Source: Stigmatella erecta
Lineage (GTDB): Bacteria > Myxococcota > Myxococcia > Myxococcales > Myxococcaceae
Assembly (NCBI RefSeq): GCF_900111745.1
Contig: NZ_FOIJ01000006.1
Location: 248,001-312,000 of the forward strand
DNA length: 64,000 bases
Direction of reading: 5' to 3'
The translations under genes and the position numbers were made by a program. Shown here in pieces: positions 1 to 64,000 of the stretch; position 1 is the first letter of the stretch; each line of letters begins with the position of its first letter. The notes under the pieces were generated by a model. That model was not told the origin of the DNA and did no database searches. It worked only from the letters and a program-made list of their open reading frames with translations.

Positions 1-158
1 TATACCTTAGGCGGAGAATTCTTTCCATGACCCCGCGCGCGCATTCCTTTTTGAGCCGCGCTGTGCATCGCTCAGCCGTCCACAATCAGCGCCCAAAACC
101 CTTGTTCCCCTGCACCGGCACCGGAGACTCACGCCCGCGTACACAGGGAGGCGCACGC

Positions 159-1115
159 ATGGAGACACGGCAGCTGGGCAATTCAGACCTACACCTCACC
201 CCGATTGGCTTTGGCGCCTGGGCCATCGGCGGCTCGGGCTATGCGTTCGCCTGGGGCCCGCAGGACGACGCGCAATCCGTGCGCGCCCTCCACCGTGCCC
301 TGGACCGGGGCATCAACTGGATTGACACCGCGGCGGTGTATGGACTGGGCCACTCGGAGGAAGTCGTCGCCCGGGCCCTCAGGGGCCGCGCGAACCGGCC
401 CTTTGTCTTCACCAAGTGCGGGCTTGTCTGGGATGCCAGGGGCCAGGTGTCCAACGAGCTGAGCGCGGACTCCATCCGCCGCGAGTGTGAGGCCAGCCTG
501 CGCCGGCTCCAGACCGACACCATCGACTTGTATCAGGTGCACTGGCCGCTGGAGGGCGGCTCGCTCAAGGGCATCGAGGAGGGCTGGAAGGCGCTGGCGG
601 AGCTGAAGCGCCAGGGCAAGGTGCGCTGGATTGGCGTCTCCAACTTCGATGAGAAGCAGCTGGCGTTCGCGCACTCGATTTCGCCCATCACCTCGCTCCA
701 GCCGCCCTACTCGCTCATCCAGCGCGAGATTGAGAAGACCCTCCTGCCCTTCTGCGAGCGCCACCAGATGGGCGTCATCGTCTACTCACCCATGGCCTCG
801 GGGCTGCTGACGGGCGCCATGACGCGCGAGCGCGCCGCGAAGCTCCCCAAGGACGACTGGCGGCGCAGCAGCCGGGACTTCCAGGAGCCTCTGCTGTCCA
901 AGCACCTGGCGCGGGTGGACCGGCTGCGCGAGGTGGCCGCCAAGCACGGCCGCTCCCCGGCCGAGGCCGCCATCGCCTGGACGCTGCGCAAGCCCGCCAT
1001 CACCGCCGCCATCGTGGGCGCCCGGAGCGCCGAGCAGGTGGACGGCTTCATCGGCGCCATGGACTTCCGGCTCTCGGAGGCCGAGGTGGCCCAGGCCGAG
1101 GACGGCCTGCGCTAG
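159..1115 (+). CDS. Aldo/keto reductase
   Basis: A 318-aa NADPH-dependent oxidoreductase of the aldo/keto reductase superfamily, expected to be a cytoplasmic (beta/alpha)8 barrel reducing aldehydes or ketones. The catalytic tetrad is visible: Asp56 and Tyr61 in DTAAVYG, Lys86 in FTKCG and His128 in QVHWP. The frame is open upstream to 27, but the ATG at 159 is chosen because it has an AGGGAG ribosome site 8 bases upstream and because the family begins with the METRQLGNSDL-type strand. The 158 bases before it hold no gene I can recognise. The substrate cannot be read from the sequence. Confidence 0.93.
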   Translation: METRQLGNSDLHLTPIGFGAWAIGGSGYAFAWGPQDDAQSVRALHRALDRGINWIDTAAVYGLGHSEEVVARALRGRANRPFVFTKCGLVWDARGQVSNELSADSIRRECEASLRRLQTDTIDLYQVHWPLEGGSLKGIEEGWKALAELKRQGKVRWIGVSNFDEKQLAFAHSISPITSLQPPYSLIQREIEKTLLPFCERHQMGVIVYSPMASGLLTGAMTRERAAKLPKDDWRRSSRDFQEPLLSKHLARVDRLREVAAKHGRSPAEAAIAWTLRKPAITAAIVGARSAEQVDGFIGAMDFRLSEAEVAQAEDGLR

Positions 1116-1131
1116 GCGCGGCCGGGCCGCC

Positions 1132-1587
1132 TCAGGGGGCGGGCGGGAAGGCGCGCCCCTCCAGCGCCTCGATGGCGGCGCGGACCTCCGCGGGCACGGG
1201 GATCTTCTCGTAGGCGGGGTAGCGGAGGGTGACGATGACGCTGCCGCCGCGCGCGTACAGGGTACCCGTGTCCGCGTCCGCCACCGCGTGCTCCAGGGTG
1301 AGGCTGGTGCGGCCCACGCGGGCCACGCGGGCGCCGGCCACGAGCGAGGCCGGGTAGACGACGGGCTTGAGGTAGTCCGCGCTCGTGGTGGCCAGGATGG
1401 GGCCCACCCCGGAGTGGCCCGCGCTCACCAGGCCGATGCGGGCCAGGTAGGCGATGCGCGCCGACTCGAACCAGACGAAGAAGCGCGCGTTGTTGACGTG
1501 GCCGTACGCATCCATCTCGCTCCAGTGCACCGGGAAGGGGGGCGTGACGAGGGCAAAGTCCTTCAGCGTCTCAGGCATGGCGGCCAT
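1132..1587 (-). CDS. Acyl-CoA thioesterase, hotdog fold (YbgC/FadM type)
   Basis: A 151-aa single hotdog-domain thioesterase of the 4-hydroxybenzoyl-CoA thioesterase-like family, which hydrolyses acyl-CoA thioesters in the cytoplasm. The family motif is present near the N terminus: EMDAYGHVNNARF, with the Asp-x-x-Gly-His-Val-Asn-Asn active-site segment. The frame extends upstream to 1680, but that leader is Pro/Gly-rich and would run into the neighbouring divergent gene. I place the start at the ATG at 1587; the ATG at 1578 (MPETLKDF) is equally possible, and neither has a strong ribosome site. It converges on the aldo/keto reductase with a 16-bp gap. Confidence 0.88.
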   Translation of the reverse strand: MAAMPETLKDFALVTPPFPVHWSEMDAYGHVNNARFFVWFESARIAYLARIGLVSAGHSGVGPILATTSADYLKPVVYPASLVAGARVARVGRTSLTLEHAVADADTGTLYARGGSVIVTLRYPAYEKIPVPAEVRAAIEALEGRAFPPAP

Positions 1588-1673
1588 GCTGGTCCAGACG
1601 CGGCCGCCTGGGAACGGGCATTCCCACCCAGGGGTTGACCCGGGGGGGCAGGCTGGGTGACGGTGAACGGATT

Positions 1674-3455
1674 GTGACACCTCCGGAGAGCGGTACCGCC
1701 ACGAACCCCCAGCGCCGCGCGGACATGGTGCGCTGGCTGCACCCCGCGCAGTTCATCCGCGCCAGCCTGGACGCCATCGTCGCGGCCGTGTTCGGGACCC
1801 GGGCCGACCAGCGGCTCGTGGAGGCGATGGTCCGCCCCCAGGAGCCCTACTTCGACTACTCCAACCTCGAGGACGGCCAGGACGCCTTCTGGCTGGACTA
1901 CGTCGCGGACACCGGCGACGGGTGGAACTCCACCTACTGCATCGCCCGGCTGCTGGCGCTGGCCGAGCTGACGCTCCAGACGCCCGAGGGGGCCGGGCAC
2001 ACCACCCAGCGCGGCCAGGTGCTCGTCTTCGGCGGGGACACGGTGTACCCGGGCGCCAGCCGGGAAACCTATGAGGAGCGGCTCGTGCAGCCCTACGAGG
2101 CGGCCCTGCGCCGCTCGCCGCCGCCCAGCCCGGACCTGTTCGTCATCCCGGGCAACCATGACTGGTACGACGGGCTGGCGGCCTTCCTGCGGCTGTTCTG
2201 CGCCCGGCGGTGGGTGGCGGGCCGGCGCACGCGCCAGAGCCGCAGCTACTTCGCGCTGAAGCTGCCCCGCGGCTGGTGGCTGCTGGGCACCGACGTGCAG
2301 CTCAACAGCGACATCGACGTGCCCCAGGTGGAGTACTTCCGCCAGGTGGCCTCGCGCATGGAGCCCACCGACCGCGTCATCCTCTGCAACGCCGAGCCGG
2401 CGTGGATTCACGCCGCCAACACGAAGCGCCGCCGCGGCTACCTGGAGAACAACCTCGAGTACCTTCAGGAGAAGGTGCTGGGCAAGCGCATCAGCGTCTT
2501 CCTCGCGGGCGACTTGCACCACTACCGGCGGCACGAGAACCCCGAGGGGCAGCAGAAGATCACCGCCGGCGGCGGCGGGGCCTTCCTGCACCCCACGCAC
2601 GCGCCCAAGGCGGACGTGCTGCTGGATGGCTACACGGTGCGCGAGAGCTTCCCGGACGAGAAGACGTCGCGAAAGATTGCCCGGGGCAACCTGCTGCTCA
2701 TCCGCCACAGCCCGCTCTTCGGGCTGATTACCGGCACGCTCTACCTGTCGCTGGCGCTGGCGGCCTACGCCGAGGTGGGCCACCTGGGGCTCACCCAGCT
2801 GCCCCAGGTGCTCTCCTCGGTGGCCTACTCCATGGTGACGCGGCCGTGGAGCATGGGGCTGGGCCTCATCACCCTGCTGAGCCTGGGCGCGTTCGCGGAT
2901 GCGGCCTTCGGGCGCTGGAAGTGGGTGATGGGCCTCTCGCACGGCCTGGGCCACATCGTGGCCGCGTTCTTCTGTGCCTGGGGCGGCACCTACCTCACCG
3001 TGAGCGGCCTGGGCATCTGCGTGGAGCGGGTGGCCACGGACCCCATGCTCTGCGCGGGGGGCTGGCTCCACCTGGCCGGCAAGTTCTTCCTCTCCTCGGC
3101 CTTCACCTTCCTCTTCGGGTTCCTGGTGGGCCCCTTCGTGAGCGGCCTCTACTTCTGGGTGAGCGTCAACGGCTTCCTGGCCCACTCGAACGAGGCGTTC
3201 GGCGCGCTGGCGGTGGCCGACTACAAGAACTTCCTGCGCCTGAAAATCGATACGGCGGGCTGCCTCACCATCTACCCCGTGGGCGTCGAGCGCGTGCCCC
3301 GCAAGTGGAAGGAGACCCACGCCGGGCCCTCCCTCCCCGCCTACGCGCCCGATGACCCGGACGCCACCGAGCCCCGGCTCCTCGAAGCGCCCATCCGCGT
3401 GAACCTGAACGCGCGCAACTGGAACGACGAGGGCGAGGAGCGCTTCAACGAATGA
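1674..3455 (+). CDS. Membrane-associated metallophosphoesterase
   Basis: A calcineurin-like phosphoesterase of about 593 aa. Metal-binding motifs in order are GGDTVYPG (near residue 119), GNHDWYDG (near 159) and AGDLHHYRRH (near 278). The C-terminal half carries several hydrophobic helices (roughly residues 345-510), so the catalytic domain is probably anchored at a membrane. The physiological phosphoester is unknown. The start is uncertain: the GTG at 1674 is chosen because it leaves a short leader before MVRWLHPAQF; the ATG at 1725 would begin there and the ATG at 1635 would add 13 residues. Its 3' end overlaps the convergent DUF819 gene by 11 bp. Confidence 0.85.
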   Translation: MTPPESGTATNPQRRADMVRWLHPAQFIRASLDAIVAAVFGTRADQRLVEAMVRPQEPYFDYSNLEDGQDAFWLDYVADTGDGWNSTYCIARLLALAELTLQTPEGAGHTTQRGQVLVFGGDTVYPGASRETYEERLVQPYEAALRRSPPPSPDLFVIPGNHDWYDGLAAFLRLFCARRWVAGRRTRQSRSYFALKLPRGWWLLGTDVQLNSDIDVPQVEYFRQVASRMEPTDRVILCNAEPAWIHAANTKRRRGYLENNLEYLQEKVLGKRISVFLAGDLHHYRRHENPEGQQKITAGGGGAFLHPTHAPKADVLLDGYTVRESFPDEKTSRKIARGNLLLIRHSPLFGLITGTLYLSLALAAYAEVGHLGLTQLPQVLSSVAYSMVTRPWSMGLGLITLLSLGAFADAAFGRWKWVMGLSHGLGHIVAAFFCAWGGTYLTVSGLGICVERVATDPMLCAGGWLHLAGKFFLSSAFTFLFGFLVGPFVSGLYFWVSVNGFLAHSNEAFGALAVADYKNFLRLKIDTAGCLTIYPVGVERVPRKWKETHAGPSLPAYAPDDPDATEPRLLEAPIRVNLNARNWNDEGEERFNE

Positions 3456-4647
3456 GGAAGTACACCTGCTCCAGCAGGGCCCCGCACAAGAGCCCCCCGT
3501 AGGTGCCCAGCACGTAGCCCAGCACGGCGAGCAGCACCCCCACGGGGGCCAGGGCGGGGTGGAACGCCGCGGCCACCACCGAGGCGGAGGCGGTGCCGCC
3601 CACGTTCGCCTGGGAGCCCACCGCCGCGAAGAAGATGGGCGCCTTGAGCCACCACCGCACCCCGAGAATCACCGCCGCGTGGAAGGCCATCCACACCATG
3701 CCCACCGCCACGAGCGCGGGCGCATCCAGCAGGCGGCGGAACTCCGCCTGCGCGCCGATGGTGGCGATCAGCAGGTACAGGAGCACCGTGCCCAGGCGGC
3801 TGGCCCCCGCGCCCTCCAGCTGGCGCGCCGGGGTGAAGGACAGCCCCACGCCCACCGCCGTCACCAGCAGCACCACCCACGTGAAGCCCGTCACCATGGT
3901 GCCCAGATCCGGCAGCACGCGCGCCAGCGCCGTGCACGCCACGGTGACGCCGAAGGCAATGCCCAGCATCCACAGCAGGTCCGCCAGGCTCGCCGGCCGC
4001 GCGCTCCCCGCCTGGAGCTGCTCCACCTCCTGCCGCACCGCCTCCAGCGTGCGCCGGTCCGCGCCCAGGCGCGCATCCATCGTCTTCTCGCGGCCCGCGA
4101 AGGACAGCAGCACCGCCGTCCAGATGTTGGAGACGCCCACATCCACCACCACCAGCATGCTCAGCGTGCTGTCCGAGGCGCCCACGCTCTGGCCAATGGC
4201 CACGAAGTTCGCGCTGCCCCCAATCCACGAGCCGCTCAGCGCCGCCAGCCCCTTCCAGGCCTGGTCCCCCAGCTCCGCCGGCACCAGCCCCCCCAGCACC
4301 AGGTACGCCAGGGGCCCGCCGAGGATGATGCCCACCGCGCCCGCCAGGAAGAGCACCACGGCGTTGCGCCCCAGCCGGGCAATGGAGGGCAGGTCCACCG
4401 AGAGCACCAGCAGCACCAGGCTCGAGGGCAGCAGGTACACGCGCACGAAGCGGTACAGCTCGGACTGGAGCGGAATGACGCCCAGGTTCGAGAGCGCCGT
4501 GGGCACGAAGTAGATGAAGACGATGAGCGGCACCACGCCGAAGAAGCGGTGAAGGGCCGGGTGCCGGTCCGCGAGCACCAGGAGGCCGAGCACGCCCAGC
4601 AGCACGGCGAACACCGCCATGGGCTCCTGAATGAGCGCCGGACTCAC
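3445..4647 (-). CDS. DUF819 family membrane protein
   Basis: A 400-aa polytopic inner-membrane protein of the DUF819 (YjcL-like) family, about ten hydrophobic helices, with the conserved ALSGSWIGGSANFVA segment. The transport function of the family is not settled. The GTG at 4647 overlaps the stop of the dipeptide epimerase in a GTGA arrangement, so the two are translationally coupled; the next start, ATG 4620, would uncouple them. Coupling with a cell-wall dipeptide epimerase suggests a role in importing or handling muropeptide-derived dipeptides, but that is inference. Confidence 0.88.
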   Translation of the reverse strand: MSPALIQEPMAVFAVLLGVLGLLVLADRHPALHRFFGVVPLIVFIYFVPTALSNLGVIPLQSELYRFVRVYLLPSSLVLLVLSVDLPSIARLGRNAVVLFLAGAVGIILGGPLAYLVLGGLVPAELGDQAWKGLAALSGSWIGGSANFVAIGQSVGASDSTLSMLVVVDVGVSNIWTAVLLSFAGREKTMDARLGADRRTLEAVRQEVEQLQAGSARPASLADLLWMLGIAFGVTVACTALARVLPDLGTMVTGFTWVVLLVTAVGVGLSFTPARQLEGAGASRLGTVLLYLLIATIGAQAEFRRLLDAPALVAVGMVWMAFHAAVILGVRWWLKAPIFFAAVGSQANVGGTASASVVAAAFHPALAPVGVLLAVLGYVLGTYGGLLCGALLEQVYFLIR

Positions 4648-5663
4648 CGGGCCCTCACGCCCAGCCCCACGCCCTCGCCCAGCCGGATGCGCCCCGCCTC
4701 CACCGGGTGCCCCACGAAGGGGTCCTCGGCGAGCAGCAGGTTGCCGTCCAAATCCAACCAGTCCGCCAGGGGGCCCAGGTGGGCCCCGGCCGCGATGCCC
4801 ACGCCGGTCTCCACCATGCAGCCAATCATCACCTTCAGCCCACAGGCCCGCGCGGCCTCGACGGTGCGCAGCGCCTCGCGGATGCCTCCGGCCTTCTGCA
4901 GCTTGATGTTGATGCCGTGGTAGCCCTCGGCCAGGCGCGGCACATCCGAGGCCTGGAGGAGGGCCTCGTCCGCCACCAGCGGCAGGGGCGAGCGGGCGCG
5001 CAGCCACCGGGCGCCCTCCACGTCCGCCGCGGGCAGGGGCTGCTCCACCAGCTCCACGCCTTGCGTGGCCAGCCACTCGATGTGCGCCAGCGCCTCGTCG
5101 GGGCGCCAGGCCTCGTTGGCATCCACGCGAATCACCTTGGAGGTGGCGTTGCGCACCGCGCCGAACACCTCGCGCACGCGGCCTGCGCCCAGCTTCACCT
5201 TGAGCACCGGGTACGGCGCGGCCTCCTGCACCTTGCGCGCGAGCGTCTCCGGCTCATCGATGCCGATGGAGAACGAGGTGAGGGGCATGCGCGCCGGATC
5301 CACCCCCCACAGCCGGTACAGCGGAACGTCCATCAGCTGCGCGGCCAGGTCGTGCAGGGCGATGTCCACCGCCGCCTTCGCCGCGCCGTGGCCCGGCACG
5401 GCGGCCTGGAGCGCCTCCGACACCTCCCGGAAGTGGCGGGGGTCCGCCCCCTCCACCACCGGCGCGAGGAGCTGGAGCGCCTCCAGCACCGTCTCCGCGG
5501 ACTCCCCGTACCGGACGTTGGGGGCCGCCTCTCCCCGCCCGGTGAGCGCCCCCGAGCGAAGCTCCACGAGGACGTTGCGCTTGGAGGTGCTGGTCCCCCG
5601 GGCAATCGTCCAGGCGTGGCGAAGCGGCAACTCGAGGACGTGGGCGGTCAGGGCCAGAGACAT
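4644..5663 (-). CDS. Dipeptide epimerase (enolase superfamily)
   Basis: A 339-aa enolase-superfamily enzyme resembling L-Ala-D/L-Glu epimerases, which recycle murein dipeptides in the cytoplasm. The muconate-lactonizing-enzyme arrangement is complete: Lys155 and Lys157 in LKVKLG, metal ligands Asp181 (RVDANEAW), Glu207 (VEQPL) and Asp232 (ADEA), and the second base Lys254 in NIKLQK. The ATG at 5663 is the family-type start (MSLALTAHVLELPL); a longer open frame upstream is low-complexity. It is the first gene of a two-gene operon with the DUF819 membrane protein. Exact dipeptide specificity cannot be read from sequence alone. Confidence 0.9.
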   Translation of the reverse strand: MSLALTAHVLELPLRHAWTIARGTSTSKRNVLVELRSGALTGRGEAAPNVRYGESAETVLEALQLLAPVVEGADPRHFREVSEALQAAVPGHGAAKAAVDIALHDLAAQLMDVPLYRLWGVDPARMPLTSFSIGIDEPETLARKVQEAAPYPVLKVKLGAGRVREVFGAVRNATSKVIRVDANEAWRPDEALAHIEWLATQGVELVEQPLPAADVEGARWLRARSPLPLVADEALLQASDVPRLAEGYHGINIKLQKAGGIREALRTVEAARACGLKVMIGCMVETGVGIAAGAHLGPLADWLDLDGNLLLAEDPFVGHPVEAGRIRLGEGVGLGVRAR

Positions 5664-5749
5664 GGGCGAGGGCTCCCAGGAGAATGAGAGCCCTCTAGCA
5701 CGATGTCCTGGGAAGCGGGGTGCCCTGCGGCTTCGTTCCGACGTTCCGC

Positions 5750-6388
5750 TTAGTTGGGCGCCAGGTAGCGAATCACCTTCCACGAGCCGTCGAGGTGCAG
5801 CTCGATGCTCTTCTGCGGCGTGCCCACCGGGATAGCGGGGGTGCCCAGGTTCAGCTCGGGGAAGATGATCTGCTTGCCGTTGAAGCGGAACAGCTTGCCC
5901 AGCACCTTGATCTCCTCACCGCCGATGTTGAAGATCACCTCGCCGATGTCCGCGAAGAAGCCCGGCAGCACGAGCGCCGAGGCCGGCAGCTTCACGGGAA
6001 TCGCGGGGACCTCGACGCCGTCGATGTCGATGCAGCGGTAGGGGTTGTAGTTGATTTCCGGCAGGGTGAAGGAGAAGGAGGGAATCTGGGTGCCGAGCTC
6101 CGGCAGGGCGAACAGCGGGGTGCCCTCGGTGCCCAGGTTGATGCCGGGCAGGTTCAGGGAGTAGCCGAGGATGTTCTGCGCCGTCTCATCCACGTGCACG
6201 CGAATCGGATCCGCCAGCGCGCTCAGGGCGGGGACGTAGACGGGCACCGCGGGGGTGGAGACCGTGAAGCCATCCAGGTGGCTGAACACGTACACGCACG
6301 TGGGGTGCGCCGCGGCGATGCTCGGAACAGCCAGGCCCGCGATCGAGGCCACGCCCATGAGGAAACGCTTCAGGAAACGGGGGGTCAT
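5750..6388 (-). CDS. Secreted hypothetical protein
   Basis: A 212-aa protein with a typical Sec signal peptide (basic MTPRFLKRF, hydrophobic core, AAA cleavage region before HPTCVYV). The mature part is rich in beta-prone, Pro-punctuated segments (for example FTLPEINYNPY and LNLGTPAIPVG) and has only two cysteines. I recognise no family. The start at 6388 follows a GGAGAG ribosome site. It is transcribed divergently from the patatin gene, with an AT-rich stretch between them. Probably periplasmic or surface-exposed. Confidence 0.75.
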   Translation of the reverse strand: MTPRFLKRFLMGVASIAGLAVPSIAAAHPTCVYVFSHLDGFTVSTPAVPVYVPALSALADPIRVHVDETAQNILGYSLNLPGINLGTEGTPLFALPELGTQIPSFSFTLPEINYNPYRCIDIDGVEVPAIPVKLPASALVLPGFFADIGEVIFNIGGEEIKVLGKLFRFNGKQIIFPELNLGTPAIPVGTPQKSIELHLDGSWKVIRYLAPN

Positions 6389-6588
6389 GTTGCTCTCCAG
6401 GACAGGCCCGCCGAGAGCCAGGGGGTCATCCCCTGCGCTTCGCCGCGCCTTCATGGATTTATTGAAGGGACGGGATATTTCTGGATCTCCCCAGAATTAA
6501 ATTTTCCATTGTCTTTCAAAGTATCCGGGGAACGGCGGAGGGAAGGTGGGCTCCTTTTCCGAGGCGGCCGGGATAGGGTCGGCGGGGT
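6389..6588. promoter_or_regulatory. Divergent promoter region, AT-rich core
   Basis: A 200-bp gap between the divergent secreted protein (minus) and patatin (plus) genes. The segment around 6460-6525 is markedly AT-rich for this genome (for example aattaaattttcc near 6495), as expected for promoter DNA. No operator or convincing -35/-10 pair could be fixed by eye. Confidence 0.4.
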
Positions 6589-7650
6589 ATGCCACCTTCT
6601 CTTACCCTGCGAGCGGGTCCCGAAGCCCTGCGGCGTTTGCGCGAGCACGGCCTGCGCGCCGAGGACGTGGACGTGCTGCCGGGCGCCTCGGGCGGGCCCA
6701 AGTGGCTGGTGCTGTCTGGGCTGGACCGGGTCCTCTTCGGCGAGTTCCTGCGCCAGCCGCGCACCCGCCCGCTGCACCTCATCGGCGCGTCCATCGGGAG
6801 CTGGCGCCTGGCGTGCCTGGCGCAGAAGGAGCCCATGGCGGCGCTCGACCGCTTCGCGGCGGCGTACCTGGAGCAGCGCTATCCGCCCCGGCCGCCGCCC
6901 TCGCTCGTCTCCGAGACGAGCGGGCGCATCCTGGATGCGCTGCTGGGACCGCAGGGGGCAGAGGAGATTGTGGGCCACCCCTGGGCGCGGCTGCACGTGA
7001 TGACGACGCTGTGCCGGGGGCCCACGGCCAGCGACACCCCGGGCGTGCTCTTCTCGGGCCTGGCCGTGGCGGCCCTGGCCAACGGGGTGAGCCGGCGCAC
7101 GCTCGCGCTCCAGATGAAGCGCGCCCTGTTCCACACCGCCGGGGACAGCAGCCCGTTCGCGGGCCTGAAGGACTTGCCCACGGTGCACCAGCCGCTGACG
7201 CGGGAGAACCTGCGGGCGGCGCTCCTGGCCTCCGCCTCCATCCCCGGGTTGATGAGCGGCGTGCGCGTTCCGGGCGCGCTCGCGGGGACGTACCGGGATG
7301 GGGGCATCGTGGACTACCACCCGAACCTGCACTTCGGGCCGGGGCAGGGCCTGGTGCTCTACCCGCACTTCTATCCCCATGTGATTCCGGGCTGGTTCGA
7401 CAAGTCGCTGCGCTGGCGGTGGAGCCTGTCGCGGCACTTCCAGCGCGCGCTCCTGCTGTCGCCGTCCGAGGCGTTCGTCTCGCGCCTGCCCCACGGGAAG
7501 ATTCCCGACCGGGAGGACTTCTTCCGGTTCGGCGACGCGGAGCGGATCCGCAACTGGAACACGGTGCGGCAGGCCAGTGCGCAGCTGGGCGAGGAGTTCC
7601 AGGAGCTGCTGGCCACGGGACGTTGGGTGGACCGCGTTCAGCCGCTCTGA
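6589..7650 (+). CDS. Patatin-like phospholipase
   Basis: A 353-aa patatin-fold lipid acyl hydrolase. The nucleophile elbow is GASIGSW with Ser68, and the catalytic Asp237 lies in the DGGIVDYH motif, giving the Ser-Asp dyad of the family. A glycine-rich GASGGPKW segment near residue 32 sits where these proteins usually have the oxyanion loop. No signal peptide is visible, so it is probably cytoplasmic. The gene stands 39 bp before the M20 peptidase on the same strand and may be cotranscribed with it. Confidence 0.87.
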   Translation: MPPSLTLRAGPEALRRLREHGLRAEDVDVLPGASGGPKWLVLSGLDRVLFGEFLRQPRTRPLHLIGASIGSWRLACLAQKEPMAALDRFAAAYLEQRYPPRPPPSLVSETSGRILDALLGPQGAEEIVGHPWARLHVMTTLCRGPTASDTPGVLFSGLAVAALANGVSRRTLALQMKRALFHTAGDSSPFAGLKDLPTVHQPLTRENLRAALLASASIPGLMSGVRVPGALAGTYRDGGIVDYHPNLHFGPGQGLVLYPHFYPHVIPGWFDKSLRWRWSLSRHFQRALLLSPSEAFVSRLPHGKIPDREDFFRFGDAERIRNWNTVRQASAQLGEEFQELLATGRWVDRVQPL

Positions 7651-7689
7651 GGGCCGCCGCGGCCTGGGGAAGCGGGGTAGGTTGCGCGC

Positions 7690-9093
7690 ATGCGAGCCCT
7701 GTCCCTGTGTCTTGGTCTCATCGCCCTGGGGTGCGGTCATGCCTCCGGGCGGGCCCCGGCCGCCGCGCCCCGGACGGAGGAGCTGCGCACGCTGCTCTCC
7801 GAGCTGGTCGCGGTGGACACGTCCAACCCGCCCGGGAACGAGACGGCCGCGGCACGCATCGCCGGGCGGTGGCTGAGCGAGGCCGGCATCGAGGTGGCGC
7901 TGTTCGAGCCCGCGCCCGGACGCGGCAACCTGCTGGCCCGGCTGAAGGGAACGGGCCACGGGCGGCCCTTGCTGGTCCTGGCCCACCTGGACACGGTGCC
8001 GGCCCGGAAGGAGGAGTGGGCCACGGATCCGTGGACGCTCACCGAGCGGGACGGCTTCCTGTACGGGCGGGGCGTGCAGGACAACAAGGGCATGGCGGCC
8101 GCGAGCGTGCTGGCGCTGCGGCGGCTCCAGCGCGAGGGGGGGCCGCGCGCACGCGACATCCTCCTGTACCTCGGGGCGGACGAGGAGGTGGGGGCGGGCC
8201 ATGGCCTGGAGTGGATGCTGGCGAACCATCCGGAGCTGAAAGAGGCGGAGTTCGCCCTGAACGAAGGAGGACTGACCGAGCTGAGCGAGGACCGCGGCCG
8301 GGTGCGCTTCGTGGCGCTTCAGGCGGCGGAGCGAGTCTCCCGGAACGTGGTGCTGAAGGCCACGGGCCCGGGGGGACACTCCTCCGCGCCCCCGGTGGCG
8401 CCCAACCCGCTGGTGCGCCTCGCGGCGGCGGTGGCGCGCGTGGGGGCCCTGCCCTTCCCCGCCCGGCTGACGCCCGCCGCCAGGCTGCACATCCAGGCCC
8501 GCGCGCCCATGACAGAGGGCGAGCTGGGCGAGGCCTTGAAGCGCATTGCCGCCGCTCCGGAGGCCCCGCCCCAGGAGGCCGTGGACACGGTGGCGCGGTT
8601 GGATCCGGCGCTGGCGGCGGTGATGCGCACCACGTGCGTGCCGACGGTGTTCCACGCGGGCACCCGCTCCAACGTCATTCCCGCGACGGCGGAGGCCACC
8701 CTGAACTGCCGGCTGCTCCCGGACGAGGACGTGCACGCGCTCCAGGCCCGGCTCGTGGCCGCGGTGGCGGACCCTTCCATCGAGGTGCAGATGGACACGC
8801 GGGCTCCCGACTCGCCCATGTCGCCCGTGGGGGACAACGCGATGTTCCGCGCCGCGAAGGCCGCGGCGGCGCGCGTGTGGCCGGGCGTGCCCGTCATCCC
8901 CCGCCAGTCCACGGGGACCACCGAGTCCGCGATGCTGCGCCGGGCGGGAATCCACGCGTATGGCATTGACCTCTTCGCGCTGACGCCAGAGGACGCGCGC
9001 ACCGCCCATGCGCCCAATGAGCGCGTGCCGGTGGCCTCGCTGCAACCCGGCGCCGAGTTCGTCTACCAACTGCTGCGAGAGCTGACGAAGTAA
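7690..9093 (+). CDS. M20 family metallopeptidase lipoprotein
   Basis: A 467-aa zinc peptidase of the M20/M28-like aminoacylase-carboxypeptidase group. A lipoprotein signal peptide with lipobox LGC places Cys15 as the lipidated residue, so the enzyme should be membrane-anchored outside the cytoplasm. Metal ligands follow the family order: His99 and Asp101 in LAHLDTVP, Asp131 in GVQDNKG, Glu165/Glu166 in DEEVGAG, and a late GTTES plus THAPNE with the final His. Its length is normal for two-domain M20 enzymes. It likely trims peptides or N-acyl amino acids; the substrate is not known. Confidence 0.9.
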   Translation: MRALSLCLGLIALGCGHASGRAPAAAPRTEELRTLLSELVAVDTSNPPGNETAAARIAGRWLSEAGIEVALFEPAPGRGNLLARLKGTGHGRPLLVLAHLDTVPARKEEWATDPWTLTERDGFLYGRGVQDNKGMAAASVLALRRLQREGGPRARDILLYLGADEEVGAGHGLEWMLANHPELKEAEFALNEGGLTELSEDRGRVRFVALQAAERVSRNVVLKATGPGGHSSAPPVAPNPLVRLAAAVARVGALPFPARLTPAARLHIQARAPMTEGELGEALKRIAAAPEAPPQEAVDTVARLDPALAAVMRTTCVPTVFHAGTRSNVIPATAEATLNCRLLPDEDVHALQARLVAAVADPSIEVQMDTRAPDSPMSPVGDNAMFRAAKAAAARVWPGVPVIPRQSTGTTESAMLRRAGIHAYGIDLFALTPEDARTAHAPNERVPVASLQPGAEFVYQLLRELTK

Positions 9094-9127
9094 CACTTCG
9101 TCCATCGCTCCCCGCCCCGTCGAGACG

Positions 9128-9170
9128 AAAACCGGGTCCATCCTCTCTACCACGCGAGAGAAATGGACCC
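9128..9170 (-). terminator. Hairpin terminator after the RCC1 gene
   Basis: An inverted repeat (gggtccat at 9134-9141 against atggaccc at 9163-9170, with an inner ctctc/gagag pairing) lies 9 bp past the stop of the minus-strand RCC1 gene. On the minus strand it is followed by CGG and a short T run (9128-9131). It may also slow readthrough from the convergent peptidase gene. Confidence 0.6.
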
Positions 9171-9178
9171 AGAAGATG

Positions 9179-12100
9179 TCACTCGCGGCCTATCGCGCCT
9201 ATCTCCATCTGGCCCGTTCGTGGACTCGCAAAGGGAAGGCTATAGACCTTCTGTTCGCTGCGCCTATTGAGAGAATATGGAGCATCAGGAGCCGTGGTGC
9301 CCAGGGACAAACCATGACCTAATTGGGCGTAGCCATTGTAACCCCAGACCCACGCACTGCCATCTGCGCGCACAGCCCATGAATGGATCGCGCCAGCTCC
9401 TGCGGACACCACTCCGCTCAAATCCTGCACTTGGACAGGCACCAATCGGTTCATCGTGCTCCCATCTCCTAGCTGACCACGATCATTGGCGCCCCAGGCC
9501 CATACACTGCCATCCGCACGCACCGCCAGCGAATGGTATAAGCCAGCCGCCACGGACACCACTCCGCTCAATCCCTGCACCTGGACAGGCACCGACCGAT
9601 TTGTCGTGCTCCCATCTCCCAGCTGGCCATACCAATTGGCGCCCCAAGCCCATACACTGCCATCCGTACGCACCGCCAGCGAATGGTAAAAGCCAGCCGC
9701 CACGGACACCACTCCGCTCAAATCCTGCACCTGGACAGGCACCAATCGGTTCATCGTGCTCCCATCTCCCAGCTGACCATAATCATTGACGCCCCAGGCC
9801 CATACACTGCCATCCGTACGCACCGCCAGCGAATGGTAAAAGCCAGCCGCCACGGACACCACTCCGCTCAATCCCTGCACCTGGACAGGTACCGACCGAT
9901 TCGTTGTGCTCCCATCTCCCAGCTGGCCATGGTCATTGGCGCCCCAAGCCCATACACTGCCATCCGTACGCACCGCCAGCAAATGGGAATAGCCAGCCAC
10001 CAAGGCTGTTACTCCGCTCAACCACGGCATTTGGGCCTGCACTGGTACCGCGCGGTCTACCCAGCTCCCATCTCCCAGCTGGCCATGAGCATTGGCACCC
10101 CAGGACCACACACTACCGTCCTCGCGCATCGCCAGAGAGTGCTCAACACCAGCTGCCACGGACACCACTCCGCTCAACTCTGGCACTTGCATTGGCACTG
10201 CCAAGCTCGGCTTGACTCCATCTCCCCCTTCATCCACCCATTTCCAAGCCCACACGCTGCCGTCTGCGCGCACCGCCAACGCCCGATATTCGATAGCGGC
10301 CACGGATACAACCCCGCGTAATTCCGGCACTTGTACCGGCACCGACGGGCCCACCATGCGCCCATCTGATAAGGAGCTTTCCCAGCCCCAAGTCCACACG
10401 CTGCCGTCGGCACGCACCGCAACTGAATGCACAGCGCCAGCTGCCACGGCCACCACTCCGCTCAATCCCTGCACCTGCATCGGCACCAAGTTGAAGCCCC
10501 AAGTCCACACGCTGCCGTCGGCACACACCGCAACTGAATGCACAGCGCCAGCTGCCACGGACACCACTCCGCTCAATCCCTGCACCTGGACAGGTACCAA
10601 ACGGTTCGTCGTGCTCCCATCTCCCAGCTGGCCATGCCAATTGGCGCCCCAAGCCCACACACTGCCGTCCGCACGCACCGCCAGCGAATGGCCATAGCCA
10701 GACGCCACGGCCACCACTCTACTCAATCCCTGTACCTGGACAGGTACCGACCGGTCCGCTGTGCTCCCATCTCCTAACTGGCCTGAGTAATTGACGCCCC
10801 AAGCCCACACACTGCCATCTTCCCTCACCACCAATGAATGCTCGATTTTAGCTGCCACCGCCACCGCTGGAGCATCCACCGCCTCCATCAATCCCTGCAC
10901 TGGCGCTGGCACCATCTGGTGCGCATCGCCATGGCGCATGCTTTTCACAGTAAAGCCCCAACCCCATACGCTGCCGTCCGGACGCACTGCCAGCGAACTG
11001 GCATAGTAAGCGGCCACGAGACCCCTGTCTGTCTCCAGACGCGTCCGCACGGGCAAACGCTGGTCGCCCTTCGCTCCATTGCCCAATTGGCCGTAATACC
11101 CATATCCCCACGTCCACACCCTCCCATCCGGGCTCACAGCCACGGAGAAGACGTCTCCCGCTGCAATCGCTCCTAGGCCCGTCAAGACTCCCGTCCCGAA
11201 TGAGTCCCTCACCTCCACGGGCAAGGCACGGCGGGCCGCCGTGCCTTCGCCTAGCTGTCCCTTGGAGTTGTACCCCCAACTCCACACCTTTCCATCACCA
11301 CCCAAGGCCAGGGAATGCCAGCTGCCGACCGCGATGGAGGCAATGCCCATCAACGGCCCATCTCCCTCCGCATTCAGTACGAGCACCGCCTCCGGCTGCA
11401 TGGACGTGAAGCTGCCATCGCCTACCTGGCCATTGGAGCCACGGCCCCACGCCCACACCGTTCCGTCCAACTTCAGCGCCAACGCGTGCTGCGCTCCGCT
11501 CGCCACCTCCATCACGTCCTCCAATGCCTCTCCCCCTGTGACACGTACCTGGACGGGGACTCGGCTTTCCATGGTGCCGCTATTTCCCAACTGCCCAGAG
11601 GTGTTGGAGCCCCAACTCCACACTGTCCCATCTGTCTTGAGCGCCAGCGAATGCTCCGACCCCGCCGCAATCCCCACCACGCCACTGAGCCCGGCAACCT
11701 GGACGGGCACGGAATGGGCGGCATTCGTCCCGTCTCCCAATTGCCCCCTGGTGTTGGCGCCCCAGGCCCACACCGTGCCATCCTGCAAGAGCGCGAGCGA
11801 GTGAGAATGGCCCGCCGCCACCGCCCTCGCCCGGCCCAGTCCTCCTACCCTCAGGGCGAGGGGGCTCTTGCCCTCAGGCGTGCTGACACCCAATTGGCCC
11901 GAGGCATTACCACCCCAGGCCCACACCGAGCCGTCTGCCTGGAGTGCCAGCGAATGTTTCGCACCTCCCGCCACCGCTCGCACCTGCCCAAGAGGCATCA
12001 CTCCCTCGTCCAGCCCTGCCATCTGCACAGTCACTGGCCACGCGCTGTTGCTGCTCGAACCGTTTCCCAATTGTCCATCCAGGTTGCGGCCCCAACTGCG

Positions 12101-13747
12101 CACGCTCCCGTTGGGCAACACTAACAGTGCATGCTCCACTCCCGCCGCCACTCGCCCCGTCAGATGTGGGCCGCCACAGCCAACCGCGCTCCAGCATTGA
12201 GGTCCCATGGCTTGGTCCACCAAGCATCCTTCCGCGTAGCGCATTGCGAAGAGGTCGTAGCCCCCCTGACTGAAGGCAGCGCCAATACTTCCCGTGGTGT
12301 AGCCGACGAGATAGACGCCATCGTCCTTGTCCGCGAAGACGGCCGTGGCATGGTCATCCTTTAAGGAAGGGTTCTCACTCGTGGAGCCGTACTGGTGGAC
12401 GGACTTGCGTTCCAGATTGACGTCGTACTTCGCCAGGAACGCATCCACACTGCCCATGTAGGCTCCGGGGTCGGACCTTAGGTCGTACGTGGTGGCGCCC
12501 ACGACGTAGAGGTTGGCGCCACCATCGGACGCGATGGCGTTCACCGAATCCCGGCCTTGAGTGCCCAGCAGCGTGGCGCGCTTCTTCGTACCGCTGTCGC
12601 TGTACTGGAAGATGACCGCGTCGTAATCCCCCGCATTGCTCAAAGTCGTGCCGCCCAGCGTTCCTCCCTCCGACAAGCTCCCAAACGTTTGCCCCACGGC
12701 GTAGAGCTCGATCTCGCCCGAGGCGTTGCGAGAGGCCGCCACGCCATAGCCATAATCGGCACTTGGCGTCCCCATTTGGCGGATCCACTCCTGAGCAGTC
12801 AACTCAGCCGAGTACTTCACCAGGAACATGTCGATGCCGCCCACGCTCGTCTGGGAAGGGAAAACACCGTTAGTGTAACCCGTGACGTACACCTTGCCGT
12901 TGCGATCCACCGCAATACCTCGCGCGATGTCGCTCTTGTTCGAGGACGAGCCGAACTGGATGGCGGACGCCGCTGCACCATCAGGCAGGTAGCGAGCTAC
13001 GAAGACATCATTGCTGCTGGCCGTGGTACCGGTCACGAACGAACCGAGCGTATAGCCCGTCACGTAGACATCCCCCGTCGTGTCGTTCACGGCGACGGCG
13101 TACGAAAGATCGTCCTTGCTCGAGCCGCGCTGCCGGCTCCACTTGAGCGCCTTGCTGCCATCGTACTTGCGCACGAAGATGTCCCGGCCGCCCTGGTTCG
13201 TCCCCGTATGAGAAGCGCCGGGCAAGGTCCCAGTGGTGTAGCCCGTGACATAGATGAACGTGCCACTTGTCGTGCATCCGTGGACCGCCACCCCCGTGGC
13301 ATAATCGTCCATGGGGGAGCCGAACTGCTCAACCCAGACAAGTGAGCCGTCCCGGATCCTGTGCTTCATCAAGAAGACATCCATGCCCCCCGCGTGCGTC
13401 TGTCCAGAGAGGGCACCGTTCGTCTGTCCCACCGTGTAGATGAATCCGCCACAGACGGCGGTCGCCGTGGCTTGTTCCGTCCCGGAGGTGCCCGCCTGGA
13501 AGGTCCAGTCCGGCGGGGACGCCGTGGACACCAGAGCATTCCCTGAACGGCCTGCGGCTCGAGGCCCCTGGGGACCGCCGCTGGCATCCACTGGATACAG
13601 TGGCATCAAGGCCTGCTCCTCGGCTGCCACTTCCGGGGCGTCCTGCCCAGCGCTTGTGCCGGAGGGCTGTCCACAACCGAGCGCCCACCAGACACCAAAC
13701 CAGACCCAGAACATGCCACGCCAGGTCTCCGACGAGCTGCTTCGCAT
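9179..13747 (-). CDS. Giant lipoprotein: SBBP propeller plus RCC1 repeat array
   Basis: A 1522-aa secreted lipoprotein (lipobox WALGC) with two repeat regions. Residues about 60-490 form SBBP-type beta-propeller repeats (units such as VYVTGYT followed by D-x-F-x-x-Y/K). The rest holds about 19 RCC1-like repeats of roughly 50 residues, pattern S-V-W-A-W-G-x-N-x-x-G-Q-L-G-D-G-S, some degenerate or shortened. Both modules are beta-propellers, usually protein- or surface-binding. The ATG at 13747 follows an AGGAG site. Several RCC1 units are nearly identical at DNA level (150-bp period). The SBBP half is almost identical in DNA to that of the next gene upstream. Likely displayed on the cell surface; the ligand is unknown. 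Confidence 0.9.
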   Translation of the reverse strand: MRSSSSETWRGMFWVWFGVWWALGCGQPSGTSAGQDAPEVAAEEQALMPLYPVDASGGPQGPRAAGRSGNALVSTASPPDWTFQAGTSGTEQATATAVCGGFIYTVGQTNGALSGQTHAGGMDVFLMKHRIRDGSLVWVEQFGSPMDDYATGVAVHGCTTSGTFIYVTGYTTGTLPGASHTGTNQGGRDIFVRKYDGSKALKWSRQRGSSKDDLSYAVAVNDTTGDVYVTGYTLGSFVTGTTASSNDVFVARYLPDGAAASAIQFGSSSNKSDIARGIAVDRNGKVYVTGYTNGVFPSQTSVGGIDMFLVKYSAELTAQEWIRQMGTPSADYGYGVAASRNASGEIELYAVGQTFGSLSEGGTLGGTTLSNAGDYDAVIFQYSDSGTKKRATLLGTQGRDSVNAIASDGGANLYVVGATTYDLRSDPGAYMGSVDAFLAKYDVNLERKSVHQYGSTSENPSLKDDHATAVFADKDDGVYLVGYTTGSIGAAFSQGGYDLFAMRYAEGCLVDQAMGPQCWSAVGCGGPHLTGRVAAGVEHALLVLPNGSVRSWGRNLDGQLGNGSSSNSAWPVTVQMAGLDEGVMPLGQVRAVAGGAKHSLALQADGSVWAWGGNASGQLGVSTPEGKSPLALRVGGLGRARAVAAGHSHSLALLQDGTVWAWGANTRGQLGDGTNAAHSVPVQVAGLSGVVGIAAGSEHSLALKTDGTVWSWGSNTSGQLGNSGTMESRVPVQVRVTGGEALEDVMEVASGAQHALALKLDGTVWAWGRGSNGQVGDGSFTSMQPEAVLVLNAEGDGPLMGIASIAVGSWHSLALGGDGKVWSWGYNSKGQLGEGTAARRALPVEVRDSFGTGVLTGLGAIAAGDVFSVAVSPDGRVWTWGYGYYGQLGNGAKGDQRLPVRTRLETDRGLVAAYYASSLAVRPDGSVWGWGFTVKSMRHGDAHQMVPAPVQGLMEAVDAPAVAVAAKIEHSLVVREDGSVWAWGVNYSGQLGDGSTADRSVPVQVQGLSRVVAVASGYGHSLAVRADGSVWAWGANWHGQLGDGSTTNRLVPVQVQGLSGVVSVAAGAVHSVAVCADGSVWTWGFNLVPMQVQGLSGVVAVAAGAVHSVAVRADGSVWTWGWESSLSDGRMVGPSVPVQVPELRGVVSVAAIEYRALAVRADGSVWAWKWVDEGGDGVKPSLAVPMQVPELSGVVSVAAGVEHSLAMREDGSVWSWGANAHGQLGDGSWVDRAVPVQAQMPWLSGVTALVAGYSHLLAVRTDGSVWAWGANDHGQLGDGSTTNRSVPVQVQGLSGVVSVAAGFYHSLAVRTDGSVWAWGVNDYGQLGDGSTMNRLVPVQVQDLSGVVSVAAGFYHSLAVRTDGSVWAWGANWYGQLGDGSTTNRSVPVQVQGLSGVVSVAAGLYHSLAVRADGSVWAWGANDRGQLGDGSTMNRLVPVQVQDLSGVVSAGAGAIHSWAVRADGSAWVWGYNGYAQLGHGLSLGTTAPDAPYSLNRRSEQKVYSLPFASPRTGQMEIGAIGRE
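9391..9990. repeat. Tandem 150-bp coding repeats (RCC1 units)
   Basis: Within the RCC1 gene, nearly identical units recur every 150 bp; the marker cgccagcgaatggta falls at about 9523, 9673 and 9823, with a variant at 9973. Related but more diverged units continue to about 10800. Each unit encodes one 50-residue RCC1 repeat, so the array can lengthen or shorten in frame. Confidence 0.85.
12371..13520. repeat. Duplicated SBBP module, copy 1
   Basis: About 1.15 kb that matches 15374-16523 at a constant offset of 3003 bp. Most lines are identical, with scattered substitutions and no shift in offset. It encodes most of the SBBP propeller of the RCC1 fusion protein. Confidence 0.9.
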
Positions 13748-13793
13748 CTCTCTACTCCTGTCCACCGTTGAAGGGTGATGCCGGGTTGTCCTC

Positions 13794-13840
13794 AAAAAAC
13801 AGGCCCGCCTCCCCTCCCGAAGAGGTGCGAGGCGGGCCTG
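13794..13840 (-). terminator. Rho-independent terminator between the two SBBP genes
   Basis: A perfect 12-bp stem (13800-13811 with 13829-13840, caggcccgcctc and its complement) followed on the minus strand by six T residues (complement of 13794-13799). It lies 31 bp past the stop of the SBBP-VWD gene and just before the start of the RCC1 gene, so the two genes are separately transcribed. Confidence 0.9.
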
Positions 13841-13870
13841 CTTTGTACTCGTGCCCCTCTAGCCGAGGGC

Positions 13871-16738
13871 CTACTTGACCTTGACTACCACCTTGTCGAT
13901 GCCCCACGTCTCGTTGGTGATGCCGGGCAGACCGGCCGCGAAGAACTGGAGCGCCAGCTGCGGAGACGTATGTGTGAAGGTGATGCTCATCTTGTAGACG
14001 GCATCACCATCCGGATAGAACAACGAGTTGCGCTCAAAGGCGCCAGTCCCTGCCGGGTGGGCCGTGCCTGCCGTGCTGTCCGGGTAGAACTGGGGGCTCG
14101 ACGTGTTGGAGAACGTGGTGCGGTAGACTTCCACACCGTTCGCGTTCAGTCCAAAGGAGTTGGGACCAAAGGGGCCATTGCCATCCCACGCCTGGAGGAT
14201 GAGCAGGTCGAAGGTGACGGTAACGGTGGTATGCGCCGGCAATGCAGGCAGGGTCAACTGGGCTGAATCATTGCTGAACTCTCCCAGGAAGGTGCGGTCC
14301 CCAGAGGGGCTCATGCTTGTCGTGGCCGTGTCCCACTCGGCTCCGGGCTCCTCCTCGAACTGACCGAGGTAGACCTGCTGGGCGAGGGGTTGCTGAGCCT
14401 GGGCCTCGGCGGCCCCCGTGGCGAAGGCCGGATCCCCGGTGAAGGCGACATCCAGGATGCAGTCATCCAGTTGAAGAGGGTCGGTCACGCCCGCCGTCTG
14501 GCACGTCTGTTGCGCCGCCTGGTGCTGGGCGGGGGTCAACTCGCTGGTGGAGGCCGTGGAAGCCGGCAGACTCCTATTGGTGAAGGTGGCGGTGCTTTCC
14601 CCTTGGCCGTAGTCGAACAGAGACTCCGCCTGGGTGATGCGCCAACTGTCCGCGAAGTTCGTCGTGCTCTTGTAGAGCTGGGTGAAGGAGAGAGGCGGCG
14701 TGAGCGGCGTGCCGTCGCGCAGGGCGAAGTCATCCTCGCGCACGTTGTTGTAGTTGCCCAGCAGTCCACGCACTTGACCGGCACGGGATGGCCCCAGGAT
14801 GAGCGTCACATTGAGCGAGGACGTCTGGTTGTCCACGATCAGCCGGTCACCCTGCGGCGAGGCGACGACGTAGCGCTTCGTGGTCGGCCGCAGCACGCGC
14901 GTGCCGTCCGCAAGTGGCAGGATGTCACCGATGGCCAGGGACACCGCTGCGCCATTGATCATCAGCGGATTGGTGGCCCGCGCGTAAACGCCCACGCGTG
15001 CCGTGCCGAACCGGGCCATGACGGCACTGTAGTACGCTACCCGCGTGCCGCTGGCCTTCTGGCGTACCTGGATGGTGAAGGGGTTCGCGGCCTGAGGAAT
15101 GGACTCCGTCAGGATGAACTCGCCCACTCCCTGGAAGTCGTACTTGTAGCGATCTCCCGTCACGAGATGTGGGTCGCCGCTGCCTATCGCGCTCCGGCAC
15201 TGAGCGACCAGGGCAGGATCCACCGAGCACCCATCCGCGTAGCGCATCACGAAGAGGTCGGAGCCGCCTTGGTTGAAGCCGGTGCCGATGTTCCCCGCTG
15301 TATAGCCCGCGAGGTAGACGCCATTGTCATCGTCCGCGACGACGGCCGTGGCATGGTCGTCCTCCAAGGAGGGGTTCTCACTCGTGGAGCCGTACTGGTG
15401 GACGGACTTGCGTTCCAGATTGACGTCGTACTTCGCCAGGAACGCATCCACACTGCCCATGTAGGCTCCGGGGTCGGACCTTAGGTCGTACGTGGTGGCG
15501 CCCACGACGTAGAGGTTGGCGCCACCATCGGACGCGATGGCGTACACCGAATCCCGGCCTTGAGTGCCCAGCAGCGTGGCGCGCTTCTTCGTACCGCTGT
15601 CGCTGTACTGGAAGATGACCGCGTCGTAATCCCCCGCATTGCTCAAAGTCGTGCCGCCCAGCGTTCCTCCCTCCGACAAGCTCCCAAACGTTTGCCCCAC
15701 GGCGTAGAGCTCGATCTCGCCCGAGGCGTTGCGAGAGGCCGCCACGCCATAGCCATAATCGGCACTTGGCGTCCCCATCTGGCGGATCCACTCCCGCGTG
15801 ACCAGATTGGCCGAGTACTTCGCCAGGAACATGTCGATGCCGCCCACGCTCGTCTGGGAAGGGAAAACACCGTTAGTGTAACCCGTGACGTACACCTTGC
15901 CGTTGCGGTCCACCGCAATACCTCGCGCGATGTCGCTCTTGTTCGAGGACGAGCCGAACTGGATGGCGGACGCCGCTGCACCATCAGGCAGGTAGCGAGC
16001 TACGAAGACATCATTGCTGCTGGCCGTGGTACCGGTCACGAACGAACCGAGCGTATAGCCCGTCACGTAGACATCCCCCGTCGTGTCGTTCACGGCGACG
16101 GCGTACGAAAGATCGTCCTTGCTCGAGCCGCGCTGCCGGCTCCACTTGAGCACCTTGCTGCCATCGTACTTGCGCACGAAGATGTCCCGGCCGCCCTGGT
16201 TCGTCCCCGTATGAGAAGCGCCGGGCAAGGTCCCAGTGGTGTAACCCGTGACATAGATGGACGGACTTCCCGTTGAACAGCCGTGGACCGCTACTCCTGT
16301 GGCATAATCGTCCATGGGGGAACCGAACTGTTCAATCCAGACAAGTGAGCCATTCTTAGCCCTGTGCTTCACCAAGAAGACATCCATGCCCCCCGCGTGC
16401 GTCTGTCCAGAGAGGGCTCCATTCGTCCATCCCACCGTGTAGATGAACTCACCACAGAAAGCGGTCGCCGCGGCTTGTTCCGTCCCGGAGGTGCCCGCTT
16501 GGAAGGTCCAGTCCGGCAGGGGGGCCGTAGTCAATTGTGCGTTCACCGATCGGCCCTGAACGCGAGCGCCTTGAGGACCGCCGCTAGCATCCACCGGGTA
16601 CAAGGAATAGGGAGGGAGAACGTCCTCGCGCGGTTCGTCAGCTCGTGGCTCCTGCCCAGACTCTGTAGAGCGCACTGTCTCCGCATGTGCCAGGGATACG
16701 GCCCATAAACAACTCAGCATGATGGCGGTTCGTTTCAT
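13871..16738 (-). CDS. Secreted SBBP propeller protein with von Willebrand D domain
   Basis: A 955-aa secreted protein. A Sec signal peptide ends at AHA (residues 1-19). SBBP propeller repeats cover about residues 75-510. A von Willebrand factor type D domain follows, beginning at GSGDPHLVTGD and containing the diagnostic LLGNYNN segment and D-F-A-L-R-D-G-T (about residues 530-700). The last 150 residues look like a beta-sandwich (FLGEFSNDSAQLTLP onwards). The ATG at 16738 follows AAGGAG. VWD domains usually mediate adhesion or multimer assembly, so an extracellular matrix or adhesive role is plausible. The propeller is a near-identical DNA duplicate of that in the downstream RCC1 fusion. Confidence 0.9.
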   Translation of the reverse strand: MKRTAIMLSCLWAVSLAHAETVRSTESGQEPRADEPREDVLPPYSLYPVDASGGPQGARVQGRSVNAQLTTAPLPDWTFQAGTSGTEQAAATAFCGEFIYTVGWTNGALSGQTHAGGMDVFLVKHRAKNGSLVWIEQFGSPMDDYATGVAVHGCSTGSPSIYVTGYTTGTLPGASHTGTNQGGRDIFVRKYDGSKVLKWSRQRGSSKDDLSYAVAVNDTTGDVYVTGYTLGSFVTGTTASSNDVFVARYLPDGAAASAIQFGSSSNKSDIARGIAVDRNGKVYVTGYTNGVFPSQTSVGGIDMFLAKYSANLVTREWIRQMGTPSADYGYGVAASRNASGEIELYAVGQTFGSLSEGGTLGGTTLSNAGDYDAVIFQYSDSGTKKRATLLGTQGRDSVYAIASDGGANLYVVGATTYDLRSDPGAYMGSVDAFLAKYDVNLERKSVHQYGSTSENPSLEDDHATAVVADDDNGVYLAGYTAGNIGTGFNQGGSDLFVMRYADGCSVDPALVAQCRSAIGSGDPHLVTGDRYKYDFQGVGEFILTESIPQAANPFTIQVRQKASGTRVAYYSAVMARFGTARVGVYARATNPLMINGAAVSLAIGDILPLADGTRVLRPTTKRYVVASPQGDRLIVDNQTSSLNVTLILGPSRAGQVRGLLGNYNNVREDDFALRDGTPLTPPLSFTQLYKSTTNFADSWRITQAESLFDYGQGESTATFTNRSLPASTASTSELTPAQHQAAQQTCQTAGVTDPLQLDDCILDVAFTGDPAFATGAAEAQAQQPLAQQVYLGQFEEEPGAEWDTATTSMSPSGDRTFLGEFSNDSAQLTLPALPAHTTVTVTFDLLILQAWDGNGPFGPNSFGLNANGVEVYRTTFSNTSSPQFYPDSTAGTAHPAGTGAFERNSLFYPDGDAVYKMSITFTHTSPQLALQFFAAGLPGITNETWGIDKVVVKVK
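15374..16523. repeat. Duplicated SBBP module, copy 2
   Basis: Partner of 12371-13520 (offset 3003 bp, same orientation). Identity is nearly complete in the middle and drops towards both ends, where the proteins diverge into different C-terminal modules. Confidence 0.9.
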
Positions 16739-17077
16739 GGCTTCGTACTTCTCCTTGTCCCGGCAAACGGACGGGTGTCAGTGCTAAGCTGGTGGGGAAG
16801 CGAATGACGCGTCGCCATAACACGGCAAATTTGGGCCAAAAATTAAAACCATCCCTGCCCGCCAATCTACGGCTACGTATATTTCACAACCAGCGAAAAC
16901 ATACACTTATACGCCGCACATATCTCGGAGCGGGTGCTATCTTGACGGCCCGCCGTTCCACCTGTACGAAAGGGCACCCTTGAAGGGGTTCAGTGAGGGG
17001 AAGGAGGATATAGACTCGCAGGTTCATGTTCTTCGCTTCGGCTCAAACGTGGCGCCCCTTTAAGGATACCGTCTCGA
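16739..17077. other. Intergenic region, AT-rich, divergent promoters likely
   Basis: 339 bp without a recognisable gene between the SBBP-VWD gene and the decayed lipoprotein. The part from about 16815 to 16925 is unusually AT-rich (for example aaaaattaaaacc near 16839) and probably carries the promoter of the minus-strand gene. A short 58-codon frame from the ATG at 17026 runs in a different frame from the lipoprotein and looks spurious. Confidence 0.45.
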
Positions 17078-17293
17078 CGGGAGAGAAGGAGTTGGGCGGC
17101 GCTGGGAATTCTGGGGTTCTTGGCGATCACCGGCTGCCCGTCCGAGTTCGGCAAAGGAGGACATTTCGACAGGGCCGTCCACAAGGACAAGCCTGAGCGT
17201 GTTCACAGCCGCCGCTCCGAGGAAGAAGAGGCGCGATTCTGCGCGGACGGCGAGGAATACTCTCAAGAGTGTCGAGAGCAGTACGGCGGGTGA
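17078..17293 (+). pseudogene. Lipoprotein remnant lacking a start codon
   Basis: This frame reads RRERRSWAALGILGFLAI then a lipobox TGC followed by PSEFGKGGHF, and ends with a Cys-containing acidic tail (FCADGEEYSQEC) at the TGA at 17291. The signal peptide and lipobox are clear, but no ATG, GTG or TTG lies in frame between the upstream stop (16994) and the signal peptide; only GAG, CTG or ATA codons are available. I therefore read it as a lipoprotein gene whose start codon has been lost. Rare CTG initiation at 17102 behind gagaaggag cannot be excluded. Its stop overlaps the GTG of the next frame, so it was the first gene of a coupled pair. Confidence 0.6.
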
Positions 17294-18015
17294 GGAGGAA
17301 GACGGTGCTGGTAGGTTTGGCGGGAGGACATCTGCCGATACCGCTCATTCTCTTGTTGATTGGTGCGCTTTGGCCTACCTCTCCCGGAATCACGCCGGGA
17401 GGCAGAAGCATCAGCCCTTTTCTCGATACAAAGATGCGCACCAGGTTGAGCACCTATCGCCGACAGTGCGGCCCCAGCCGTCCCTGTGAGGCACCACGGG
17501 GCTGTGTCTGGGACACTCGGATCTTCACGCAATACTGCACTGACAGTCAGTGCCTGACGGCTCTGCAGTACGCGCGGGGGCAGGCCTGCCGGTCCATTGC
17601 GACCGAAGGAGAAGGCCCTCTGGTGCGGTTCTGCGTCCCCGTTGGCAAACGGCAAAAAGGGGAACGGTGCCTAGCGCTCGCGAAGGATTTGGAGGCGGCG
17701 TGCGCGGCCGGACTGCTTTGCGGAGGTAAGGAGGGCTGATGTGCGCGGCCATGCCAGAGCAGCGCCGTGGACTCCCGTCCCGCCGGCTTCTTCTGTGCAG
17801 AGACAGCCCCAGAGCCCGTGTGCATTCCCTCCTGTGAGAGGCGGGAATGCCCGGCCGGGCAGCAATGCATCCGGTATGAGGAATCCGTCTCCGCATGCGC
17901 CGAGGTCCAAGGCAACAACTGCCAGCGCACTCCGTGCCCAGAGAGCCTGCGGTGTCAGGTCGAGTATGAGCGGACACGCCCTGGACAGGTGCGGATGAAA
18001 TGTTCCTCGCGGTGA
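17290..18015 (+). pseudogene. Cys-rich secreted/membrane protein split by in-frame TGA
   Basis: One continuous reading frame of 242 codons interrupted by a TGA at 17737-17739. Before it: GTG start in a GTGA overlap, a hydrophobic N-terminal helix (PLILLLIGALW), then a Cys-rich part (QCGPSRPCEAPRGC, CAAGLLCGG). After it the same frame continues with equally Cys-rich sequence (CARPCQ, GFFCAETAPEPVCIPSCE, CPAGQQC) to the TGA at 18013. The spacing of Cys pairs runs straight across the stop, which looks like a Trp TGG changed to TGA. With the broken gene in front, this suggests a decaying operon. Function unknown. Confidence 0.65.
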
Positions 18016-18104
18016 CGGCCTCGGTTTGGGCACGGGCGTCCTCGTGATACCTGTTCCCTTGTGCCTCAGCGGCCATGCGCCGCATCACCTGCGAAGGATG
18101 GACC

Positions 18105-18824
18105 ATGGCAATCCAGTCACAGAGGTTCTCCTATGATGCGGGAGGCGTCGAATCGGCCGCCTTCCTGACCTGGGACGATGCGGTGAAGGGGCCATTGCCC
18201 GGCGTGCTGGTGTCTCCCACCGTGCGTGGCCCCACGCCCTTCGAGGAAGAGCGCGCCGGGCGGCTGGCGGCGCTCGGTTATGCGGCGATGGTGCTGGACC
18301 CCTACGGCATCGCCGCGCGAACCGCGCCCAACCCCGATAACTTCAAACTGATGAACGCGCTCATCCAGGATCGCGCCTTGCTCCAAGCGCGGCTGGGGGC
18401 TGCGGCCGATGCGCTCAAATCGCGCAAGGAAGTCGATCCGGCCCGGCTCGCCGCGATTGGCTTCTGCTTCGGAGGCTTGTGCGCGCTCGACCTGGCGCGG
18501 ACTCGCACCGATATCCTGGGGGTCGCCCCGTTCCACGGGGTGCTCGCGCCATCGCCTGCACCCACGCTCGACCGGATCACCGCCAAGGTGCTGGCGCTCC
18601 ACGGCTGGGAGGACCCGCTGGCCAAGCCGGAGGACGTCCGCGCGCTCGCGGACGAACTGACCGCCAAGGGCTGCGACTGGCAGATCCACGCCTACGGCCA
18701 GACTGCCCACGCCTTCACCAACCCACAGGCGAATGACCGGCAGAAAGGCATGAGCTACCGCGCCGAGGCGGACCGGCGCTCCTGGGCGTCCCTCCAGAAC
18801 TTCTTGGAGGAACTCTTCGGGTAG
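18105..18824 (+). CDS. Dienelactone hydrolase family protein
   Basis: A 239-aa alpha/beta hydrolase of the dienelactone hydrolase family, cytoplasmic. The triad is intact: nucleophile Cys121 in GFCFGG, Asp170 in HGWEDP and His202 in QTAHAF. The ATG at 18105 follows GAAGG; the frame is open to 18075 but the extra residues are not family-like. It acts on lactones or related esters; the natural substrate is not known. It stands alone behind the decayed Cys-rich gene. Confidence 0.9.
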   Translation: MAIQSQRFSYDAGGVESAAFLTWDDAVKGPLPGVLVSPTVRGPTPFEEERAGRLAALGYAAMVLDPYGIAARTAPNPDNFKLMNALIQDRALLQARLGAAADALKSRKEVDPARLAAIGFCFGGLCALDLARTRTDILGVAPFHGVLAPSPAPTLDRITAKVLALHGWEDPLAKPEDVRALADELTAKGCDWQIHAYGQTAHAFTNPQANDRQKGMSYRAEADRRSWASLQNFLEELFG

Positions 18825-19189
18825 CCTGGAATTTGTCAGACCAAGTACTTGGCTGAACGGACCGGCGATTCAGCCTCCAACGATGCGGCACTCCTGACTG
18901 GTCAGCAGTGACGCGAGGCCACTGCGCGCGGGAGGCGGGCGTCAGACCTCGACGCACCGGCTTCCCGCACGTCATGTGCCACCATGCTGCTGGTGTCTCC
19001 CGCTTGTTAGCGCCTGCCGTCTGCCTTCTCCGCCAACACCCAAGGAGAACAGGGTTGTCCCGGAGCACCGGAAACACTTCGTAACGCCCATGTAACGAAC
19101 ACGTCACAGCGCCCCTTCAAGGTGCTTCTCGTCGCGTCAGGCCCTGCGGCCCTGGCGGAGAAACCCTTCACGTTGCTTGGGAGCGCTGC
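18825..19189. other. Intergenic region upstream of the polyphosphate operon
   Basis: 365 bp without a gene. Apart from the 11-bp-spaced hexamers at 19080-19107, noted separately, I see no hairpin with a T run and no small gene. It should hold the promoter of the cotH-led operon. Confidence 0.5.
19080..19107 (+). promoter_or_regulatory. Three hexamers at 11-bp spacing, Pho-box-like
   Basis: CGTAAC (19080-19085), TGTAAC (19091-19096) and CGTCAC (19102-19107) repeat with exactly 11-bp periodicity, about 80 bp before the cotH start codon. PhoB/PhoP family regulators bind direct repeats with 11-bp period and a (T)GT(C/A)A(C/T) core. Given the phosphate porin and polyphosphate polymerase downstream, a phosphate-starvation box is the best reading, but no binding data are available. 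Confidence 0.5.
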
Positions 19190-20821
19190 ATGTTTGGACG
19201 TTCGAGGTTGGGAGCACTCGCTGCACTCGCACTCCTTTCCACCGCCTGTGGAGACGATGGGAGGCCCGACGGGTGGACCGACGCCACGCACGGCAAGAAC
19301 GCCAAGCCCGCCTATGACGTCGTCTTCCCCCAGGGCCAGGTCAACCGGATGGACATCACCGTCGCCCCGGAAGACTGGCAGGCGATGCAGGATGACATGA
19401 CCGGCATGCTCGGGACGTTCGGCAGCCGCGGCAGTGGGCCGGGCGGCGGAGGCGGAGGCCCCGGCGGCGCGCTCCCCGTGGAGCTGACCCAAGCCTGCGA
19501 GGGCAAGGCCGCGGGCGAGGCCTGCACCGCGACCTTCCAGGGCAACAGCTTCACCAGCACCTGCCGGCAGCTCCAGGACGGCATGCTCTTCTGCCAGCCC
19601 CGAGGTGGGGGAGGAGGCCCCGGAGGCGGTGCCCCACCCGACGGCGGTGTTCCCCCGGACGGCGGCACGGCCCCTGGCGGTGGGGGCCCGGGTGGCGGCG
19701 GCGGCGGGGACCTCATTCCCAACACGCCCGTGTACGTGCCCTCGACGGTGCGCTTCGGGGACAAGACATGGTGGCACGTGGGCGTGCGCTTCAAGGGCAA
19801 CTCCTCGCTGTCCCAGTCGTGGGGCAGCGGGGTGGGCAAGCTCCCCTTCCGGCTCCACTTCGACAAGTTCGAGGACGAGTACCCGGAGATCGACAACCAG
19901 CGCTTCTACGGCTTCCAGAAGCTGTCGCTCTCCAACAGCGTGGCCGACGCGTCGCTGATCCGCGACAAGGTGGCGACGGATCTCTTCCGTGAGTCCGGCG
20001 TGCCCGCCTCGCACACCGCCTTCGTGGCGCTCTACGTGGACCATGGCGAGGGGGCCGAGTACTACGGCCTGTACACGCTCGCCGAGGACCCTGGAGATCC
20101 GCTGCTCAACAGCTTCTTCGGCACGGACAAGGGTGCGCTCTACGAGGCCGACGGCGTGGGCGCCCGGCTCCAGACCTTCGACGCGGAGTCCTTCGGCCCC
20201 GAGACGGACGCGGCCGAGGAGGGCTGGTCGAGCGTGGAGGCCCTCATCTCCGCGCTTAACGCGGACCGGAGCGACGCGGCCGCCTGGCGCGCCAACCTCG
20301 AGGCGAAGTTCGACGTGGACGGCTTCCTCAAGTGGCTCGCCATCGCCGCCGTGGCCCAGCACTGGGACGCCTACGGCGCGATGACGCACAACTACTACCT
20401 CTATGCGCACCCCGGGGAGAACGGGCGCGTCCACTGGATTACCTGGGACCATGACCGCACCCTGAGCGGCGGTGGCGGCGGCGGCGGCATGGGCTCGGTG
20501 TCGCTCACGCGCGACGAGGTGACCAACGCCTGGCCGCTCATCCGCTACGTGCTCGATGAGCCCACCTACCGGGCGGCCTATCAGCAGTACGCGCTGGAGG
20601 CGGCGCGGGGCCCCTTCGCCCCCGAGGCGCTGAAGGCCCGCTTCAGCGCGGAGCACGCGCTCATCGCCCCCTGGGTCACCGGTGAGAACGCGGAGCGCCA
20701 GGGCTTCACCTTCCTGACCAGCCCCCAGCAGTTCCAGGACGCGCTCACCGGTACCTCGGGCCTGTTGCAGTTCGCCGGCCAGCGCGCGGCCCAGGTCGAG
20801 GCCGCCTTCGGGACGCCGTGA
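19190..20821 (+). CDS. CotH-like kinase lipoprotein
   Basis: A 543-aa lipoprotein (lipobox STAC) with a CotH domain, the atypical protein-kinase fold first known from Bacillus spore coat. The family signatures VRFKGNSS, FYGFQKLSLSN with DASLIRDKVA, and the late NYYLY...WITWDHDRTL (metal-binding Asp) are present. Between residues about 80 and 180 there are Gly/Pro-rich linkers around a small Cys-containing segment. As an exported CotH it may phosphorylate surface proteins. It leads a five-gene operon; the next gene begins inside its stop codon (GTGA). CotH, VTC and DUF4956 genes are often neighbours in bacteria. Confidence 0.9.
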   Translation: MFGRSRLGALAALALLSTACGDDGRPDGWTDATHGKNAKPAYDVVFPQGQVNRMDITVAPEDWQAMQDDMTGMLGTFGSRGSGPGGGGGGPGGALPVELTQACEGKAAGEACTATFQGNSFTSTCRQLQDGMLFCQPRGGGGGPGGGAPPDGGVPPDGGTAPGGGGPGGGGGGDLIPNTPVYVPSTVRFGDKTWWHVGVRFKGNSSLSQSWGSGVGKLPFRLHFDKFEDEYPEIDNQRFYGFQKLSLSNSVADASLIRDKVATDLFRESGVPASHTAFVALYVDHGEGAEYYGLYTLAEDPGDPLLNSFFGTDKGALYEADGVGARLQTFDAESFGPETDAAEEGWSSVEALISALNADRSDAAAWRANLEAKFDVDGFLKWLAIAAVAQHWDAYGAMTHNYYLYAHPGENGRVHWITWDHDRTLSGGGGGGGMGSVSLTRDEVTNAWPLIRYVLDEPTYRAAYQQYALEAARGPFAPEALKARFSAEHALIAPWVTGENAERQGFTFLTSPQQFQDALTGTSGLLQFAGQRAAQVEAAFGTP

Positions 20822-21606
20822 GCGGGGCGGAGGACGCCGTGTTCATCGAATCGCGTGAGGACGTGGTGCAGCCATCCCCGGAGCTGGATCACGAGCGGCG
20901 CTTCCTCCCCTCTCCCGAGGGGGTGGCGTCCTTCGTGGAAGCGGTGCGGCCGTGGACCGAGCCCCTGGTGTATGACCCGGAGCAGCCCCACGCCTTCACG
21001 CGCACGACGTACTTCGACACGGAGCGGCTGGACTTCCTGGCCTCCTGTGGAACGAAGCGCCCCCAGCGCCTGCGGCTGCGCGAGTACGCGGGGAGCCCGC
21101 ACCTCGCCCAGCCCCCCGTGCTGACCGGCCCCCGGTTCCTCGAGGTGAAGATGACCACGGGGGCCAGGCGCACGAAGACCCGGTGCCCAGTCTCGGAGGA
21201 GGCGGCGAACGCGCTGCTCTCCGGCCTCGCGCAGCCCCTGGCGCTGCTGCCCCCGGAGCTGCCGGGGCGGGCCTTCGGGCCCATGCGGCCCCAGGTGACG
21301 GCCTGGTACCGCCGCAGCACGCGGGCCACGGCGGATGGCGGCGTCCGCCTCACGCTCGACGAGGAGCTCTCCTTCGCGCTGCCCCCCGGGCACAGCGAGA
21401 CCGGAGGGCCCGCCCTGCCCACGCGGCTCATCGAGCGGCTCCCCGCGCCCCTGCTGGAGGTGAAGTGGCGGGGGCCTCCGCCCCGGTGGCTCGCGCAGGC
21501 CCTGACGCGGCTCGTCCCCTTCGAGTCCCGCGGCTCGAAATTCGAGCAGGGCATGCGCGCACTGCTCGGCAGCACCGTCACGCCGCTCCCCCGCCTTCCC
21601 CGCTGA
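20818..21606 (+). CDS. VTC-domain polyphosphate polymerase
   Basis: A 262-aa protein with the VTC (vacuolar transporter chaperone) catalytic domain that makes polyphosphate from nucleoside triphosphate inside a beta-barrel tunnel. The alternating charged strands lining the tunnel are visible: HERRF, RLRLREY, FLEVKM, WYRRSTRA, LTLDEEL and LLEVKW. It is a stand-alone cytoplasmic catalytic domain without SPX. The GTG at 20818 overlaps the CotH stop. The downstream DUF4956 membrane protein is a common partner and may conduct or receive the product. Confidence 0.88.
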   Translation: MSGAEDAVFIESREDVVQPSPELDHERRFLPSPEGVASFVEAVRPWTEPLVYDPEQPHAFTRTTYFDTERLDFLASCGTKRPQRLRLREYAGSPHLAQPPVLTGPRFLEVKMTTGARRTKTRCPVSEEAANALLSGLAQPLALLPPELPGRAFGPMRPQVTAWYRRSTRATADGGVRLTLDEELSFALPPGHSETGGPALPTRLIERLPAPLLEVKWRGPPPRWLAQALTRLVPFESRGSKFEQGMRALLGSTVTPLPRLPR

Positions 21607-21637
21607 TCTCCCCCTGCCTTCCGAGGAGTGCCTCGCC

Positions 21638-22861
21638 GTGCCCGTGCCCCGCTTGCCCGCCGTCTCCCGGATGCCGGCCCGCATCCCCTGGGTCCCAGCA
21701 CTCCTGGCCGGAGTGCTCCTCGCGGGGACCTCCGTGCGCGCCCAGCCCGCCGGGCCGGAAGAAGACCCTCCCGCGGAGGCCTCCCCGCCGCCCGCCAAGC
21801 CCCTAAAGCCCCGCGAGCCCCACAACGAGACGGAGTCGGGCGGCGACATCACCTCGGAGCTTCCCTTGCGGCTCGGCTCGGTGGAGGTGGGCGGCCGGCT
21901 CTCGCTCCGGGAGACGCTGGTGAAGCCCCAGGTGGGTGACTGGGCCGGGGAGCTGGCCCTGGGCACGGCCCGGCTGGAGTTCACCTACCGCTGGAAGAAG
22001 CGCGTGCGCGCCGTGGTGGAGTTCGACGCCCAGGATCTCCAGACGGGCGACAGCAGCCTGAAGGATGCCTTCGTCTGGTTGAAGGCCTCCAAGGCCGTCT
22101 CCTTCCGCGCGGGACACTTCAAGGTGCCGCTCTCCCTCATCGAGCTGGAGTCCGGCGCGCGGCTGCCGCTCGTCCGCCGGGGCCTGCTGCGCGATGTGCT
22201 GGATGACGCGCTGGGGCTCAGCGGGCGGCGGTATGGCGCGCAGCTCGAATGGAAGTGCGCCGGGTGTTCCCAGGACCTGCGGCTGCGCGTGGGCGCGTGG
22301 CAGGCCCGGGACCTGGAGGACGACGTCTCCGTCTCCAAGGGCTTGGGCCTCACCCCCGCCCTGCGGGGCACCTGGGCTGCGGGGAACCTGGAGGTGGGGC
22401 TCTCCGCCCTCTACCAGCCCGAGGGCGCCAGCGAGTTCGGCGACCGCAACGGCTGGACGGCGGGGCTCGACGCCCACCACGAGCTGCCCCTCGGCCCGAG
22501 CGCGCTGCGGACCTGGGCCGAAGTGCTCCTGGGCAAGGCCAGCGCCCTCACCACCACCGAGGGACGGTTCCTCACCGGCCGCCTGCTGGCCGCCTGGCGG
22601 CTGGGCGGCGCGCTGCGCGGGGAGGCCTACGTGGAGCCCTTCCTGATGGCCTCCGCGCTCGAACCGGACCTGGAGCGGGACGGTGACTGGCTGTGGGAAG
22701 GCGTGGGCGGGCTCAACGCGGGCCAGTGGCGGTTGTGGCGGCTCCAGACGCAGTTCGAGCTCCGCCGCAAGAGCGACGGCACGCCCGCGGAGCTGACCGC
22801 GCTCAAGAAGAACCTCGCCTCACGGCGGGCCCTGTTGGTGCAACTGGAGGTGAGCTTCTGA
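21638..22861 (+). CDS. Phosphate-selective porin O/P family outer-membrane protein
   Basis: A 407-aa beta-barrel protein with a signal peptide (hydrophobic core ending at VRA-QPAG). The mature part is built of alternating strands with aromatic girdles and contains the FRAGHFKVPLS segment typical of porin O/P, near the loop that feeds the pore in OprP/OprO. The GTG at 21638 follows GAGGAG. Its stop shares a base with the start of the kinase-like gene. In this operon an outer-membrane channel for phosphate or polyphosphate is the likely role; anion selectivity itself is inferred. Confidence 0.82.
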   Translation: MPVPRLPAVSRMPARIPWVPALLAGVLLAGTSVRAQPAGPEEDPPAEASPPPAKPLKPREPHNETESGGDITSELPLRLGSVEVGGRLSLRETLVKPQVGDWAGELALGTARLEFTYRWKKRVRAVVEFDAQDLQTGDSSLKDAFVWLKASKAVSFRAGHFKVPLSLIELESGARLPLVRRGLLRDVLDDALGLSGRRYGAQLEWKCAGCSQDLRLRVGAWQARDLEDDVSVSKGLGLTPALRGTWAAGNLEVGLSALYQPEGASEFGDRNGWTAGLDAHHELPLGPSALRTWAEVLLGKASALTTTEGRFLTGRLLAAWRLGGALRGEAYVEPFLMASALEPDLERDGDWLWEGVGGLNAGQWRLWRLQTQFELRRKSDGTPAELTALKKNLASRRALLVQLEVSF

Positions 22862-24543
22862 TGCTGATCGTCTTCGAGGGAATCGATGGGTCGGGCAAGA
22901 CGACCCTGTCCAACCGCGTGGCGCAAGCGCTGCGGCAGGCGGGCCTCCGGGTGCGCCACGTGCGCGAGGGCGGCCAGCTCGCCTCGCCCGTGTCCGAGTC
23001 CCTGCGCCGCTTCACGAGGGACCCCGCGAACCTGGCGCTCACGCCCATGGCCGAGCTGCTGCTCTACGCAGCGCGCGAAGCGCAGCTGCTGGAGGAAGTG
23101 ACGCGGCCCGCGCTGGCGACGCACGAGCTCGTCATCACCGACCGCTTCTTCTATACCGCCGAAGTGCTCGCCCGCTGGGGCCGGGGCATGCCCGAGTCCT
23201 CGGTGCGCCCGGTGCTCGATGCCTGCGCGGGCGGACTGACACCGGACCATGTCTTCTGGATCGACGTGGACCCCACGATTGCCCGGGCTCGCCGCAAAAT
23301 CTCCAAGGTCCTCACACCGAAGCCCGGTGCACCCTCCCGCAAGGGGCTGGCCGGGGCAGGGCTCCAGGTCCGGCTGCGCGCCGGCTACCGCACCCTCGCC
23401 TCGGAGTCTCCCGGCCGCTGGAGCCTGGTGGAGAACGCGGGCCTGCCGCTCGACGTGCTCGTCACGCGGCTGGTGCAGGACATTCTCCAGCTCCGGCAGG
23501 GCCTGCCCCTCCCCGCCTCCGCCGCCCAGGCCGTCCCTGCGCCCGTGCTCCGCTCGCTCGGCGAGGCGCGCGAGCACTTCCTCCGCCGGATCGACCGGTG
23601 GATGGACGAGGAGCCCGCGCTCGCCGCCTACCACCTCGCCCGCTTCGACGGCGAGGAGGTGGAGGCGCGGCGGGAGCAGCTCGCCACGCGCTGCCCGGAG
23701 CTCGTGGCCTACAGCCTTGCGGGGCTCGTGACGCCCGCGGCCTGGAAGCTGCGCCGGCAGCTGGCGGAAGCGGCCCCCGTGCAGACGCTGGGCTCGCTGA
23801 CGGACGCGGCCCAGGGGGCCCCGGAGTCCTGGGGGCTGCGCGAGGGGCTGCTGCAGCGGGCGCCCATGGAGGTGGCCGCCTCGCTCCAGGGGCTCGACTC
23901 GGAGCCGGCCTGGGCGCTGCGCGAGCGGCTCTTCTTCTCCGCGGCCGAGAACGTGGTGGCCTCGCTCCAGGGGCTCGACTCGGAGCGCGCGTGGGCCCTG
24001 CGGCTGCGCTGGCTGTCGGATGCCGGGGGCCAGGACGCGCTCGGGCTGGAGCGCGTGGCCCGCACGGCGTGCCGCTCGCTCAAGGGGCTCGGCTCGGAGC
24101 GCGCCTGGCAGTGGCGGGAGCGGGCCTGGAGCGCCGCGCCGGATGCCGTCCTCCGCTCGCTGGAGGGGCTCGACAGCCCCCGGGCCTGGCAGCTCCGGGA
24201 GGAGCACGTGGCGCGGGCCCCCCGGGCGGTCCTCGAATCCCTCACCGGCCTGGAGCACCCCCGGGCCTGGGCACTGCGAGAGACCTTCGGCGCGCAGTGC
24301 GAGGAGGCGCTGAACTCCATCGAAGGGCTGGAGGGCGGGGCGGCCTGGGGGCTGCGCACCGCGCTGGCGGACACGTGGCCCTCGGCGGCCGTGCGGAGCC
24401 TGGGGCCGCTCGAGACGACGGCGCGGGGCATCGCCTTCACCGAGCGGCTCCTGTCCCAGCACCCCGATGACTTCGCCTTGCTGCGCCATTCGGCGCGGTG
24501 TGCCCCGGGCCCCCTGCCGAGGTTCCAACATGCTTCCGCCTGA
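22861..24543 (+). CDS. Thymidylate-kinase-like protein with C-terminal repeats
   Basis: A 560-aa two-part protein. Residues 1-210 are a thymidylate-kinase-like P-loop domain: Walker A GIDGSGKTT (7-15), the ITDRFF motif (Asp94-Arg95) and a basic lid region (RARRKISK). Residues about 280-530 hold helical repeats of the form S-L-x-G-L-D-S-x-x-A-W-x-L-R-E, nine or so units, resembling a HEAT-type scaffold. True dTMP kinases are about 210 aa and lack such a tail. Polyphosphate kinase 2 belongs to the same P-loop branch, so activity on polyphosphate or a nucleotide made from it is conceivable but unproven. The ATG at 22861 overlaps the porin stop by one base. Confidence 0.82.
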   Translation: MLIVFEGIDGSGKTTLSNRVAQALRQAGLRVRHVREGGQLASPVSESLRRFTRDPANLALTPMAELLLYAAREAQLLEEVTRPALATHELVITDRFFYTAEVLARWGRGMPESSVRPVLDACAGGLTPDHVFWIDVDPTIARARRKISKVLTPKPGAPSRKGLAGAGLQVRLRAGYRTLASESPGRWSLVENAGLPLDVLVTRLVQDILQLRQGLPLPASAAQAVPAPVLRSLGEAREHFLRRIDRWMDEEPALAAYHLARFDGEEVEARREQLATRCPELVAYSLAGLVTPAAWKLRRQLAEAAPVQTLGSLTDAAQGAPESWGLREGLLQRAPMEVAASLQGLDSEPAWALRERLFFSAAENVVASLQGLDSERAWALRLRWLSDAGGQDALGLERVARTACRSLKGLGSERAWQWRERAWSAAPDAVLRSLEGLDSPRAWQLREEHVARAPRAVLESLTGLEHPRAWALRETFGAQCEEALNSIEGLEGGAAWGLRTALADTWPSAAVRSLGPLETTARGIAFTERLLSQHPDDFALLRHSARCAPGPLPRFQHASA

Positions 24544-25195
24544 ATTCTCCCTGGGAACGGCCGCGGCCGAGCCCCACGCGCTGTCCATTCTGGAAACGCT
24601 GACCCGCTTTGGCCTGGCGCTCGTGCTGGGCGCGAGCCTGGCCTACCGGCCCTGGCGCAAGCTGCTGTCCCACGCGCCGCCGCTGCTCGTGGAGGCGGCG
24701 CACACCCAGCTGCTCATCGCCGTGGCCGGCGCGATGATGACGACGGTCATCGGCGACAGCGTGTCCCGGGCCTTTGGCCTGGTGGGCCTGGGGGGCTTCA
24801 TCCGCTTCCGCTCGGGCATCAAGGACCCCCGGGACGCGGCCGTGATGTTCGTGATGATCGGCGTGGGCATGGCGTGCGGCCTGGGCGCCTTCTCCGTGGC
24901 CCTCTGCGCCACCGTCTTCTTTGGCTGCGTGCTGATGGCCCTGGACACGACGACCCAGCGGCGCACCCAGCTGGTGAAGCTGTCGCTGGGGCTGGAGAAC
25001 CTGGCCACGGCCCTGCCCTCGCTCAAGCAGCTGCACCCGCAGGCACGCATCCTCGCCCTGGAGCAGACCGCAACCCCCGGGGGGACGGCGGTGGTGGAGC
25101 TCATCGTGCCGCAGCAGATGGACGGCCTGGAGCTGCTCGAAGGGGTCCGCCGCCACCTTCCCGGCGTGCAGAGCGCCTCCATCGACCCGGGGTAG
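24530..25195 (+). CDS. DUF4956 family membrane protein
   Basis: A 221-aa inner-membrane protein: about four hydrophobic helices in the first 140 residues (including the GLVGLGGFIRFRSGIKDP segment, similar to MgtC/SapB-type and DUF4956 proteins) and a cytoplasmic ACT-like C-terminal domain. The start at 24530 overlaps the kinase-like gene by 14 bp, which supports coupling. DUF4956 genes accompany VTC polymerases widely; the protein may anchor the polymerase or move the product. It ends 12 bp before the convergent Gre-family gene. Confidence 0.85.
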   Translation: MLPPEFSLGTAAAEPHALSILETLTRFGLALVLGASLAYRPWRKLLSHAPPLLVEAAHTQLLIAVAGAMMTTVIGDSVSRAFGLVGLGGFIRFRSGIKDPRDAAVMFVMIGVGMACGLGAFSVALCATVFFGCVLMALDTTTQRRTQLVKLSLGLENLATALPSLKQLHPQARILALEQTATPGGTAVVELIVPQQMDGLELLEGVRRHLPGVQSASIDPG

Positions 25196-25207
25196 CGGGA
25201 AAACCCC

Positions 25208-25660
25208 TCAGGCGGCGAAGGTGATGGTCCAGTCCACCGGCTCGCCCTGGATGACGACCTCGACAACGTCGCCGGGCCGCTTGCCCATCAGGGCGCGGCC
25301 AAAGGGTGACACGGGGGTCACCACCCGCATGTGCCCATCTCCGCCGGGCAGCGTCAGCTCCTCGCCGGCCCCCACAGGGGCGATGAAGAAGGTCTGCCCC
25401 ATCTCCTCGTTCTCCACCTCGACGATGGCGCCCAGGCCAATGCGCTCGCCCTTGCGCAGCGGCCGGGGATGGAACGCATCGAGCGCATCGAGCGCGGCGC
25501 GGGCCTGGGTGTCCCGCTGGGCGGTGCCCCGGGCGAGGTTGACGGCACGGGCCGCGCCGGAGCGCGCATCCGCGCGGGCTTCCGAGTGGGCCCGGTGGGC
25601 GGTCTGAAGGGCAGAACGGAGCCGCTCACCCAGCTGTGAGACGAGATAGGGCTTGTCCAT
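25208..25660 (-). CDS. GreA/GreB-family elongation factor-like protein
   Basis: A 150-aa protein with a short helical N-terminal half and the FKBP-like GreA/GreB C-terminal domain (VTPVSPFGRALMGKRPGDVVEV, about residues 112-135). The N-terminal coiled-coil finger is shorter and differs from canonical GreA (about 158 aa), so it may be a Gre/Rnk paralogue that binds the RNA polymerase secondary channel. It converges with the DUF4956 gene. Confidence 0.85.
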   Translation of the reverse strand: MDKPYLVSQLGERLRSALQTAHRAHSEARADARSGAARAVNLARGTAQRDTQARAALDALDAFHPRPLRKGERIGLGAIVEVENEEMGQTFFIAPVGAGEELTLPGGDGHMRVVTPVSPFGRALMGKRPGDVVEVVIQGEPVDWTITFAA

Positions 25661-25808
25661 GGGCGGAACGATACGGACCCCTTGGGAGGGGGCAAGGAAT
25701 CGTCTGCCGAGCCACAGACCGGGCCGAGCCGCCTACGCCTCCCCGGCGAATCGCATTACGATGCGGCCCCCTGTGCGTTCCTGCGACTGGCGGAGGCCTT
25801 GTCACCCC

Positions 25809-27044
25809 GTGCGAATCCGAATCCTCTGTCTGTACACCACCCTCCTGCTGGCCGCCTGTGCCAGGACCTCCCGCTCGCCCGGGAGCGAATTGCCCGAGGA
25901 GGCACCCGTGGCACGTTTCTGGCGGAGCAGCGCGGCGGCGAAGGACTTCGAGCGCTTCCACCGGCAGGGCACGGTGCTGGCGCAGGATGGGGCCCTGGCG
26001 CTGGACGCGGAGGCCCCGCTGGGCAGCTCTCCCTTTCCCGCGGGGGGCGCGCCCGGCACGCCCCCCATCGAGCGCTACCGCGTGGGCTCGGCGGTCCTGG
26101 CCGAGCAGGCCATCACCGGCGGCTTCGACAGCGCCATTCCCTCCTATGACGCGCTCACCCCGCCCGGCACGTGGGTGCGGGTGACGCTCGCCGCGCGCGT
26201 GGAGGGCACCTGGACGAAGGACTACGACTTCGGCCCCTGGGCGCTCGACAAGGGCACCGTCTCCCGGCGCAGCGTGGATGGGCAGGAGGACTCCCAGGGA
26301 CGGGTGCTCACCGACACGCTCATGCTCAAGCGGAAGGCGGAGGCCCTGCGCGCCACGGTGTGGCTCTACTCCACCCAGCCCGGGGTAAGCCCGCGCGTCC
26401 GGGCGCTCTCGGTGGCGCTGAGCGACGGGACGCGCATGCCGGTGGATGCCCCGTCGGATCAAACCGCGTGGGGGACGGTGCTGGACGTGCCGGGCCTCTC
26501 GCAGATGCCCTACCCGAATGGGGGGCCGGTGTGGTGCTCGCCCACCTCCACCACGATGCTGCTGGGCTACTGGAACCGGAAGCTGGGCCGCGAGGATTTG
26601 GCCGAGCCGGTGCCCACCGCCGCTGCCAACGTCTATGACGAGGTGTACCGGGGCACGGGCAACTGGAGCTTCAACACCGCCTACGCCGCCGCCCGGGGCG
26701 AGGGGGCCCTGCACGGCGCGGTGGTGCGGCTCGACGCGTTCTCCCAGGTGGAGCGGTTCATCGCCGCGGGCATTCCCGTGAGCATCAGCATCGCCTACAC
26801 GGCGGGAACACTCACGGGGTCGGCGGCCTACAGCTCGGACGGACACCTCATCGTGGTGAAGGGCTTCACGCCCCAGGGGGACGTCGTGTGCAACGACCCG
26901 GCCTTCCCGAGCGACGACAAGGTCGGGGTGACGTACAAGCGGGACGAGCTCTGGCAGGCGTGGCGCCACTCGGCGGGCGCCGCCTACGTGCTGTGGCCTT
27001 CCGGCACGGCGTTGCCGGCGGGCTCGGTCAGCCCGGTGCCCTGA
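25809..27044 (+). CDS. C39-like cysteine peptidase lipoprotein
   Basis: A 411-aa lipoprotein (lipobox LAAC) with a C-terminal C39-like papain-fold peptidase. The catalytic Cys is in VWCSPTSTTMLLGYW, the His in DGHLIVVKGF, and the Asn-Asp pair in VCNDPAF. The N-terminal 230 residues are an uncharacterised beta-rich domain found ahead of such peptidases. The GTG at 25809 gives the signal peptide VRIRILCLYTTLLLAAC and has GGAGG upstream; an ATG at 25761 would bury it. It probably cleaves peptides outside the cytoplasmic membrane. Confidence 0.83.
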   Translation: MRIRILCLYTTLLLAACARTSRSPGSELPEEAPVARFWRSSAAAKDFERFHRQGTVLAQDGALALDAEAPLGSSPFPAGGAPGTPPIERYRVGSAVLAEQAITGGFDSAIPSYDALTPPGTWVRVTLAARVEGTWTKDYDFGPWALDKGTVSRRSVDGQEDSQGRVLTDTLMLKRKAEALRATVWLYSTQPGVSPRVRALSVALSDGTRMPVDAPSDQTAWGTVLDVPGLSQMPYPNGGPVWCSPTSTTMLLGYWNRKLGREDLAEPVPTAAANVYDEVYRGTGNWSFNTAYAAARGEGALHGAVVRLDAFSQVERFIAAGIPVSISIAYTAGTLTGSAAYSSDGHLIVVKGFTPQGDVVCNDPAFPSDDKVGVTYKRDELWQAWRHSAGAAYVLWPSGTALPAGSVSPVP

Positions 27045-27084
27045 GCGAAGGAACGCGCCGCCCCGCCCCCCGGAGCCTGTGCCT

Positions 27085-27117
27085 TGGACGTCAGCCTCCC
27101 GTGTGAGGCTTCGTCCA
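27085..27117 (+). terminator. Possible terminator hairpin
   Basis: Imperfect stem: tggacg (27085-27090) with cgtcca (27112-27117), and agcctc (27093-27098) with gaggct (27105-27110). It lies 41 bp after the C39-like gene. There is no T run, so it may be a weak or Rho-assisted terminator, or an element ahead of the toxin gene. Confidence 0.35.
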
Positions 27118-27152
27118 TGTGAGCCAGCACAGCACAGGCATGGGAGGACGCG

Positions 27153-28580
27153 ATGACATGGCGCTGGGGGGCAGTGTTCCTGCTGGGGTTCTTCTGGACA
27201 GGGTGTACGGCCTCGCGGGTGGTGCGATTGGACACGGGCCACGGCGAGCCCATCGTCTACAGCCCGCCCAAGAACGCGAAGCCCATCGAGATTCGCGAGG
27301 AGGAATTCCAGAAGGCGCTCACCCAGCTCGTGCTGGACATGCACTTCTCCCTCCAGTCTCAAAAAGAAGAGCGCCCTCGCTACCGGCTCGTCTCGTGGGA
27401 GGGGGAGGACAGGCAGCGCCCGACACCTGAAGGGAACTACCAGCAGTGGTGCGCCCGGCAGGGGAGCCCCGAGGAGTGCTTCACCCTGCTCGGCGGAGGC
27501 ATGAGCCTGCTGGATGCCAAAGCCCGGCGAGAGCTGGCGCTCAGCTTTGCATGGGACAGCGTGTGGGAAGGCGTGCAGGACTCAGTGAAAGAGACCCTCA
27601 ATCCGTTGGCCTTCAAGGCGATGGTGACCTCGGCCATGGGGGCATACATGCTCCTGCTCGTGATGCCTGAGCCCGTGACGAAGCTGGTGGCACTGGCGCT
27701 CACGACCTACTTCGTCGCGTACCTGGGGTTGGAGGTCTTCTTCGGCATCGTCGACGGCTGGGGGCGCCTGACCGCCGACGCGGAGAAAGCCATTTCCTTC
27801 GAGGAATTGCAGGAAGCAGGGCACCGCTTTGGGAAGGTGATGGGAAAAAACGGAGCACGCGTCATCCTCCTGGCGCTGACGGCGGCGCTGAGCGGAGGGG
27901 CGGCGAACATGGCCTCCAAGGGGCCTCACCTCCCGGGCTTCGCGCGAGCCGCTTTGGCAGCCGAGACACAGGCGGGCATTCAAATGTCCGCTGCCCTGGC
28001 GGGAGGCATCCGCTCCATCTCCGTGGCCGAGGGCATCATGACCGTGGGGCTCGCGCCCCATGCAGTCGCGATGACCGCCAAGGACTCAGCAGGCCGGAGC
28101 ACTGACCACAAAGAGCATGTCCAGGAAAACAGCCCCACGCGTCCCTCCCTGCCGCCCAACCCTCATGCCAAGCCAGGTGGAAAAAGAACCGAGCTATCCC
28201 CTTCCGATGACGCACCCACGAAACGGTCCATTCTCCGTGAAAATGAGGCTGCGGATCTCCTGGCCCGGAATGGGTACCAGGTCAGACAGAACCCTCCAGT
28301 GCCGGGCCGGCGCAACCCGGACTTCGAGATTGAAGGCAGAATCTTCGACAACTACGCCCCAAGTACGGACAGCCCGCGGAACATTTGGTCGGAGCTCAAC
28401 TTAAACAAGGTCAATCCGGTGGGGAGGCCCCGCCAAGCGGATCGGATCGTCCTCGACCTGCGCGATAGCCCTGTGGACATGAAGGCGCTCACCCGGCAGT
28501 TCAGAGATTGGCCGATGCCCAATCTCAGAGAAGTTCTCGTCATCTCCAAGGACGGCAAAATCGTTCCGTTCTGGCCTTGA
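27153..28580 (+). CDS. SitA-like lipoprotein toxin with CdiA-type tRNase C terminus
   Basis: A 475-aa lipoprotein (lipobox TGC, Cys18) whose N terminus, TASRVVRLDTGHGEPIVYSP, is that of the Myxococcus paralogous lipoprotein family to which the SitA swarm-inhibition toxins belong. Those are passed between kin by outer-membrane exchange. A hydrophobic central region (residues about 140-200) precedes a linker. The last 115 residues (RSILRENEAADLLARNGY, RRNPDFEIEGRIFDNYAPS, QADRIVLDLRDSP) match the tRNA-nuclease C-terminal domain of contact-dependent inhibition CdiA toxins. GGGAGGA precedes the ATG. The adjacent gene is its likely immunity factor. Family calls are from memory, not a search. Confidence 0.8.
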   Translation: MTWRWGAVFLLGFFWTGCTASRVVRLDTGHGEPIVYSPPKNAKPIEIREEEFQKALTQLVLDMHFSLQSQKEERPRYRLVSWEGEDRQRPTPEGNYQQWCARQGSPEECFTLLGGGMSLLDAKARRELALSFAWDSVWEGVQDSVKETLNPLAFKAMVTSAMGAYMLLLVMPEPVTKLVALALTTYFVAYLGLEVFFGIVDGWGRLTADAEKAISFEELQEAGHRFGKVMGKNGARVILLALTAALSGGAANMASKGPHLPGFARAALAAETQAGIQMSAALAGGIRSISVAEGIMTVGLAPHAVAMTAKDSAGRSTDHKEHVQENSPTRPSLPPNPHAKPGGKRTELSPSDDAPTKRSILRENEAADLLARNGYQVRQNPPVPGRRNPDFEIEGRIFDNYAPSTDSPRNIWSELNLNKVNPVGRPRQADRIVLDLRDSPVDMKALTRQFRDWPMPNLREVLVISKDGKIVPFWP

Positions 28581-28599
28581 ATTCCCCTGAAGGAACTCC

Positions 28600-29064
28600 A
28601 TGTCTCTCGATTATCGCTTCAGCATCGCCTCCGCATTGGAGGCTCAGGAGCTCCTGAAACTGGCCCTGGCGGAGCTGCACTTGACGCCCGAAGAAAGGCT
28701 CACATCAGAAGGCGAGCCCATGGAAACCCAGGGGCCTGGCTTTCTCGTGAGCGCAGGCCCCACCTCTGCCTTGGAGAAGGCAATTCTCCAGGAAGGACTG
28801 AGCATCGAGCCCACGGCGGCGCTCTCTTTCTCCATCGACAAGTTCTCGGACAGGGCGCGGGCTGTCACCGCCATGCTCCAAGCAGGGCTGGCGGTGCTGC
28901 GTCATGTTCCGGGTGACGCGGGCCTCGTCTTCAACGGGGAGACCGTCCTGCTCCTGCGGCAGGGCGGGCACCTCTTTCTGGATGCACGCACCGGCCTCTG
29001 GACTCCAGAGCGGCTGAAGCTGGTGAACATGCCCTACACGCAGAAGGATTTCCCCGTGTTGTAA
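28600..29064 (+). CDS. Probable immunity protein for the Sit-like toxin
   Basis: A 154-aa soluble protein without signal peptide, starting 19 bp after the toxin gene with GAAGGA upstream of the ATG. Toxin-immunity adjacency and small cytoplasmic size are as expected for SitI immunity proteins. The layout (MSLDYRFSIASALEAQELL at the N terminus, then GDAGLVFNGETVLLLRQGG) looks like the SitI3-type family. It should bind and block the nuclease domain. The call rests mainly on position. Confidence 0.72.
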   Translation: MSLDYRFSIASALEAQELLKLALAELHLTPEERLTSEGEPMETQGPGFLVSAGPTSALEKAILQEGLSIEPTAALSFSIDKFSDRARAVTAMLQAGLAVLRHVPGDAGLVFNGETVLLLRQGGHLFLDARTGLWTPERLKLVNMPYTQKDFPVL

Positions 29065-29101
29065 GGCGCGCATTTCCCGCCCTTCACACGAACCCCGGCG
29101 C

Positions 29102-30094
29102 TCAGGGCAACGTGAGCAGCTCGTAGCCCTGTTCGGTGACGACGAGCATGTGCTCGAACTGGGCGCTGCGGCTGCCGTCGGCGGTGACCGCCGTCCAGCC
29201 ATCGTCCCAGGAGCGGTGCTGCCAGTGGCCGAGGTTGATCATCGGCTCCACGGTGAATGTCATGCCCGGCTGCATGATCGTGTTGGCATCCTCCTCGTAA
29301 TAGTGAGGAATCTGCAGCGGGCTGTGGAACTTCTCGCCGATGCCGTGGCCGCAGTAAGCCCGCACCACGCTCATGCCGTTCTTCGTGGCGTGGGTCTCGA
29401 TGGCGCGGCCGATGTCGTTGATGGGCCGCCCGGGCTTCACCGCCTGGAGCCCCACGTCCAGGCACTCGCGCGCCACGCGCACCAGGCGCTCGGAGTCCGG
29501 ATCCACCTTCCCCACGCAGTAGGTGGCCGAGCAGTCCCCGTGGACGCCCTCCAGGAAGATGGTGATGTCCAGGTTGACGATGTCGCCGTCTTCCAGCGGC
29601 CGGCTGTCCGGGATGCCGTGGCAGATGACCTCGTTGACCGAGGTGCACAGCGACTTGGGAAAGCCGTGGTAGTTGAGCGTGCTCGGGTAGCCGCCCAGCT
29701 GGATGTACGCCTCGTGGGCGATGGCGTCGAGCTCGTCGGTGGTGATGCCCGGGCGCAGGGCCGCGGCGGTGGTCTGCAGCACCTGGGCGGCCGCCTTGCC
29801 CGCGCGGCGCATGCGGGCGATGACCTCCGGGCTCTTCACGTCGGCCATCTCCCCCCGGCCCGGCCGGCCCGTCTCCGCGTAGTCCGGGCGGGGAATGTGC
29901 GCGGGCACCGCGCGGCGGGGGCTGATGAGGCCCGGGCGGATGCCCCGGCGCTGGGCATTGCCGCCCAGCTTGCGCGCCTCGGCGGCGTCTGCGCCCCGGT
30001 GGCACTTCTTGTATTTGGAGCCGCTGCCACACCAGCAGACCTCGTTGGGGGCGGGGAGAACGGCGGGCGGCTGGCGAACGGCTTGAGTATTCAT
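29102..30094 (-). CDS. map: Methionine aminopeptidase with SEC-C zinc motif
   Basis: A 330-aa type I methionine aminopeptidase that removes the initiator Met from nascent proteins. Residues 17-34 form an SEC-C type zinc motif (VCWCGSGSKYKKCH) that can dock on ribosomes or nucleic acid. The pita-bread catalytic domain has the expected metal ligands in VNLDIT, HGDCSATY, CGHGIGEKFH, FTVEPM and FEH. Long N-terminal zinc extensions occur in a subset of bacterial MetAPs. Confidence 0.94.
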   Translation of the reverse strand: MNTQAVRQPPAVLPAPNEVCWCGSGSKYKKCHRGADAAEARKLGGNAQRRGIRPGLISPRRAVPAHIPRPDYAETGRPGRGEMADVKSPEVIARMRRAGKAAAQVLQTTAAALRPGITTDELDAIAHEAYIQLGGYPSTLNYHGFPKSLCTSVNEVICHGIPDSRPLEDGDIVNLDITIFLEGVHGDCSATYCVGKVDPDSERLVRVARECLDVGLQAVKPGRPINDIGRAIETHATKNGMSVVRAYCGHGIGEKFHSPLQIPHYYEEDANTIMQPGMTFTVEPMINLGHWQHRSWDDGWTAVTADGSRSAQFEHMLVVTEQGYELLTLP

Positions 30095-30172
30095 CGATGC
30101 TGTCTATAACCCGTGAGCCCTGGGGGACGCACGGGCCTTGATCGGTGAGCAGCCCTCCGGCCAGGCCCCCTC

Positions 30173-30688
30173 CTACCTTCCCCCCACGCCGGGGACGGTG
30201 CTCCCGCAGAACTTGACGCTCACCTCTCCCTCCACGGAGACCTGGGAGCTGATGCCGCGCAGCCGCACCTTGCCCAGTGCCCCCACCTCCGGGGGCGTCT
30301 CGACGAACTCCACCAGGCCCGACACGACCAGGGAGCTGTCCGGCTGCCCATTCCGGTAAACCACGGCGCTCAGGATGTTCTGGAGGGACAACGGCTCGGT
30401 GTGCACGGTCCACGGGCCGGCGAGCGTGAAGTCCCGCCGCCCTTCCGTGAGCGCTCCCAGGTCGCCGCAATCCAGCTGCGCCTCCGAGATCTGAATGAGC
30501 GTGTTGTCCGGGACATCGGGGTCCTCGAAGCCATAGGCAATCGCGGACACGGCCGTGAAGGGCTGCCCCCGCACGGTGCCGCTCAGCGGCACGGCGGCCA
30601 CGGGGGTGTGCGCTTCATTCTCCCCCCCGCAGGCCATGACGACGAGGGACAGCAGGGCCGCGGAGCCCACGCGCGCGCAAATGTGCAT
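30173..30688 (-). CDS. Hypothetical lipoprotein
   Basis: A 171-aa lipoprotein with signal peptide and lipobox MAC (about residue 20), followed by a beta-rich domain with a few cysteines. I recognise no family. The start at 30688 is the first Met that gives a proper signal peptide and has AAGGTG upstream. It is divergent from the 5'-nucleotidase gene. Confidence 0.75.
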   Translation of the reverse strand: MHICARVGSAALLSLVVMACGGENEAHTPVAAVPLSGTVRGQPFTAVSAIAYGFEDPDVPDNTLIQISEAQLDCGDLGALTEGRRDFTLAGPWTVHTEPLSLQNILSAVVYRNGQPDSSLVVSGLVEFVETPPEVGALGKVRLRGISSQVSVEGEVSVKFCGSTVPGVGGR

Positions 30689-30794
30689 GGCCTGACACCT
30701 TAACAAAGAAGCTGTTCTTCTCTGGGGGGAAAGCCTCCGTCCGTGGCCGGCTCGTGGCTCGACATTCGCGCCGGGGCAGGGCAGGAAAGCAGGC

Positions 30795-32288
30795 ATGAGC
30801 GGCCACTTCACAGCCCCCCCTCCCGAACGCGGCATCTTCTGCAACCGCACCCTCAACATGAGGGCCATCAAGGCCATTGGCTACGACATGGATTACACGC
30901 TCATCCACTACCGGGTGGAGGAGTGGGAGCGCCGGGCGTACGAGTACATCCGCGAGGGGCTGCTGGCGCAGAACTGGCCCGTGGGGCACCTGGCGTTCGA
31001 TCCGGCGCTGGTCATCCGCGGCCTCATCATCGACACGGAGAAGGGCAACCTGCTCAAGGCCAACCGCTTCGGCTTCGTGAAGAAGGCGCTCCACGGCACG
31101 CGCCCCATGGGCTTCGAGGCCCAGCGCACCGAGTATGCCCGCACCATCATCGACCTGTCCGAGCGGCGGTGGATGTTCCTCAACACCCTCTTCTCGCTGT
31201 CCGAGGCGTGCATCTACGCCCAGCTCGTGGACCTGCTGGATGACGGCAAGCTGCCGGGCCCCATGGGCTACAGCGACCTCTACGACATCGTCCGCCGCAC
31301 CCTGGACGCGGCCCACATGGCGGGCCGGCTCAAGGCGGAGATCATCGCCGACCCCGGGCGCTACGTGCTGCCGGACCCCGAGACGGCGCTGGCGCTGCTG
31401 GACCAGCGCCACGCGGGCAAGAAGCTCCTGCTCATCACCAACAGCGAGTGGGCCTACTCCCTGCCGATGATGCACGCGGCGTTGGACCCCTACCTCCCCT
31501 CGGGCATGACGTGGCGCGAGCTGTTCGACGTCGTCATCGTCAGCGCGCGCAAGCCCGAGTTCTTCACCACGCGCTCGCCGCTGTTCGAGGTGGTGGACAC
31601 CGGCGGCGGCGAGGCGCTGCTGCGGCCGAACTCGGGCGCGCTCAAGCCGCGCACGCCCTACTTCGGCGGCAGCGCGGTGGAGCTGGAGCGGCACCTGGGG
31701 CTGAGCGGGGATGAAATCCTCTACGTGGGCGACCACATGTTCGGCGACGTGCACGTGACGAAGAACGTGCTGCGCTGGCGCACCGCGCTCATCCTCCGCG
31801 AGCTGGAGGACGAGGTGCAGGCCATCGCCGCCTTCCGCGCCACCGAGGCGCGGCTGGCCGAGCGCATGGTGCTCAAGGAGCAGCTGGAGGCCGAGTCCTG
31901 CCAGCTCCGGCTGGAGCTGCAGCGGCGCCGGGCCCACTACGGCCCGCGCTCGCAGATGCCCGAGGACGAGCTGCTCTCCCGGCTGGGCGCCATCCGCATG
32001 CAGCTGGAGGCGCTGGACGCGGAGCTCGGCCCCATGGCGCGCGCCGCCAGCGAGCTGTCCAACCCGCACTGGGGCCTGCTCACCCGCGCCGGCAACGACA
32101 AGAGCCACCTGGCCCGCCAGGTGGAGCGCTACGCGGACATCTACACCTCGCGCGTGTCGAACTTCCTGTTCGCCAGCCCCTTCGTCTACCTGCGCAGCCC
32201 CCGGGGCAGCCTGCCGCATGATCCGATGATCCCCGGCGGGACCCCCGTCTTCCCCTCCACGGACGCGACCACCGGCACCACCCCGTGA
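30795..32288 (+). CDS. HAD-superfamily 5'-nucleotidase
   Basis: A 497-aa HAD hydrolase of the cytosolic purine 5'-nucleotidase (NT5C2-like, HAD-IG) family. The catalytic motif is YDMDYTL with nucleophile Asp31 and Asp33; later motifs LLLITNSEW (motif II) and ILYVGDHMFGD (motif IV) are present. A helical, Glu/Arg-rich segment near residues 335-400 is probably a coiled coil. It should dephosphorylate IMP/GMP-type nucleotides in the cytoplasm. Confidence 0.92.
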   Translation: MSGHFTAPPPERGIFCNRTLNMRAIKAIGYDMDYTLIHYRVEEWERRAYEYIREGLLAQNWPVGHLAFDPALVIRGLIIDTEKGNLLKANRFGFVKKALHGTRPMGFEAQRTEYARTIIDLSERRWMFLNTLFSLSEACIYAQLVDLLDDGKLPGPMGYSDLYDIVRRTLDAAHMAGRLKAEIIADPGRYVLPDPETALALLDQRHAGKKLLLITNSEWAYSLPMMHAALDPYLPSGMTWRELFDVVIVSARKPEFFTTRSPLFEVVDTGGGEALLRPNSGALKPRTPYFGGSAVELERHLGLSGDEILYVGDHMFGDVHVTKNVLRWRTALILRELEDEVQAIAAFRATEARLAERMVLKEQLEAESCQLRLELQRRRAHYGPRSQMPEDELLSRLGAIRMQLEALDAELGPMARAASELSNPHWGLLTRAGNDKSHLARQVERYADIYTSRVSNFLFASPFVYLRSPRGSLPHDPMIPGGTPVFPSTDATTGTTP

Positions 32289-32385
32289 CACCCCCGCTAA
32301 GGCTCTGAAAGAACTGGGCTTTTCCTGAAGCCTGGCCGCTGAGGAGGCAACCAGACAGGGGGGGCGGGCCCCCCGTCCCAGGGGC

Positions 32386-32892
32386 ATGTCAGACGTCCCT
32401 AGTATTTGTTGTCCCGTGAGCCAGTCGACCTCTCAGAAGACGAAGCACGTCATCGAACAGCGCAACCTGCTGGGCGGTAGCGACCTCGTTCCGATCCTGA
32501 AAGCGGGCAAGGGCAAGAAGGCGCGCCAGTTCCACATCGCCTCGGAGGGGCGGGTGGGGTTCGCGGTAGCGCTGGCCCTGGTGGTGGAGCACGGGCGGCA
32601 AAAGGCGAAGGAGACGGGCATCACCTCGATGACCCGCTGCCCGCGCTGCAACCACGAGGGCCCCACGGCCCAGGACTTCGGCTACCGCATCATCCGCGGC
32701 GAGCGCCGTCCTCAGTCGTGGTGCCGGGGCTGCCGCTCGCAGGGGCTCACGGCCCCCACCCCCGCGCCCCTCAAGTGGTCCACGGGCGGCGACGGGAATA
32801 CGGCCGCCGGGGGCACCCTGGAGGACGGCTGGCTCTTCCCGCCCGAGACGCTGCGGGCCAAGCCGCGCAAATCCAAGAAGCGCCAGGGCTGA
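32386..32892 (+). CDS. Zinc-ribbon hypothetical protein
   Basis: A protein of up to 168 aa with a four-Cys zinc ribbon (Cys85, Cys88, Cys113, Cys116: CPRC and CRGC) and a very basic tail (KPRKSKKRQG), which suggests nucleic-acid binding. The start is uncertain: the ATG at 32386 follows CAGGGG, while the GTG at 32416 (VSQSTSQKTK) begins where the sequence looks more conserved. It sits ahead of two small basic proteins on the same strand. Confidence 0.7.
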   Translation: MSDVPSICCPVSQSTSQKTKHVIEQRNLLGGSDLVPILKAGKGKKARQFHIASEGRVGFAVALALVVEHGRQKAKETGITSMTRCPRCNHEGPTAQDFGYRIIRGERRPQSWCRGCRSQGLTAPTPAPLKWSTGGDGNTAAGGTLEDGWLFPPETLRAKPRKSKKRQG

Positions 32893-32994
32893 TCGCCTCC
32901 CCGCCCGTCCACCGGGGGCGCATCCCACGCGCCCCTTGCCGGACTCCACAAGGCCCGGGGCCGTCCCTACCTCTCATTGAAAGGGAGGCACTCA

Positions 32995-33291
32995 ATGGCG
33001 GTACGGACAAAACTGGCCGGCATCAAGAACCCGCAGTCCGTGGATGCACGGGCGGCACAACCCAGTCAGCAAGCCAGCAAGGGCAAGAAGACGCTGCCAA
33101 GGGATGAGGCGGCGATGCTGCGCCGGGAGAAAGCGCTCGCGCGGGTGACGCTGGGGCCTGCGGCGGAGATCCACGAGCCCAAGAGCCACCGGCGGGCCAC
33201 GCTGGTCCAGGGACGCAAGAAGGCCCCCAGCCAGATGGGCATCAAGCGCGCCGGCGGCCCCGCGGACCGAAGCCTCCTCCACGGCGGGTAA
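32995..33291 (+). CDS. Small basic hypothetical protein
   Basis: A 98-aa Lys/Arg-rich protein without Cys or hydrophobic helices, probably cytoplasmic and nucleic-acid associated. A strong AAGGGAGG site precedes the ATG at 32995. Its C terminus (KKAPSQMGIKRAGGPADRSLL) shares flavour with the next small basic protein. No family recognised. Confidence 0.7.
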   Translation: MAVRTKLAGIKNPQSVDARAAQPSQQASKGKKTLPRDEAAMLRREKALARVTLGPAAEIHEPKSHRRATLVQGRKKAPSQMGIKRAGGPADRSLLHGG

Positions 33292-33322
33292 GCGCAGTCC
33301 GAACCCTGCCCCGGAGGGGCCG

Positions 33323-33700
33323 ATGCCCGAGAAACCCCAGGCCTTCCGCGCGAAGCGTGCCAAGCGGCGCGGCACGATGCTGACGCTCAAGCCCTCTGAC
33401 ATTCACACGGCCGGGGGCATGAGCGCCCACCACGCCAAGAAGCGCGGAGGCCAGGATCCGGGGCAGATGGGCTTCGTGGACCGCACGGTCAGTGCCTGCC
33501 ATCCGCCCGGCCAGGGGCTGACGGCCCGAAGCCTCAAGCTGCCCGTGCCGGGGCGGGGCAGCAGCCTCTCCCGCAGGAAGACGCTGCCCGCCGAGGCGGC
33601 CGCGGGGTACCGCAAGGAGGGCTCGCCCAAGCACACCCGGGGCCGGGGAGATGCCCCGGCCCTCCGGGCGAGCAAGAAGCTCACGCGGCGCGGGCGGTAG
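33323..33700 (+). CDS. Small basic hypothetical protein
   Basis: A 125-aa strongly basic protein (FRAKRAKRRGTM near the N terminus, KKLTRRGR at the end), 31 bp after the previous small basic gene and probably cotranscribed. The composition suggests binding to DNA, RNA or polyphosphate. No family recognised and no catalytic motif visible. Confidence 0.65.
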   Translation: MPEKPQAFRAKRAKRRGTMLTLKPSDIHTAGGMSAHHAKKRGGQDPGQMGFVDRTVSACHPPGQGLTARSLKLPVPGRGSSLSRRKTLPAEAAAGYRKEGSPKHTRGRGDAPALRASKKLTRRGR

Positions 33701-33721
33701 TCCGCCGCCCGGGGCCCTGGC

Positions 33722-34291
33722 TCACTGCAGGGGCGCGGGGGCGGGTTCCTGCTCGAAGGAGCCGGGGAACTTGGTGCGCATCGTGCCGATGCGCTTGTGG
33801 TTGAGCTCGATGCGCTTCTCCAGGCGCTCCACCTCGGCGGTGTCTCCCCGCCGCTGCGCTTCCTGGCGCTCGCGCTCCAGACGCGCCTGGTCCTCGCCCA
33901 GCCGCTGGGCGACGCGCGCCATGGACCTGCCCATCCACGGCATCGCCCTCACCTGCTGCTCTGGAGGCTCCGGGGCTGTCTCCTGGCGCGGGAACTCCAC
34001 CGGGGCCGAAGAGGGAGCCTCGGCCCGGGGCGGCGGGGGCACCGCGGCGACGGCGGCGGGGGGCACGTCCACGGACGGGGGCGGCACCGGCGGAGGGCGG
34101 ACCGCGACGGGCCTGGGCGCAGGTCTCGGGGCAGGCACGGCGGGCGCTGCCTGCGGAAGGGCTGGGCGCGGGGCGGAGGAGACGCCCACCTCCGGCAAGG
34201 GGGCCTCGGGCCACAGGGCGGTGGCCACCACCGCCGCGACGAGCAGCACGGCGCCAACCACCGGCAGGAAGAGGTGCGGAGCGAGTCTCAT
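33722..34291 (-). CDS. Membrane-anchored Pro-rich protein with coiled coil
   Basis: A 189-aa protein: one N-terminal transmembrane helix (LFLPVVGAVLLVAAVVATAL), a long Pro/Ala-rich linker (residues about 32-110), and a charged helical C-terminal part (ARLERERQEAQRRGDTAEV) likely to form a coiled coil. No family recognised. The ATG at 34291 is chosen as the Met directly before the membrane helix. Confidence 0.65.
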   Translation of the reverse strand: MRLAPHLFLPVVGAVLLVAAVVATALWPEAPLPEVGVSSAPRPALPQAAPAVPAPRPAPRPVAVRPPPVPPPSVDVPPAAVAAVPPPPRAEAPSSAPVEFPRQETAPEPPEQQVRAMPWMGRSMARVAQRLGEDQARLERERQEAQRRGDTAEVERLEKRIELNHKRIGTMRTKFPGSFEQEPAPAPLQ

Positions 34292-34396
34292 GAGGCAGGT
34301 GCCCCGCAGCTTACCCCCGAACGGCACGGCGGGGCACTTCGCCCGGCCCCGGGTGGCTGGCCGGGTGCTCCGAGGGCGGCGGACCGGGCCGTGGGC

Positions 34397-35977
34397 TCAG
34401 GCCGTCCCCTCGGCCTCGCTCTCGTGGAACGCGGCCTCCACCTCCGCGCCCAGCGGGTAGAGAACGAGGTGCCGCAGCGGCTCGCTGCCCAGGCTCACCG
34501 TCTCCAGGTGGTAGCGGCTGACCAGGCGGTGCTGCAGCTTGCGCAGCCGGGGAGGCCGTGGCGCCAGGGCCACGGAGACGCCTTCGTTCAGCACGCGCTG
34601 GATGGCGTGCTCCGCCTCCGCCACGGCCTCGCGCACCTGCTCCTCGTCCACGCCCTCCACGAGCATGAACACCCCGCGCAGCACCCGCCGCAGCTCCGCG
34701 GAGCTGTTGCGCTTCACCATCTCCACGCGCGCCCCGGTGCGCTCCACCACGCGCCGCATCTTCGGGTCGTTCGCCCGCGAGCGCAGCGTCAGGATGAGGT
34801 CCGCCGACTCCAGCCGCCCCACCACGCGCGTCTCCACCTTCAGCTCCCGCAGCACCCGGTCCATCAAGTCCCGGCTCACCCCGTGCGCGAAGAGGCGCAG
34901 GGGCCCCGGCGGGGCGGCGGGCGCGGCGGGGGCCGCCTTGGAGCGGGGCGGGGGCAGCGGGGCGCCGGCGTGCGGCACCGCCTCCACGCGCACCTCGCCC
35001 CCGGTGAGCAGCCGCCGCTCGCCGCCCACCTCGCTCCCGGCGAGCAGCCGGTCCACCGCCTCCGCCGTGTTCAGGTGCACGAGCACCTCGTCCCGGCCCA
35101 CCATCTGCACCACCAGGTCGAAGGTGGGCGGCGCCTTGCGCTCGCTGACCGTCTTCTGCGTGTTGCGCCGGCGCGCCTCCTCGTCGCTCAGCGTCACCGT
35201 GTGCACCCCGCCCACGAGGTCCGACAGGGTGGGGTTGAGCACCAGGTTCTCCAGCGTGTTGCCGTGCGCGGTCGCCACGAGCTGCACCCCGCGCTCGGCG
35301 ATGGTGCGCGCCGCGGTGGCCTCCGCCGAGGTGCCAATCTCGTCGACGATGATGGCCTCGGGCATGTGGTTCTCCACCGCCTCGATCATCACGTCGTGCT
35401 GCCGGTCGGGCCGGGACACCTGCATGCGGCGCGCGTGGCCGATGCCCGGGTGGGGAATGTCCCCGTCCCCGCCAATCTCGTTGGAGGTGTCCACCACCAT
35501 CACCCGCTTGCGCAAGTCGTCGGCGAGCACCCGCGCCACCTCGCGCAGCTTCGTCGTCTTGCCCACGCCGGGCCGGCCCAGGAGCAGCACGTTGCGCCCG
35601 GAGGCGATGAGGTCCTTGAGCATGTCGATGGTGCCGAACACCGCCCGGCCCACCCGCAGCGTGAGCCCCACCACGCGCCCCTTGCGGTTGCGGATGGCGG
35701 AGACCCGGTGGAGCGTGCGCTCGATGCCGGCGCGGTTGTCCTCGCCCGGGGGGCCCACCTGGGCCAGCACGTGCTCCAGGTCCGCCTGCGCCACGGGCTC
35801 CTCGCGCAGCCGCACGGAGCCCTGGACGAGCCGGGCCTCGGGCGGGCGGCCCAGGTCCATCACCACTTCCAGCACTTCTCCGGGCGTCAGCCCGCGCACC
35901 GCCTCTTGCAGCGGGGAGGGCAGGACACCCACCAACAGCAGGAAGTCATCATCGGGCTCGGCGCGCGTCGGGTTCAT
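34397..35977 (-). CDS. R3H-domain P-loop ATPase (SpoIIIAA/Ycf45-like)
   Basis: A 526-aa ATPase related to SpoIIIAA and plastid Ycf45. Walker A GRPGVGKTT is at residues 134-142 and a Walker B-like AIIVDEIGT follows; the ASCE core is followed by a linker rich in Ala/Pro and a C-terminal R3H region (HRLVSRYHLETVSLG) that binds single-stranded nucleic acid. Function in bacteria is not well established. The ATG at 35977 excludes a Pro-rich leader. Confidence 0.88.
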   Translation of the reverse strand: MNPTRAEPDDDFLLLVGVLPSPLQEAVRGLTPGEVLEVVMDLGRPPEARLVQGSVRLREEPVAQADLEHVLAQVGPPGEDNRAGIERTLHRVSAIRNRKGRVVGLTLRVGRAVFGTIDMLKDLIASGRNVLLLGRPGVGKTTKLREVARVLADDLRKRVMVVDTSNEIGGDGDIPHPGIGHARRMQVSRPDRQHDVMIEAVENHMPEAIIVDEIGTSAEATAARTIAERGVQLVATAHGNTLENLVLNPTLSDLVGGVHTVTLSDEEARRRNTQKTVSERKAPPTFDLVVQMVGRDEVLVHLNTAEAVDRLLAGSEVGGERRLLTGGEVRVEAVPHAGAPLPPPRSKAAPAAPAAPPGPLRLFAHGVSRDLMDRVLRELKVETRVVGRLESADLILTLRSRANDPKMRRVVERTGARVEMVKRNSSAELRRVLRGVFMLVEGVDEEQVREAVAEAEHAIQRVLNEGVSVALAPRPPRLRKLQHRLVSRYHLETVSLGSEPLRHLVLYPLGAEVEAAFHESEAEGTA

Positions 35978-36108
35978 AGGGCGTGGCTCTTGGCCTGGGG
36001 GGAAAGATGGAGCCGGCGGGGGTGGCATGCATACGCCCGTTTCCGGAGGAGGCAAGCAGGCACGGGCCGGGCCATAATGGGCGCCCCTCCTTCCTGGCCC
36101 CAGGTCCC

Positions 36109-36660
36109 ATGCGCGCTGCCCTTGCCTGTTCTCTGCTGCTGCTGTCCGCCGTGGGGTGTGGTTCCGCCGGGGACGGGGAGCCGCCCGAGGCGCCCCAGGA
36201 GGGGCAAGGCGAGTTCGAGCGCGACATGCTCTCCGAGCACAACCGGGTCCGCGCCACCGCCAGCCCCACGCCCAGCCCCGCGCTGCCGCCGCTCACCTGG
36301 TCCGGGGAGGCCGCCCAGAAGGCCCAGGCGTGGGTGGACCGGTGCCGCTTCGAGCACAACCCCAACCGGGGCAACCTGGGGGAGAACATCGCCGCGGCCA
36401 CGCCCGGCGGCTTGAATGACCTGGGCGTGGTGCGCAACTGGGCCGCCGAGGCCTCCCAGTTCGACTACGCCCGGAACGCGTGCGCCCCGGGCAAGGTGTG
36501 CGGCCACTACACGCAGCTCGTCTGGCGCAACACCACCCAGGTGGGCTGCGCGGTGAAGGAGTGCAGCCAGAACTCGCCCTTCGCGGGCTTCTCGCGCTGG
36601 AACTTCTGGGTGTGCAACTACGCCCCGCCGGGCAACTTCGTGGGCCAGCGGCCCTACTGA
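36109..36660 (+). CDS. CAP-domain (SCP/PR-1) lipoprotein
   Basis: A 183-aa secreted protein with lipobox GC (signal MRAALACSLLLLSAVGCG) and a CAP domain. The family signatures are present: HNRVRA, LGENIA, CGHYTQLVWRNTTQVGCA and FWVCNYAPPGN. Bacterial CAP proteins are extracellular and of varied, often unknown, function. Four or more cysteines could form the usual disulfides. Confidence 0.9.
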   Translation: MRAALACSLLLLSAVGCGSAGDGEPPEAPQEGQGEFERDMLSEHNRVRATASPTPSPALPPLTWSGEAAQKAQAWVDRCRFEHNPNRGNLGENIAAATPGGLNDLGVVRNWAAEASQFDYARNACAPGKVCGHYTQLVWRNTTQVGCAVKECSQNSPFAGFSRWNFWVCNYAPPGNFVGQRPY

Positions 36661-36666
36661 GGCGCG

Positions 36667-37020
36667 CTAGCGCAGCTGGCCCTGGTCCTGGAGCGCCTTC
36701 AGCTCGGTGAAGCCGCCCACCAGCGTCCCGTCGATGAACACCATGGGGAACGTGGGGAAGCCCGCCCACAGCTTCAGCGCCAGGCGCTCCTTCCACATGG
36801 AGAAGTAGCCGCCGTACTCCAGGTAGGTGAACTTCAGCTGCTGCGCGTCCAGCAGCGCGCGCGCCCGCTTCACGAAGGGGTTCTGCGCCATGCCCACCAC
36901 CACGATGTGCTCGCGCGCCACCGTGCCCGCCACGGTCTCGACGATGTTCCGGTGGAACTGGTCCATGAACTGCTGAACGGCCGGGGCTACCTTGTCCTGC
37001 GAAAGGGTCAGACGTGCCAT
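36667..37020 (-). CDS. Glutaredoxin-like protein lacking the CxxC active site
   Basis: A 117-aa thioredoxin-fold protein that fits the glutaredoxin outline (strand HIVVVGM, helix, FPTFPMVFIDG with cis-Pro92, GGFTEL). At the place of the CPYC active site it has NPFV (residues 47-50), and no other cysteine is present. It therefore cannot do dithiol or monothiol redox chemistry; it may bind a thiol ligand or act structurally. The start at 37020 gives a 40-residue helical leader. Confidence 0.8.
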   Translation of the reverse strand: MARLTLSQDKVAPAVQQFMDQFHRNIVETVAGTVAREHIVVVGMAQNPFVKRARALLDAQQLKFTYLEYGGYFSMWKERLALKLWAGFPTFPMVFIDGTLVGGFTELKALQDQGQLR

Positions 37021-37076
37021 GGCCCGCACCCTAGCCCGGACCCGCGCGCGGCACACGCGCGGGCCGGGGGGCCCCC

Positions 37077-37523
37077 TCACATGCGCTTGGCGGCGGCCGC
37101 GCTGGCGGCGCTGTCCAGCGCGCCCTGCTGCGCCTGGCGCCGGCGCAGGATGATGTCGCGCGCCTCCTGCTCGCTCTGGGCGAACTCGATGTCCACCTTG
37201 CACTTGCCCGTGAAGTAGAGGGCGATCATCATCGCCTTGACGATGGCCTTCTGGAGCGCGTCCGCCCCCACGTAGACCAGCCCCTGGAGCCACTCGGGGC
37301 GCAGGCTCTGGGAGAGCAGCTCCCGGGCGTCCTTCTCGATGGTGGACAGGCGGATGTCCGAGACGACGAACACCCGGTCATTGGCGGCCATGTCCCGCGC
37401 GATGGAGACGAACCGCTCGATGTCCGAGGCGCGCGTCGGCCCCTTGTAGGTGCACCACAGCAGATCCGGCTCCTCGCGCCGGAAGACATGGCTCCCCACG
37501 GTCCACTCTTTCATCCCGTTCAT
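37077..37523 (-). CDS. STAS/SpoIIAA-like hypothetical protein
   Basis: A 148-aa cytoplasmic protein with alternating beta/alpha segments (LLWCTYKGPTRASDIERFV, VFVVSDIRLSTI, GLVYVGADAL) that resemble SpoIIAA/STAS-like proteins of myxobacteria, followed by an Ala-rich tail. A strong AAGGGGGGAA site precedes the ATG at 37523. It is similar in size and outline to the protein at 59663-60070. Function unknown. Confidence 0.65.
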   Translation of the reverse strand: MNGMKEWTVGSHVFRREEPDLLWCTYKGPTRASDIERFVSIARDMAANDRVFVVSDIRLSTIEKDARELLSQSLRPEWLQGLVYVGADALQKAIVKAMMIALYFTGKCKVDIEFAQSEQEARDIILRRRQAQQGALDSAASAAAAKRM

Positions 37524-37667
37524 GGCGTTCCCCCCTTGGGCACTGCATGACCAGCCTAGAGGGATTTACGGGCCTTCCACGCGGGGGCTCGCACGCCCAT
37601 GACCGGAGGGCACCCGCGTGTGCGGTGGCGGAAGCTCCCCGTGCTCAGCCAGCAACAGATGCACCGC

Positions 37668-38498
37668 TCACCGCTTCAGGTGGCGTTCCAAAAACAACTC
37701 CACGGCCTGCCAGGCCGCGGCGGCCACGTGGGGCGCGTACTGCTCGCCCGCCGGGTTCTCGAAGGCATGCTCCGCGTCGTACCGCAGCACCCGGTGGACG
37801 CCTTGCGCCTCGTCCAGCGCCTGCACGAAGGCCTCCTGCACGTCGGCGGGGAGCGTGGCGTCCTTCGTGCCAAAGAAGGCCAGCAGGGGCGCGCGCAGGC
37901 GCGAGAGCGCCTCCGGGTCCGCCTCCACCAGGCCGGAGTACGTCACCACCGCGTCGAGCGCGGGCTCACGCATGCCCAGGCGCAGGGCCCAGGCGCCCCC
38001 CAGGCCCCAGCCGATGACCGCCGTGCGCGGCGCCCGCACCCGCGCATCCTTTTCCAGGAACGCGTGCGCCGCCTGGAGCACCTGCAGCGCCCGCTCCGGG
38101 TTCACCGTGCGCACCGAGGTCGCCGCGCCATCCGGCCCGGTGGACTGCTGCGTGTCGTAGAAGTCCACCGCGAGCGCCGCGTAGCCCTCGGCGGCGAGCC
38201 GGTCCGTCCAGTGCAGGAAGTGCTCGTTCAGCCCGCCCACGTCGTGCAGGACGAGCACCGCGGGCCAGGGGCCGGGCGAGCCGTCCGGCAGGCGCAGGTA
38301 GGCGCGCGCCCCGCCCACCGTCAGGTGCTCGCCCAGGTGCGGCCCCGCGGCCTCGGACCTCGGCCGGTGCAGCGCCCGGAACTCCTGCTCGGACATGGCC
38401 CCCAGCTCGGAGGGCTCGCGGGACACCTCCACGGGCGGTCCCGCCGCGCAGGCGCCCAGCATGAGCGCCGCCACCCCTGGTCCCCAGCGTCGCAGCAC
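37668..38498 (-). CDS. Dienelactone-hydrolase-like lipoprotein without nucleophile
   Basis: A 276-aa lipoprotein (lipobox GAC) with a dienelactone-hydrolase alpha/beta fold. The Asp213 (GTKDATLP) and His244 (AEHAFENP) positions of the triad are kept, but the nucleophile elbow reads G-W-G-L-G-G, with Gly165 where Cys or Ser belongs. I checked this on the DNA (ggc tgg ggc ctg ggg ggc). It is probably not a hydrolase of the normal kind. It starts 13 bp after an aldo/keto reductase gene and is likely cotranscribed. Confidence 0.85.
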   Translation of the reverse strand: MLRRWGPGVAALMLGACAAGPPVEVSREPSELGAMSEQEFRALHRPRSEAAGPHLGEHLTVGGARAYLRLPDGSPGPWPAVLVLHDVGGLNEHFLHWTDRLAAEGYAALAVDFYDTQQSTGPDGAATSVRTVNPERALQVLQAAHAFLEKDARVRAPRTAVIGWGLGGAWALRLGMREPALDAVVTYSGLVEADPEALSRLRAPLLAFFGTKDATLPADVQEAFVQALDEAQGVHRVLRYDAEHAFENPAGEQYAPHVAAAAWQAVELFLERHLKR

Positions 38499-38511
38499 CG
38501 GCCGGCCCTCC

Positions 38512-39537
38512 CTACCAGCGCCCCATGACGCGGTTCAGGAAGTCATACGGGTAGCCCAGCTCCAGCGCGCTCGCGTCGTCCAGGCGCTTCTGCTGCGCGT
38601 CGTCCAGCTTCAGCTCCGCGGCCTTCAGGTTGTCCTCGAGCTGCGCCAGGTTGCGCGCCCCGAAGATGACGGACGTGACCGCGCGCTTGCGCAACAACCA
38701 CGCCAGGGACACCTGCGAGGGGGAGGCCTTCAGCTCCGCGGCCACCGCGTCCACGGCCTCCAGCACGCGCCAGTTGCGGGGGGTGTCGAACTGGCTGAGC
38801 TGGGACTTGAACTTCGCCAGGCGCCCCGCGTCCGGCGGCGGCTGGTCCTTGCGGTACTTGCCCGACAGGAACCCGCCGGCGAGCGGCGACCACGGCAGGA
38901 TGCCCAGGCCGAACTGCTCGCACACCGGCACGTGCTCGCGCTCCAGCTCGCGCACCACCAGGCTGTACTGGGCCTGCAGCGCCACGAAGCGCGAGAGGTT
39001 CTGGCTCTTGCTCGTCCACAGGCTGTCCACCAGCCGGTAGGCGGCGTAGTTGCTCGCCCCCAGGTAGAGCACCTTGCCCTGGCGGACCAAGTCATCCAGC
39101 GCCCGGAGCGTCTCCTCCTCGGGCGTGTCGTTGTCCTGCATGTGGATTTGGTACAGGTCGATGCGGTCCGTCTTCAGCCGGCGCAGGCTCTGCTCCACGG
39201 CGGCGCGAATCTGGTAGCGCGAGGCGCCCGTGTCGTTGGGCCCCTTGCCCATGCGGAAGCGGAACTTGGTGGCCAGCACCACCTCGTCGCGGCGCTTCGA
39301 GTGCTCGAACCAGTTGCCCAGCACGCGCTCGGTGAGCCCGTCGTTGCCGTACACGTTCGCCGTGTCCCAGAAGTTGATGCCCGCGTTCAGCGCGCGGTCC
39401 ATGATGGAGAAGGCGGTCTTCTCGTCGCAGGCCACCCCGTGCATCATCGAGCCTTCCGACGGCTCCCCGAACGTCATCGTCCCCAGACACAGGCTCGAGA
39501 CCTTCAGCCCGCTGTGTCCCAACTTCCGGTACTCCAT
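38512..39537 (-). CDS. Aldo/keto reductase
   Basis: A 341-aa aldo/keto reductase, distinct from the one at the window start. Tetrad residues appear in WDTANVYG (Asp, Tyr), LATKF (Lys) and QIHMQD (His). Together with the following dienelactone-hydrolase-like gene it forms a short operon. The substrate is unknown. Confidence 0.93.
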   Translation of the reverse strand: MEYRKLGHSGLKVSSLCLGTMTFGEPSEGSMMHGVACDEKTAFSIMDRALNAGINFWDTANVYGNDGLTERVLGNWFEHSKRRDEVVLATKFRFRMGKGPNDTGASRYQIRAAVEQSLRRLKTDRIDLYQIHMQDNDTPEEETLRALDDLVRQGKVLYLGASNYAAYRLVDSLWTSKSQNLSRFVALQAQYSLVVRELEREHVPVCEQFGLGILPWSPLAGGFLSGKYRKDQPPPDAGRLAKFKSQLSQFDTPRNWRVLEAVDAVAAELKASPSQVSLAWLLRKRAVTSVIFGARNLAQLEDNLKAAELKLDDAQQKRLDDASALELGYPYDFLNRVMGRW

Positions 39538-39657
39538 GGTGTGCCCTCCCAGGTGGCTCGCGCCGTGGGGCCTCCGCCTAACGCCCCGGAGGCCCCCGCG
39601 CCACTGGCAAACACCCGGGACGCGCCCGTCTTCGGCCCCCGGGCCCCCGCAAGAGCA

Positions 39658-39701
39658 AGGCCCCTGCGCCGGCCTCCCGGGAGGGAGCCAGCCAGGGGCC
39701 T
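39658..39701 (-). terminator. Probable terminator hairpin after the FKBP gene
   Basis: A 9-bp stem (aggcccctg at 39658-39666 against caggggcct at 39693-39701) lies 28 bp past the stop of the minus-strand FKBP gene. The T run is poor. Confidence 0.5.
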
Positions 39702-39729
39702 CGTGCGGCTGCTCGCGCGGGGCGAGAAC

Positions 39730-40539
39730 TTACTTCGTGGGGGCCGCGGGCTTGGCGCCGGGCTTGGCGGCCGGGGCCGGGGCGGGAGGAGGCGTCGGGG
39801 CACCGGGGGCGCCCGCGCCCTTGGTGATCTCCAGCAGCTCCACCTCGAACACCAGCGTGGCACCGCCCGGGATGTCCGGCGGGGCGCCGCGATCGCCGTA
39901 GGCGAGATCCGACGGGCACACCAGGCGGGCCTTGCCGCCCACCTTCATCTTCTGCACGCCCTCGGTCCAGCAGCGGATGACGCCGTTGAGCGGGAAGGTG
40001 GCCGGCTCGCCGCGCTTGTAGGAGCTGTCGAACTCCTTGCCGTCGGTGAGCGTGCCCTTGTAGTGCACCTTGACGATGTCGGTGGGCTGCGGGGTCTCGC
40101 CCGTGCCGGCCGCCGTCTCCTTGTAGATGAGGCCCGACTCGGTCTTGGTCGCGCCCTCTTCCTTGGCGGCCTGCTCCAGGAAGGCCTTGCCCTTCTCCTT
40201 CTCACCGGCCGACTTGGCCGTCTGGCGCGCCATGGCGAGCTGCTGGATCTTCGGCCCGAAGGTCTCGATCTCCACCAGGGGCTTCTCACCCTTCACCTGG
40301 GCGGCGAGGCCGGCCTGGACGAAGGTCAGCTCCTCCGGGGTGAGGTTGAACACGCCCACGCTCCGGCCCACGGACAGGCCCAGCGCGTACAGCGTCTTCT
40401 GGTCGTCGGTCTGCGGGTTGGCCCCCGCGCCCGTGCCCGCGCTCGTGGCCGGGGCCGCGCTGTCCGCGCCCTTGGCCTCCTGCTTCTGGCATCCCGTCAC
40501 GATGAGCGACAGGGCCGCCACTGCCCACATTTTCCGCAT
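39730..40539 (-). CDS. FKBP-type peptidyl-prolyl isomerase lipoprotein
   Basis: A 269-aa periplasmic foldase of the FkpA/Mip type: lipobox TGC, N-terminal helical dimerisation part (residues about 45-130), then the FKBP domain with VHYKGTLTDGKEFDSS, the substrate pocket VIRCWTEGVQKMKVG and a final VFEVELLEI. The tail is Pro/Ala/Lys-rich. AAGGAG precedes the ATG at 40539. Confidence 0.93.
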   Translation of the reverse strand: MRKMWAVAALSLIVTGCQKQEAKGADSAAPATSAGTGAGANPQTDDQKTLYALGLSVGRSVGVFNLTPEELTFVQAGLAAQVKGEKPLVEIETFGPKIQQLAMARQTAKSAGEKEKGKAFLEQAAKEEGATKTESGLIYKETAAGTGETPQPTDIVKVHYKGTLTDGKEFDSSYKRGEPATFPLNGVIRCWTEGVQKMKVGGKARLVCPSDLAYGDRGAPPDIPGGATLVFEVELLEITKGAGAPGAPTPPPAPAPAAKPGAKPAAPTK

Positions 40540-40671
40540 GTCTTCGACTCTCCTTGCCTCATCGGCGGCGTTTCCGCCGCCAGCAGGGGCCCCACTTACT
40601 ACAGAACCGCGTGGGACTCGCGCTTTCCATCTATCTCTTTGCGCTCCAATCACTCTCCCCGGCCGGGCGGC

Positions 40672-40932
40672 CTACCGCCGGCGGCTGGGGGCAATCAGCT
40701 CGGAGAGCCACAAAAGCAGCACCGCGCCGAGCACCGCGCCGATGAAGCCCGCGGGCGAGGGCGACTTCCAGTTGCCCCCGCGAACGAGCGCGGCCACGAA
40801 GCCTCCCGCGAAAGCGCCTCCCACCCCCAACAGCGTGGTGCGGATGAGGCCCATCTTCTGCTCGCCCGGCATGATGGCGCGGGCAATCAGCCCCACGATG
40901 AAGCCGAAGAAGATCCAGCTGCACAACCCCAT
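40672..40932 (-). CDS. GlsB/YeaQ/YmgE family membrane protein
   Basis: An 86-aa protein of three hydrophobic helices with Gly-rich packing (GFIVGLIARAIMPG, LLGVGGAFAGGFVAALV), the transglycosylase-associated/GlsB family often linked to envelope stress. The length is normal for the family. It lies just upstream of the FKBP gene on the same strand. Confidence 0.88.
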   Translation of the reverse strand: MGLCSWIFFGFIVGLIARAIMPGEQKMGLIRTTLLGVGGAFAGGFVAALVRGGNWKSPSPAGFIGAVLGAVLLLWLSELIAPSRRR

Positions 40933-41027
40933 GGTGACTCCTCGCACGCGCGGGGGGAGCCTCCCCCGCGTCGACGCGGCGCAGTCTGCCCCAGACCGGG
41001 CGCGTTGGGGCAAGCCGCGCCCTGGCT

Positions 41028-42932
41028 TTACCGCCGGACGGAGACCACCCAACGCTCGGGGCTCTCCCCGGGCAGCGCGCCCCCGGTGAGGGTGTTGTTG
41101 TCCTCGATGAGCTCCTCCTCCTCCTGGGCCGGATCCACCCAGGCACTCAAGAGGCCGCTCCCCTCGGGCAGGCCCGCGCCGCCGGCGGGGGCCACCGGGA
41201 GGCACTGCCCAGGCAGGAGGAGGGGCACCACCGCCTCACCGGCGAGGCGCTCCGGGCCGGAGAGGGCCACCCCGGCCGTCAGGGAGAAGGCCACACGGGT
41301 GGGGCGCCGGGTGGGCAGGGTGCCCTGGTTGCACACCGTCACGGGCCCTGCGCCGGTCTGCCCGGCCGGGGCGGTGAGGGTCAGGTCGGGCCCCTCGCCC
41401 ATGCCGAGCCGGTGGCCGGTCCGGGAGTTGTTGGTCTCCAGAAGCTCACGCACCGAGCCCGGCCGGTCCACCCACGCGCCAATGTACCAGGTTCCCTCCG
41501 CCCCCGGGGCGGTTCCCGTGCCCGCCACCTGCGCACACGCGCCGGCCTCCAGCGCGGGCACCCCGGCCTGGGCCAGCACCGGGGCCGAGGCGGAGAGGGA
41601 CGCGGTGGCGGAGAGCGCGAACACCAGGGCGGTGGCGGCGCTGGGCGCGGTGCCCTGATTGCACACCGTGGCGGTGGCCTCCAGGGCGTGGAGGGCCCGC
41701 GCGCCGCGCTGCGCGCTCACGGTGGTGACGGTGAGGTCCGGCCCCACGCCCACGGCCGCGCGGCCGCCCACCCGGAGGTTGTTGTGCTCGCCCAGCTCGT
41801 CCACGGCGTGGGAGCGATCCACCCAGGCGGCCAGGAAGTACGCCCCCGGGGAGACGGGGGCCGGGCCGGAGAGGCTCACCGGGACACACTGGCCGGGCAG
41901 CAGGAGGCCCGTGGAGGCCACGCCGAAGCGCGGGTCCGCCTCGGTGAGCTGGGCATCCTCGGAGAGGAAGGCCTCCACCGGGGCGGCGCCCGCCGTGGTG
42001 CCCTGGTTGCACACGGTGGCGGTGAGGGAGGCGGTGCCGCCGAGGCTCGCCGGGCCCTTCACGCCGGAGAGGACGAAGTCCGGCCGGGTGCCCACGGCCA
42101 CGGGGCTGCCCACCCGGAGGTTGTTGCCCTCCTCCAGCTCGCTCACGGCCTGGGCGGCATCCACCCGGGCGGCCACGGCGTAAGGGCCCTCGGGCAGCGC
42201 GTCCACCCGGGCGGGGATGCGCAGCGCCTGGCACTGCCCCTCGGCCAACGGCTCCAGGGAGGCCGAGCCCACCCCGATGCCCGGGCCCGAGGCATCCGCG
42301 TCCGGGACGAGGGACACCTCGACGTGGGCCGGGGCGCGGACCGTGCCCAGGTTGCACACGGTGACACGGGTGAGGAACTCCCCGGAGGGCAGGAGGCTGT
42401 CGGGCGCTTCCACCTGGGCGACGGTCAGGTCCGGCCCCACGCCGAAGGCCATGGGCAGCCCCGCGCGCGCGTTGTTCGCCTCGGACAGCTCGGGGACTTC
42501 GTCCTCCGGGTCGATGAGGGCGCCGGGGTACCAGCGACCCTCGGGGATGGCGGTTCCCGCGGGGACGGACACGTGGAGGAGGGCGCACTGGTTCGGGTGC
42601 AGCAGCCCCGTCTGCGCGGAGCCCACGCGCAGGTCCGTGGCGGAGATGCCCGTGTCACCCGAGAGCATGAGGTGCACGGAGGCGCGGGCGCTGCGAACGC
42701 CCTGGTTGCAGGCGGTGACGGTGGCCCCGAAGGCACTGCCCGGCAGCACGCTGGAGGGGGCGCTCACCGAGGAGACCCACAGGTCCGGGGCCTTGGACGA
42801 GACGACGGCCCCGACCACGGTGTCCACGAAGAGCTCCGCGGGCCCCACCTCGCCCGGGCCGCCACAGCCCACGAGCCACCCCCCTGCCACCACCCCGGAG
42901 GCGAGCTTTCGCAGGCGACGCTCAGCCCTCAT
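41028..42932 (-). CDS. CARDB-repeat lipoprotein
   Basis: A 634-aa lipoprotein (lipobox VGC) made of about five CARDB (cell-adhesion-related, Ig-like) repeats, each with a V-C-N-Q-G-T-type strand and an ending such as D-x-x-x-x-V-x-E-L-x-E-x-N-N-x-R-x-G. Such repeats are common in myxobacterial surface proteins. A strong GGAGGAG site precedes the ATG at 42932. Likely a surface adhesin or scaffold. Confidence 0.9.
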   Translation of the reverse strand: MRAERRLRKLASGVVAGGWLVGCGGPGEVGPAELFVDTVVGAVVSSKAPDLWVSSVSAPSSVLPGSAFGATVTACNQGVRSARASVHLMLSGDTGISATDLRVGSAQTGLLHPNQCALLHVSVPAGTAIPEGRWYPGALIDPEDEVPELSEANNARAGLPMAFGVGPDLTVAQVEAPDSLLPSGEFLTRVTVCNLGTVRAPAHVEVSLVPDADASGPGIGVGSASLEPLAEGQCQALRIPARVDALPEGPYAVAARVDAAQAVSELEEGNNLRVGSPVAVGTRPDFVLSGVKGPASLGGTASLTATVCNQGTTAGAAPVEAFLSEDAQLTEADPRFGVASTGLLLPGQCVPVSLSGPAPVSPGAYFLAAWVDRSHAVDELGEHNNLRVGGRAAVGVGPDLTVTTVSAQRGARALHALEATATVCNQGTAPSAATALVFALSATASLSASAPVLAQAGVPALEAGACAQVAGTGTAPGAEGTWYIGAWVDRPGSVRELLETNNSRTGHRLGMGEGPDLTLTAPAGQTGAGPVTVCNQGTLPTRRPTRVAFSLTAGVALSGPERLAGEAVVPLLLPGQCLPVAPAGGAGLPEGSGLLSAWVDPAQEEEELIEDNNTLTGGALPGESPERWVVSVRR

Positions 42933-43101
42933 GGCGTTTCTCCTCCCAGGCAGGGTGAACCCAACGAGCCCTTCAGACAGCACTGCTGCACTAATTCAGT
43001 AGAGACGGATTCTGAATGCCCCCTCCGTGCCAGTCCAGAAAAAACGGCCAGACCCGAGTGAACGGGCTTTTGGTGCCTCAGGACCGGGTACGCTCGCGCG
43101 G

Positions 43102-43743
43102 ATGCGGATGAGGCTTCTTGCCCTGCTCTGTTTCGTATCCTTCGGACTGACAGGATGCGCGTCCACCTCACCCAACCGCTCCGAACCTGCGGCTTACGGT
43201 CTCATGGAGGGCACGCGCGCATGGGTGAGAGGCCCCTGGGACGAGATACGACCCTCCACGAATATTGACGACGTGATTGATCAGCTCTGTCCCGCCGTCA
43301 TGAAGCAACCTGGGGCGACCCTCCGCGACTACGGCCAAGAGTACTGTGGGCTCCTCTACACCCTGGATCGGAAGCTCTATTACGCCAGCAAGCCTTCACC
43401 TCTCGGCAACTCCACGCAGGCGGGCGCGGCGCGGCGCAAGACGTGCTACCCGCCACGCTATGTCGTAGACGCACGTGGACAAGCCTCCCCCATCGCGGAT
43501 TTCCACAGCCACCCCTGGGCCCCTTCGGGCATGTCCGAGCAGGACCGAAGGCTTCGAACCCAGCTCTGGCAGATACGCATTCAGTTCGACACCCGCTGTA
43601 CTCTCCAAAAACTCATTCCCTACGTGGGCACGGACCGGCCGGGTGAAGTCTATGAGCGGCAAGGCATGAGCTGGAAACTGGTTGGCCTCATCGAGCCCAA
43701 GAACAAAGCCACGGGGCTCATCACCTTCATCGAAACGCCCTGA
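43102..43743 (+). CDS. Lipoprotein with JAMM metalloprotease motif
   Basis: A 213-aa lipoprotein (lipobox TGC, Cys19). Residues 135-148 form an exact JAMM zinc motif, H-x-H-x7-S-x2-D (DFHSHPWAPSGMSEQD), and Glu80 in QEYCGLLY is placed like the conserved upstream Glu. JAB/MPN domains are zinc isopeptidases or peptidases, and several polymorphic-toxin modules use this fold. It is 3 bp from the next lipoprotein gene, so it starts a three-gene unit. The substrate is unknown. Confidence 0.8.
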   Translation: MRMRLLALLCFVSFGLTGCASTSPNRSEPAAYGLMEGTRAWVRGPWDEIRPSTNIDDVIDQLCPAVMKQPGATLRDYGQEYCGLLYTLDRKLYYASKPSPLGNSTQAGAARRKTCYPPRYVVDARGQASPIADFHSHPWAPSGMSEQDRRLRTQLWQIRIQFDTRCTLQKLIPYVGTDRPGEVYERQGMSWKLVGLIEPKNKATGLITFIETP

Positions 43744-43746
43744 AGC

Positions 43747-44196
43747 ATGTCTCGAACGTCCTGGACGAACCGCCCCCTGCGCGTCACCGCATTCCTCTTT
43801 CTCTGCATCGCCCTGCCCGTGTGCGCCCCCTCGCGTCCACAGCTCTATGTGCCGCCCGAGGAAGCCGCTTGGTTCAAGTTTCCAGCGGACCTCCCGGCCC
43901 ATGCGGACGCTCAACGCATCCCAGGCGCCACGGCCGCCGCCATTCAGCTCGCCATGGATGACTTCCTTCCCCAGGACCGCGAACCATCCCGTGGAGAAAA
44001 CGCTCAAGCCATCTGCCTGCAACAGCGTCAGTCCTACGATGTCGCCGCCACCCCCGGGCCCGGCAAGGTGATGTGGATCACCCTCATGTTGAGTCCAGGC
44101 GCCTGTACCCACGGCCCAGGGCCGCTCATCGACATCGGCGCGACCTATGCGGTGGATACCGGCACCTGGAGCATCCTCGCGGTCAGAGCGCCATGA
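43747..44196 (+). CDS. Small lipoprotein or secreted protein, paralogue A
   Basis: A 149-aa exported protein; its hydrophobic N terminus ends in LPVC, a weak lipobox. It carries the segment RIPGATAAAIQLAMDDFLP, almost repeated in the next gene, and a C-terminal TYAVDTGTWSILAV. Family not recognised. Its stop overlaps the next start (ATGA). Confidence 0.75.
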   Translation: MSRTSWTNRPLRVTAFLFLCIALPVCAPSRPQLYVPPEEAAWFKFPADLPAHADAQRIPGATAAAIQLAMDDFLPQDREPSRGENAQAICLQQRQSYDVAATPGPGKVMWITLMLSPGACTHGPGPLIDIGATYAVDTGTWSILAVRAP

Positions 44197-44645
44197 ACCC
44201 AGCTTCGAATTCACCCAGGCCTTCCTTGTTCAACCTCGCCATGGCGGGGCTCCTCCTGAGCGCGTGTCAGGCCACGCACCGGCCCATTCCCCATGCCCCA
44301 CCGGAACAGGCCGCCCAGGTGGTCTTTCCTCCGCTTCCCAACGCGCAGTCCAAACGCCTTCCAGGGAACATGGCGGCATCCATTCAACTGGCCATGGAGG
44401 ATTTTCTGCCTTGGGGTGCCCCGTCCGCCCCAGCGCCCATCCCGCAAGCGCCTTGTTTGTCCCACCGGGAGTCTTACGAGGTGGTGGCGGTCCCGCTTCC
44501 GGAGGGGGTCATGCTGGTTCGCTTCGAACTTGATCCCAAGGCATGTGCTCTCACCGAGAACGTCTTCGACGTGACCACCTATGCCATCGACGTACGAACG
44601 ATGCGGATCCTGTCTCGTGAAACCGTGACCCGCCCCGTTCCATGA
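44193..44645 (+). CDS. Small lipoprotein, paralogue B
   Basis: A 150-aa lipoprotein (lipobox SAC) paralogous to the preceding protein: RLPGNMAASIQLAMEDFLP and TYAIDVRTMRIL occupy the same positions. The ATG at 44193 lies in an ATGA overlap. The pair may be partners or immunity/accessory factors for the JAMM lipoprotein, which is inference from linkage only. Confidence 0.75.
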   Translation: MNPASNSPRPSLFNLAMAGLLLSACQATHRPIPHAPPEQAAQVVFPPLPNAQSKRLPGNMAASIQLAMEDFLPWGAPSAPAPIPQAPCLSHRESYEVVAVPLPEGVMLVRFELDPKACALTENVFDVTTYAIDVRTMRILSRETVTRPVP

Positions 44646-44674
44646 CCCCCTGAAGCAAAACGCTCGCTCCGCCC

Positions 44675-46924
44675 TTATTTCCCGCTCTTGCGGACGGAGA
44701 TCTCCACGACGAAATCCGGAACCTCCTCCTCGCTCCGCTCGCTCCGGGCCAGCACCTCGGGCCGGTCGTCTCCGCTCCACAGCCCCAGCAAGTCGTAGGT
44801 CAGCCACTGGGACAGGGATCGCGCCACCCGCTGCGCGCCCTCGCGGGACACCGAGGAGAGCGAGCCCTGCGCCTCCATCAGGCCGCGCACCAGCCGCGCG
44901 GGCACCATCCAGCACTCGGCCCTCAGCGCGGGCGGCACCAGGAACAGGCAATACGCCGCCTCGCTCCGCGCCAGCAGCCCGTCCACCTGCTCCCGGCCCA
45001 TCCGGAGGTTCGGCGCCCATTGCCCCTCACCCCAGGGCTCCAGCTTCCGCGCCCGCACGAGCACCGCGCGCTTCGTCCGGAGGAAGCCGTCCACCTCCAC
45101 GCTCAGCACGAACATCAGCTCCACGCCCGAGCGCCCGGGCGCCTGCGCGTTCTCAACCGGCTCCGGGCCCCGGCGGAAGCGCAGGTCCAGCGCCAAGGGA
45201 ACCGGCTGTCCCTGCGTGAGCAGCAGCCCCAGGTCCGAACGGATGCTCTCGAACTCGTGCCGCAGGTCCTCCAGCAACCGGGTGACGAGCGCGGCCTCCT
45301 CCTCCCGGCAGTGCTGCGGATAGCGTGCGGAGAAGTCCCGCTCCACCCGGCTGAACGCTCCCAGGAGCAGTTCCTCCAGGTCCCGGTCCCGCAGCCACGT
45401 CCGGCCCCCGCCGAGCGTCATCGCCCCCGAGGCGCGCAGGTGGCGCAAGGCCCCCGTCAGCGTCGCGGGCGTGTGCCCCCCGGTGGCCTGCTCCGCCCCC
45501 GCCTCCAGCCACGCGTGGATGGCCCGCACGCGGAAGCGCACCCGCGTGGAGGGATGGTCGCCGAGCCTGCGCAGCAGCCGGCGGTCCGTGGACGTCTTCA
45601 CCAGCGAGAGCGTCACCAGCTCGGCCTCGGAGGCCGCCGCGTCCGGCGCGCACCACAGGAAGAACTCCATCGCCGCCTTGCGCAGCACCGGCTTCTTCAC
45701 CGCCCGGCGCGTGACTTCCTTGCGCCACGCGGCGAGCGCATCGGCCCCCGGCCGGCGCTCCGTCTCGAAGCGGGGCCACAGGTCCGCGCACTCCTCCGCC
45801 AGCCAGCACAGCACCTCCGCCACGGGCAGGCCGCTCACGCGCTCGCGGGCCCGGTTGCGGCGCTCGAAGACATCCTCCAGCCCCTGGCGCAGCGCCAGCC
45901 GGAAGAGGCACTCCTCCACCCAGAGCAGCACGAGCGCCAGCCCGGGCTCCTCCTTCGGCTTCAGGTGCTCCCAGCACGTGTCCGCCACGCGCCGGTGCCG
46001 GCCGATGTCCGGCGCCCCCGAGAGGCCCGCCACCAGCGCCTGCAACGCGCCGCGCAGCCCCTGCACGGGCGACTCGAAGTACACCAGCAGCTCACTGAGG
46101 TTCTCCACGGCGGCCAATGGTCCTCCCTCTTCGAGGTTCCGGGCGAGCAGCAAGCTGGCGCGCGTGCACCAGCGGGCCTCGCCCTTGCCCTTCGCATAGC
46201 AGCCCAGAAAGCCCCGCAGCTCGGCCTGGCTGTCCGGCGCCGTCACCACCTGGAAGAGCTTCTCCTCCAGGATGTCGCGGCACTCGCGCCAGGGAAGCTT
46301 CGAGGCCCGCTCCCGGATGAAGCCCACGAGCTTGTACCGGCCCTCGCGCAGGTGGGGCAGCAGCATCCGCAGCTGGTCGAGCCTCCCCGTGAGCCGCTTC
46401 GCCGGGCCGAGGAAGACCTTCAGGTCCACCTCCACCTCCCCCTGGAACCGCAGCACCCGGCCATCGAACGTGCAGCCCACGCCGCCCACCAGCGACAGCA
46501 GCGCCTCCGGGTGGCGCTTGAGGTAGCGCAGCACCACCTTGGAGAGCTCCGCGGACACCTGGCGCGTGAGCGGGGTGAGCGCCTCGTCCGGGCCCTCGGC
46601 CTTCAGGCCCTGGAGAAGCTGCCCTTGCCGGACGAGCAGCCGCTGGAGGAGCTGCGCCGGCGGCTCCGAGTAGGGCCACAGCAGCTCGCCGCAGTGGCTC
46701 AGCAGGAACGCCAGCTCGCCAGCGGAGCGGGGGCCCGCCTCCAGCCGGGACCAGGTGGCCACGCGCGCTATCTCCCGCTCATCCAGGGAGGCCCGCTGCG
46801 CCCACGCTCCGAGCTGCTCCGCCCACTGGGGCCGCGCGGCCAGGACGGCCTCGCGTGGGGCGGCCACCACCTGCTCATAGAGGGCCTGGAGGGACGCAGG
46901 CCACGTGTCATTCCCGGGAAGCAT
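44675..46924 (-). CDS. Large hypothetical protein
   Basis: A 749-aa cytoplasmic, largely helical protein with no family I can name with confidence. The last 190 residues (VELMFVLSVEVDGF, KRAVLVRARKLEPW, AYCLFLVPPAL) follow a strand pattern reminiscent of PD-(D/E)xK nuclease-like domains, but the catalytic Lys position reads Arg, so this is weak. The G+C is as high as the backbone, unlike the neighbouring defence island. The ATG at 46924 is chosen over an upstream frame that reads through the 29-bp repeat. Confidence 0.7.
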   Translation of the reverse strand: MLPGNDTWPASLQALYEQVVAAPREAVLAARPQWAEQLGAWAQRASLDEREIARVATWSRLEAGPRSAGELAFLLSHCGELLWPYSEPPAQLLQRLLVRQGQLLQGLKAEGPDEALTPLTRQVSAELSKVVLRYLKRHPEALLSLVGGVGCTFDGRVLRFQGEVEVDLKVFLGPAKRLTGRLDQLRMLLPHLREGRYKLVGFIRERASKLPWRECRDILEEKLFQVVTAPDSQAELRGFLGCYAKGKGEARWCTRASLLLARNLEEGGPLAAVENLSELLVYFESPVQGLRGALQALVAGLSGAPDIGRHRRVADTCWEHLKPKEEPGLALVLLWVEECLFRLALRQGLEDVFERRNRARERVSGLPVAEVLCWLAEECADLWPRFETERRPGADALAAWRKEVTRRAVKKPVLRKAAMEFFLWCAPDAAASEAELVTLSLVKTSTDRRLLRRLGDHPSTRVRFRVRAIHAWLEAGAEQATGGHTPATLTGALRHLRASGAMTLGGGRTWLRDRDLEELLLGAFSRVERDFSARYPQHCREEEAALVTRLLEDLRHEFESIRSDLGLLLTQGQPVPLALDLRFRRGPEPVENAQAPGRSGVELMFVLSVEVDGFLRTKRAVLVRARKLEPWGEGQWAPNLRMGREQVDGLLARSEAAYCLFLVPPALRAECWMVPARLVRGLMEAQGSLSSVSREGAQRVARSLSQWLTYDLLGLWSGDDRPEVLARSERSEEEVPDFVVEISVRKSGK

Positions 46925-46973
46925 GTCTCCGTGCGCGCCCGCCCGCGCCAGCAAGGGCCTGGGCCCACCTTCC

Positions 46974-47002
46974 TTGAACCCAGCGGGCCTGTCCAGCGCC
47001 GG
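46974..47002. repeat. 29-bp direct repeat, left copy flanking the island
   Basis: Matches 53619-53647 in the same orientation with 2 mismatches (positions 5 and 11 of the repeat); the last 18 bases, gggcctgtccagcgccgg, are identical. It lies upstream of the 749-aa protein gene and about 140 bp before vsr. Likely boundary or attachment-type sequence of the defence island. Confidence 0.75.
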
Positions 47003-47144
47003 GAGGCACGACCCCTGGGACACGGGAAGACCGCATTTCCCCCACCACGGACGCGCGGCTCGGCGCTCACCTCCTGCGGGGGTTGGACAAGAGGGGTCCG
47101 ATGCTTAGAACTACTCCAAGCTGACTCCTGCCGCCCGGTCCACC

Positions 47145-47666
47145 ATGGACACGCTGACCCCCAAGGAACGCAGCGAACGGATGTCCCGGGTCCGAGGCAA
47201 GGACACGAAGCCGGAAATGCGCGTCCGCCGCCTCGTCTCCTCGATGGGCTACCGGTACCGCCTCCAGTACAAAAAGGTACCCGGACGTCCGGACCTCGCC
47301 TTCCCTGGCCGTCGCAAGGTCATCTTCGTCCACGGCTGCTTCTGGCATCGCCATCCCGACCTCTCCTGCCAACTCGCACGGCTTCCGAAGTCCCGGCTTG
47401 ACTTCTGGCTCCCTAAACTGGACGGGAACCGCGCGCGCGACCTCCGCAAGGAGCAGGAACTTCAGGAACTCGGATGGTCCGCGCTCACGATCTGGGAATG
47501 CCAGTTACGCGACGAAGAGGCACTTCGGGATGTCATCCGCGCCTTCCTCGACCCATCGGAACCAGGAATTTCCGCGCGGAACGTATCCTCCAGAAGGGGC
47601 CACACCCCTGTTTCACCCTGTGGCACACCGCAAAATTCTTGGACTTCAGGGGCGCCATCGACATGA
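47145..47666 (+). CDS. vsr: Very short patch repair endonuclease Vsr
   Basis: A 173-aa Vsr family mismatch nicking enzyme that repairs T:G mismatches arising from deaminated 5-methylcytosine. Family blocks are MSRVRGKDTKPE, PGRPDL with catalytic Asp50, and FVHGCFWHRHP with His63 and His68. The C terminus beyond about residue 140 is an extra tail. It is directly upstream of the cytosine methyltransferase, the classic pairing, and opens the five-gene island. Confidence 0.93.
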   Translation: MDTLTPKERSERMSRVRGKDTKPEMRVRRLVSSMGYRYRLQYKKVPGRPDLAFPGRRKVIFVHGCFWHRHPDLSCQLARLPKSRLDFWLPKLDGNRARDLRKEQELQELGWSALTIWECQLRDEEALRDVIRAFLDPSEPGISARNVSSRRGHTPVSPCGTPQNSWTSGAPST

Positions 47667-47675
47667 ATCCGCCCC

Positions 47676-48848
47676 ATGAACTCCGTCGAACTGTTCACTG
47701 GGGCTGGAGGGCTCGCCCTTGGGACGCACATCGCCGGTTTCCGGCATCGTGGCCTCGTTGAGTGGGACGACGATGCCTGCGAAACCCTTCGTAGAAATGT
47801 GAAAGCCAGAGCGTTGCCCGACATCCATGACTGGAAAGTCCACCAGGCCGATGTGCGGATGCTCAAGTTCGACATTTTTGGAAACAAGGGGGGGGTGGAC
47901 CTAGTAGCAGGAGGCGCGCCGTGCCAACCCTTCAGCCTTGGGGGGAAGCACCAAGCACAAGAGGACGCCCGCAACATGATCCCGGACTTTGTGCGGGCGG
48001 TGCGCGAACTCCAGCCACGCGCCTTCATCATGGAGAACGTGAAGGGACTCATGCGTGAGAGCTTCCGCAATTACTTCGAGTACATCCGCCTCCAGCTCAT
48101 CAACCCCGACCTAGTCATCAAGAAAGACGAAACCTGGCGCGAGCACCACTATCGCCTTGAGAAGCTCGAAACCAAGGGGAACAAGTCACTAAAGTACAAC
48201 GTTGTGGTCGAGTTGCTTAACGCTGCTGACTACGGCATCCCTCAAACGCGCCAGCGGGTCTTCTTCGTCGGCTTCCGAGAAGACACTGAGCTGGCGTGGC
48301 ATTTCCCCAAGCCTACCCACAGCCGGGCCGCCCTGATGCACGCCCAGTGGGTCACCAGTACCTACTGGGAAAAGCATAGAATGCCTCGGCCCAAGGAGGT
48401 GCCGGCCTATGCCGTGCGTTGGACGAAGGGAAAGGCCGAGCCTCTTCCACCTGGAATTGCCTGGAAAACGATCCGGGATGCATTCGATGGCTTGCCGGAT
48501 CCACGTGACGAACGAAAAGCGGCCTCTATCCCGAACCACCGCTTCATACCTGGAGCACGCTCCTACTACGGGCATACGGGCAGCCCGTACGACTTACCCG
48601 CCAAAACCCTGAAGGCCGGTGTGCATGGAGTCCCAGGTGGGGAGAATATGCTCGCTCTGCCTGATGGCAGCGTGCGGTACTTCACCGTACGCGAAGCGGC
48701 CCGTCTTCAAACTTTCCCGGATACCTGGCACTTCGAAGGATCCTGGGGCGAGACGATGCGCCAACTTGGCAATGCGGTACCAGTAGAACTAGCGGCGGTC
48801 GTGGCCAGGAGCGTGTTGGAGGAGCTGCGCGGTCAGGGGAGCCACTGA
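47676..48848 (+). CDS. DNA (cytosine-5) methyltransferase
   Basis: A 390-aa C5-cytosine methyltransferase. Motif I ELFTGAGGLALG, motif IV GGAPCQPFS with nucleophile Cys83, motif VI MENVKG with Glu120, motif VIII QTRQRVFFVG, motif IX REAARLQTFPD and motif X QLGNAVPVELA are all present in order. The target recognition region lies about residues 200-330; the sequence it methylates cannot be inferred. It should protect host DNA from the nuclease part of the island. Confidence 0.94.
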   Translation: MNSVELFTGAGGLALGTHIAGFRHRGLVEWDDDACETLRRNVKARALPDIHDWKVHQADVRMLKFDIFGNKGGVDLVAGGAPCQPFSLGGKHQAQEDARNMIPDFVRAVRELQPRAFIMENVKGLMRESFRNYFEYIRLQLINPDLVIKKDETWREHHYRLEKLETKGNKSLKYNVVVELLNAADYGIPQTRQRVFFVGFREDTELAWHFPKPTHSRAALMHAQWVTSTYWEKHRMPRPKEVPAYAVRWTKGKAEPLPPGIAWKTIRDAFDGLPDPRDERKAASIPNHRFIPGARSYYGHTGSPYDLPAKTLKAGVHGVPGGENMLALPDGSVRYFTVREAARLQTFPDTWHFEGSWGETMRQLGNAVPVELAAVVARSVLEELRGQGSH

Positions 48849-48905
48849 TCCTTATGATCACGGCGCATTGAGGTGATAAGCTCCAGCCCTCATTTCTTCG
48901 GGGGC

Positions 48906-51290
48906 ATGCTGTTGCCGTCACCAAATTCGCTCAACATCAAGCCGTCTCCGCGCATCCTGCGAATCCTCGGCGACATCGAGTTCGAGCCGTGGCAGTGCAT
49001 CGCGGAACTGATCGACAACTCGTTCGACGACTTCCTTGAGGTCCACAGAAGCGGCACGCATTGGCCAGACGGCTTCAAGGTGTCCGTGACGCTCCCAGAT
49101 CGAGCCGCCGCTGACGCCACGGTCCTGATCGAGGACAACGGCCGCGGGATGAGCATCGAAAAGCTGAACAACGCCGTACGCGCTGGCTGGTCTAGCAACG
49201 ACCGGTTCACCAAGCTGGGGCTCTTCGGGATGGGGTTTAACATCGCCACCGCGAGGCTTGGTGGCGTTGCCCGTGTCTTCACTACACGTGTTCAGGACAC
49301 GGAGTGGGTCGGAGTCGAGATCGATCTCGACAGGATCAAGGACGACTTCGAGGTCCCGCTCATCCGAAAGCCCAAGGCTACCTCAAGTGAGCATGGAACC
49401 ATCATCGAGATCACGCGCCTTGAACCTACTCGAGCCGGTTGGTTGTCGAAGAACGCGACGAAAATCCGAGCCACTCTAGGCGACGTCTATTCCTATCTCC
49501 TGGCGAGCATGCCCTTCGGTCTCTTTGTCGATAACGTCAAGGTACAGCCGAAGCGGCCATGTATTTGGGACGAAACCCGGGCGATCACACACGGGTCTGG
49601 ATCCACCGCCGAACAGATTCCTGCTGTTTTGAAAATCAACGAACGCCTTCCAGATGCGGAAGCGTGCCTTACCTGTGGGCGATGGCAACCCCCCCAACTC
49701 GGCAAGTGCTCGGAGTGCGGAGCAACCACGCTGGAGGCGCGCAGTAGGCGAATTCACGGATGGCTTGGGATCCAGCGACACCTTCACAAGACAGAGTTCG
49801 GAATCGACTTCCTTCGGAACGGCCGGAAGATCCTGCGTAACGACAAGAGATTGTTCTCTTGGACCGATTCGAATGATCCGCTTGCTTCGCCGGAGATTGA
49901 GTACCCCGTGGAATTGGGGCAAGGAGGAAGGATTGTTGGCGAGATTCACCTCGACTTTGTACCAGTGAATTACCAGAAGAACGCGTTCGAATGGAGTGAT
50001 CGACAGTGGATCTCTGCTGCACGGTTTCTCCGAGGAGGAGGGCCCCTCCTTCCAAGACGTGCACACCAACTCGGTTATCCCCCAAACGACTCCCCTCTGG
50101 GAAAACTTCATCGCGGTTATCGTCGGAATGACCCCGGCTATCGGTATCTCGTCCCTGGCAATGGCAGCGGTCCAATTCACGCCGACACTCTTGAGTGGCG
50201 TGACAAATTCAATAAGGGAGATCCCGACTATCAGGCGGATACCAAGTGGTGGGAAGCCGTCGTTTACCACGAGACAAAGCTCGCTCACGGGACAAACAAT
50301 AGCGCCACAACAGGTAGCGACGTACTAGGGGAACTCGGACTGGGTGCATCCCCAACACCAACAGGTGTGGCGAACACACCAAGTACACCCGATGTGGCCG
50401 CACAGCCAGCAGGCAATGATGCAAAAGGTACGGCATTAAAGGGGAAAGTCCCGAGCGTTCCCGTTCCAGAGACGGAAAAACAGCGTGCTGACCGTCTTCG
50501 CTCGTCCGGAACAGGCGTGCCCCCATTATCGAAGGACTTTGGGTTGCCCGAGCTTGGCGGGGCATTCGAAGTCATGACATTTGCCGTGCGTGAAAAACTA
50601 GTTGATTCGAATGGTGTACCCACCCCTGTGTGGGTTTGGAGGGAATCGGGTAAGCGCCACCTCGCATTCATCGATTATTCGCACCCAGTGCTTCAGGCAT
50701 TTCCCGTAGATCCTGGGGTCTTGCTCACGATCGAGATCGCCCAGCATCTACGAGTGCGGAACGACTTGAAGTTATCTGCGACTCAAATTGCTTCTCAGTT
50801 GCTCGTGCAGCGTCTCAGTGATCTTCGTGTTGAACAGCCCTACCTTGCTGGGCAGGCTCGCGAGCTGTTCGCCGATATGCGTCAGCGAATGTCCGCAGCC
50901 ATAACGGCGAACCCCGATCGGGCATGGCAATTTCTCACCATCGAGGAGCGAGACCGAACCGAGACCAATATGGTTGTCGCGGGTGCCTCGGGTACGCTGG
51001 AGGACTTGCAGAAGAGCGGCGACTTCCTGCTCCATGTTCCAGCAATGTTCATCCCTCGACTCGTGGAGGAATGGCCCGAGGCCTTCTTTGACGGGAAGGT
51101 CTTCAAGGGAGGCTACTCGATGGTAAAAACCGCAGTCGGAAGACACATTGCTGTTGGACGCGTCGTCTCCTATCTTTACGATGCTGCCGTCGTGACTGAA
51201 GACGTAAAGCTTAATTCCACTTCGCTCTCGCGGTGTGCCTTGAGCATCCAACTCTTGCTCACCGAACTGGCTCGGGGCGGCACACAGTGA
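48906..51290 (+). CDS. MORC-type GHKL ATPase
   Basis: A 794-aa protein with an N-terminal GHKL (Hsp90/MutL/MORC) ATPase: ELIDNSFDD with Glu34 and Asn38, DNGRGM (77-82) and LFGMGFNIATA (106-116). A CxxC...CxxC zinc ribbon sits at Cys254, 257, 268 and 271. The C-terminal half contains a Pro/Ala-rich linker and a second domain of unknown type. MORC/MutL-like ATPases have been described computationally in restriction-modification islands alongside methylases, helicases and Vsr. The start could be GTG 48873; ATG 48906 begins at MLLPSPNSLN, where the conserved part starts. The helicase overlaps its stop. Confidence 0.85.
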   Translation: MLLPSPNSLNIKPSPRILRILGDIEFEPWQCIAELIDNSFDDFLEVHRSGTHWPDGFKVSVTLPDRAAADATVLIEDNGRGMSIEKLNNAVRAGWSSNDRFTKLGLFGMGFNIATARLGGVARVFTTRVQDTEWVGVEIDLDRIKDDFEVPLIRKPKATSSEHGTIIEITRLEPTRAGWLSKNATKIRATLGDVYSYLLASMPFGLFVDNVKVQPKRPCIWDETRAITHGSGSTAEQIPAVLKINERLPDAEACLTCGRWQPPQLGKCSECGATTLEARSRRIHGWLGIQRHLHKTEFGIDFLRNGRKILRNDKRLFSWTDSNDPLASPEIEYPVELGQGGRIVGEIHLDFVPVNYQKNAFEWSDRQWISAARFLRGGGPLLPRRAHQLGYPPNDSPLGKLHRGYRRNDPGYRYLVPGNGSGPIHADTLEWRDKFNKGDPDYQADTKWWEAVVYHETKLAHGTNNSATTGSDVLGELGLGASPTPTGVANTPSTPDVAAQPAGNDAKGTALKGKVPSVPVPETEKQRADRLRSSGTGVPPLSKDFGLPELGGAFEVMTFAVREKLVDSNGVPTPVWVWRESGKRHLAFIDYSHPVLQAFPVDPGVLLTIEIAQHLRVRNDLKLSATQIASQLLVQRLSDLRVEQPYLAGQARELFADMRQRMSAAITANPDRAWQFLTIEERDRTETNMVVAGASGTLEDLQKSGDFLLHVPAMFIPRLVEEWPEAFFDGKVFKGGYSMVKTAVGRHIAVGRVVSYLYDAAVVTEDVKLNSTSLSRCALSIQLLLTELARGGTQ

Positions 51291-52954
51291 CCACCGCTGA
51301 GTTTTTAACCCCGGAGCGCCTGCTCGCTGGTGGTCCTCGAAGATTCAATCTGGCGGTCGAGCGCCTCCTGCTTCATCTCGGCTTTGACGACATCAGATTG
51401 ATCGACGGTGCTGGTGATAGCGGTGGCGACATCCTCGCGCACAAAGACGCGGGCTCGTTCGTCTTCCAGTGCAAATGGACCACCGGCACTCATATCGGCC
51501 GGGCTGCTGTCGACGAAGTGGAGACGGCGCGAACGAAGTACGCCGTCGACCGTGCCGTGGTCGTGACAAATGCTCTCCCAGACACCGCCGCTCAACGACG
51601 AGCGGACTCTCTCGGCGACATCGGAGCCCGAGTGGAGTTCTGGACGAATGCACACCTCCGGCGTCTCTCAGCGGCGATTCTGGATCAGTGCCCCTCTGGA
51701 ATCGTTCCTCGTCCATACCAAGCCGACGCCATCCAAGCGCTCGAAAAAGACCTGAGTGAACGTAAGCGAGCGCTCCTGATCCTGGCGACAGGTCTCGGGA
51801 AAACCCTTATCGGCGGAGAAATAGTCAGGCGGTATTTACTCAGGCACCCGCAGGACCGCGTTCTGGTCGTAGCGGCGATGAAGGACCTTGTTCAGCAACT
51901 TGAGCGGGCTTTCTGGCGCCACCTCCCCAAAAACGTCGCGACGCAGGTGCTCACCGGAGACCAGAAACCCGTGTCGTTTGATGGTGTCACGTTCGCCACG
52001 GTCGAATCCGCCGATAAGGCCGTGTTCGACGGCTATCGGCCAGCGCTCATCATGGTGGACGAAACGCACCATGTCGCGGAAGAGGGAACTTTCAAGCGAC
52101 TGCTCGATGCCTGCGAGCAGCTTCCACAGTTCGGCGTTACAGCCACGCCCTGGCGCGGTGATCACTTTGATATCTCCACGCACTTCGGCGAACCTAGCTA
52201 TAAAATGGGAATCGCCGAAGGCATGGCGAAAGGCTATCTCGCCCAAGTCGACTATCAAGTCTTCGTGGACAACATTAACTGGGAGGCGGTGCGCGAGGCG
52301 AGCAAGGAGGGATATACCCTCAAGGAATTGAATTCAAAACTGTTCTTGCCGCAGCGGGACGAGGCGATCCTTGAAATGCTTTGGGAGGCCTGGAGCAGGA
52401 CGGTTCAGCCTCGGGCCATCCTCTTCTGCAGAACGATTAAGCATGCCGAGACCATCGCTGACTTGTTAGCGCGATATTCGAACAGTTGGTCGAATGCGAC
52501 GTGCTTGCATACAGCCATGGGGAAGCGGGAGCGCGAACTCGCACTGAGCGCGTTCCGTTCTGGACGCATTCCGATTCTGACCGCCGTCGATATCCTCAAC
52601 GAAGGCGTGGACGTCCCTGACGTCAACATCATTGGGTTTCTCCGCGTCACCCACAGCAGACGCATTTTCGTCCAGCAATTGGGGCGAGGCCTTCGCATCA
52701 AGGAAGGGCTCAAGGAACGCGTTCACGTACTAGACTTTGTCACGGATATCCGGAGGCTTGCGGCGATCGTCAACTTCCGCCGGGAACTTGAGGTGGCGCG
52801 CGCCCCCATAGAGACCCTAATGCTCGACAGCGCCGCGCGCATCTCCTTCTCGGACGAGAACGTCGGAGGCATCATGGAAGCGTGGCTCAAGGATGCCGCG
52901 AACGTGGAAACTGCCATGGACGAGGCTAAGCTACAGTTCCCCGAGGTATCCTGA
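51287..52954 (+). CDS. Mrr-like nuclease fused to superfamily II helicase
   Basis: A 555-aa protein. The N terminus is a restriction-endonuclease-like domain of the Mrr type (Asp48 in SGGDIL; Gln61-x-Lys63 in FQCKW). The rest is a DEAD/DEAH-like superfamily II motor: ATGLGKT (167-173), VDETHH (258-262), TATPWRG, and QQLGRGLR (motif VI). The GTG at 51287 overlaps the MORC gene stop (GTGA). It probably translocates on DNA and cleaves foreign or wrongly modified DNA. Confidence 0.88.
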   Translation: MTTAEFLTPERLLAGGPRRFNLAVERLLLHLGFDDIRLIDGAGDSGGDILAHKDAGSFVFQCKWTTGTHIGRAAVDEVETARTKYAVDRAVVVTNALPDTAAQRRADSLGDIGARVEFWTNAHLRRLSAAILDQCPSGIVPRPYQADAIQALEKDLSERKRALLILATGLGKTLIGGEIVRRYLLRHPQDRVLVVAAMKDLVQQLERAFWRHLPKNVATQVLTGDQKPVSFDGVTFATVESADKAVFDGYRPALIMVDETHHVAEEGTFKRLLDACEQLPQFGVTATPWRGDHFDISTHFGEPSYKMGIAEGMAKGYLAQVDYQVFVDNINWEAVREASKEGYTLKELNSKLFLPQRDEAILEMLWEAWSRTVQPRAILFCRTIKHAETIADLLARYSNSWSNATCLHTAMGKRERELALSAFRSGRIPILTAVDILNEGVDVPDVNIIGFLRVTHSRRIFVQQLGRGLRIKEGLKERVHVLDFVTDIRRLAAIVNFRRELEVARAPIETLMLDSAARISFSDENVGGIMEAWLKDAANVETAMDEAKLQFPEVS

Positions 52955-52956
52955 CG

Positions 52957-53542
52957 ATGGCGAAAAAGGTCTCGAACAAAAAGCATGAAGCCGAAGTCGT
53001 CCGGCGTATCTACGCGGATGCTCAAAGCCTCGATTGGGAACATCGCTCGTCACGAGAGCACACAGCTCAGTATGCCCGATGGCTTGCCGACTCCGAAGTG
53101 GGGGGGGATACTGTCGGTGTGGATGTCGCGGGAAGAGCAACGTGTCTGGCTGAAGGACGGGCCCATGAAAGAATTCGCTCGTGCACTGGCTGGCGAGGGG
53201 CCATATGCCTATCACCTCAGTGAACATCCTCGCAGCCCGAGTACCGTCGTGGCGCGAGTGCTGGGAGATAGGTGGGCACCGATCGCAGGCTCCAGTGATG
53301 TAAAGCCGCTTCGTTGCGACGCAAGTAATGGCTCCCAGATTGTGCGCGTCATCTGGGGACCAGCAAAAGACTTCAAGCATCTCCTGTGGGCCGCTTTAGA
53401 GGCTTGGGAGGAGACCCCTAAGCGCGCTCTTCGCTTAGCTGTGTTCGACACTGTCGCGAGCCCTCTCTCCCGAAGGGAGAAAGAAAGATTCGAGAAACTC
53501 GCTGGCCGCTGCCAAGTCGATGTTGCCTTCATCCGGTTGTAG
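52957..53542 (+). pseudogene. Small island protein frameshifted at a G8 tract
   Basis: Two overlapping frames join into one plausible protein of about 194 aa: MAKKVSNKKHEAEVVRRIY... up to WLADSEVGG in the first frame, then ILSVWMSREEQRVWLKDG... to VDVAFIRL in the next. The switch falls exactly at eight consecutive G (53100-53107); seven G would restore one frame. As written, translation from 52957 gives an 88-aa product ending at 53223. It begins 3 bp after the helicase gene and is the last gene of the island. It could be phase-variable, inactivated, or a sequencing error. Function unknown. Confidence 0.7.
53100..53107. repeat. Homopolymeric G8 tract
   Basis: Eight G in a row inside the last gene of the defence island, exactly where its reading frame breaks. 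Long G runs are slippage-prone. Confidence 0.9.
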
Positions 53543-53618
53543 AAGCCGTGAGCCGTAAAACCGGGGCAGGCTCAGACTACAACCACAGCAAGAAGCTCTG
53601 AGCCAGCGTCCTCCAAGT

Positions 53619-53647
53619 TTGACCCCAGAGGGCCTGTCCAGCGCCGG
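53619..53647. repeat. 29-bp direct repeat, right copy flanking the island
   Basis: Right-hand partner of 46974-47002 (27 of 29 bases identical, same orientation), 76 bp after the last island gene and 24 bp before the end of the minus-strand EF-hand gene. Confidence 0.75.
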
Positions 53648-53670
53648 CGCACGGCCTGCCTCCGGGACGC

Positions 53671-54531
53671 CTACGGGGCCTGGCGGCCTTCCTCGATGCG
53701 CTGGCGGATGGCCGCCGCGAGCGCGTCCTTCTCCCCGGCGCTCAGCACCCCATCCCCGTCCGTGTCGTACCGCGCGATGACCGCCGCCCGGCGCTCCCGG
53801 GCCTGGGCAAGCCCATCCGCCCGGAGCTGTACCCGCTCAGCGGCCTCCAGCGACCCATTGCCGTTGCGGTCGTACTGGGCCAGCACCTCCTGGTACTTCG
53901 CCACGAGCCGGGCCCGCGCCGCCTGCCGCGCGGCCTCCCGCTCGGCGGTATCCAGGAGGCCATTGCCGTCGGCGTCAAAGGCGTCGAGGGCCTGCTGGTG
54001 CAACCGGGTGCAGCGCTGCTCGAAGGCAGCTACGAGCGCCGCGCGCTCCTCGTCCGACAGGCGGCGATCCCCGTCCTCGTCGAAGGCCCAGCGGATGAGC
54101 AGGAAGGCATTCGCGCGCAGGCGCCACGCGAGCCGCGCGAAGCGCGGACGCACCCGGGTGAGGTCGAGATCCTTCTTCAGCTCGGCCAGCTCGCTCCGGT
54201 TCAGGCGGCCGTCCCCATCCGCATCGTACGCGTCCCGCACCTCGCTCCGCTTCGCGCCGAAGTCACAGACGGCGCCCGCTCCCTCGGGCACGGGGCCGGT
54301 GGCGTCCGCATCCTCTTCCACGGTGGTCATCAGCTCCGCATCGCTCGCGAAGCCCACCGACTCCTCCGCGCCCGCCTCCCCCGGCTCTTCCGAACTGGAG
54401 AGGGCCGCCGTGGCCTCGCCGAGCGCCAGCGACTCCTCGTCGAAGGAGGCCTCATCGCCGCAGCCCACGCTGCCCAAGACGAGAGAGGAACAAAGGACCG
54501 CACCCAGCATCCGGGAACGCACTGGCATCAT
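53671..54531 (-). CDS. EF-hand calcium-binding lipoprotein
   Basis: A 286-aa lipoprotein (lipobox VGC) with five EF-hand loops: DADGDGRLNRSE, DEDGDRRLSDEE, DADGNGLLDTAE, DRNGNGSLEAAE and DTDGDGVLSAGE. Most keep the 1-3-5-12 oxygen ligands, so it should bind calcium outside the cytoplasm. An acidic N-terminal linker follows the lipid anchor. It is divergent from the repetitive secreted protein. Confidence 0.9.
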   Translation of the reverse strand: MMPVRSRMLGAVLCSSLVLGSVGCGDEASFDEESLALGEATAALSSSEEPGEAGAEESVGFASDAELMTTVEEDADATGPVPEGAGAVCDFGAKRSEVRDAYDADGDGRLNRSELAELKKDLDLTRVRPRFARLAWRLRANAFLLIRWAFDEDGDRRLSDEERAALVAAFEQRCTRLHQQALDAFDADGNGLLDTAEREAARQAARARLVAKYQEVLAQYDRNGNGSLEAAERVQLRADGLAQARERRAAVIARYDTDGDGVLSAGEKDALAAAIRQRIEEGRQAP

Positions 54532-54720
54532 GGTGTTGGTTTCCTGTGAGCATCGCGCGGCCCCCTTTGGCCGCCGCGATGACTCGAAACCCAGCCTGCT
54601 GAAAATGGTTGCGGGCGTTCGCTGAATCCGGGCCGCGCCCGCTTTTTCTGCATGCGCCCGCAACTTCTCGGACCTGTCCGGGTTGAAGCAGGACATCACG
54701 CCTTTTTCACGGAGCCTTGG

Positions 54721-55131
54721 ATGAACACCCGAATGATTCGCTGGACCCTGCTGGCCTCGCTGTCCCTGTCCTCCCTGGCGCTGGCGCAGACGCCCCAGCA
54801 GCACGCCCGGCAGGAGCTGCGTGAGGGCCGCCAGGAGGCGCGCCAGGAGAAGCAGGAGGGCCGGCACGAGGCCCGCGAGGAGCGCCTGGAGGGCCGCCAG
54901 GAGGCGAGCGACCTCCGGCACGAGGCACGCAGCGAGGCCCGCGCCGAAGCCGCCGCGGGACACCCCGCCGCGGCCCGGCAGGCGCTGCGCGAGGGCCGCC
55001 AGGACGCCCGGGCCGCCCAGCAGGAAGGCCGCCAGGAGGCCCGCGAGGAGCGCCAGGAGGGCCGCCAGAACGCGCGCGAGGAGCGCCAGGAGGGCCGCCA
55101 GAACGCGCGCCAGGCGCTCCGGGAAAACTAG
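54721..55131 (+). CDS. Secreted Glu/Arg/Gln repeat protein
   Basis: A 136-aa protein with a Sec signal peptide (cleavage near ALA-QTP) and a mature part made almost wholly of charged helical repeats, E-G-R-Q-E-A-R-E-E-R and variants, likely one long helix or coiled coil. Two perfect 33-bp units lie at 55045-55110. The gene sits between two EF-hand proteins. No family recognised. Confidence 0.75.
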   Translation: MNTRMIRWTLLASLSLSSLALAQTPQQHARQELREGRQEARQEKQEGRHEAREERLEGRQEASDLRHEARSEARAEAAAGHPAAARQALREGRQDARAAQQEGRQEAREERQEGRQNAREERQEGRQNARQALREN

Positions 55132-55150
55132 GCGGCCCTCCCGCCCCGAA

Positions 55151-57400
55151 TCAGGGCGCGGCGGGAGGCACGGCCGGCGCCGGAGGGGCCGCCGTGGGCA
55201 CCAGCGCGCCACACGTGGCGCTGGACAGCCACTCCCGGCCACACGCCAGGCGGACCAGGGGCTCGCGGAACTGCCAGAGCAGGGCGAAGAGCACGAAGAG
55301 CACCACCAGGAGCTTCACGCCGCCCGGAATCTCCTCCTCCGTGTCCTCCTCTTCCTCGTCGCCCCGGAGGTTCTCCAGGCTGGTGCGCAGCCGGTCCTGG
55401 TGGTCGATGGTGGCCCCCTGCGGCAGCCGGGGCTTGCGGGTGATGAGCCGGGCCAGCTCCCGCGTGAGCATCAACCGGTCGTTGAGCGCCCAGCCCGAGC
55501 CCTCCAGCAGCAGCGCCAGGTTGCGCTTGCGCAGCTTCAGCCACCCGAGCAGCCCCGAGGGCACCATGACGATGGCGGCGATGGTGATGGCCGCCGAGAG
55601 CACATCCCCCAGCGACAGGGTGCGCAGCTGGGTCACGATGAAGGCCAGCGCCGAGCCGAGGGCCGCGAACGCGATGCCTCCGGCCACGACAAGCCCTCCG
55701 ATGCCACCGCCCGGCGCCGCCGCCGCGGGAGCCGGTGCCGCCGCCGCGGGCGGGGGCGTGGCGGCCGCCTGGACCGAGTGCGTATAGCCCTTCTCCAGCT
55801 GCTCATCGAAGACCTTGTCCCCCGAGGACGCCAGGGCCTCCACCTTCGAGGTGATGAACCTGCCGATGCGCTGGAAGGGCATCGTCATCGCCTCCCACAG
55901 GGAGACGGGCTGGCGAATCACCTGCACCACGATGGCGTCGTGCTCCTGGCCATTCACGTCGTGGAAGATGCCGCGCTTGCCCACCTCCAGGCCGGTGCTC
56001 CGGCCGCGCGTGACGGGCACGGCCACCTCGTAGCCCGGCACCCCGTCCTTGGGCGTCACCTTCACGTACAGGATGCACGTGGTGCCCTGGGCACACAGGG
56101 CCGCGTGCTCGTCGTGCGCGCGCACGAGCACCGACAGCGTGTACTTGCGCCCGCCGAGGATGAGCGTCCCCTGCTCGTAGAGCGCATGCCGCTTCGCCGT
56201 GTAGAGGTCCGGCATGCTGATGAAGTTGTTGGCGAACGTCAGCAGCCACCGCTGGTAGAGCAGGAGCCGCTCCAGCCCGGTGATGGCCTCCAGCTCCTCC
56301 TTGATCGCCAGGTCCGCCCGGCACGCCGCCTCGATGGCGTCCAGGTCCGCCTCGGCCACGGTGGACAGCTCCGTCAGCATGCCCCGCACGGGGTTGGCCT
56401 CGAACGCGGCCTGCCAGGCGAGCACCGCATCGGCCTGCGCGGAGAGCTTCCGCCACGCCGCGTCGCTCAGCGTCTCCGCCTCCCCCAGCGTGGGCACCAC
56501 CACCTCGCGGTGAAACGCCTCCAGCACCTCGAAGGCGGGGCCGCGGTAGAGCCGGGACCAGGTGAGCACCCCCGCGGGGTTCACCCCCGCGATGGGCAGC
56601 AGCGCCGCGGCCTTCTCCAGCGCGGCAGGGTCTCCCAGCACGCCCTCCACCCGGCCCACGGGCAGCTTGAGGCTCGCGGCCGCATCCGGCTGGGCCGCCA
56701 CCAACCGGCACTGCAGGAAGTACGCATCCAGCAGCGGCTTCACCTCGCGGATGCGCTGGGCCCGCGCCAGGCTCGCCTCGCCCCACACGTGCACGGCGTC
56801 CTTCGTGGCCTGGTGGGCCAGGAACGCGGCCCGCTCCACGCGGAAGCGCTGCACCATGGGCAAATCGATGCCCGGCTGGCCCGCGCGGCTCTTCACCTCC
56901 GGGAACGAGGCCATGATGCGCGTGGCCAGGGGGCGCACCGGCTCCGGCAGGAACGCGGGCTCGACGATGCCGTCGCCGTTGAGGCCCGCCTTGCGCATCA
57001 CCGGCTCGCTGGCGCGCACCTGCTCCAGCGAGATGCGGCCCGGGTCCGTGGACTGCAACGCCGCCAGCACGCGCTGCGCCGCGGCGCGCAGCGGGGCGCC
57101 CTCGGCGGACAGCGCGCTCAGCTCCAGCACGTCGCTCTTGGCGTCCACGCCCTGGCGCGACTGGAGCATCCGCGCCGTGTACTCCACGGCCGCGCGCAGC
57201 TCCGCCACGCGGACGCGCGCGTTGCCATCGGTGTCCAGCAGCGCGAGGAAGTGCGCGTCGCAGTGCAGCCCCTGCACGGGGCATGCGGTGGCCATCCACT
57301 GCGTCTCGGGAATGCGGATGGCCTCGACGAGGGCGGCGAAGTCGGGAATGTCGACCTGAAGGGAACCGCCGTGGCGGCGGTACACGAGGGAAGCAGCCAT
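55151..57400 (-). CDS. EF-hand-containing membrane protein, hypothetical
   Basis: A 749-aa protein. The N-terminal 500 residues are soluble and include EF-hand-like loops (LLDTDGNARVRVAEL near residue 55, GLNGDGIVEP near 140). A Pro/Ala linker is followed by three hydrophobic helices (around residues 560-620 and 705-725) with an acidic DEEEEDTEEE segment between them. No known family. The start at 57400 has no obvious ribosome site. Confidence 0.75.
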   Translation of the reverse strand: MAASLVYRRHGGSLQVDIPDFAALVEAIRIPETQWMATACPVQGLHCDAHFLALLDTDGNARVRVAELRAAVEYTARMLQSRQGVDAKSDVLELSALSAEGAPLRAAAQRVLAALQSTDPGRISLEQVRASEPVMRKAGLNGDGIVEPAFLPEPVRPLATRIMASFPEVKSRAGQPGIDLPMVQRFRVERAAFLAHQATKDAVHVWGEASLARAQRIREVKPLLDAYFLQCRLVAAQPDAAASLKLPVGRVEGVLGDPAALEKAAALLPIAGVNPAGVLTWSRLYRGPAFEVLEAFHREVVVPTLGEAETLSDAAWRKLSAQADAVLAWQAAFEANPVRGMLTELSTVAEADLDAIEAACRADLAIKEELEAITGLERLLLYQRWLLTFANNFISMPDLYTAKRHALYEQGTLILGGRKYTLSVLVRAHDEHAALCAQGTTCILYVKVTPKDGVPGYEVAVPVTRGRSTGLEVGKRGIFHDVNGQEHDAIVVQVIRQPVSLWEAMTMPFQRIGRFITSKVEALASSGDKVFDEQLEKGYTHSVQAAATPPPAAAAPAPAAAAPGGGIGGLVVAGGIAFAALGSALAFIVTQLRTLSLGDVLSAAITIAAIVMVPSGLLGWLKLRKRNLALLLEGSGWALNDRLMLTRELARLITRKPRLPQGATIDHQDRLRTSLENLRGDEEEEDTEEEIPGGVKLLVVLFVLFALLWQFREPLVRLACGREWLSSATCGALVPTAAPPAPAVPPAAP

Positions 57401-57526
57401 GGGGCCGGACGGTGCCTGGGGACGCGCCCGGGAGCAAGGCTCGATCCGCGCACCGCTAAACTAGCAAATCCCCCAGGAAATCCAAGGGGTTGACCATTTG
57501 CCCCGCGGGCGGCACCTTCCGCCGCC

Positions 57527-59629
57527 ATGAACGAGCCGACCGGAGGCCTCAGCGCGCAGGCGCGGGCCCTCATCGCCGAGGAGGAAGCGCTGCTGCAACG
57601 GGTGCTCGCGGCCATCGAGTCCGCGCGCCAGCAGGCCGGCCGGGAGCGGGGCCGGAGCGAGGCGCTGGCGCGGCTCACGGGCCTGCGCGACGAGGCCAGC
57701 TCCGCGGTGGAGAGCGACTTGCCCGCGCTGTTCCAGCAGATGGACACCGAGCGGGCCATCCTGGAGCGCCAGGAGTCCTCGCAGCTGCCCTCGCCCCACA
57801 CCCCGTACTTCGCGCACCTGCGGCTGCGCAAGCACGGAGGGGCCACCCACGAGTACCTCCTGGGGCGCACCACCTTCACGCACGCGCAGAGCGGCGTGCG
57901 CATCATCGACTGGCGCTTCGCCCCCGTGGGGCGCGTCTTCTACGGCTACGCGGAGGGCGACGACTACGAGGAGTGGTTCGGCGAGCGGCTGTCCGAGGGC
58001 GTGGTGGAGGCCCGCAGGCTCGTCGTCATCGAGCGCGGGGGGCTCACCCGCATCCGCGCGGGCGCGCTGCACCTGGAGCGCGCGGCCACCGGCGAATGGC
58101 ACGAGGTGGGCGCGCTGGCCACGTCCTCGCTCGCGGGCGGCGCGGGCACGGCGGTGCGCGCCGGCAGCCTCGGCACGGGCAGCGGCCAGGCGGGGCGCGC
58201 GGCCCGGTTCGACATCACCGCGCAGCTCGACCCCGAGCAGTTCGAGGCGCTGCAGACGGGCGCGGACAAGCCCCTGCTGGTGCTGGGCAGCGCCGGCAGC
58301 GGCAAGACGACGGTGGCCCTGCACCGGCTGGCGCAGGTGACGTACGCGCTGCGCGCCGCCTCGGCCCCCTCGCGCATGAAGGTGGTGGTGCCCGAGGAGG
58401 GGCTGGCGCGGCTGTCCCGGCGTCTGCTCGCGCCGCTGGAGCTGCGCAACGTGTCCGTGGAGACGCTGGATGCGTGGGCCTACGCCTCGGCCTGCGCCGC
58501 GTTCGGGGTGAAGTCCATCGCGCTGTCGCCGGACAAGCCCGCCCTCACCTCCAAGCTCAAGCGCCACCCGGCGCTGCGGCCCGCGCTGGAGCAGCGCCTG
58601 GGCAAGAAGAAGCTGAAGGACCCCAGCTTCAAGCAGCTGCGCCGCAAGCTCGCGGAGCTGCTCACCGACCGCACCTTGCTCGAGGAAGTCGTCACGTCCT
58701 CGAAGGAGGACGTGCCCTGGCCCGCTGTCGAGGACACGGTGCGCCACACCATGCTCCAGATCGCCACGCCGCTCGCCCGGGAGTACAAGGGGTATGACGC
58801 CGAGGCGATGCAGACGGTGGACGGGCTGGCCATCGAGGACTCCACGCCGGACTCGCTGGCGAACACCGTGGACGTGGAGGACCTGCCGCTCCTGCTCTTC
58901 CTCAAGGCCCGCCACGGGCAGCTCGGGCTGGAGCCGCTGGCCCACGCCGTCATCGACGAGGCGGAGGACTTCTCGCTCTTCGAGCTGTCGGTGCTGGGCC
59001 GCCAGCTCGGCAAGACGCGCAGCTGCACGCTCGCGGGCGACGAGATGCAGCAGACTTCCTCCAACTTCGCCGGCTGGCCCGCGGCGCTCGCGGAGCTGGG
59101 CATCCAGGACGCGGCCACGGTGCGGCTCTCGGTGTCCTACCGCTGCCCCCGGCCGGTGATTGAGCTGGCGCGGCACGTGCTCGGCCCGCTCGCCCCCGAG
59201 GCCGCGCCGCGCCTGGGGCGCGAGGGGGTGCCGGTGGGCTTCCACCACTTCCCGGAGGAGGCCCAGGCGTGGCTGTTCGTGCGGGATGCGCTGAAAGACT
59301 TGCTCGACCGCGAGCCCCGGGCCTCCGTGGCCGTCATCGCCAGCACGCCCGAGGCGGCGCGCTCCTTCTATAAGGTGGTGGATGACATGGGCGCGGTGCG
59401 GCTCGTGCTGGACGGCGGCTTCACGTTCGAGCCCGGCGTGGACGTGACGGACGTGGAGAGCATCAAGGGGCTGGAGTTCGACTACGTCATCCTCCCGGAT
59501 GCCACGGCGCGCGCCTGGCCCCAGGCGGACGAGACGCGGCGAAAGCTCCACGTGGCCATCACCCGCACCTCGCACCAGCTCTGGGTCGTTTCCTCGGGGC
59601 TCCGCTCCCGCCTGCTGCCCGGCCCGTGA
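57527..59629 (+). CDS. HelD/UvrD-like superfamily I helicase
   Basis: A 700-aa ATPase resembling HelD, the factor that remodels RNA polymerase. An N-terminal coiled coil (residues about 10-90), Walker A GSAGSGKTTVAL (near 254), VIDEAEDFS (motif II), LSVSYRCPRPV (motif IV), VESIKGLEFDYVI and VAITRTSHQLW (motifs V-VI) are present. No Shine-Dalgarno is seen; a ggcgg/ccgcc hairpin stands just before the ATG. HelD proteins release stalled RNA polymerase. Confidence 0.87.
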   Translation: MNEPTGGLSAQARALIAEEEALLQRVLAAIESARQQAGRERGRSEALARLTGLRDEASSAVESDLPALFQQMDTERAILERQESSQLPSPHTPYFAHLRLRKHGGATHEYLLGRTTFTHAQSGVRIIDWRFAPVGRVFYGYAEGDDYEEWFGERLSEGVVEARRLVVIERGGLTRIRAGALHLERAATGEWHEVGALATSSLAGGAGTAVRAGSLGTGSGQAGRAARFDITAQLDPEQFEALQTGADKPLLVLGSAGSGKTTVALHRLAQVTYALRAASAPSRMKVVVPEEGLARLSRRLLAPLELRNVSVETLDAWAYASACAAFGVKSIALSPDKPALTSKLKRHPALRPALEQRLGKKKLKDPSFKQLRRKLAELLTDRTLLEEVVTSSKEDVPWPAVEDTVRHTMLQIATPLAREYKGYDAEAMQTVDGLAIEDSTPDSLANTVDVEDLPLLLFLKARHGQLGLEPLAHAVIDEAEDFSLFELSVLGRQLGKTRSCTLAGDEMQQTSSNFAGWPAALAELGIQDAATVRLSVSYRCPRPVIELARHVLGPLAPEAAPRLGREGVPVGFHHFPEEAQAWLFVRDALKDLLDREPRASVAVIASTPEAARSFYKVVDDMGAVRLVLDGGFTFEPGVDVTDVESIKGLEFDYVILPDATARAWPQADETRRKLHVAITRTSHQLWVVSSGLRSRLLPGP

Positions 59630-59662
59630 GCACCTCACGGGGGGCGGCGCGGCGGGGGTGCC

Positions 59663-60070
59663 TCAGGGCTTGTCGTCGTCCGTGTCGCCGTGGATGAGCC
59701 ACTGGCGCGCGGAGGCCTCTTCCCAGAAGCGGCGCAGAATCTTGTCCGTGCCGCTCTCGCGCGCCAGGCGGTTGAGCTGCAGCGCCACAATCTGGCTCTC
59801 CACCAGCTCCGCCACCCGCTTCACGCCCGAGCGCAGGCCGAACTCCTGCACCTCGCGAATCATCTGCGCCGCCTCGGGCGAGGCGGGCTTGAAGGTGCGC
59901 AGGTCCGCCTTGATCTTGATTTCACGGCCCGTGAGGCTCTGCGTCGCGCCCCGCAGCTCCGCCACGAAACGCTGCATCTCCTCCACGCGGATGTAGCCAT
60001 CGAGGATGAAGTCCACGATGGCGTGCCCCCGGTCGATTTGGAGTTCGTACACTTCGATCCTCCCGCTCAC
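59663..60070 (-). CDS. STAS/SpoIIAA-like hypothetical protein
   Basis: A 135-aa cytoplasmic protein with beta/alpha alternation (HAIVDFILDGYIRVEEMQRFV, IKIKADLRTFKP) similar in outline to the protein at 37077-37523. Typical myxobacterial STAS-like paralogue; role unknown. It converges on the helicase gene. Confidence 0.68.
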   Translation of the reverse strand: MSGRIEVYELQIDRGHAIVDFILDGYIRVEEMQRFVAELRGATQSLTGREIKIKADLRTFKPASPEAAQMIREVQEFGLRSGVKRVAELVESQIVALQLNRLARESGTDKILRRFWEEASARQWLIHGDTDDDKP

Positions 60071-60157
60071 CGTCTGACGAAGGGGTAAGGGCTCACTTTA
60101 CCTTCCACAACCGTCAAGACGGTATCCGGCCGGGAATGTAGGCTCCGCGCGCTTTCT

Positions 60158-60658
60158 CTACGACTTTTCGGCCAAACCCTCAAGGAGCAGGGCCAGCCCG
60201 CGCAGGGCCGCCGCCTGACGGATGGCAGTCCGATCTCCCGGGAAAACATGCCGCTCCACCACCGCCGCGCCCCCCCTGCGGGCCACGGCGAGGAAGACGA
60301 GCCCCACGGGCTTGAGCGGGGAGCCGCCCCCGGGGCCGGCGATGCCCGTCTCGGCCAGGACGAGCTCCACGGGGGCCCGGGCCAGCAGCCCCTCGGCCAT
60401 CGCCCGGGCCACCTCCGCGCTGACGGCGCCGTGCTCGCGCATCAGCGCCCCGGGCACCCCCAGCAGATCCTCCTTGGACTCATTGGAGTAGGGCACCAGG
60501 GCGCGCTCCAGCACGGCCGAGGCGCCCGGCACCTCCGTGAGGCTCGCGGCGAGCAGCCCCCCGGTCCCCGCCTCGGCGAGCGCCAGCCGCACCCGGGCCT
60601 CGCGGCAGCGCGCCAGCACCGCGCGGGCCTGCGCCTCCAGCCCGGGAGGAGGGCTCAT
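60158..60658 (-). CDS. pncC: Nicotinamide-nucleotide amidase (CinA C-terminal domain)
   Basis: A 166-aa stand-alone CinA C-terminal domain, PncC, which deamidates nicotinamide mononucleotide to nicotinic acid mononucleotide in NAD recycling. Recognised from the core LALAEAGTGGLLAASLTEVPGAS, YSNESKEDLLGV, AEVARAMAEG and ETGIAGPGGGS. The ATG overlaps the stop of the upstream GRAS-like gene (ATGA), so the two are coupled. Confidence 0.92.
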   Translation of the reverse strand: MSPPPGLEAQARAVLARCREARVRLALAEAGTGGLLAASLTEVPGASAVLERALVPYSNESKEDLLGVPGALMREHGAVSAEVARAMAEGLLARAPVELVLAETGIAGPGGGSPLKPVGLVFLAVARRGGAAVVERHVFPGDRTAIRQAAALRGLALLLEGLAEKS

Positions 60659-61758
60659 GCCGCGGCGCGCGCGGCGCGGGCGCAGAGGATGGCCACGATG
60701 GTCTCCTCGCGGTACTCCAGCCCCACGTACCCCGGGTAGGGGCGCACGGCGATGGCCGGGTGCGCGGCGGGCCAGGGCTTCTCCAGCCCGGAGGTGGGCT
60801 GGAAGCCGGTGCGCTCCAGCCGGCCCAGCCAGGCGCCCGCGGGCTCGTGCCGCTCCGAGCGCTGCGTCTCCTCGTCGGTGCCGAGGATGTCCTCCACCTC
60901 GCGGCTGAAGAACAGCTTGATGGCGTTCTTCTCCTGCCGGGAGAGCTCCAGTTCCTCCAGGAGCTGGAAGATGAAGCCGTAGTGGCGCCAGGCGTTCTCG
61001 AAGCGCTCGCCCAGGCCCACCCGGTGGTGGTTGGAGCTGGGCTCGCACAGCACCACGCCCGCGGGGGCCCACTGTGCGAGCCGCTGGAAGAAGCCCTCGC
61101 GCGCATCCGGCGCGGGCGCGGGGCGCTCGGCGATGTGGTGCAGCGCGAAGGATGCGGTGGCGAGCCGGCACCCGGGCAGGCTCTCCAGCAGCCGCCAGTG
61201 CTCCTCGGTCAGGTCCTCCGCCACGCACGCCACGCCGTGGAAGCGGAAGGACACCCCCAGCCGCTGCGCCGCCGCGCCCAGCGCCTCGCGCGCCGTGCTC
61301 AGCGAGTCCGGATCCGGCTCCACCGCGAAGACGTGGAGGCGCTGGGGGAGCGCATCCGCCTCGGCCAGCTTGTGCAGCAGCGCCACCTCCTGCAGGCCCC
61401 GGCCAATGCCGACATCCAGCAGGGTGACGGCCTCGTGCCCGCGGATGAAGCCCGTCAGCATCTCGTTGGCGATGGCGCTCGACATGGAGACGAAGGGCAG
61501 CTTCGAGGCGAGCAGGCTGAAGAGCCCAATCTGCGACTGCTCGAAGCGGCGCCGGTAGAGGTTGAACTCCGTGGCGGACGCCCCGCCCAGGCGCTTCGAG
61601 AACGCCGCGGCGAAGATGAGGTACTGCATGTCCTCGGCGTGCGCGTCCACGTCCAACCGGGCCCGGAGCGAGGCAAGCGCCCGGTCCGCCGCGTCCAGCC
61701 GGCCCGCCAGCACGTGCTCCAGCCCTTGGGAGAGCAACGAGAACTTCGGTGAGTTCAC
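60655..61758 (-). CDS. GRAS-like Rossmann-fold methyltransferase-type protein
   Basis: A 367-aa protein resembling bacterial members of the plant GRAS family: a helical N terminus followed by a Rossmann core with LLDVGIGRGLQEVALL (residues 113-128), HVFAVEPDPDSLS and SFALHHIAE. Plant GRAS proteins are transcriptional regulators of gibberellin and root signalling; the bacterial ones are thought to be SAM-dependent methyltransferases. The GTG at 61758 has GGAGGAG upstream and is preferred over a longer low-complexity frame. The gene is coupled to pncC. The GRAS call is from pattern memory and should be searched. Confidence 0.72.
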   Translation of the reverse strand: MNSPKFSLLSQGLEHVLAGRLDAADRALASLRARLDVDAHAEDMQYLIFAAAFSKRLGGASATEFNLYRRRFEQSQIGLFSLLASKLPFVSMSSAIANEMLTGFIRGHEAVTLLDVGIGRGLQEVALLHKLAEADALPQRLHVFAVEPDPDSLSTAREALGAAAQRLGVSFRFHGVACVAEDLTEEHWRLLESLPGCRLATASFALHHIAERPAPAPDAREGFFQRLAQWAPAGVVLCEPSSNHHRVGLGERFENAWRHYGFIFQLLEELELSRQEKNAIKLFFSREVEDILGTDEETQRSERHEPAGAWLGRLERTGFQPTSGLEKPWPAAHPAIAVRPYPGYVGLEYREETIVAILCARAARAAA

Positions 61759-61915
61759 ACCCAGCTCCTCCACCCTCCGAAGAGGGAGCGGATAACCTGC
61801 CGCCTCCTCGGATATGAGGCAGTCTAACCAGCCCCTCGCGTTCCCTCCAAGGGGGCCCGTGAGGCACCCTGGTGCATTCCTTTCTCCGCAGCGCCCGCGC
61901 TGCCCTGAGGTTCCG

Positions 61916-62374
61916 ATGACCCGTCTGCTGCTGGCCCTTCCGTTGGTGTGGTTGCTGGGATGTGGGGAGGAAACATCGCCCGGCTCCGGGGACCCCACCC
62001 AGGTGACCTATGTCCCCGCGCTCGGCGTGGACCTGGCCGCCATGCAGCGGCTCGACAGCGGGCTCTACCTCCAGGACACGCGGGAGGGCACCGGGGCCGT
62101 GGCCGTCTCCGGACGCCCCGTGACGGTGCACTACACGGGCTGGCTGCCCAACGGCACCCAGTTCGACAGCAGCCGCGACCGGGGGACGTTCTCCTTCACC
62201 CCGGGCCGGGGGGATGTCATCGACGGGTGGGAGCAGGGCATCCCTGGCATGAAGGTGGGCGGGGTGCGCCGGCTCGTCCTGCCCTCCTCGCTGGGCTACG
62301 GCAACCGGGGGGTCGGGGCCATTCCCCCCCAGTCCGTGCTCGTCTTCGAGGTGGAGTTGATGTCCATTCCCTGA
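61916..62374 (+). CDS. FKBP-type peptidyl-prolyl isomerase lipoprotein
   Basis: A 152-aa single-domain FKBP with lipobox LGC. The domain is complete: TVHYTGWLPNGTQFDSS, FSFTPGRGDVIDGWEQG, MKVGGVRRL and VFEVELM. A periplasmic or surface foldase, smaller than the FKBP at 39730-40539. GAGG precedes the ATG at 61916. Divergent from the GRAS-like gene. Confidence 0.93.
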   Translation: MTRLLLALPLVWLLGCGEETSPGSGDPTQVTYVPALGVDLAAMQRLDSGLYLQDTREGTGAVAVSGRPVTVHYTGWLPNGTQFDSSRDRGTFSFTPGRGDVIDGWEQGIPGMKVGGVRRLVLPSSLGYGNRGVGAIPPQSVLVFEVELMSIP

Positions 62375-62507
62375 GCATCCCTTCGGCCCCGAGCCCCCGC
62401 AGGGCCGGCCGCCGCACGTCCAGGCGAGGGGAAACGGCGGTGGGGCCCTTTCGCCAGTTCGAGCCTTCCTGGGATGTTGCTTCCTTCGCCCGCGGATCGC
62501 GGCGGGT

Positions 62508-64000
62508 ATGCTCTCGGTGAGAAGGAAGGAAAGGCCGTCGTTGCTCCAGCCTGGAAAAAAGAACGCCTCTGCCGTGCGTCCCCCGCCGTGGCTGAGCGGC
62601 TGGCCCTCGCAGGGTCCGGCCTCCGCGAGGGCTTCGGTCTCGCCGGAGCCGGGGAGCGCGCGCCAGCAGGGCGAGGAGCCAGGCGTGCTGCTGGTCGACG
62701 ACCACCCCGCCAACCTGGTGGCCCTGGAGGCCATCCTGGAGCCGCTGGGCGTCCGCCTGACCAAGGCCCCCTCGGGGGAGCAGGCGCTGCGGCTGCTGCT
62801 CGCCCAGGAGTTCGCCGTCATCCTGCTGGACGTTCAGATGGCGGGGCTCAACGGGTATGAGACGGCCGCGCTCATCAAGCAGCGCGAGCGCACGCGCAAC
62901 ATCCCCATCATCTTCCTGACGGCCCACGGGCAGGACGAGACGGAGGTGCTCGCGGGCTACGCGCAGGGCGCGGTGGACTACCTGCGCAAGCCCCTGTCGC
63001 CCGAGGTGCTGCGCTCCAAGGTCAGCGTCTTCATCGAGCTGTTCCGCGCCCAGAACCAGGTGCGGCGCCAGGCGGAGCTCTTGCGCCACCAGGAGGCCCA
63101 GGCGCGCGAGGCCGCCACGCGCTCGGCGGACTACATCGCCCGGCTGCAGACGCTCACCTCGCTGCTGGCGGAGGCCACCTCCGTCACCCAGGTGGTGCAG
63201 GCGCTCTTCGAGCACGGCCTGGTGACGGTGGAGTCCAACGCCACCTCGCTGTGCCTGCTCGATCCGTCGCGCCGGGAGCTGGAGCGCATCGAGACGGTGG
63301 GCTACGCGCCAGAGGCCCGGACGGCGCTGGAGCGCATCCCCCTGTCCTCCTCCGAGCCCCTCACCGAGGCGGTGCGGGAGGGAAGGGCCCTGTGGCTCTC
63401 CTCGCGCGCGGAGGGCCTCACGCGCTACCCCGCGATGAGCGACTCGCTGCGCTTTCCCTCGATGGCGGCCCTGCCCCTCATCGTCAAGGGCCAGGCCATC
63501 GGCGTGCTCGGGCTGTCGTTTCCCCAGGAGCGCACCTTCAGCGAGGACGACCGGGCCTTCCTCAACGCCGTGGCCCACATCAGCGCCCAGGCCATCGACC
63601 GGGCGCGCCTGTATGACGAGGAGCGGCTCGCGCACGAGCGGGTGCGCAACGCCGCCGCGCGCCTCAAGGTGCTCGCCGAGGCCACCGACGCCTTCAGCGC
63701 CGCCAACCGGGACTTGCCCGCGCTGTTCGAGGCCGTCTCGCACCAGGTGGTGCGGCACATGGGGGACTCCAGCGTCCTGCACCTGCTGTCCGGGGACGGG
63801 CAGCGCATGGAGCTCGTCTCCGTGCGCCACGTGGTGCCCGAGCACCAGGCGTTCCTGCGGCGGCTCCTGGAGGACCACCCGGCGCGGCTGGGCGAGGGGC
63901 TCCTGGGCGAGGTGGCCCAGACGGGCCGCTCCGTGCTCATGCCCACCGTGTCCCCCAGGGAGCTGAGCGCCCGGCTCCAGCCCGAGTACCGCGTCTCGCT
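62508..64000 (+). CDS. Receiver-GAF-GAF signalling protein, 3' end outside window
   Basis: An open frame from the ATG at 62508 through the window end (497 codons seen). A basic, Pro-rich leader of about 57 residues precedes a receiver domain (VLLVDDHP with Asp64/Asp65, phospho-acceptor Asp108 in LLDVQM, Lys161 in RKPLS). A short coiled coil leads to a GAF domain (about residues 210-360) and a second GAF (from about 385) cut by the end. A kinase or output domain probably follows. The true start could be GTG 62517 or 62574. Partial. Confidence 0.85.
   Translation, partial: MLSVRRKERPSLLQPGKKNASAVRPPPWLSGWPSQGPASARASVSPEPGSARQQGEEPGVLLVDDHPANLVALEAILEPLGVRLTKAPSGEQALRLLLAQEFAVILLDVQMAGLNGYETAALIKQRERTRNIPIIFLTAHGQDETEVLAGYAQGAVDYLRKPLSPEVLRSKVSVFIELFRAQNQVRRQAELLRHQEAQAREAATRSADYIARLQTLTSLLAEATSVTQVVQALFEHGLVTVESNATSLCLLDPSRRELERIETVGYAPEARTALERIPLSSSEPLTEAVREGRALWLSSRAEGLTRYPAMSDSLRFPSMAALPLIVKGQAIGVLGLSFPQERTFSEDDRAFLNAVAHISAQAIDRARLYDEERLAHERVRNAAARLKVLAEATDAFSAANRDLPALFEAVSHQVVRHMGDSSVLHLLSGDGQRMELVSVRHVVPEHQAFLRRLLEDHPARLGEGLLGEVAQTGRSVLMPTVSPRELSARLQPEYRVS

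Follow-up and report, generated by a model that had tools for sequence, protein, structure and literature searches.

Do five genes lying head to tail in the 64,000-nt stretch of DNA analysed here (the window) belong to one system, and what would such a system do? ORF calling places five reading frames on the + strand (47145–47666, 47676–48848, 48873–51290, 51233–52954 and 52985–53542), and the Pfam domains agree with the earlier note in identifying them, in order, as Vsr, a C5-methyltransferase, a GHKL/MORC-type ATPase with a zinc ribbon, an Mrr-helicase fusion and a fifth gene, called g5 here. The same set of genes is found again in numerous further genomes, so the arrangement is not due to chance and the five-gene island is real. 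It is a horizontally acquired system, probably one of DNA restriction-modification defence, with an ATPase akin to human MORC proteins at its centre. Its features are as follows.

46985..47002, unstranded: left member of a pair of 18-base direct repeats, at which homology to congeners stops
47145..47666, + strand: Vsr, very-short-patch-repair endonuclease (PF03852 9.7e-29; TIGR00632 136.6 bits, cut-off 97.85)
47676..48848, + strand: C5-cytosine DNA methyltransferase (PF00145, DNA_methylase, 6.5e-59; TIGR00675; PADLOC MTase_II)
48906..51290, + strand: GHKL/MORC-type ATPase, ORF open from GTG 48873 (HATPase_c_3 2.2e-12; Bergerat motifs intact)
49665..49718, + strand: zinc ribbon C-x2-C-x10-C-x2-C within the ATPase, four Cys present
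51287..52954, + strand: Mrr-type nuclease plus SF2 (Rad25/RadD-like) helicase (Mrr_cat 1.2e-13, ResIII 2.8e-26, Helicase_C 4.1e-18)
52957..53542, + strand: g5, unnamed family; frame broken within G8 53100–53107, native frame resuming in ORF 52985–53542
53630..53647, unstranded: right member of the pair of 18-base direct repeats, matching 46985..47002

Judged from the sequence, the most likely start of the helicase is GTG 51287, not 51233. A GTGA overlap (51287–51290) is found at the ATPase-helicase junction only and not at two junctions as the earlier note had it; the Vsr/methyltransferase and methyltransferase/ATPase junctions are without overlap, and the helicase stop at 52954 precedes the g5 start at 52957. 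The fifth ORF as then listed (52985–53542) is not the native protein, the frame of which opens at ATG 52957 and is broken in the G8 run. The reported drop in G+C against a backbone of ~70% is present: the island genes have 57–63% GC against 69% for the whole window, 1-kb windows over 47001–54000 range from 0.565 to 0.649 while two 1-kb windows per flank give 0.726–0.741 on one side and 0.711–0.728 on the other, and a recount of the 60 bases from 50161, quoted at 52%, gives 31/60 G or C. The region 43001–45000, further left of the island, is also GC-poor (0.624 and 0.664 in 1-kb windows).

A 46-base repeat at the island ends is 78% identical between its copies, with the last 18 bases exact, and a 21-base repeat pattern allowing ≤1 mismatch finds only two sites in the genome, the island-end copies. 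Homology to three congeners stops at 47002–47006. The island sits between host genes at a site of variable content, where two of the congeners carry a two-gene GmrSD-HipA insert and the third a bare junction. Pfam scans of the island proteins and some flank proteins named no recombinase for the 18-base repeats.

In the ATPase, E34, N38, D77, G81, the GLFGMGFN region and G164-T165 are conserved, and both the GHKL and the S5 parts are found. The four Cys of the zinc ribbon occur in 16 of 19 homologues (alignment A4). The MORC S5 motif, GhXhhpXXRhl, is matched by GIDFLRNGRKI at 7 of 8 constrained positions, a basic residue taking one hydrophobic position in 18/19, and strict MORC membership is for this reason unsettled. 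The best PDB sequence match is MORC3 (6.5e-6). Structure alignments covering residues 10–456 of the model to Morc3, MORC4, Hsp90 and topoisomerase VI place mouse Morc3 (Z 20.5) level with Hsp90 (20.4), and in Foldseek HtpG (1.3e-13) and Hsc82 (1.4e-12) rank above MORC4 (6.4e-12) and Morc3 (1.4e-11), so that sequence is a better argument than fold for kinship with MORC. A Pfam scan at E≤0.1 returned HATPase_c_3, HATPase_c, a sub-threshold DUF6869 and nothing else, and the ATPase has no match in annotated phage genomes.

The gene order was compared over 30 loci that encode a strong relative of the ATPase, 14 from genomes or plasmids and 16 from a viral collection (L061–L076). The tally leaves out 14 of the 30 viral-contig loci (L077–L090), which have a weak or no HMM match and are without helicase or g5, and one plasmid match (H6, 22.6% identity), five of the six plasmid loci being covered. 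L091–L099 are uncounted, seven repeating contigs already in the tally and L093 and L094 being cut before the ATPase; L118 and L119 (G804 and G928) were added later, outside the tally. Near-duplicates among the viral-collection loci (L063/L064/L068, L066/L067, L073/L074) mean that the counts are not independent. The helicase lies downstream of the ATPase in 28/30 loci, and g5 follows it directly in 23 of the 27 that are testable (L008, L062 and L072 are not, at contig ends). The earlier note had staked the island on the ATPase and helicase occurring with the methylase in other genomes, and they do, a C5-methyltransferase being present in 26/30 ATPase loci and Vsr in 19/30. Seven of these 26 methyltransferases (L065, L069, L071–L074, L076) score only 108–120 bits and are of a different subfamily, and that of L058 lies ~6.5 kb off beside an annotated Eco29kI-type enzyme, to whose system it may belong. 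The set of ATPase, helicase and g5 is not universal: L060 is without helicase and g5, and L073, L074 and L075 have the helicase, with g5 absent by HMM. Neither Vsr nor g5 is required everywhere: 11/30 loci have no Vsr, although contig ends truncate some of these, and 4/27 testable loci have no g5.

The order ATPase, helicase, g5 recurs in bacterial genomes with different titles, in plasmids and in contigs of the viral collection, while the partners take eight arrangements among the 30 loci; we can therefore define the three genes as a fixed core with movable partners. Identity correlations, calculated over non-independent pairs, are 0.89 for helicase-g5, 0.83 for ATPase-helicase, 0.72 for Vsr-methyltransferase and 0.40 for Vsr-ATPase, and G063 shares 86% identity with the window in Vsr and 33% in the ATPase, values suggestive of two modules, Vsr-methyltransferase and ATPase-helicase-g5. 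When g5 was searched alone it was found in 3/195 genomes of the phylum, its own included, the same three as in the ATPase search of 96 family genomes, and in 1/396 and 3/377 genomes of two further samples, each including its centre genome; in another phylum sample both new g5 matches (2/2) are adjoined by helicase, ATPase and methyltransferase.

The earlier note could not place the fifth protein. As regards family models this holds, and g5 can now be placed as the third part of the core, of which it is a usual member, in a family without name or family model. The broken ORF gave nothing above noise against Pfam, PADLOC and NCBIfam, nor did its intact relatives give a convincing match against these and PHROGs; PDB sequence searches reached E values of 0.31 (single) and 0.16 (profile), taken as noise, and Foldseek gave no PDB match at E≤0.001. 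Foldseek also returned a single viral match (4.9e-4, TM 0.35). With VIA-align, used to look for a PD-(D/E)XK fold, the C-terminal domain aligns to a CdiA-CT toxin chain (Z 7.6), EndoMS (7.5), XisH (7.3), PaqCI (6.5) and EcoT38I (5.9), with Ras/Rab GTPases from Z 5.7 down. In this domain no column is acidic in at least 80% of either 11 or 17 sequences, the catalytic acids of PD-(D/E)XK being absent, and the conserved charged residues of g5 are nearly all basic. On these residue patterns, g5 is probably a basic, non-catalytic DNA-binding protein.

How does the island relate to known systems? Prokaryotic MORC restriction-modification operons were predicted from sequence by Iyer, Abhiman and Aravind (2008), the precedent given in the earlier note, and the operon class is present in the text of that paper (PMC2292703). 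The island shares with their first type the GHKL+S5 ATPase, the Rad25-like SF2 helicase fused to an RE-fold nuclease, a cytosine methyltransferase and Vsr nearby, and a sporadic, mobile distribution with hotspots. It differs in its S5 motif at 1/8 constrained positions and in adding g5, the main text naming no further family (Figure 2 or the supplement may). The description of the locus as a MORC-type restriction island thus agrees with this class, with the domains, with the conserved neighbourhood and with the contents of the congener site, its MORC label being subject to the motif fit given above. VcSduA, a related GHKL-nuclease, protects against phages and, according to the available part of PMC12137116, Shedu with GHKL (paraMORC3) resembles the island in pairing a GHKL ATPase with a PD-(D/E)XK nuclease; VcSduA is, however, a single fused protein with DUF4263 and a system of its own, with no methyltransferase, helicase or Vsr mentioned in that part. 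Shedu with GHKL was rejected, the island ATPase having no C-terminal DUF4263 in Pfam at E≤0.1. MzaB of the MZA system is also a MutL/GHKL-type ATPase, but its model gives 10.4 bits in PADLOC and, in NCBIfam, where the cut-off is 850, 15.3 bits, and no other Mza protein is among the PADLOC matches listed (the best 25 of 63 for the methyltransferase and of 46 for the helicase). None of the literature matches listed tests a system of MORC, helicase, methyltransferase and Vsr, and none names g5.

The closest guide to a target sequence comes from plasmid pDrdI, the only C5-methyltransferase of which is 47% identical to that of the island and directly precedes ATPase-helicase-g5; unlike in the island, Vsr was not found by HMM in the 17.4-kb pDrdI stretch. 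One m5C enzyme, M.DrdVII, is listed for pDrdI of Deinococcus wulumuqiensis 479, with m5C at YCGCGR (PMC6430315), a motif based on unpublished data of those authors; their Table 1 gives no cloned mark for M.DrdVII, and they report no restriction by the pDrdI locus. With one such gene on the plasmid and one such enzyme listed, the methyltransferase beside the ATPase is, by elimination, M.DrdVII.

We favour, with moderate confidence, the reading that the island is a mobile, MORC-type, ATP-driven restriction-modification defence. The C5-methyltransferase would mark sites in the DNA of its host, with a CGCG-type palindrome like that of M.DrdVII as the probable target, and Vsr would repair T:G mismatches arising from deaminated 5-methylcytosine. 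The three-protein core would be the restriction engine, in which a dimer of the MORC-type ATPase may clamp or loop DNA at the expense of ATP, the Mrr-helicase would translocate on and cut DNA lacking the mark, and g5 may help the core to recognise or hold DNA. The literature searched reports no restriction, methylation or protection by a relative with the full gene set. A bolder form, which we regard as rather doubtful, makes ATPase, Mrr-helicase and g5 the three subunits of a single restriction machine that belongs to none of types I–IV: an ATP-driven MORC clamp would loop or compact foreign DNA, g5 would be a new family with a nuclease-like, catalytically dead fold serving as the DNA-reading subunit, and any of several Vsr/C5-methyltransferase pairs could be plugged in. 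In eukaryotes, MORC proteins serve in transposon silencing and DNA compaction, and an assayable bacterial relative would make the origin of that function testable; such a machine, if real, would be a bacterial counterpart for understanding how eukaryotic MORC proteins silence foreign DNA. In either form, what was a loose neighbourhood is now delimited as a unit with three core genes, one of them lacking a family model, and with exchangeable Vsr and methyltransferase. Assays can draw on intact relatives, on the motif that a relative's methyltransferase likely modifies, and on the natural break in g5.

The break in g5 bears on whether the system still works. A family HMM built from relatives matches one frame at positions 1–49 and another at 44–192, and g5 is intact in 11/11 relatives checked. 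The core may consequently be off or reduced in this strain, with methylation and repair intact, and the system is possibly crippled in this genome. Taken further, the island would be a remnant, its restriction core dead and Vsr-methyltransferase left to methylate and repair on their own, an alternative that we consider less likely and with which the closer correlation of Vsr with the methyltransferase (0.72) than with the core is consistent. Against it, the other four genes are open, g5 may be dispensable, 4/27 testable loci being without it, and both pieces of g5 keep a low dN/dS against L009 (0.09 and 0.06, with 0.07 for the ATPase, synonymous sites being near saturation), so that a loss, if there is one, must be recent, unless the break comes from assembly or slippage.

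The defence reading is also to be set against the character of the helicase protein, which carries the motifs GDSGGD...QCK, ATGLGKT, DETH, TATPW and GRGLR and has RadD, XPB and rad25 models among its NCBIfam matches, none near its own cut-off; its structure matches are SauUSI-like, RadD, XPBII and RAD25. Its best PDB match is 7clg, which we take to be SauUSI, and mREase_IV is its top PADLOC match (3.4e-34, among the best 25 of 46 listed). SauUSI-like and Mrr type IV enzymes likewise join a helicase core to an Mrr-type nuclease domain, so that the Mrr-helicase might attack foreign methylated DNA, the methyltransferase having another role. We consider this improbable: the mREase_IV match spans the helicase part only (217–570 of 945 in the profile), with no whole-protein type IV match; the island, unlike those enzymes, has its own C5-methyltransferase and a separate ATPase and g5; and with a C5-methyltransferase at 26/30 loci a methylation-dependent enzyme would be self-harmful unless the contexts differ.

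Quite improbable is a DNA repair or chromosome-organising operon in which ATPase, helicase, nuclease and Vsr work like MutL, UvrD and MutH: Vsr does share the operon with a MutL-family ATPase, and Iyer et al. themselves made the comparison and allow some recruitment to repair (PMC2292703), but g5 is sporadic in the genome samples given above, and the loci include plasmids, variable partners and, at the congener site, GmrSD-HipA genes. Least probable is a post hoc idea of phase variation, in which G8 tracts in the methyltransferase (47888–47895) and g5 (53100–53107) switch modification and restriction: the window has no other G8 run, and 314 isolated G8 in the 9.21-Mb genome lead one to expect ~0.22 in 6.4 kb, but dinucleotide-shuffled windows average 15.2 G8 runs, so that two are no excess by this control, the tract is unconserved in 23 g5 relatives, none with a G or C run >6, and in 27 methyltransferase relatives the two longest G/C runs are 8 and 7.

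Between 47145 and 53542, five open reading frames follow one another head to tail on the + strand, as the earlier note had read them. Pfam assigns the first four to Vsr, C5 DNA methylase, HATPase_c_3 and a Mrr_cat-ResIII-Helicase_C fusion, and the Vsr and dcm calls concur in NCBIfam, above the cut-offs. From gene 1 to gene 5, the G+C contents are 62.5, 59.5, 56.7, 58.7 and 57.8%, where the window as a whole has 68.7%; the 60-base sample of low G+C picked out earlier was recounted and holds 31 G or C, in agreement with that reading. The GTGA overlaps had been placed at two junctions. The one between the ATPase and helicase genes (51287-51290) is present and the second is absent, leaving one overlap in four junctions. 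Two more Vsr genes above the Pfam cut-off are found elsewhere in the same genome (loci L002 and L003).

The Bergerat motifs of the ATPase are intact, and at E ≤ 0.1 its only sequence matches in the PDB are MORC3 and MORC4 (6.5e-6 to 0.021). Its AlphaFold2 model (mean pLDDT 79.7, pTM 0.57) superposes on mouse Morc3 over 290 residues with Z 20.5 (3.7 Å, 21% identity), tied with the Hsp90 Hsc82 (Z 20.4, 12% identity), and Hsp90-type chains lead when Foldseek matches are ordered by E-value. The S5 motif, GIDFLRNGRKI, matches seven of the eight constrained positions of the MORC motif of Iyer et al. (PMC2292703), so that "MORC-type" is a fair label and "MORC sensu stricto" goes further than the fit. 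Of the 19 aligned ATPases (alignment A4), 16 retain the zinc ribbon; it is also missing from the Deinococcus ATPase (L059), which is outside this alignment.

The start proposed in the earlier note for the fifth gene is not the native one. The native frame opens at ATG 52957 and reads MAKKVSNKK...WLADSEVGG before departing from the native sequence, which then runs on in the frame of the ORF originally proposed. Both pieces match a related locus, L009, end to end and in one frame (4969-5118 and 5119-5550), and gene 5 is a single open gene in all 11 relatives checked. An HMM built from the relatives (alignment A1, the G063 protein included) finds it in two frames in its own genome and whole in genomes G059 and G063. 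The break is located in eight G at 53100-53107, where the relatives encode a conserved V/I-G-G by mixed codons. Compared with L009, the two pieces have dN/dS values of 0.09 and 0.06, strongly purifying, with synonymous sites near saturation. Given this pattern in both pieces, either the break is of recent origin, or it comes from faulty assembly, or slippage bridges it. The second G8 run of the window (47888-47895), in the methyltransferase gene, leaves its frame unbroken.

No family model gave a convincing match to gene 5. The L009 protein gave a confident model (pLDDT 91.7, pTM 0.82), with six helices followed by a beta-beta-alpha-beta-alpha-beta domain. This domain has a weak likeness to nucleases (EndoMS Z 7.5, PaqCI 6.5, EcoT38I 5.9); the top row of the same list is a CdiA-CT toxin chain (7.6), XisH proteins score 7.3 and 7.2, and Ras-like GTPases appear from Z 5.7 down, all values below 8, which may reflect merely a common arrangement. 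Apart from D67 and E72, the charged positions conserved in at least one of the two alignments are basic (R62, K66, K71, R75, K116, K140, R175 and R184), and no conserved acidic position was found in the C-terminal domain in the alignments. From these features, we infer that gene 5 probably encodes a DNA-binding, non-catalytic subunit.

The system is rare. The ATPase search matched 7 genome-contig loci, 6 plasmids and 30 loci of the viral collection, and none of the annotated phages; within the family, 3 of 96 genomes matched, own genome included. The Myxococcales locus L008 is a close relative, its ATPase being 76% identical to that of the window. An independent search with gene 5 hit 3 of the 195 phylum genomes, identical to the three from the ATPase search; a second phylum sample gave 1 of 396, the centre genome itself, and a third gave 3 of 377, the centre and two new genomes, each of which has the helicase, ATPase and methyltransferase genes beside gene 5.

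In the 30 loci whose ATPase match reaches 400 bits, the helicase lies downstream of the ATPase on the same strand in 28, and gene 5 directly follows the helicase in 23 of the 27 where the contig permits the test. Gene 5 is absent from L060, L073, L074 and L075, one of these four misses being also without the helicase. A C5-methyltransferase (counted at ≥ 100 bits) is present in 26 loci, Vsr in 19, and all five genes together in 19. The order of the core, ATPase-helicase-gene 5, is constant in all 19 five-gene loci; Vsr and the methyltransferase are arranged around it in eight ways, standing before, after or on both sides of it and on either strand. L055 and the Ruegeria plasmid locus L057 share the gene order of the window; in L057 the methyltransferase and the ATPase have an annotated GIY-YIG gene between them. 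At L058 the core is interrupted by an IS3 gene between ATPase and helicase, and the methyltransferase is ~6.5 kb away, beside an Eco29kI-type gene. At the place expected for gene 5, L073 and L074 have a 251-aa ORF (10273-11028) that the gene 5 HMM does not match; the ORF after it in L074 gives the impression, from its sequence, of an A/G-specific glycosylase.

The correlations of pairwise identity are highest inside the core (helicase-gene 5 0.89, ATPase-helicase 0.83, ATPase-gene 5 0.81) and for the Vsr-methyltransferase pair (0.72), and lower for Vsr against the core (0.40-0.44). The methyltransferase-core values, 0.63-0.76, are intermediate to high and blur the picture of two modules. Compared with the window, G063 (the genome of L055) is 86% identical in Vsr, 63% in methyltransferase, 33% in ATPase and 41% in helicase; the corresponding values for L009 are 62, 63, 77 and 84%. 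The identity pairs are non-independent and the pattern is therefore a description, not a test.

The Deinococcus wulumuqiensis 479 plasmid pDrdI has a methyltransferase directly before ATPase-helicase-gene 5, and this is its only PF00145 gene. The sole m5C enzyme given for pDrdI in the strain's methylome paper is M.DrdVII, YCGCGR (PMC6430315), where the m5C analysis is cited as unpublished and M.DrdVII is without the table's mark for cloned genes. With one such gene and one such enzyme on the plasmid, the methyltransferase before the core is M.DrdVII by elimination. The window enzyme is 47% identical to it, and the conserved stretches include the region between two motifs, which we take to be VIII and IX. 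A CGCG-type target is therefore likely for the window methyltransferase. Beside the Deinococcus locus, annotated nucleotidyltransferase, E2/UBC, Mov34 and SAVED genes (L059 13191-17434) look like a CBASS-type defence cluster.

In the most likely mechanism, the methyltransferase would mark host sites and Vsr would keep down the mutations to which 5-methylcytosine leads. The core would target unmarked DNA: the MORC-type ATPase would clamp or loop it, and the Mrr-helicase would serve as the motor and do the cutting. Looping was proposed for the MORC class by Iyer et al. (PMC2292703). This prediction is put in doubt above all by the broken gene 5 and by the relatedness of the helicase to modification-dependent enzymes.

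Iyer et al. predicted the class in 2008, and the island is thus not a new kind of system. As far as our searches show, what is new within the literature searched is the gene 5 family as a part of the core (Figure 2 or the supplement of the 2008 paper may include it), together with the behaviour of the genes as modules, the link to a methylation motif, the insertion slot and the natural break in gene 5.

That slot, between host genes, is variable, and in relatives it is occupied by other conflict-type genes. The insert lies between two exact copies of an 18-base direct repeat (46985-47002 and 53630-53647); the 21-base pattern around it occurs at only these two sites of the genome with ≤ 1 mismatch, and at two more with three. 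Of the 96 family genomes, 60, the source genome among them, have a match to the gene on the left flank (44675-47023). The neighbour on the other side is:

53671-55242, - strand, EF-hand protein gene, beside the slot; present in congeners G036 and G038

In a third congener, G037, window position 47002 joins 55101 with few bases between, and the EF-hand gene was not found in the fetched stretch where the flanks meet; G037 is therefore not a pure pre-insertion state. In G036 and G038, ~2.9 kb separate the left flanking gene from the EF-hand gene. The Pfam scan covered G036, where this stretch encodes GmrSD_N and HipA proteins; the ORFs of G038 have the same lengths and are nearly alike in appearance. 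At this slot in a congener (L049:9794-12624) a GmrSD_N (DUF262) gene is followed by a HipA gene, possibly a separate defence pair, and L050 has similar ORFs.

Elsewhere in the window, two further groups of genes were seen, the first of which looks like a toxin-immunity pair:

27153-28580, + strand, protein with a CdiA_C domain at its C-terminal end (PF18451, 6e-18), in a local G+C dip
28600-29064, + strand, small ORF after the CdiA_C protein, without a Pfam match
9179-13795, - strand, 1538-aa protein carrying numerous RCC1 repeats and an SBBP repeat; G+C is lower (59-66%) across the 9-18 kb region of the window
13871-16738, VWD-domain protein adjoining the RCC1-repeat protein
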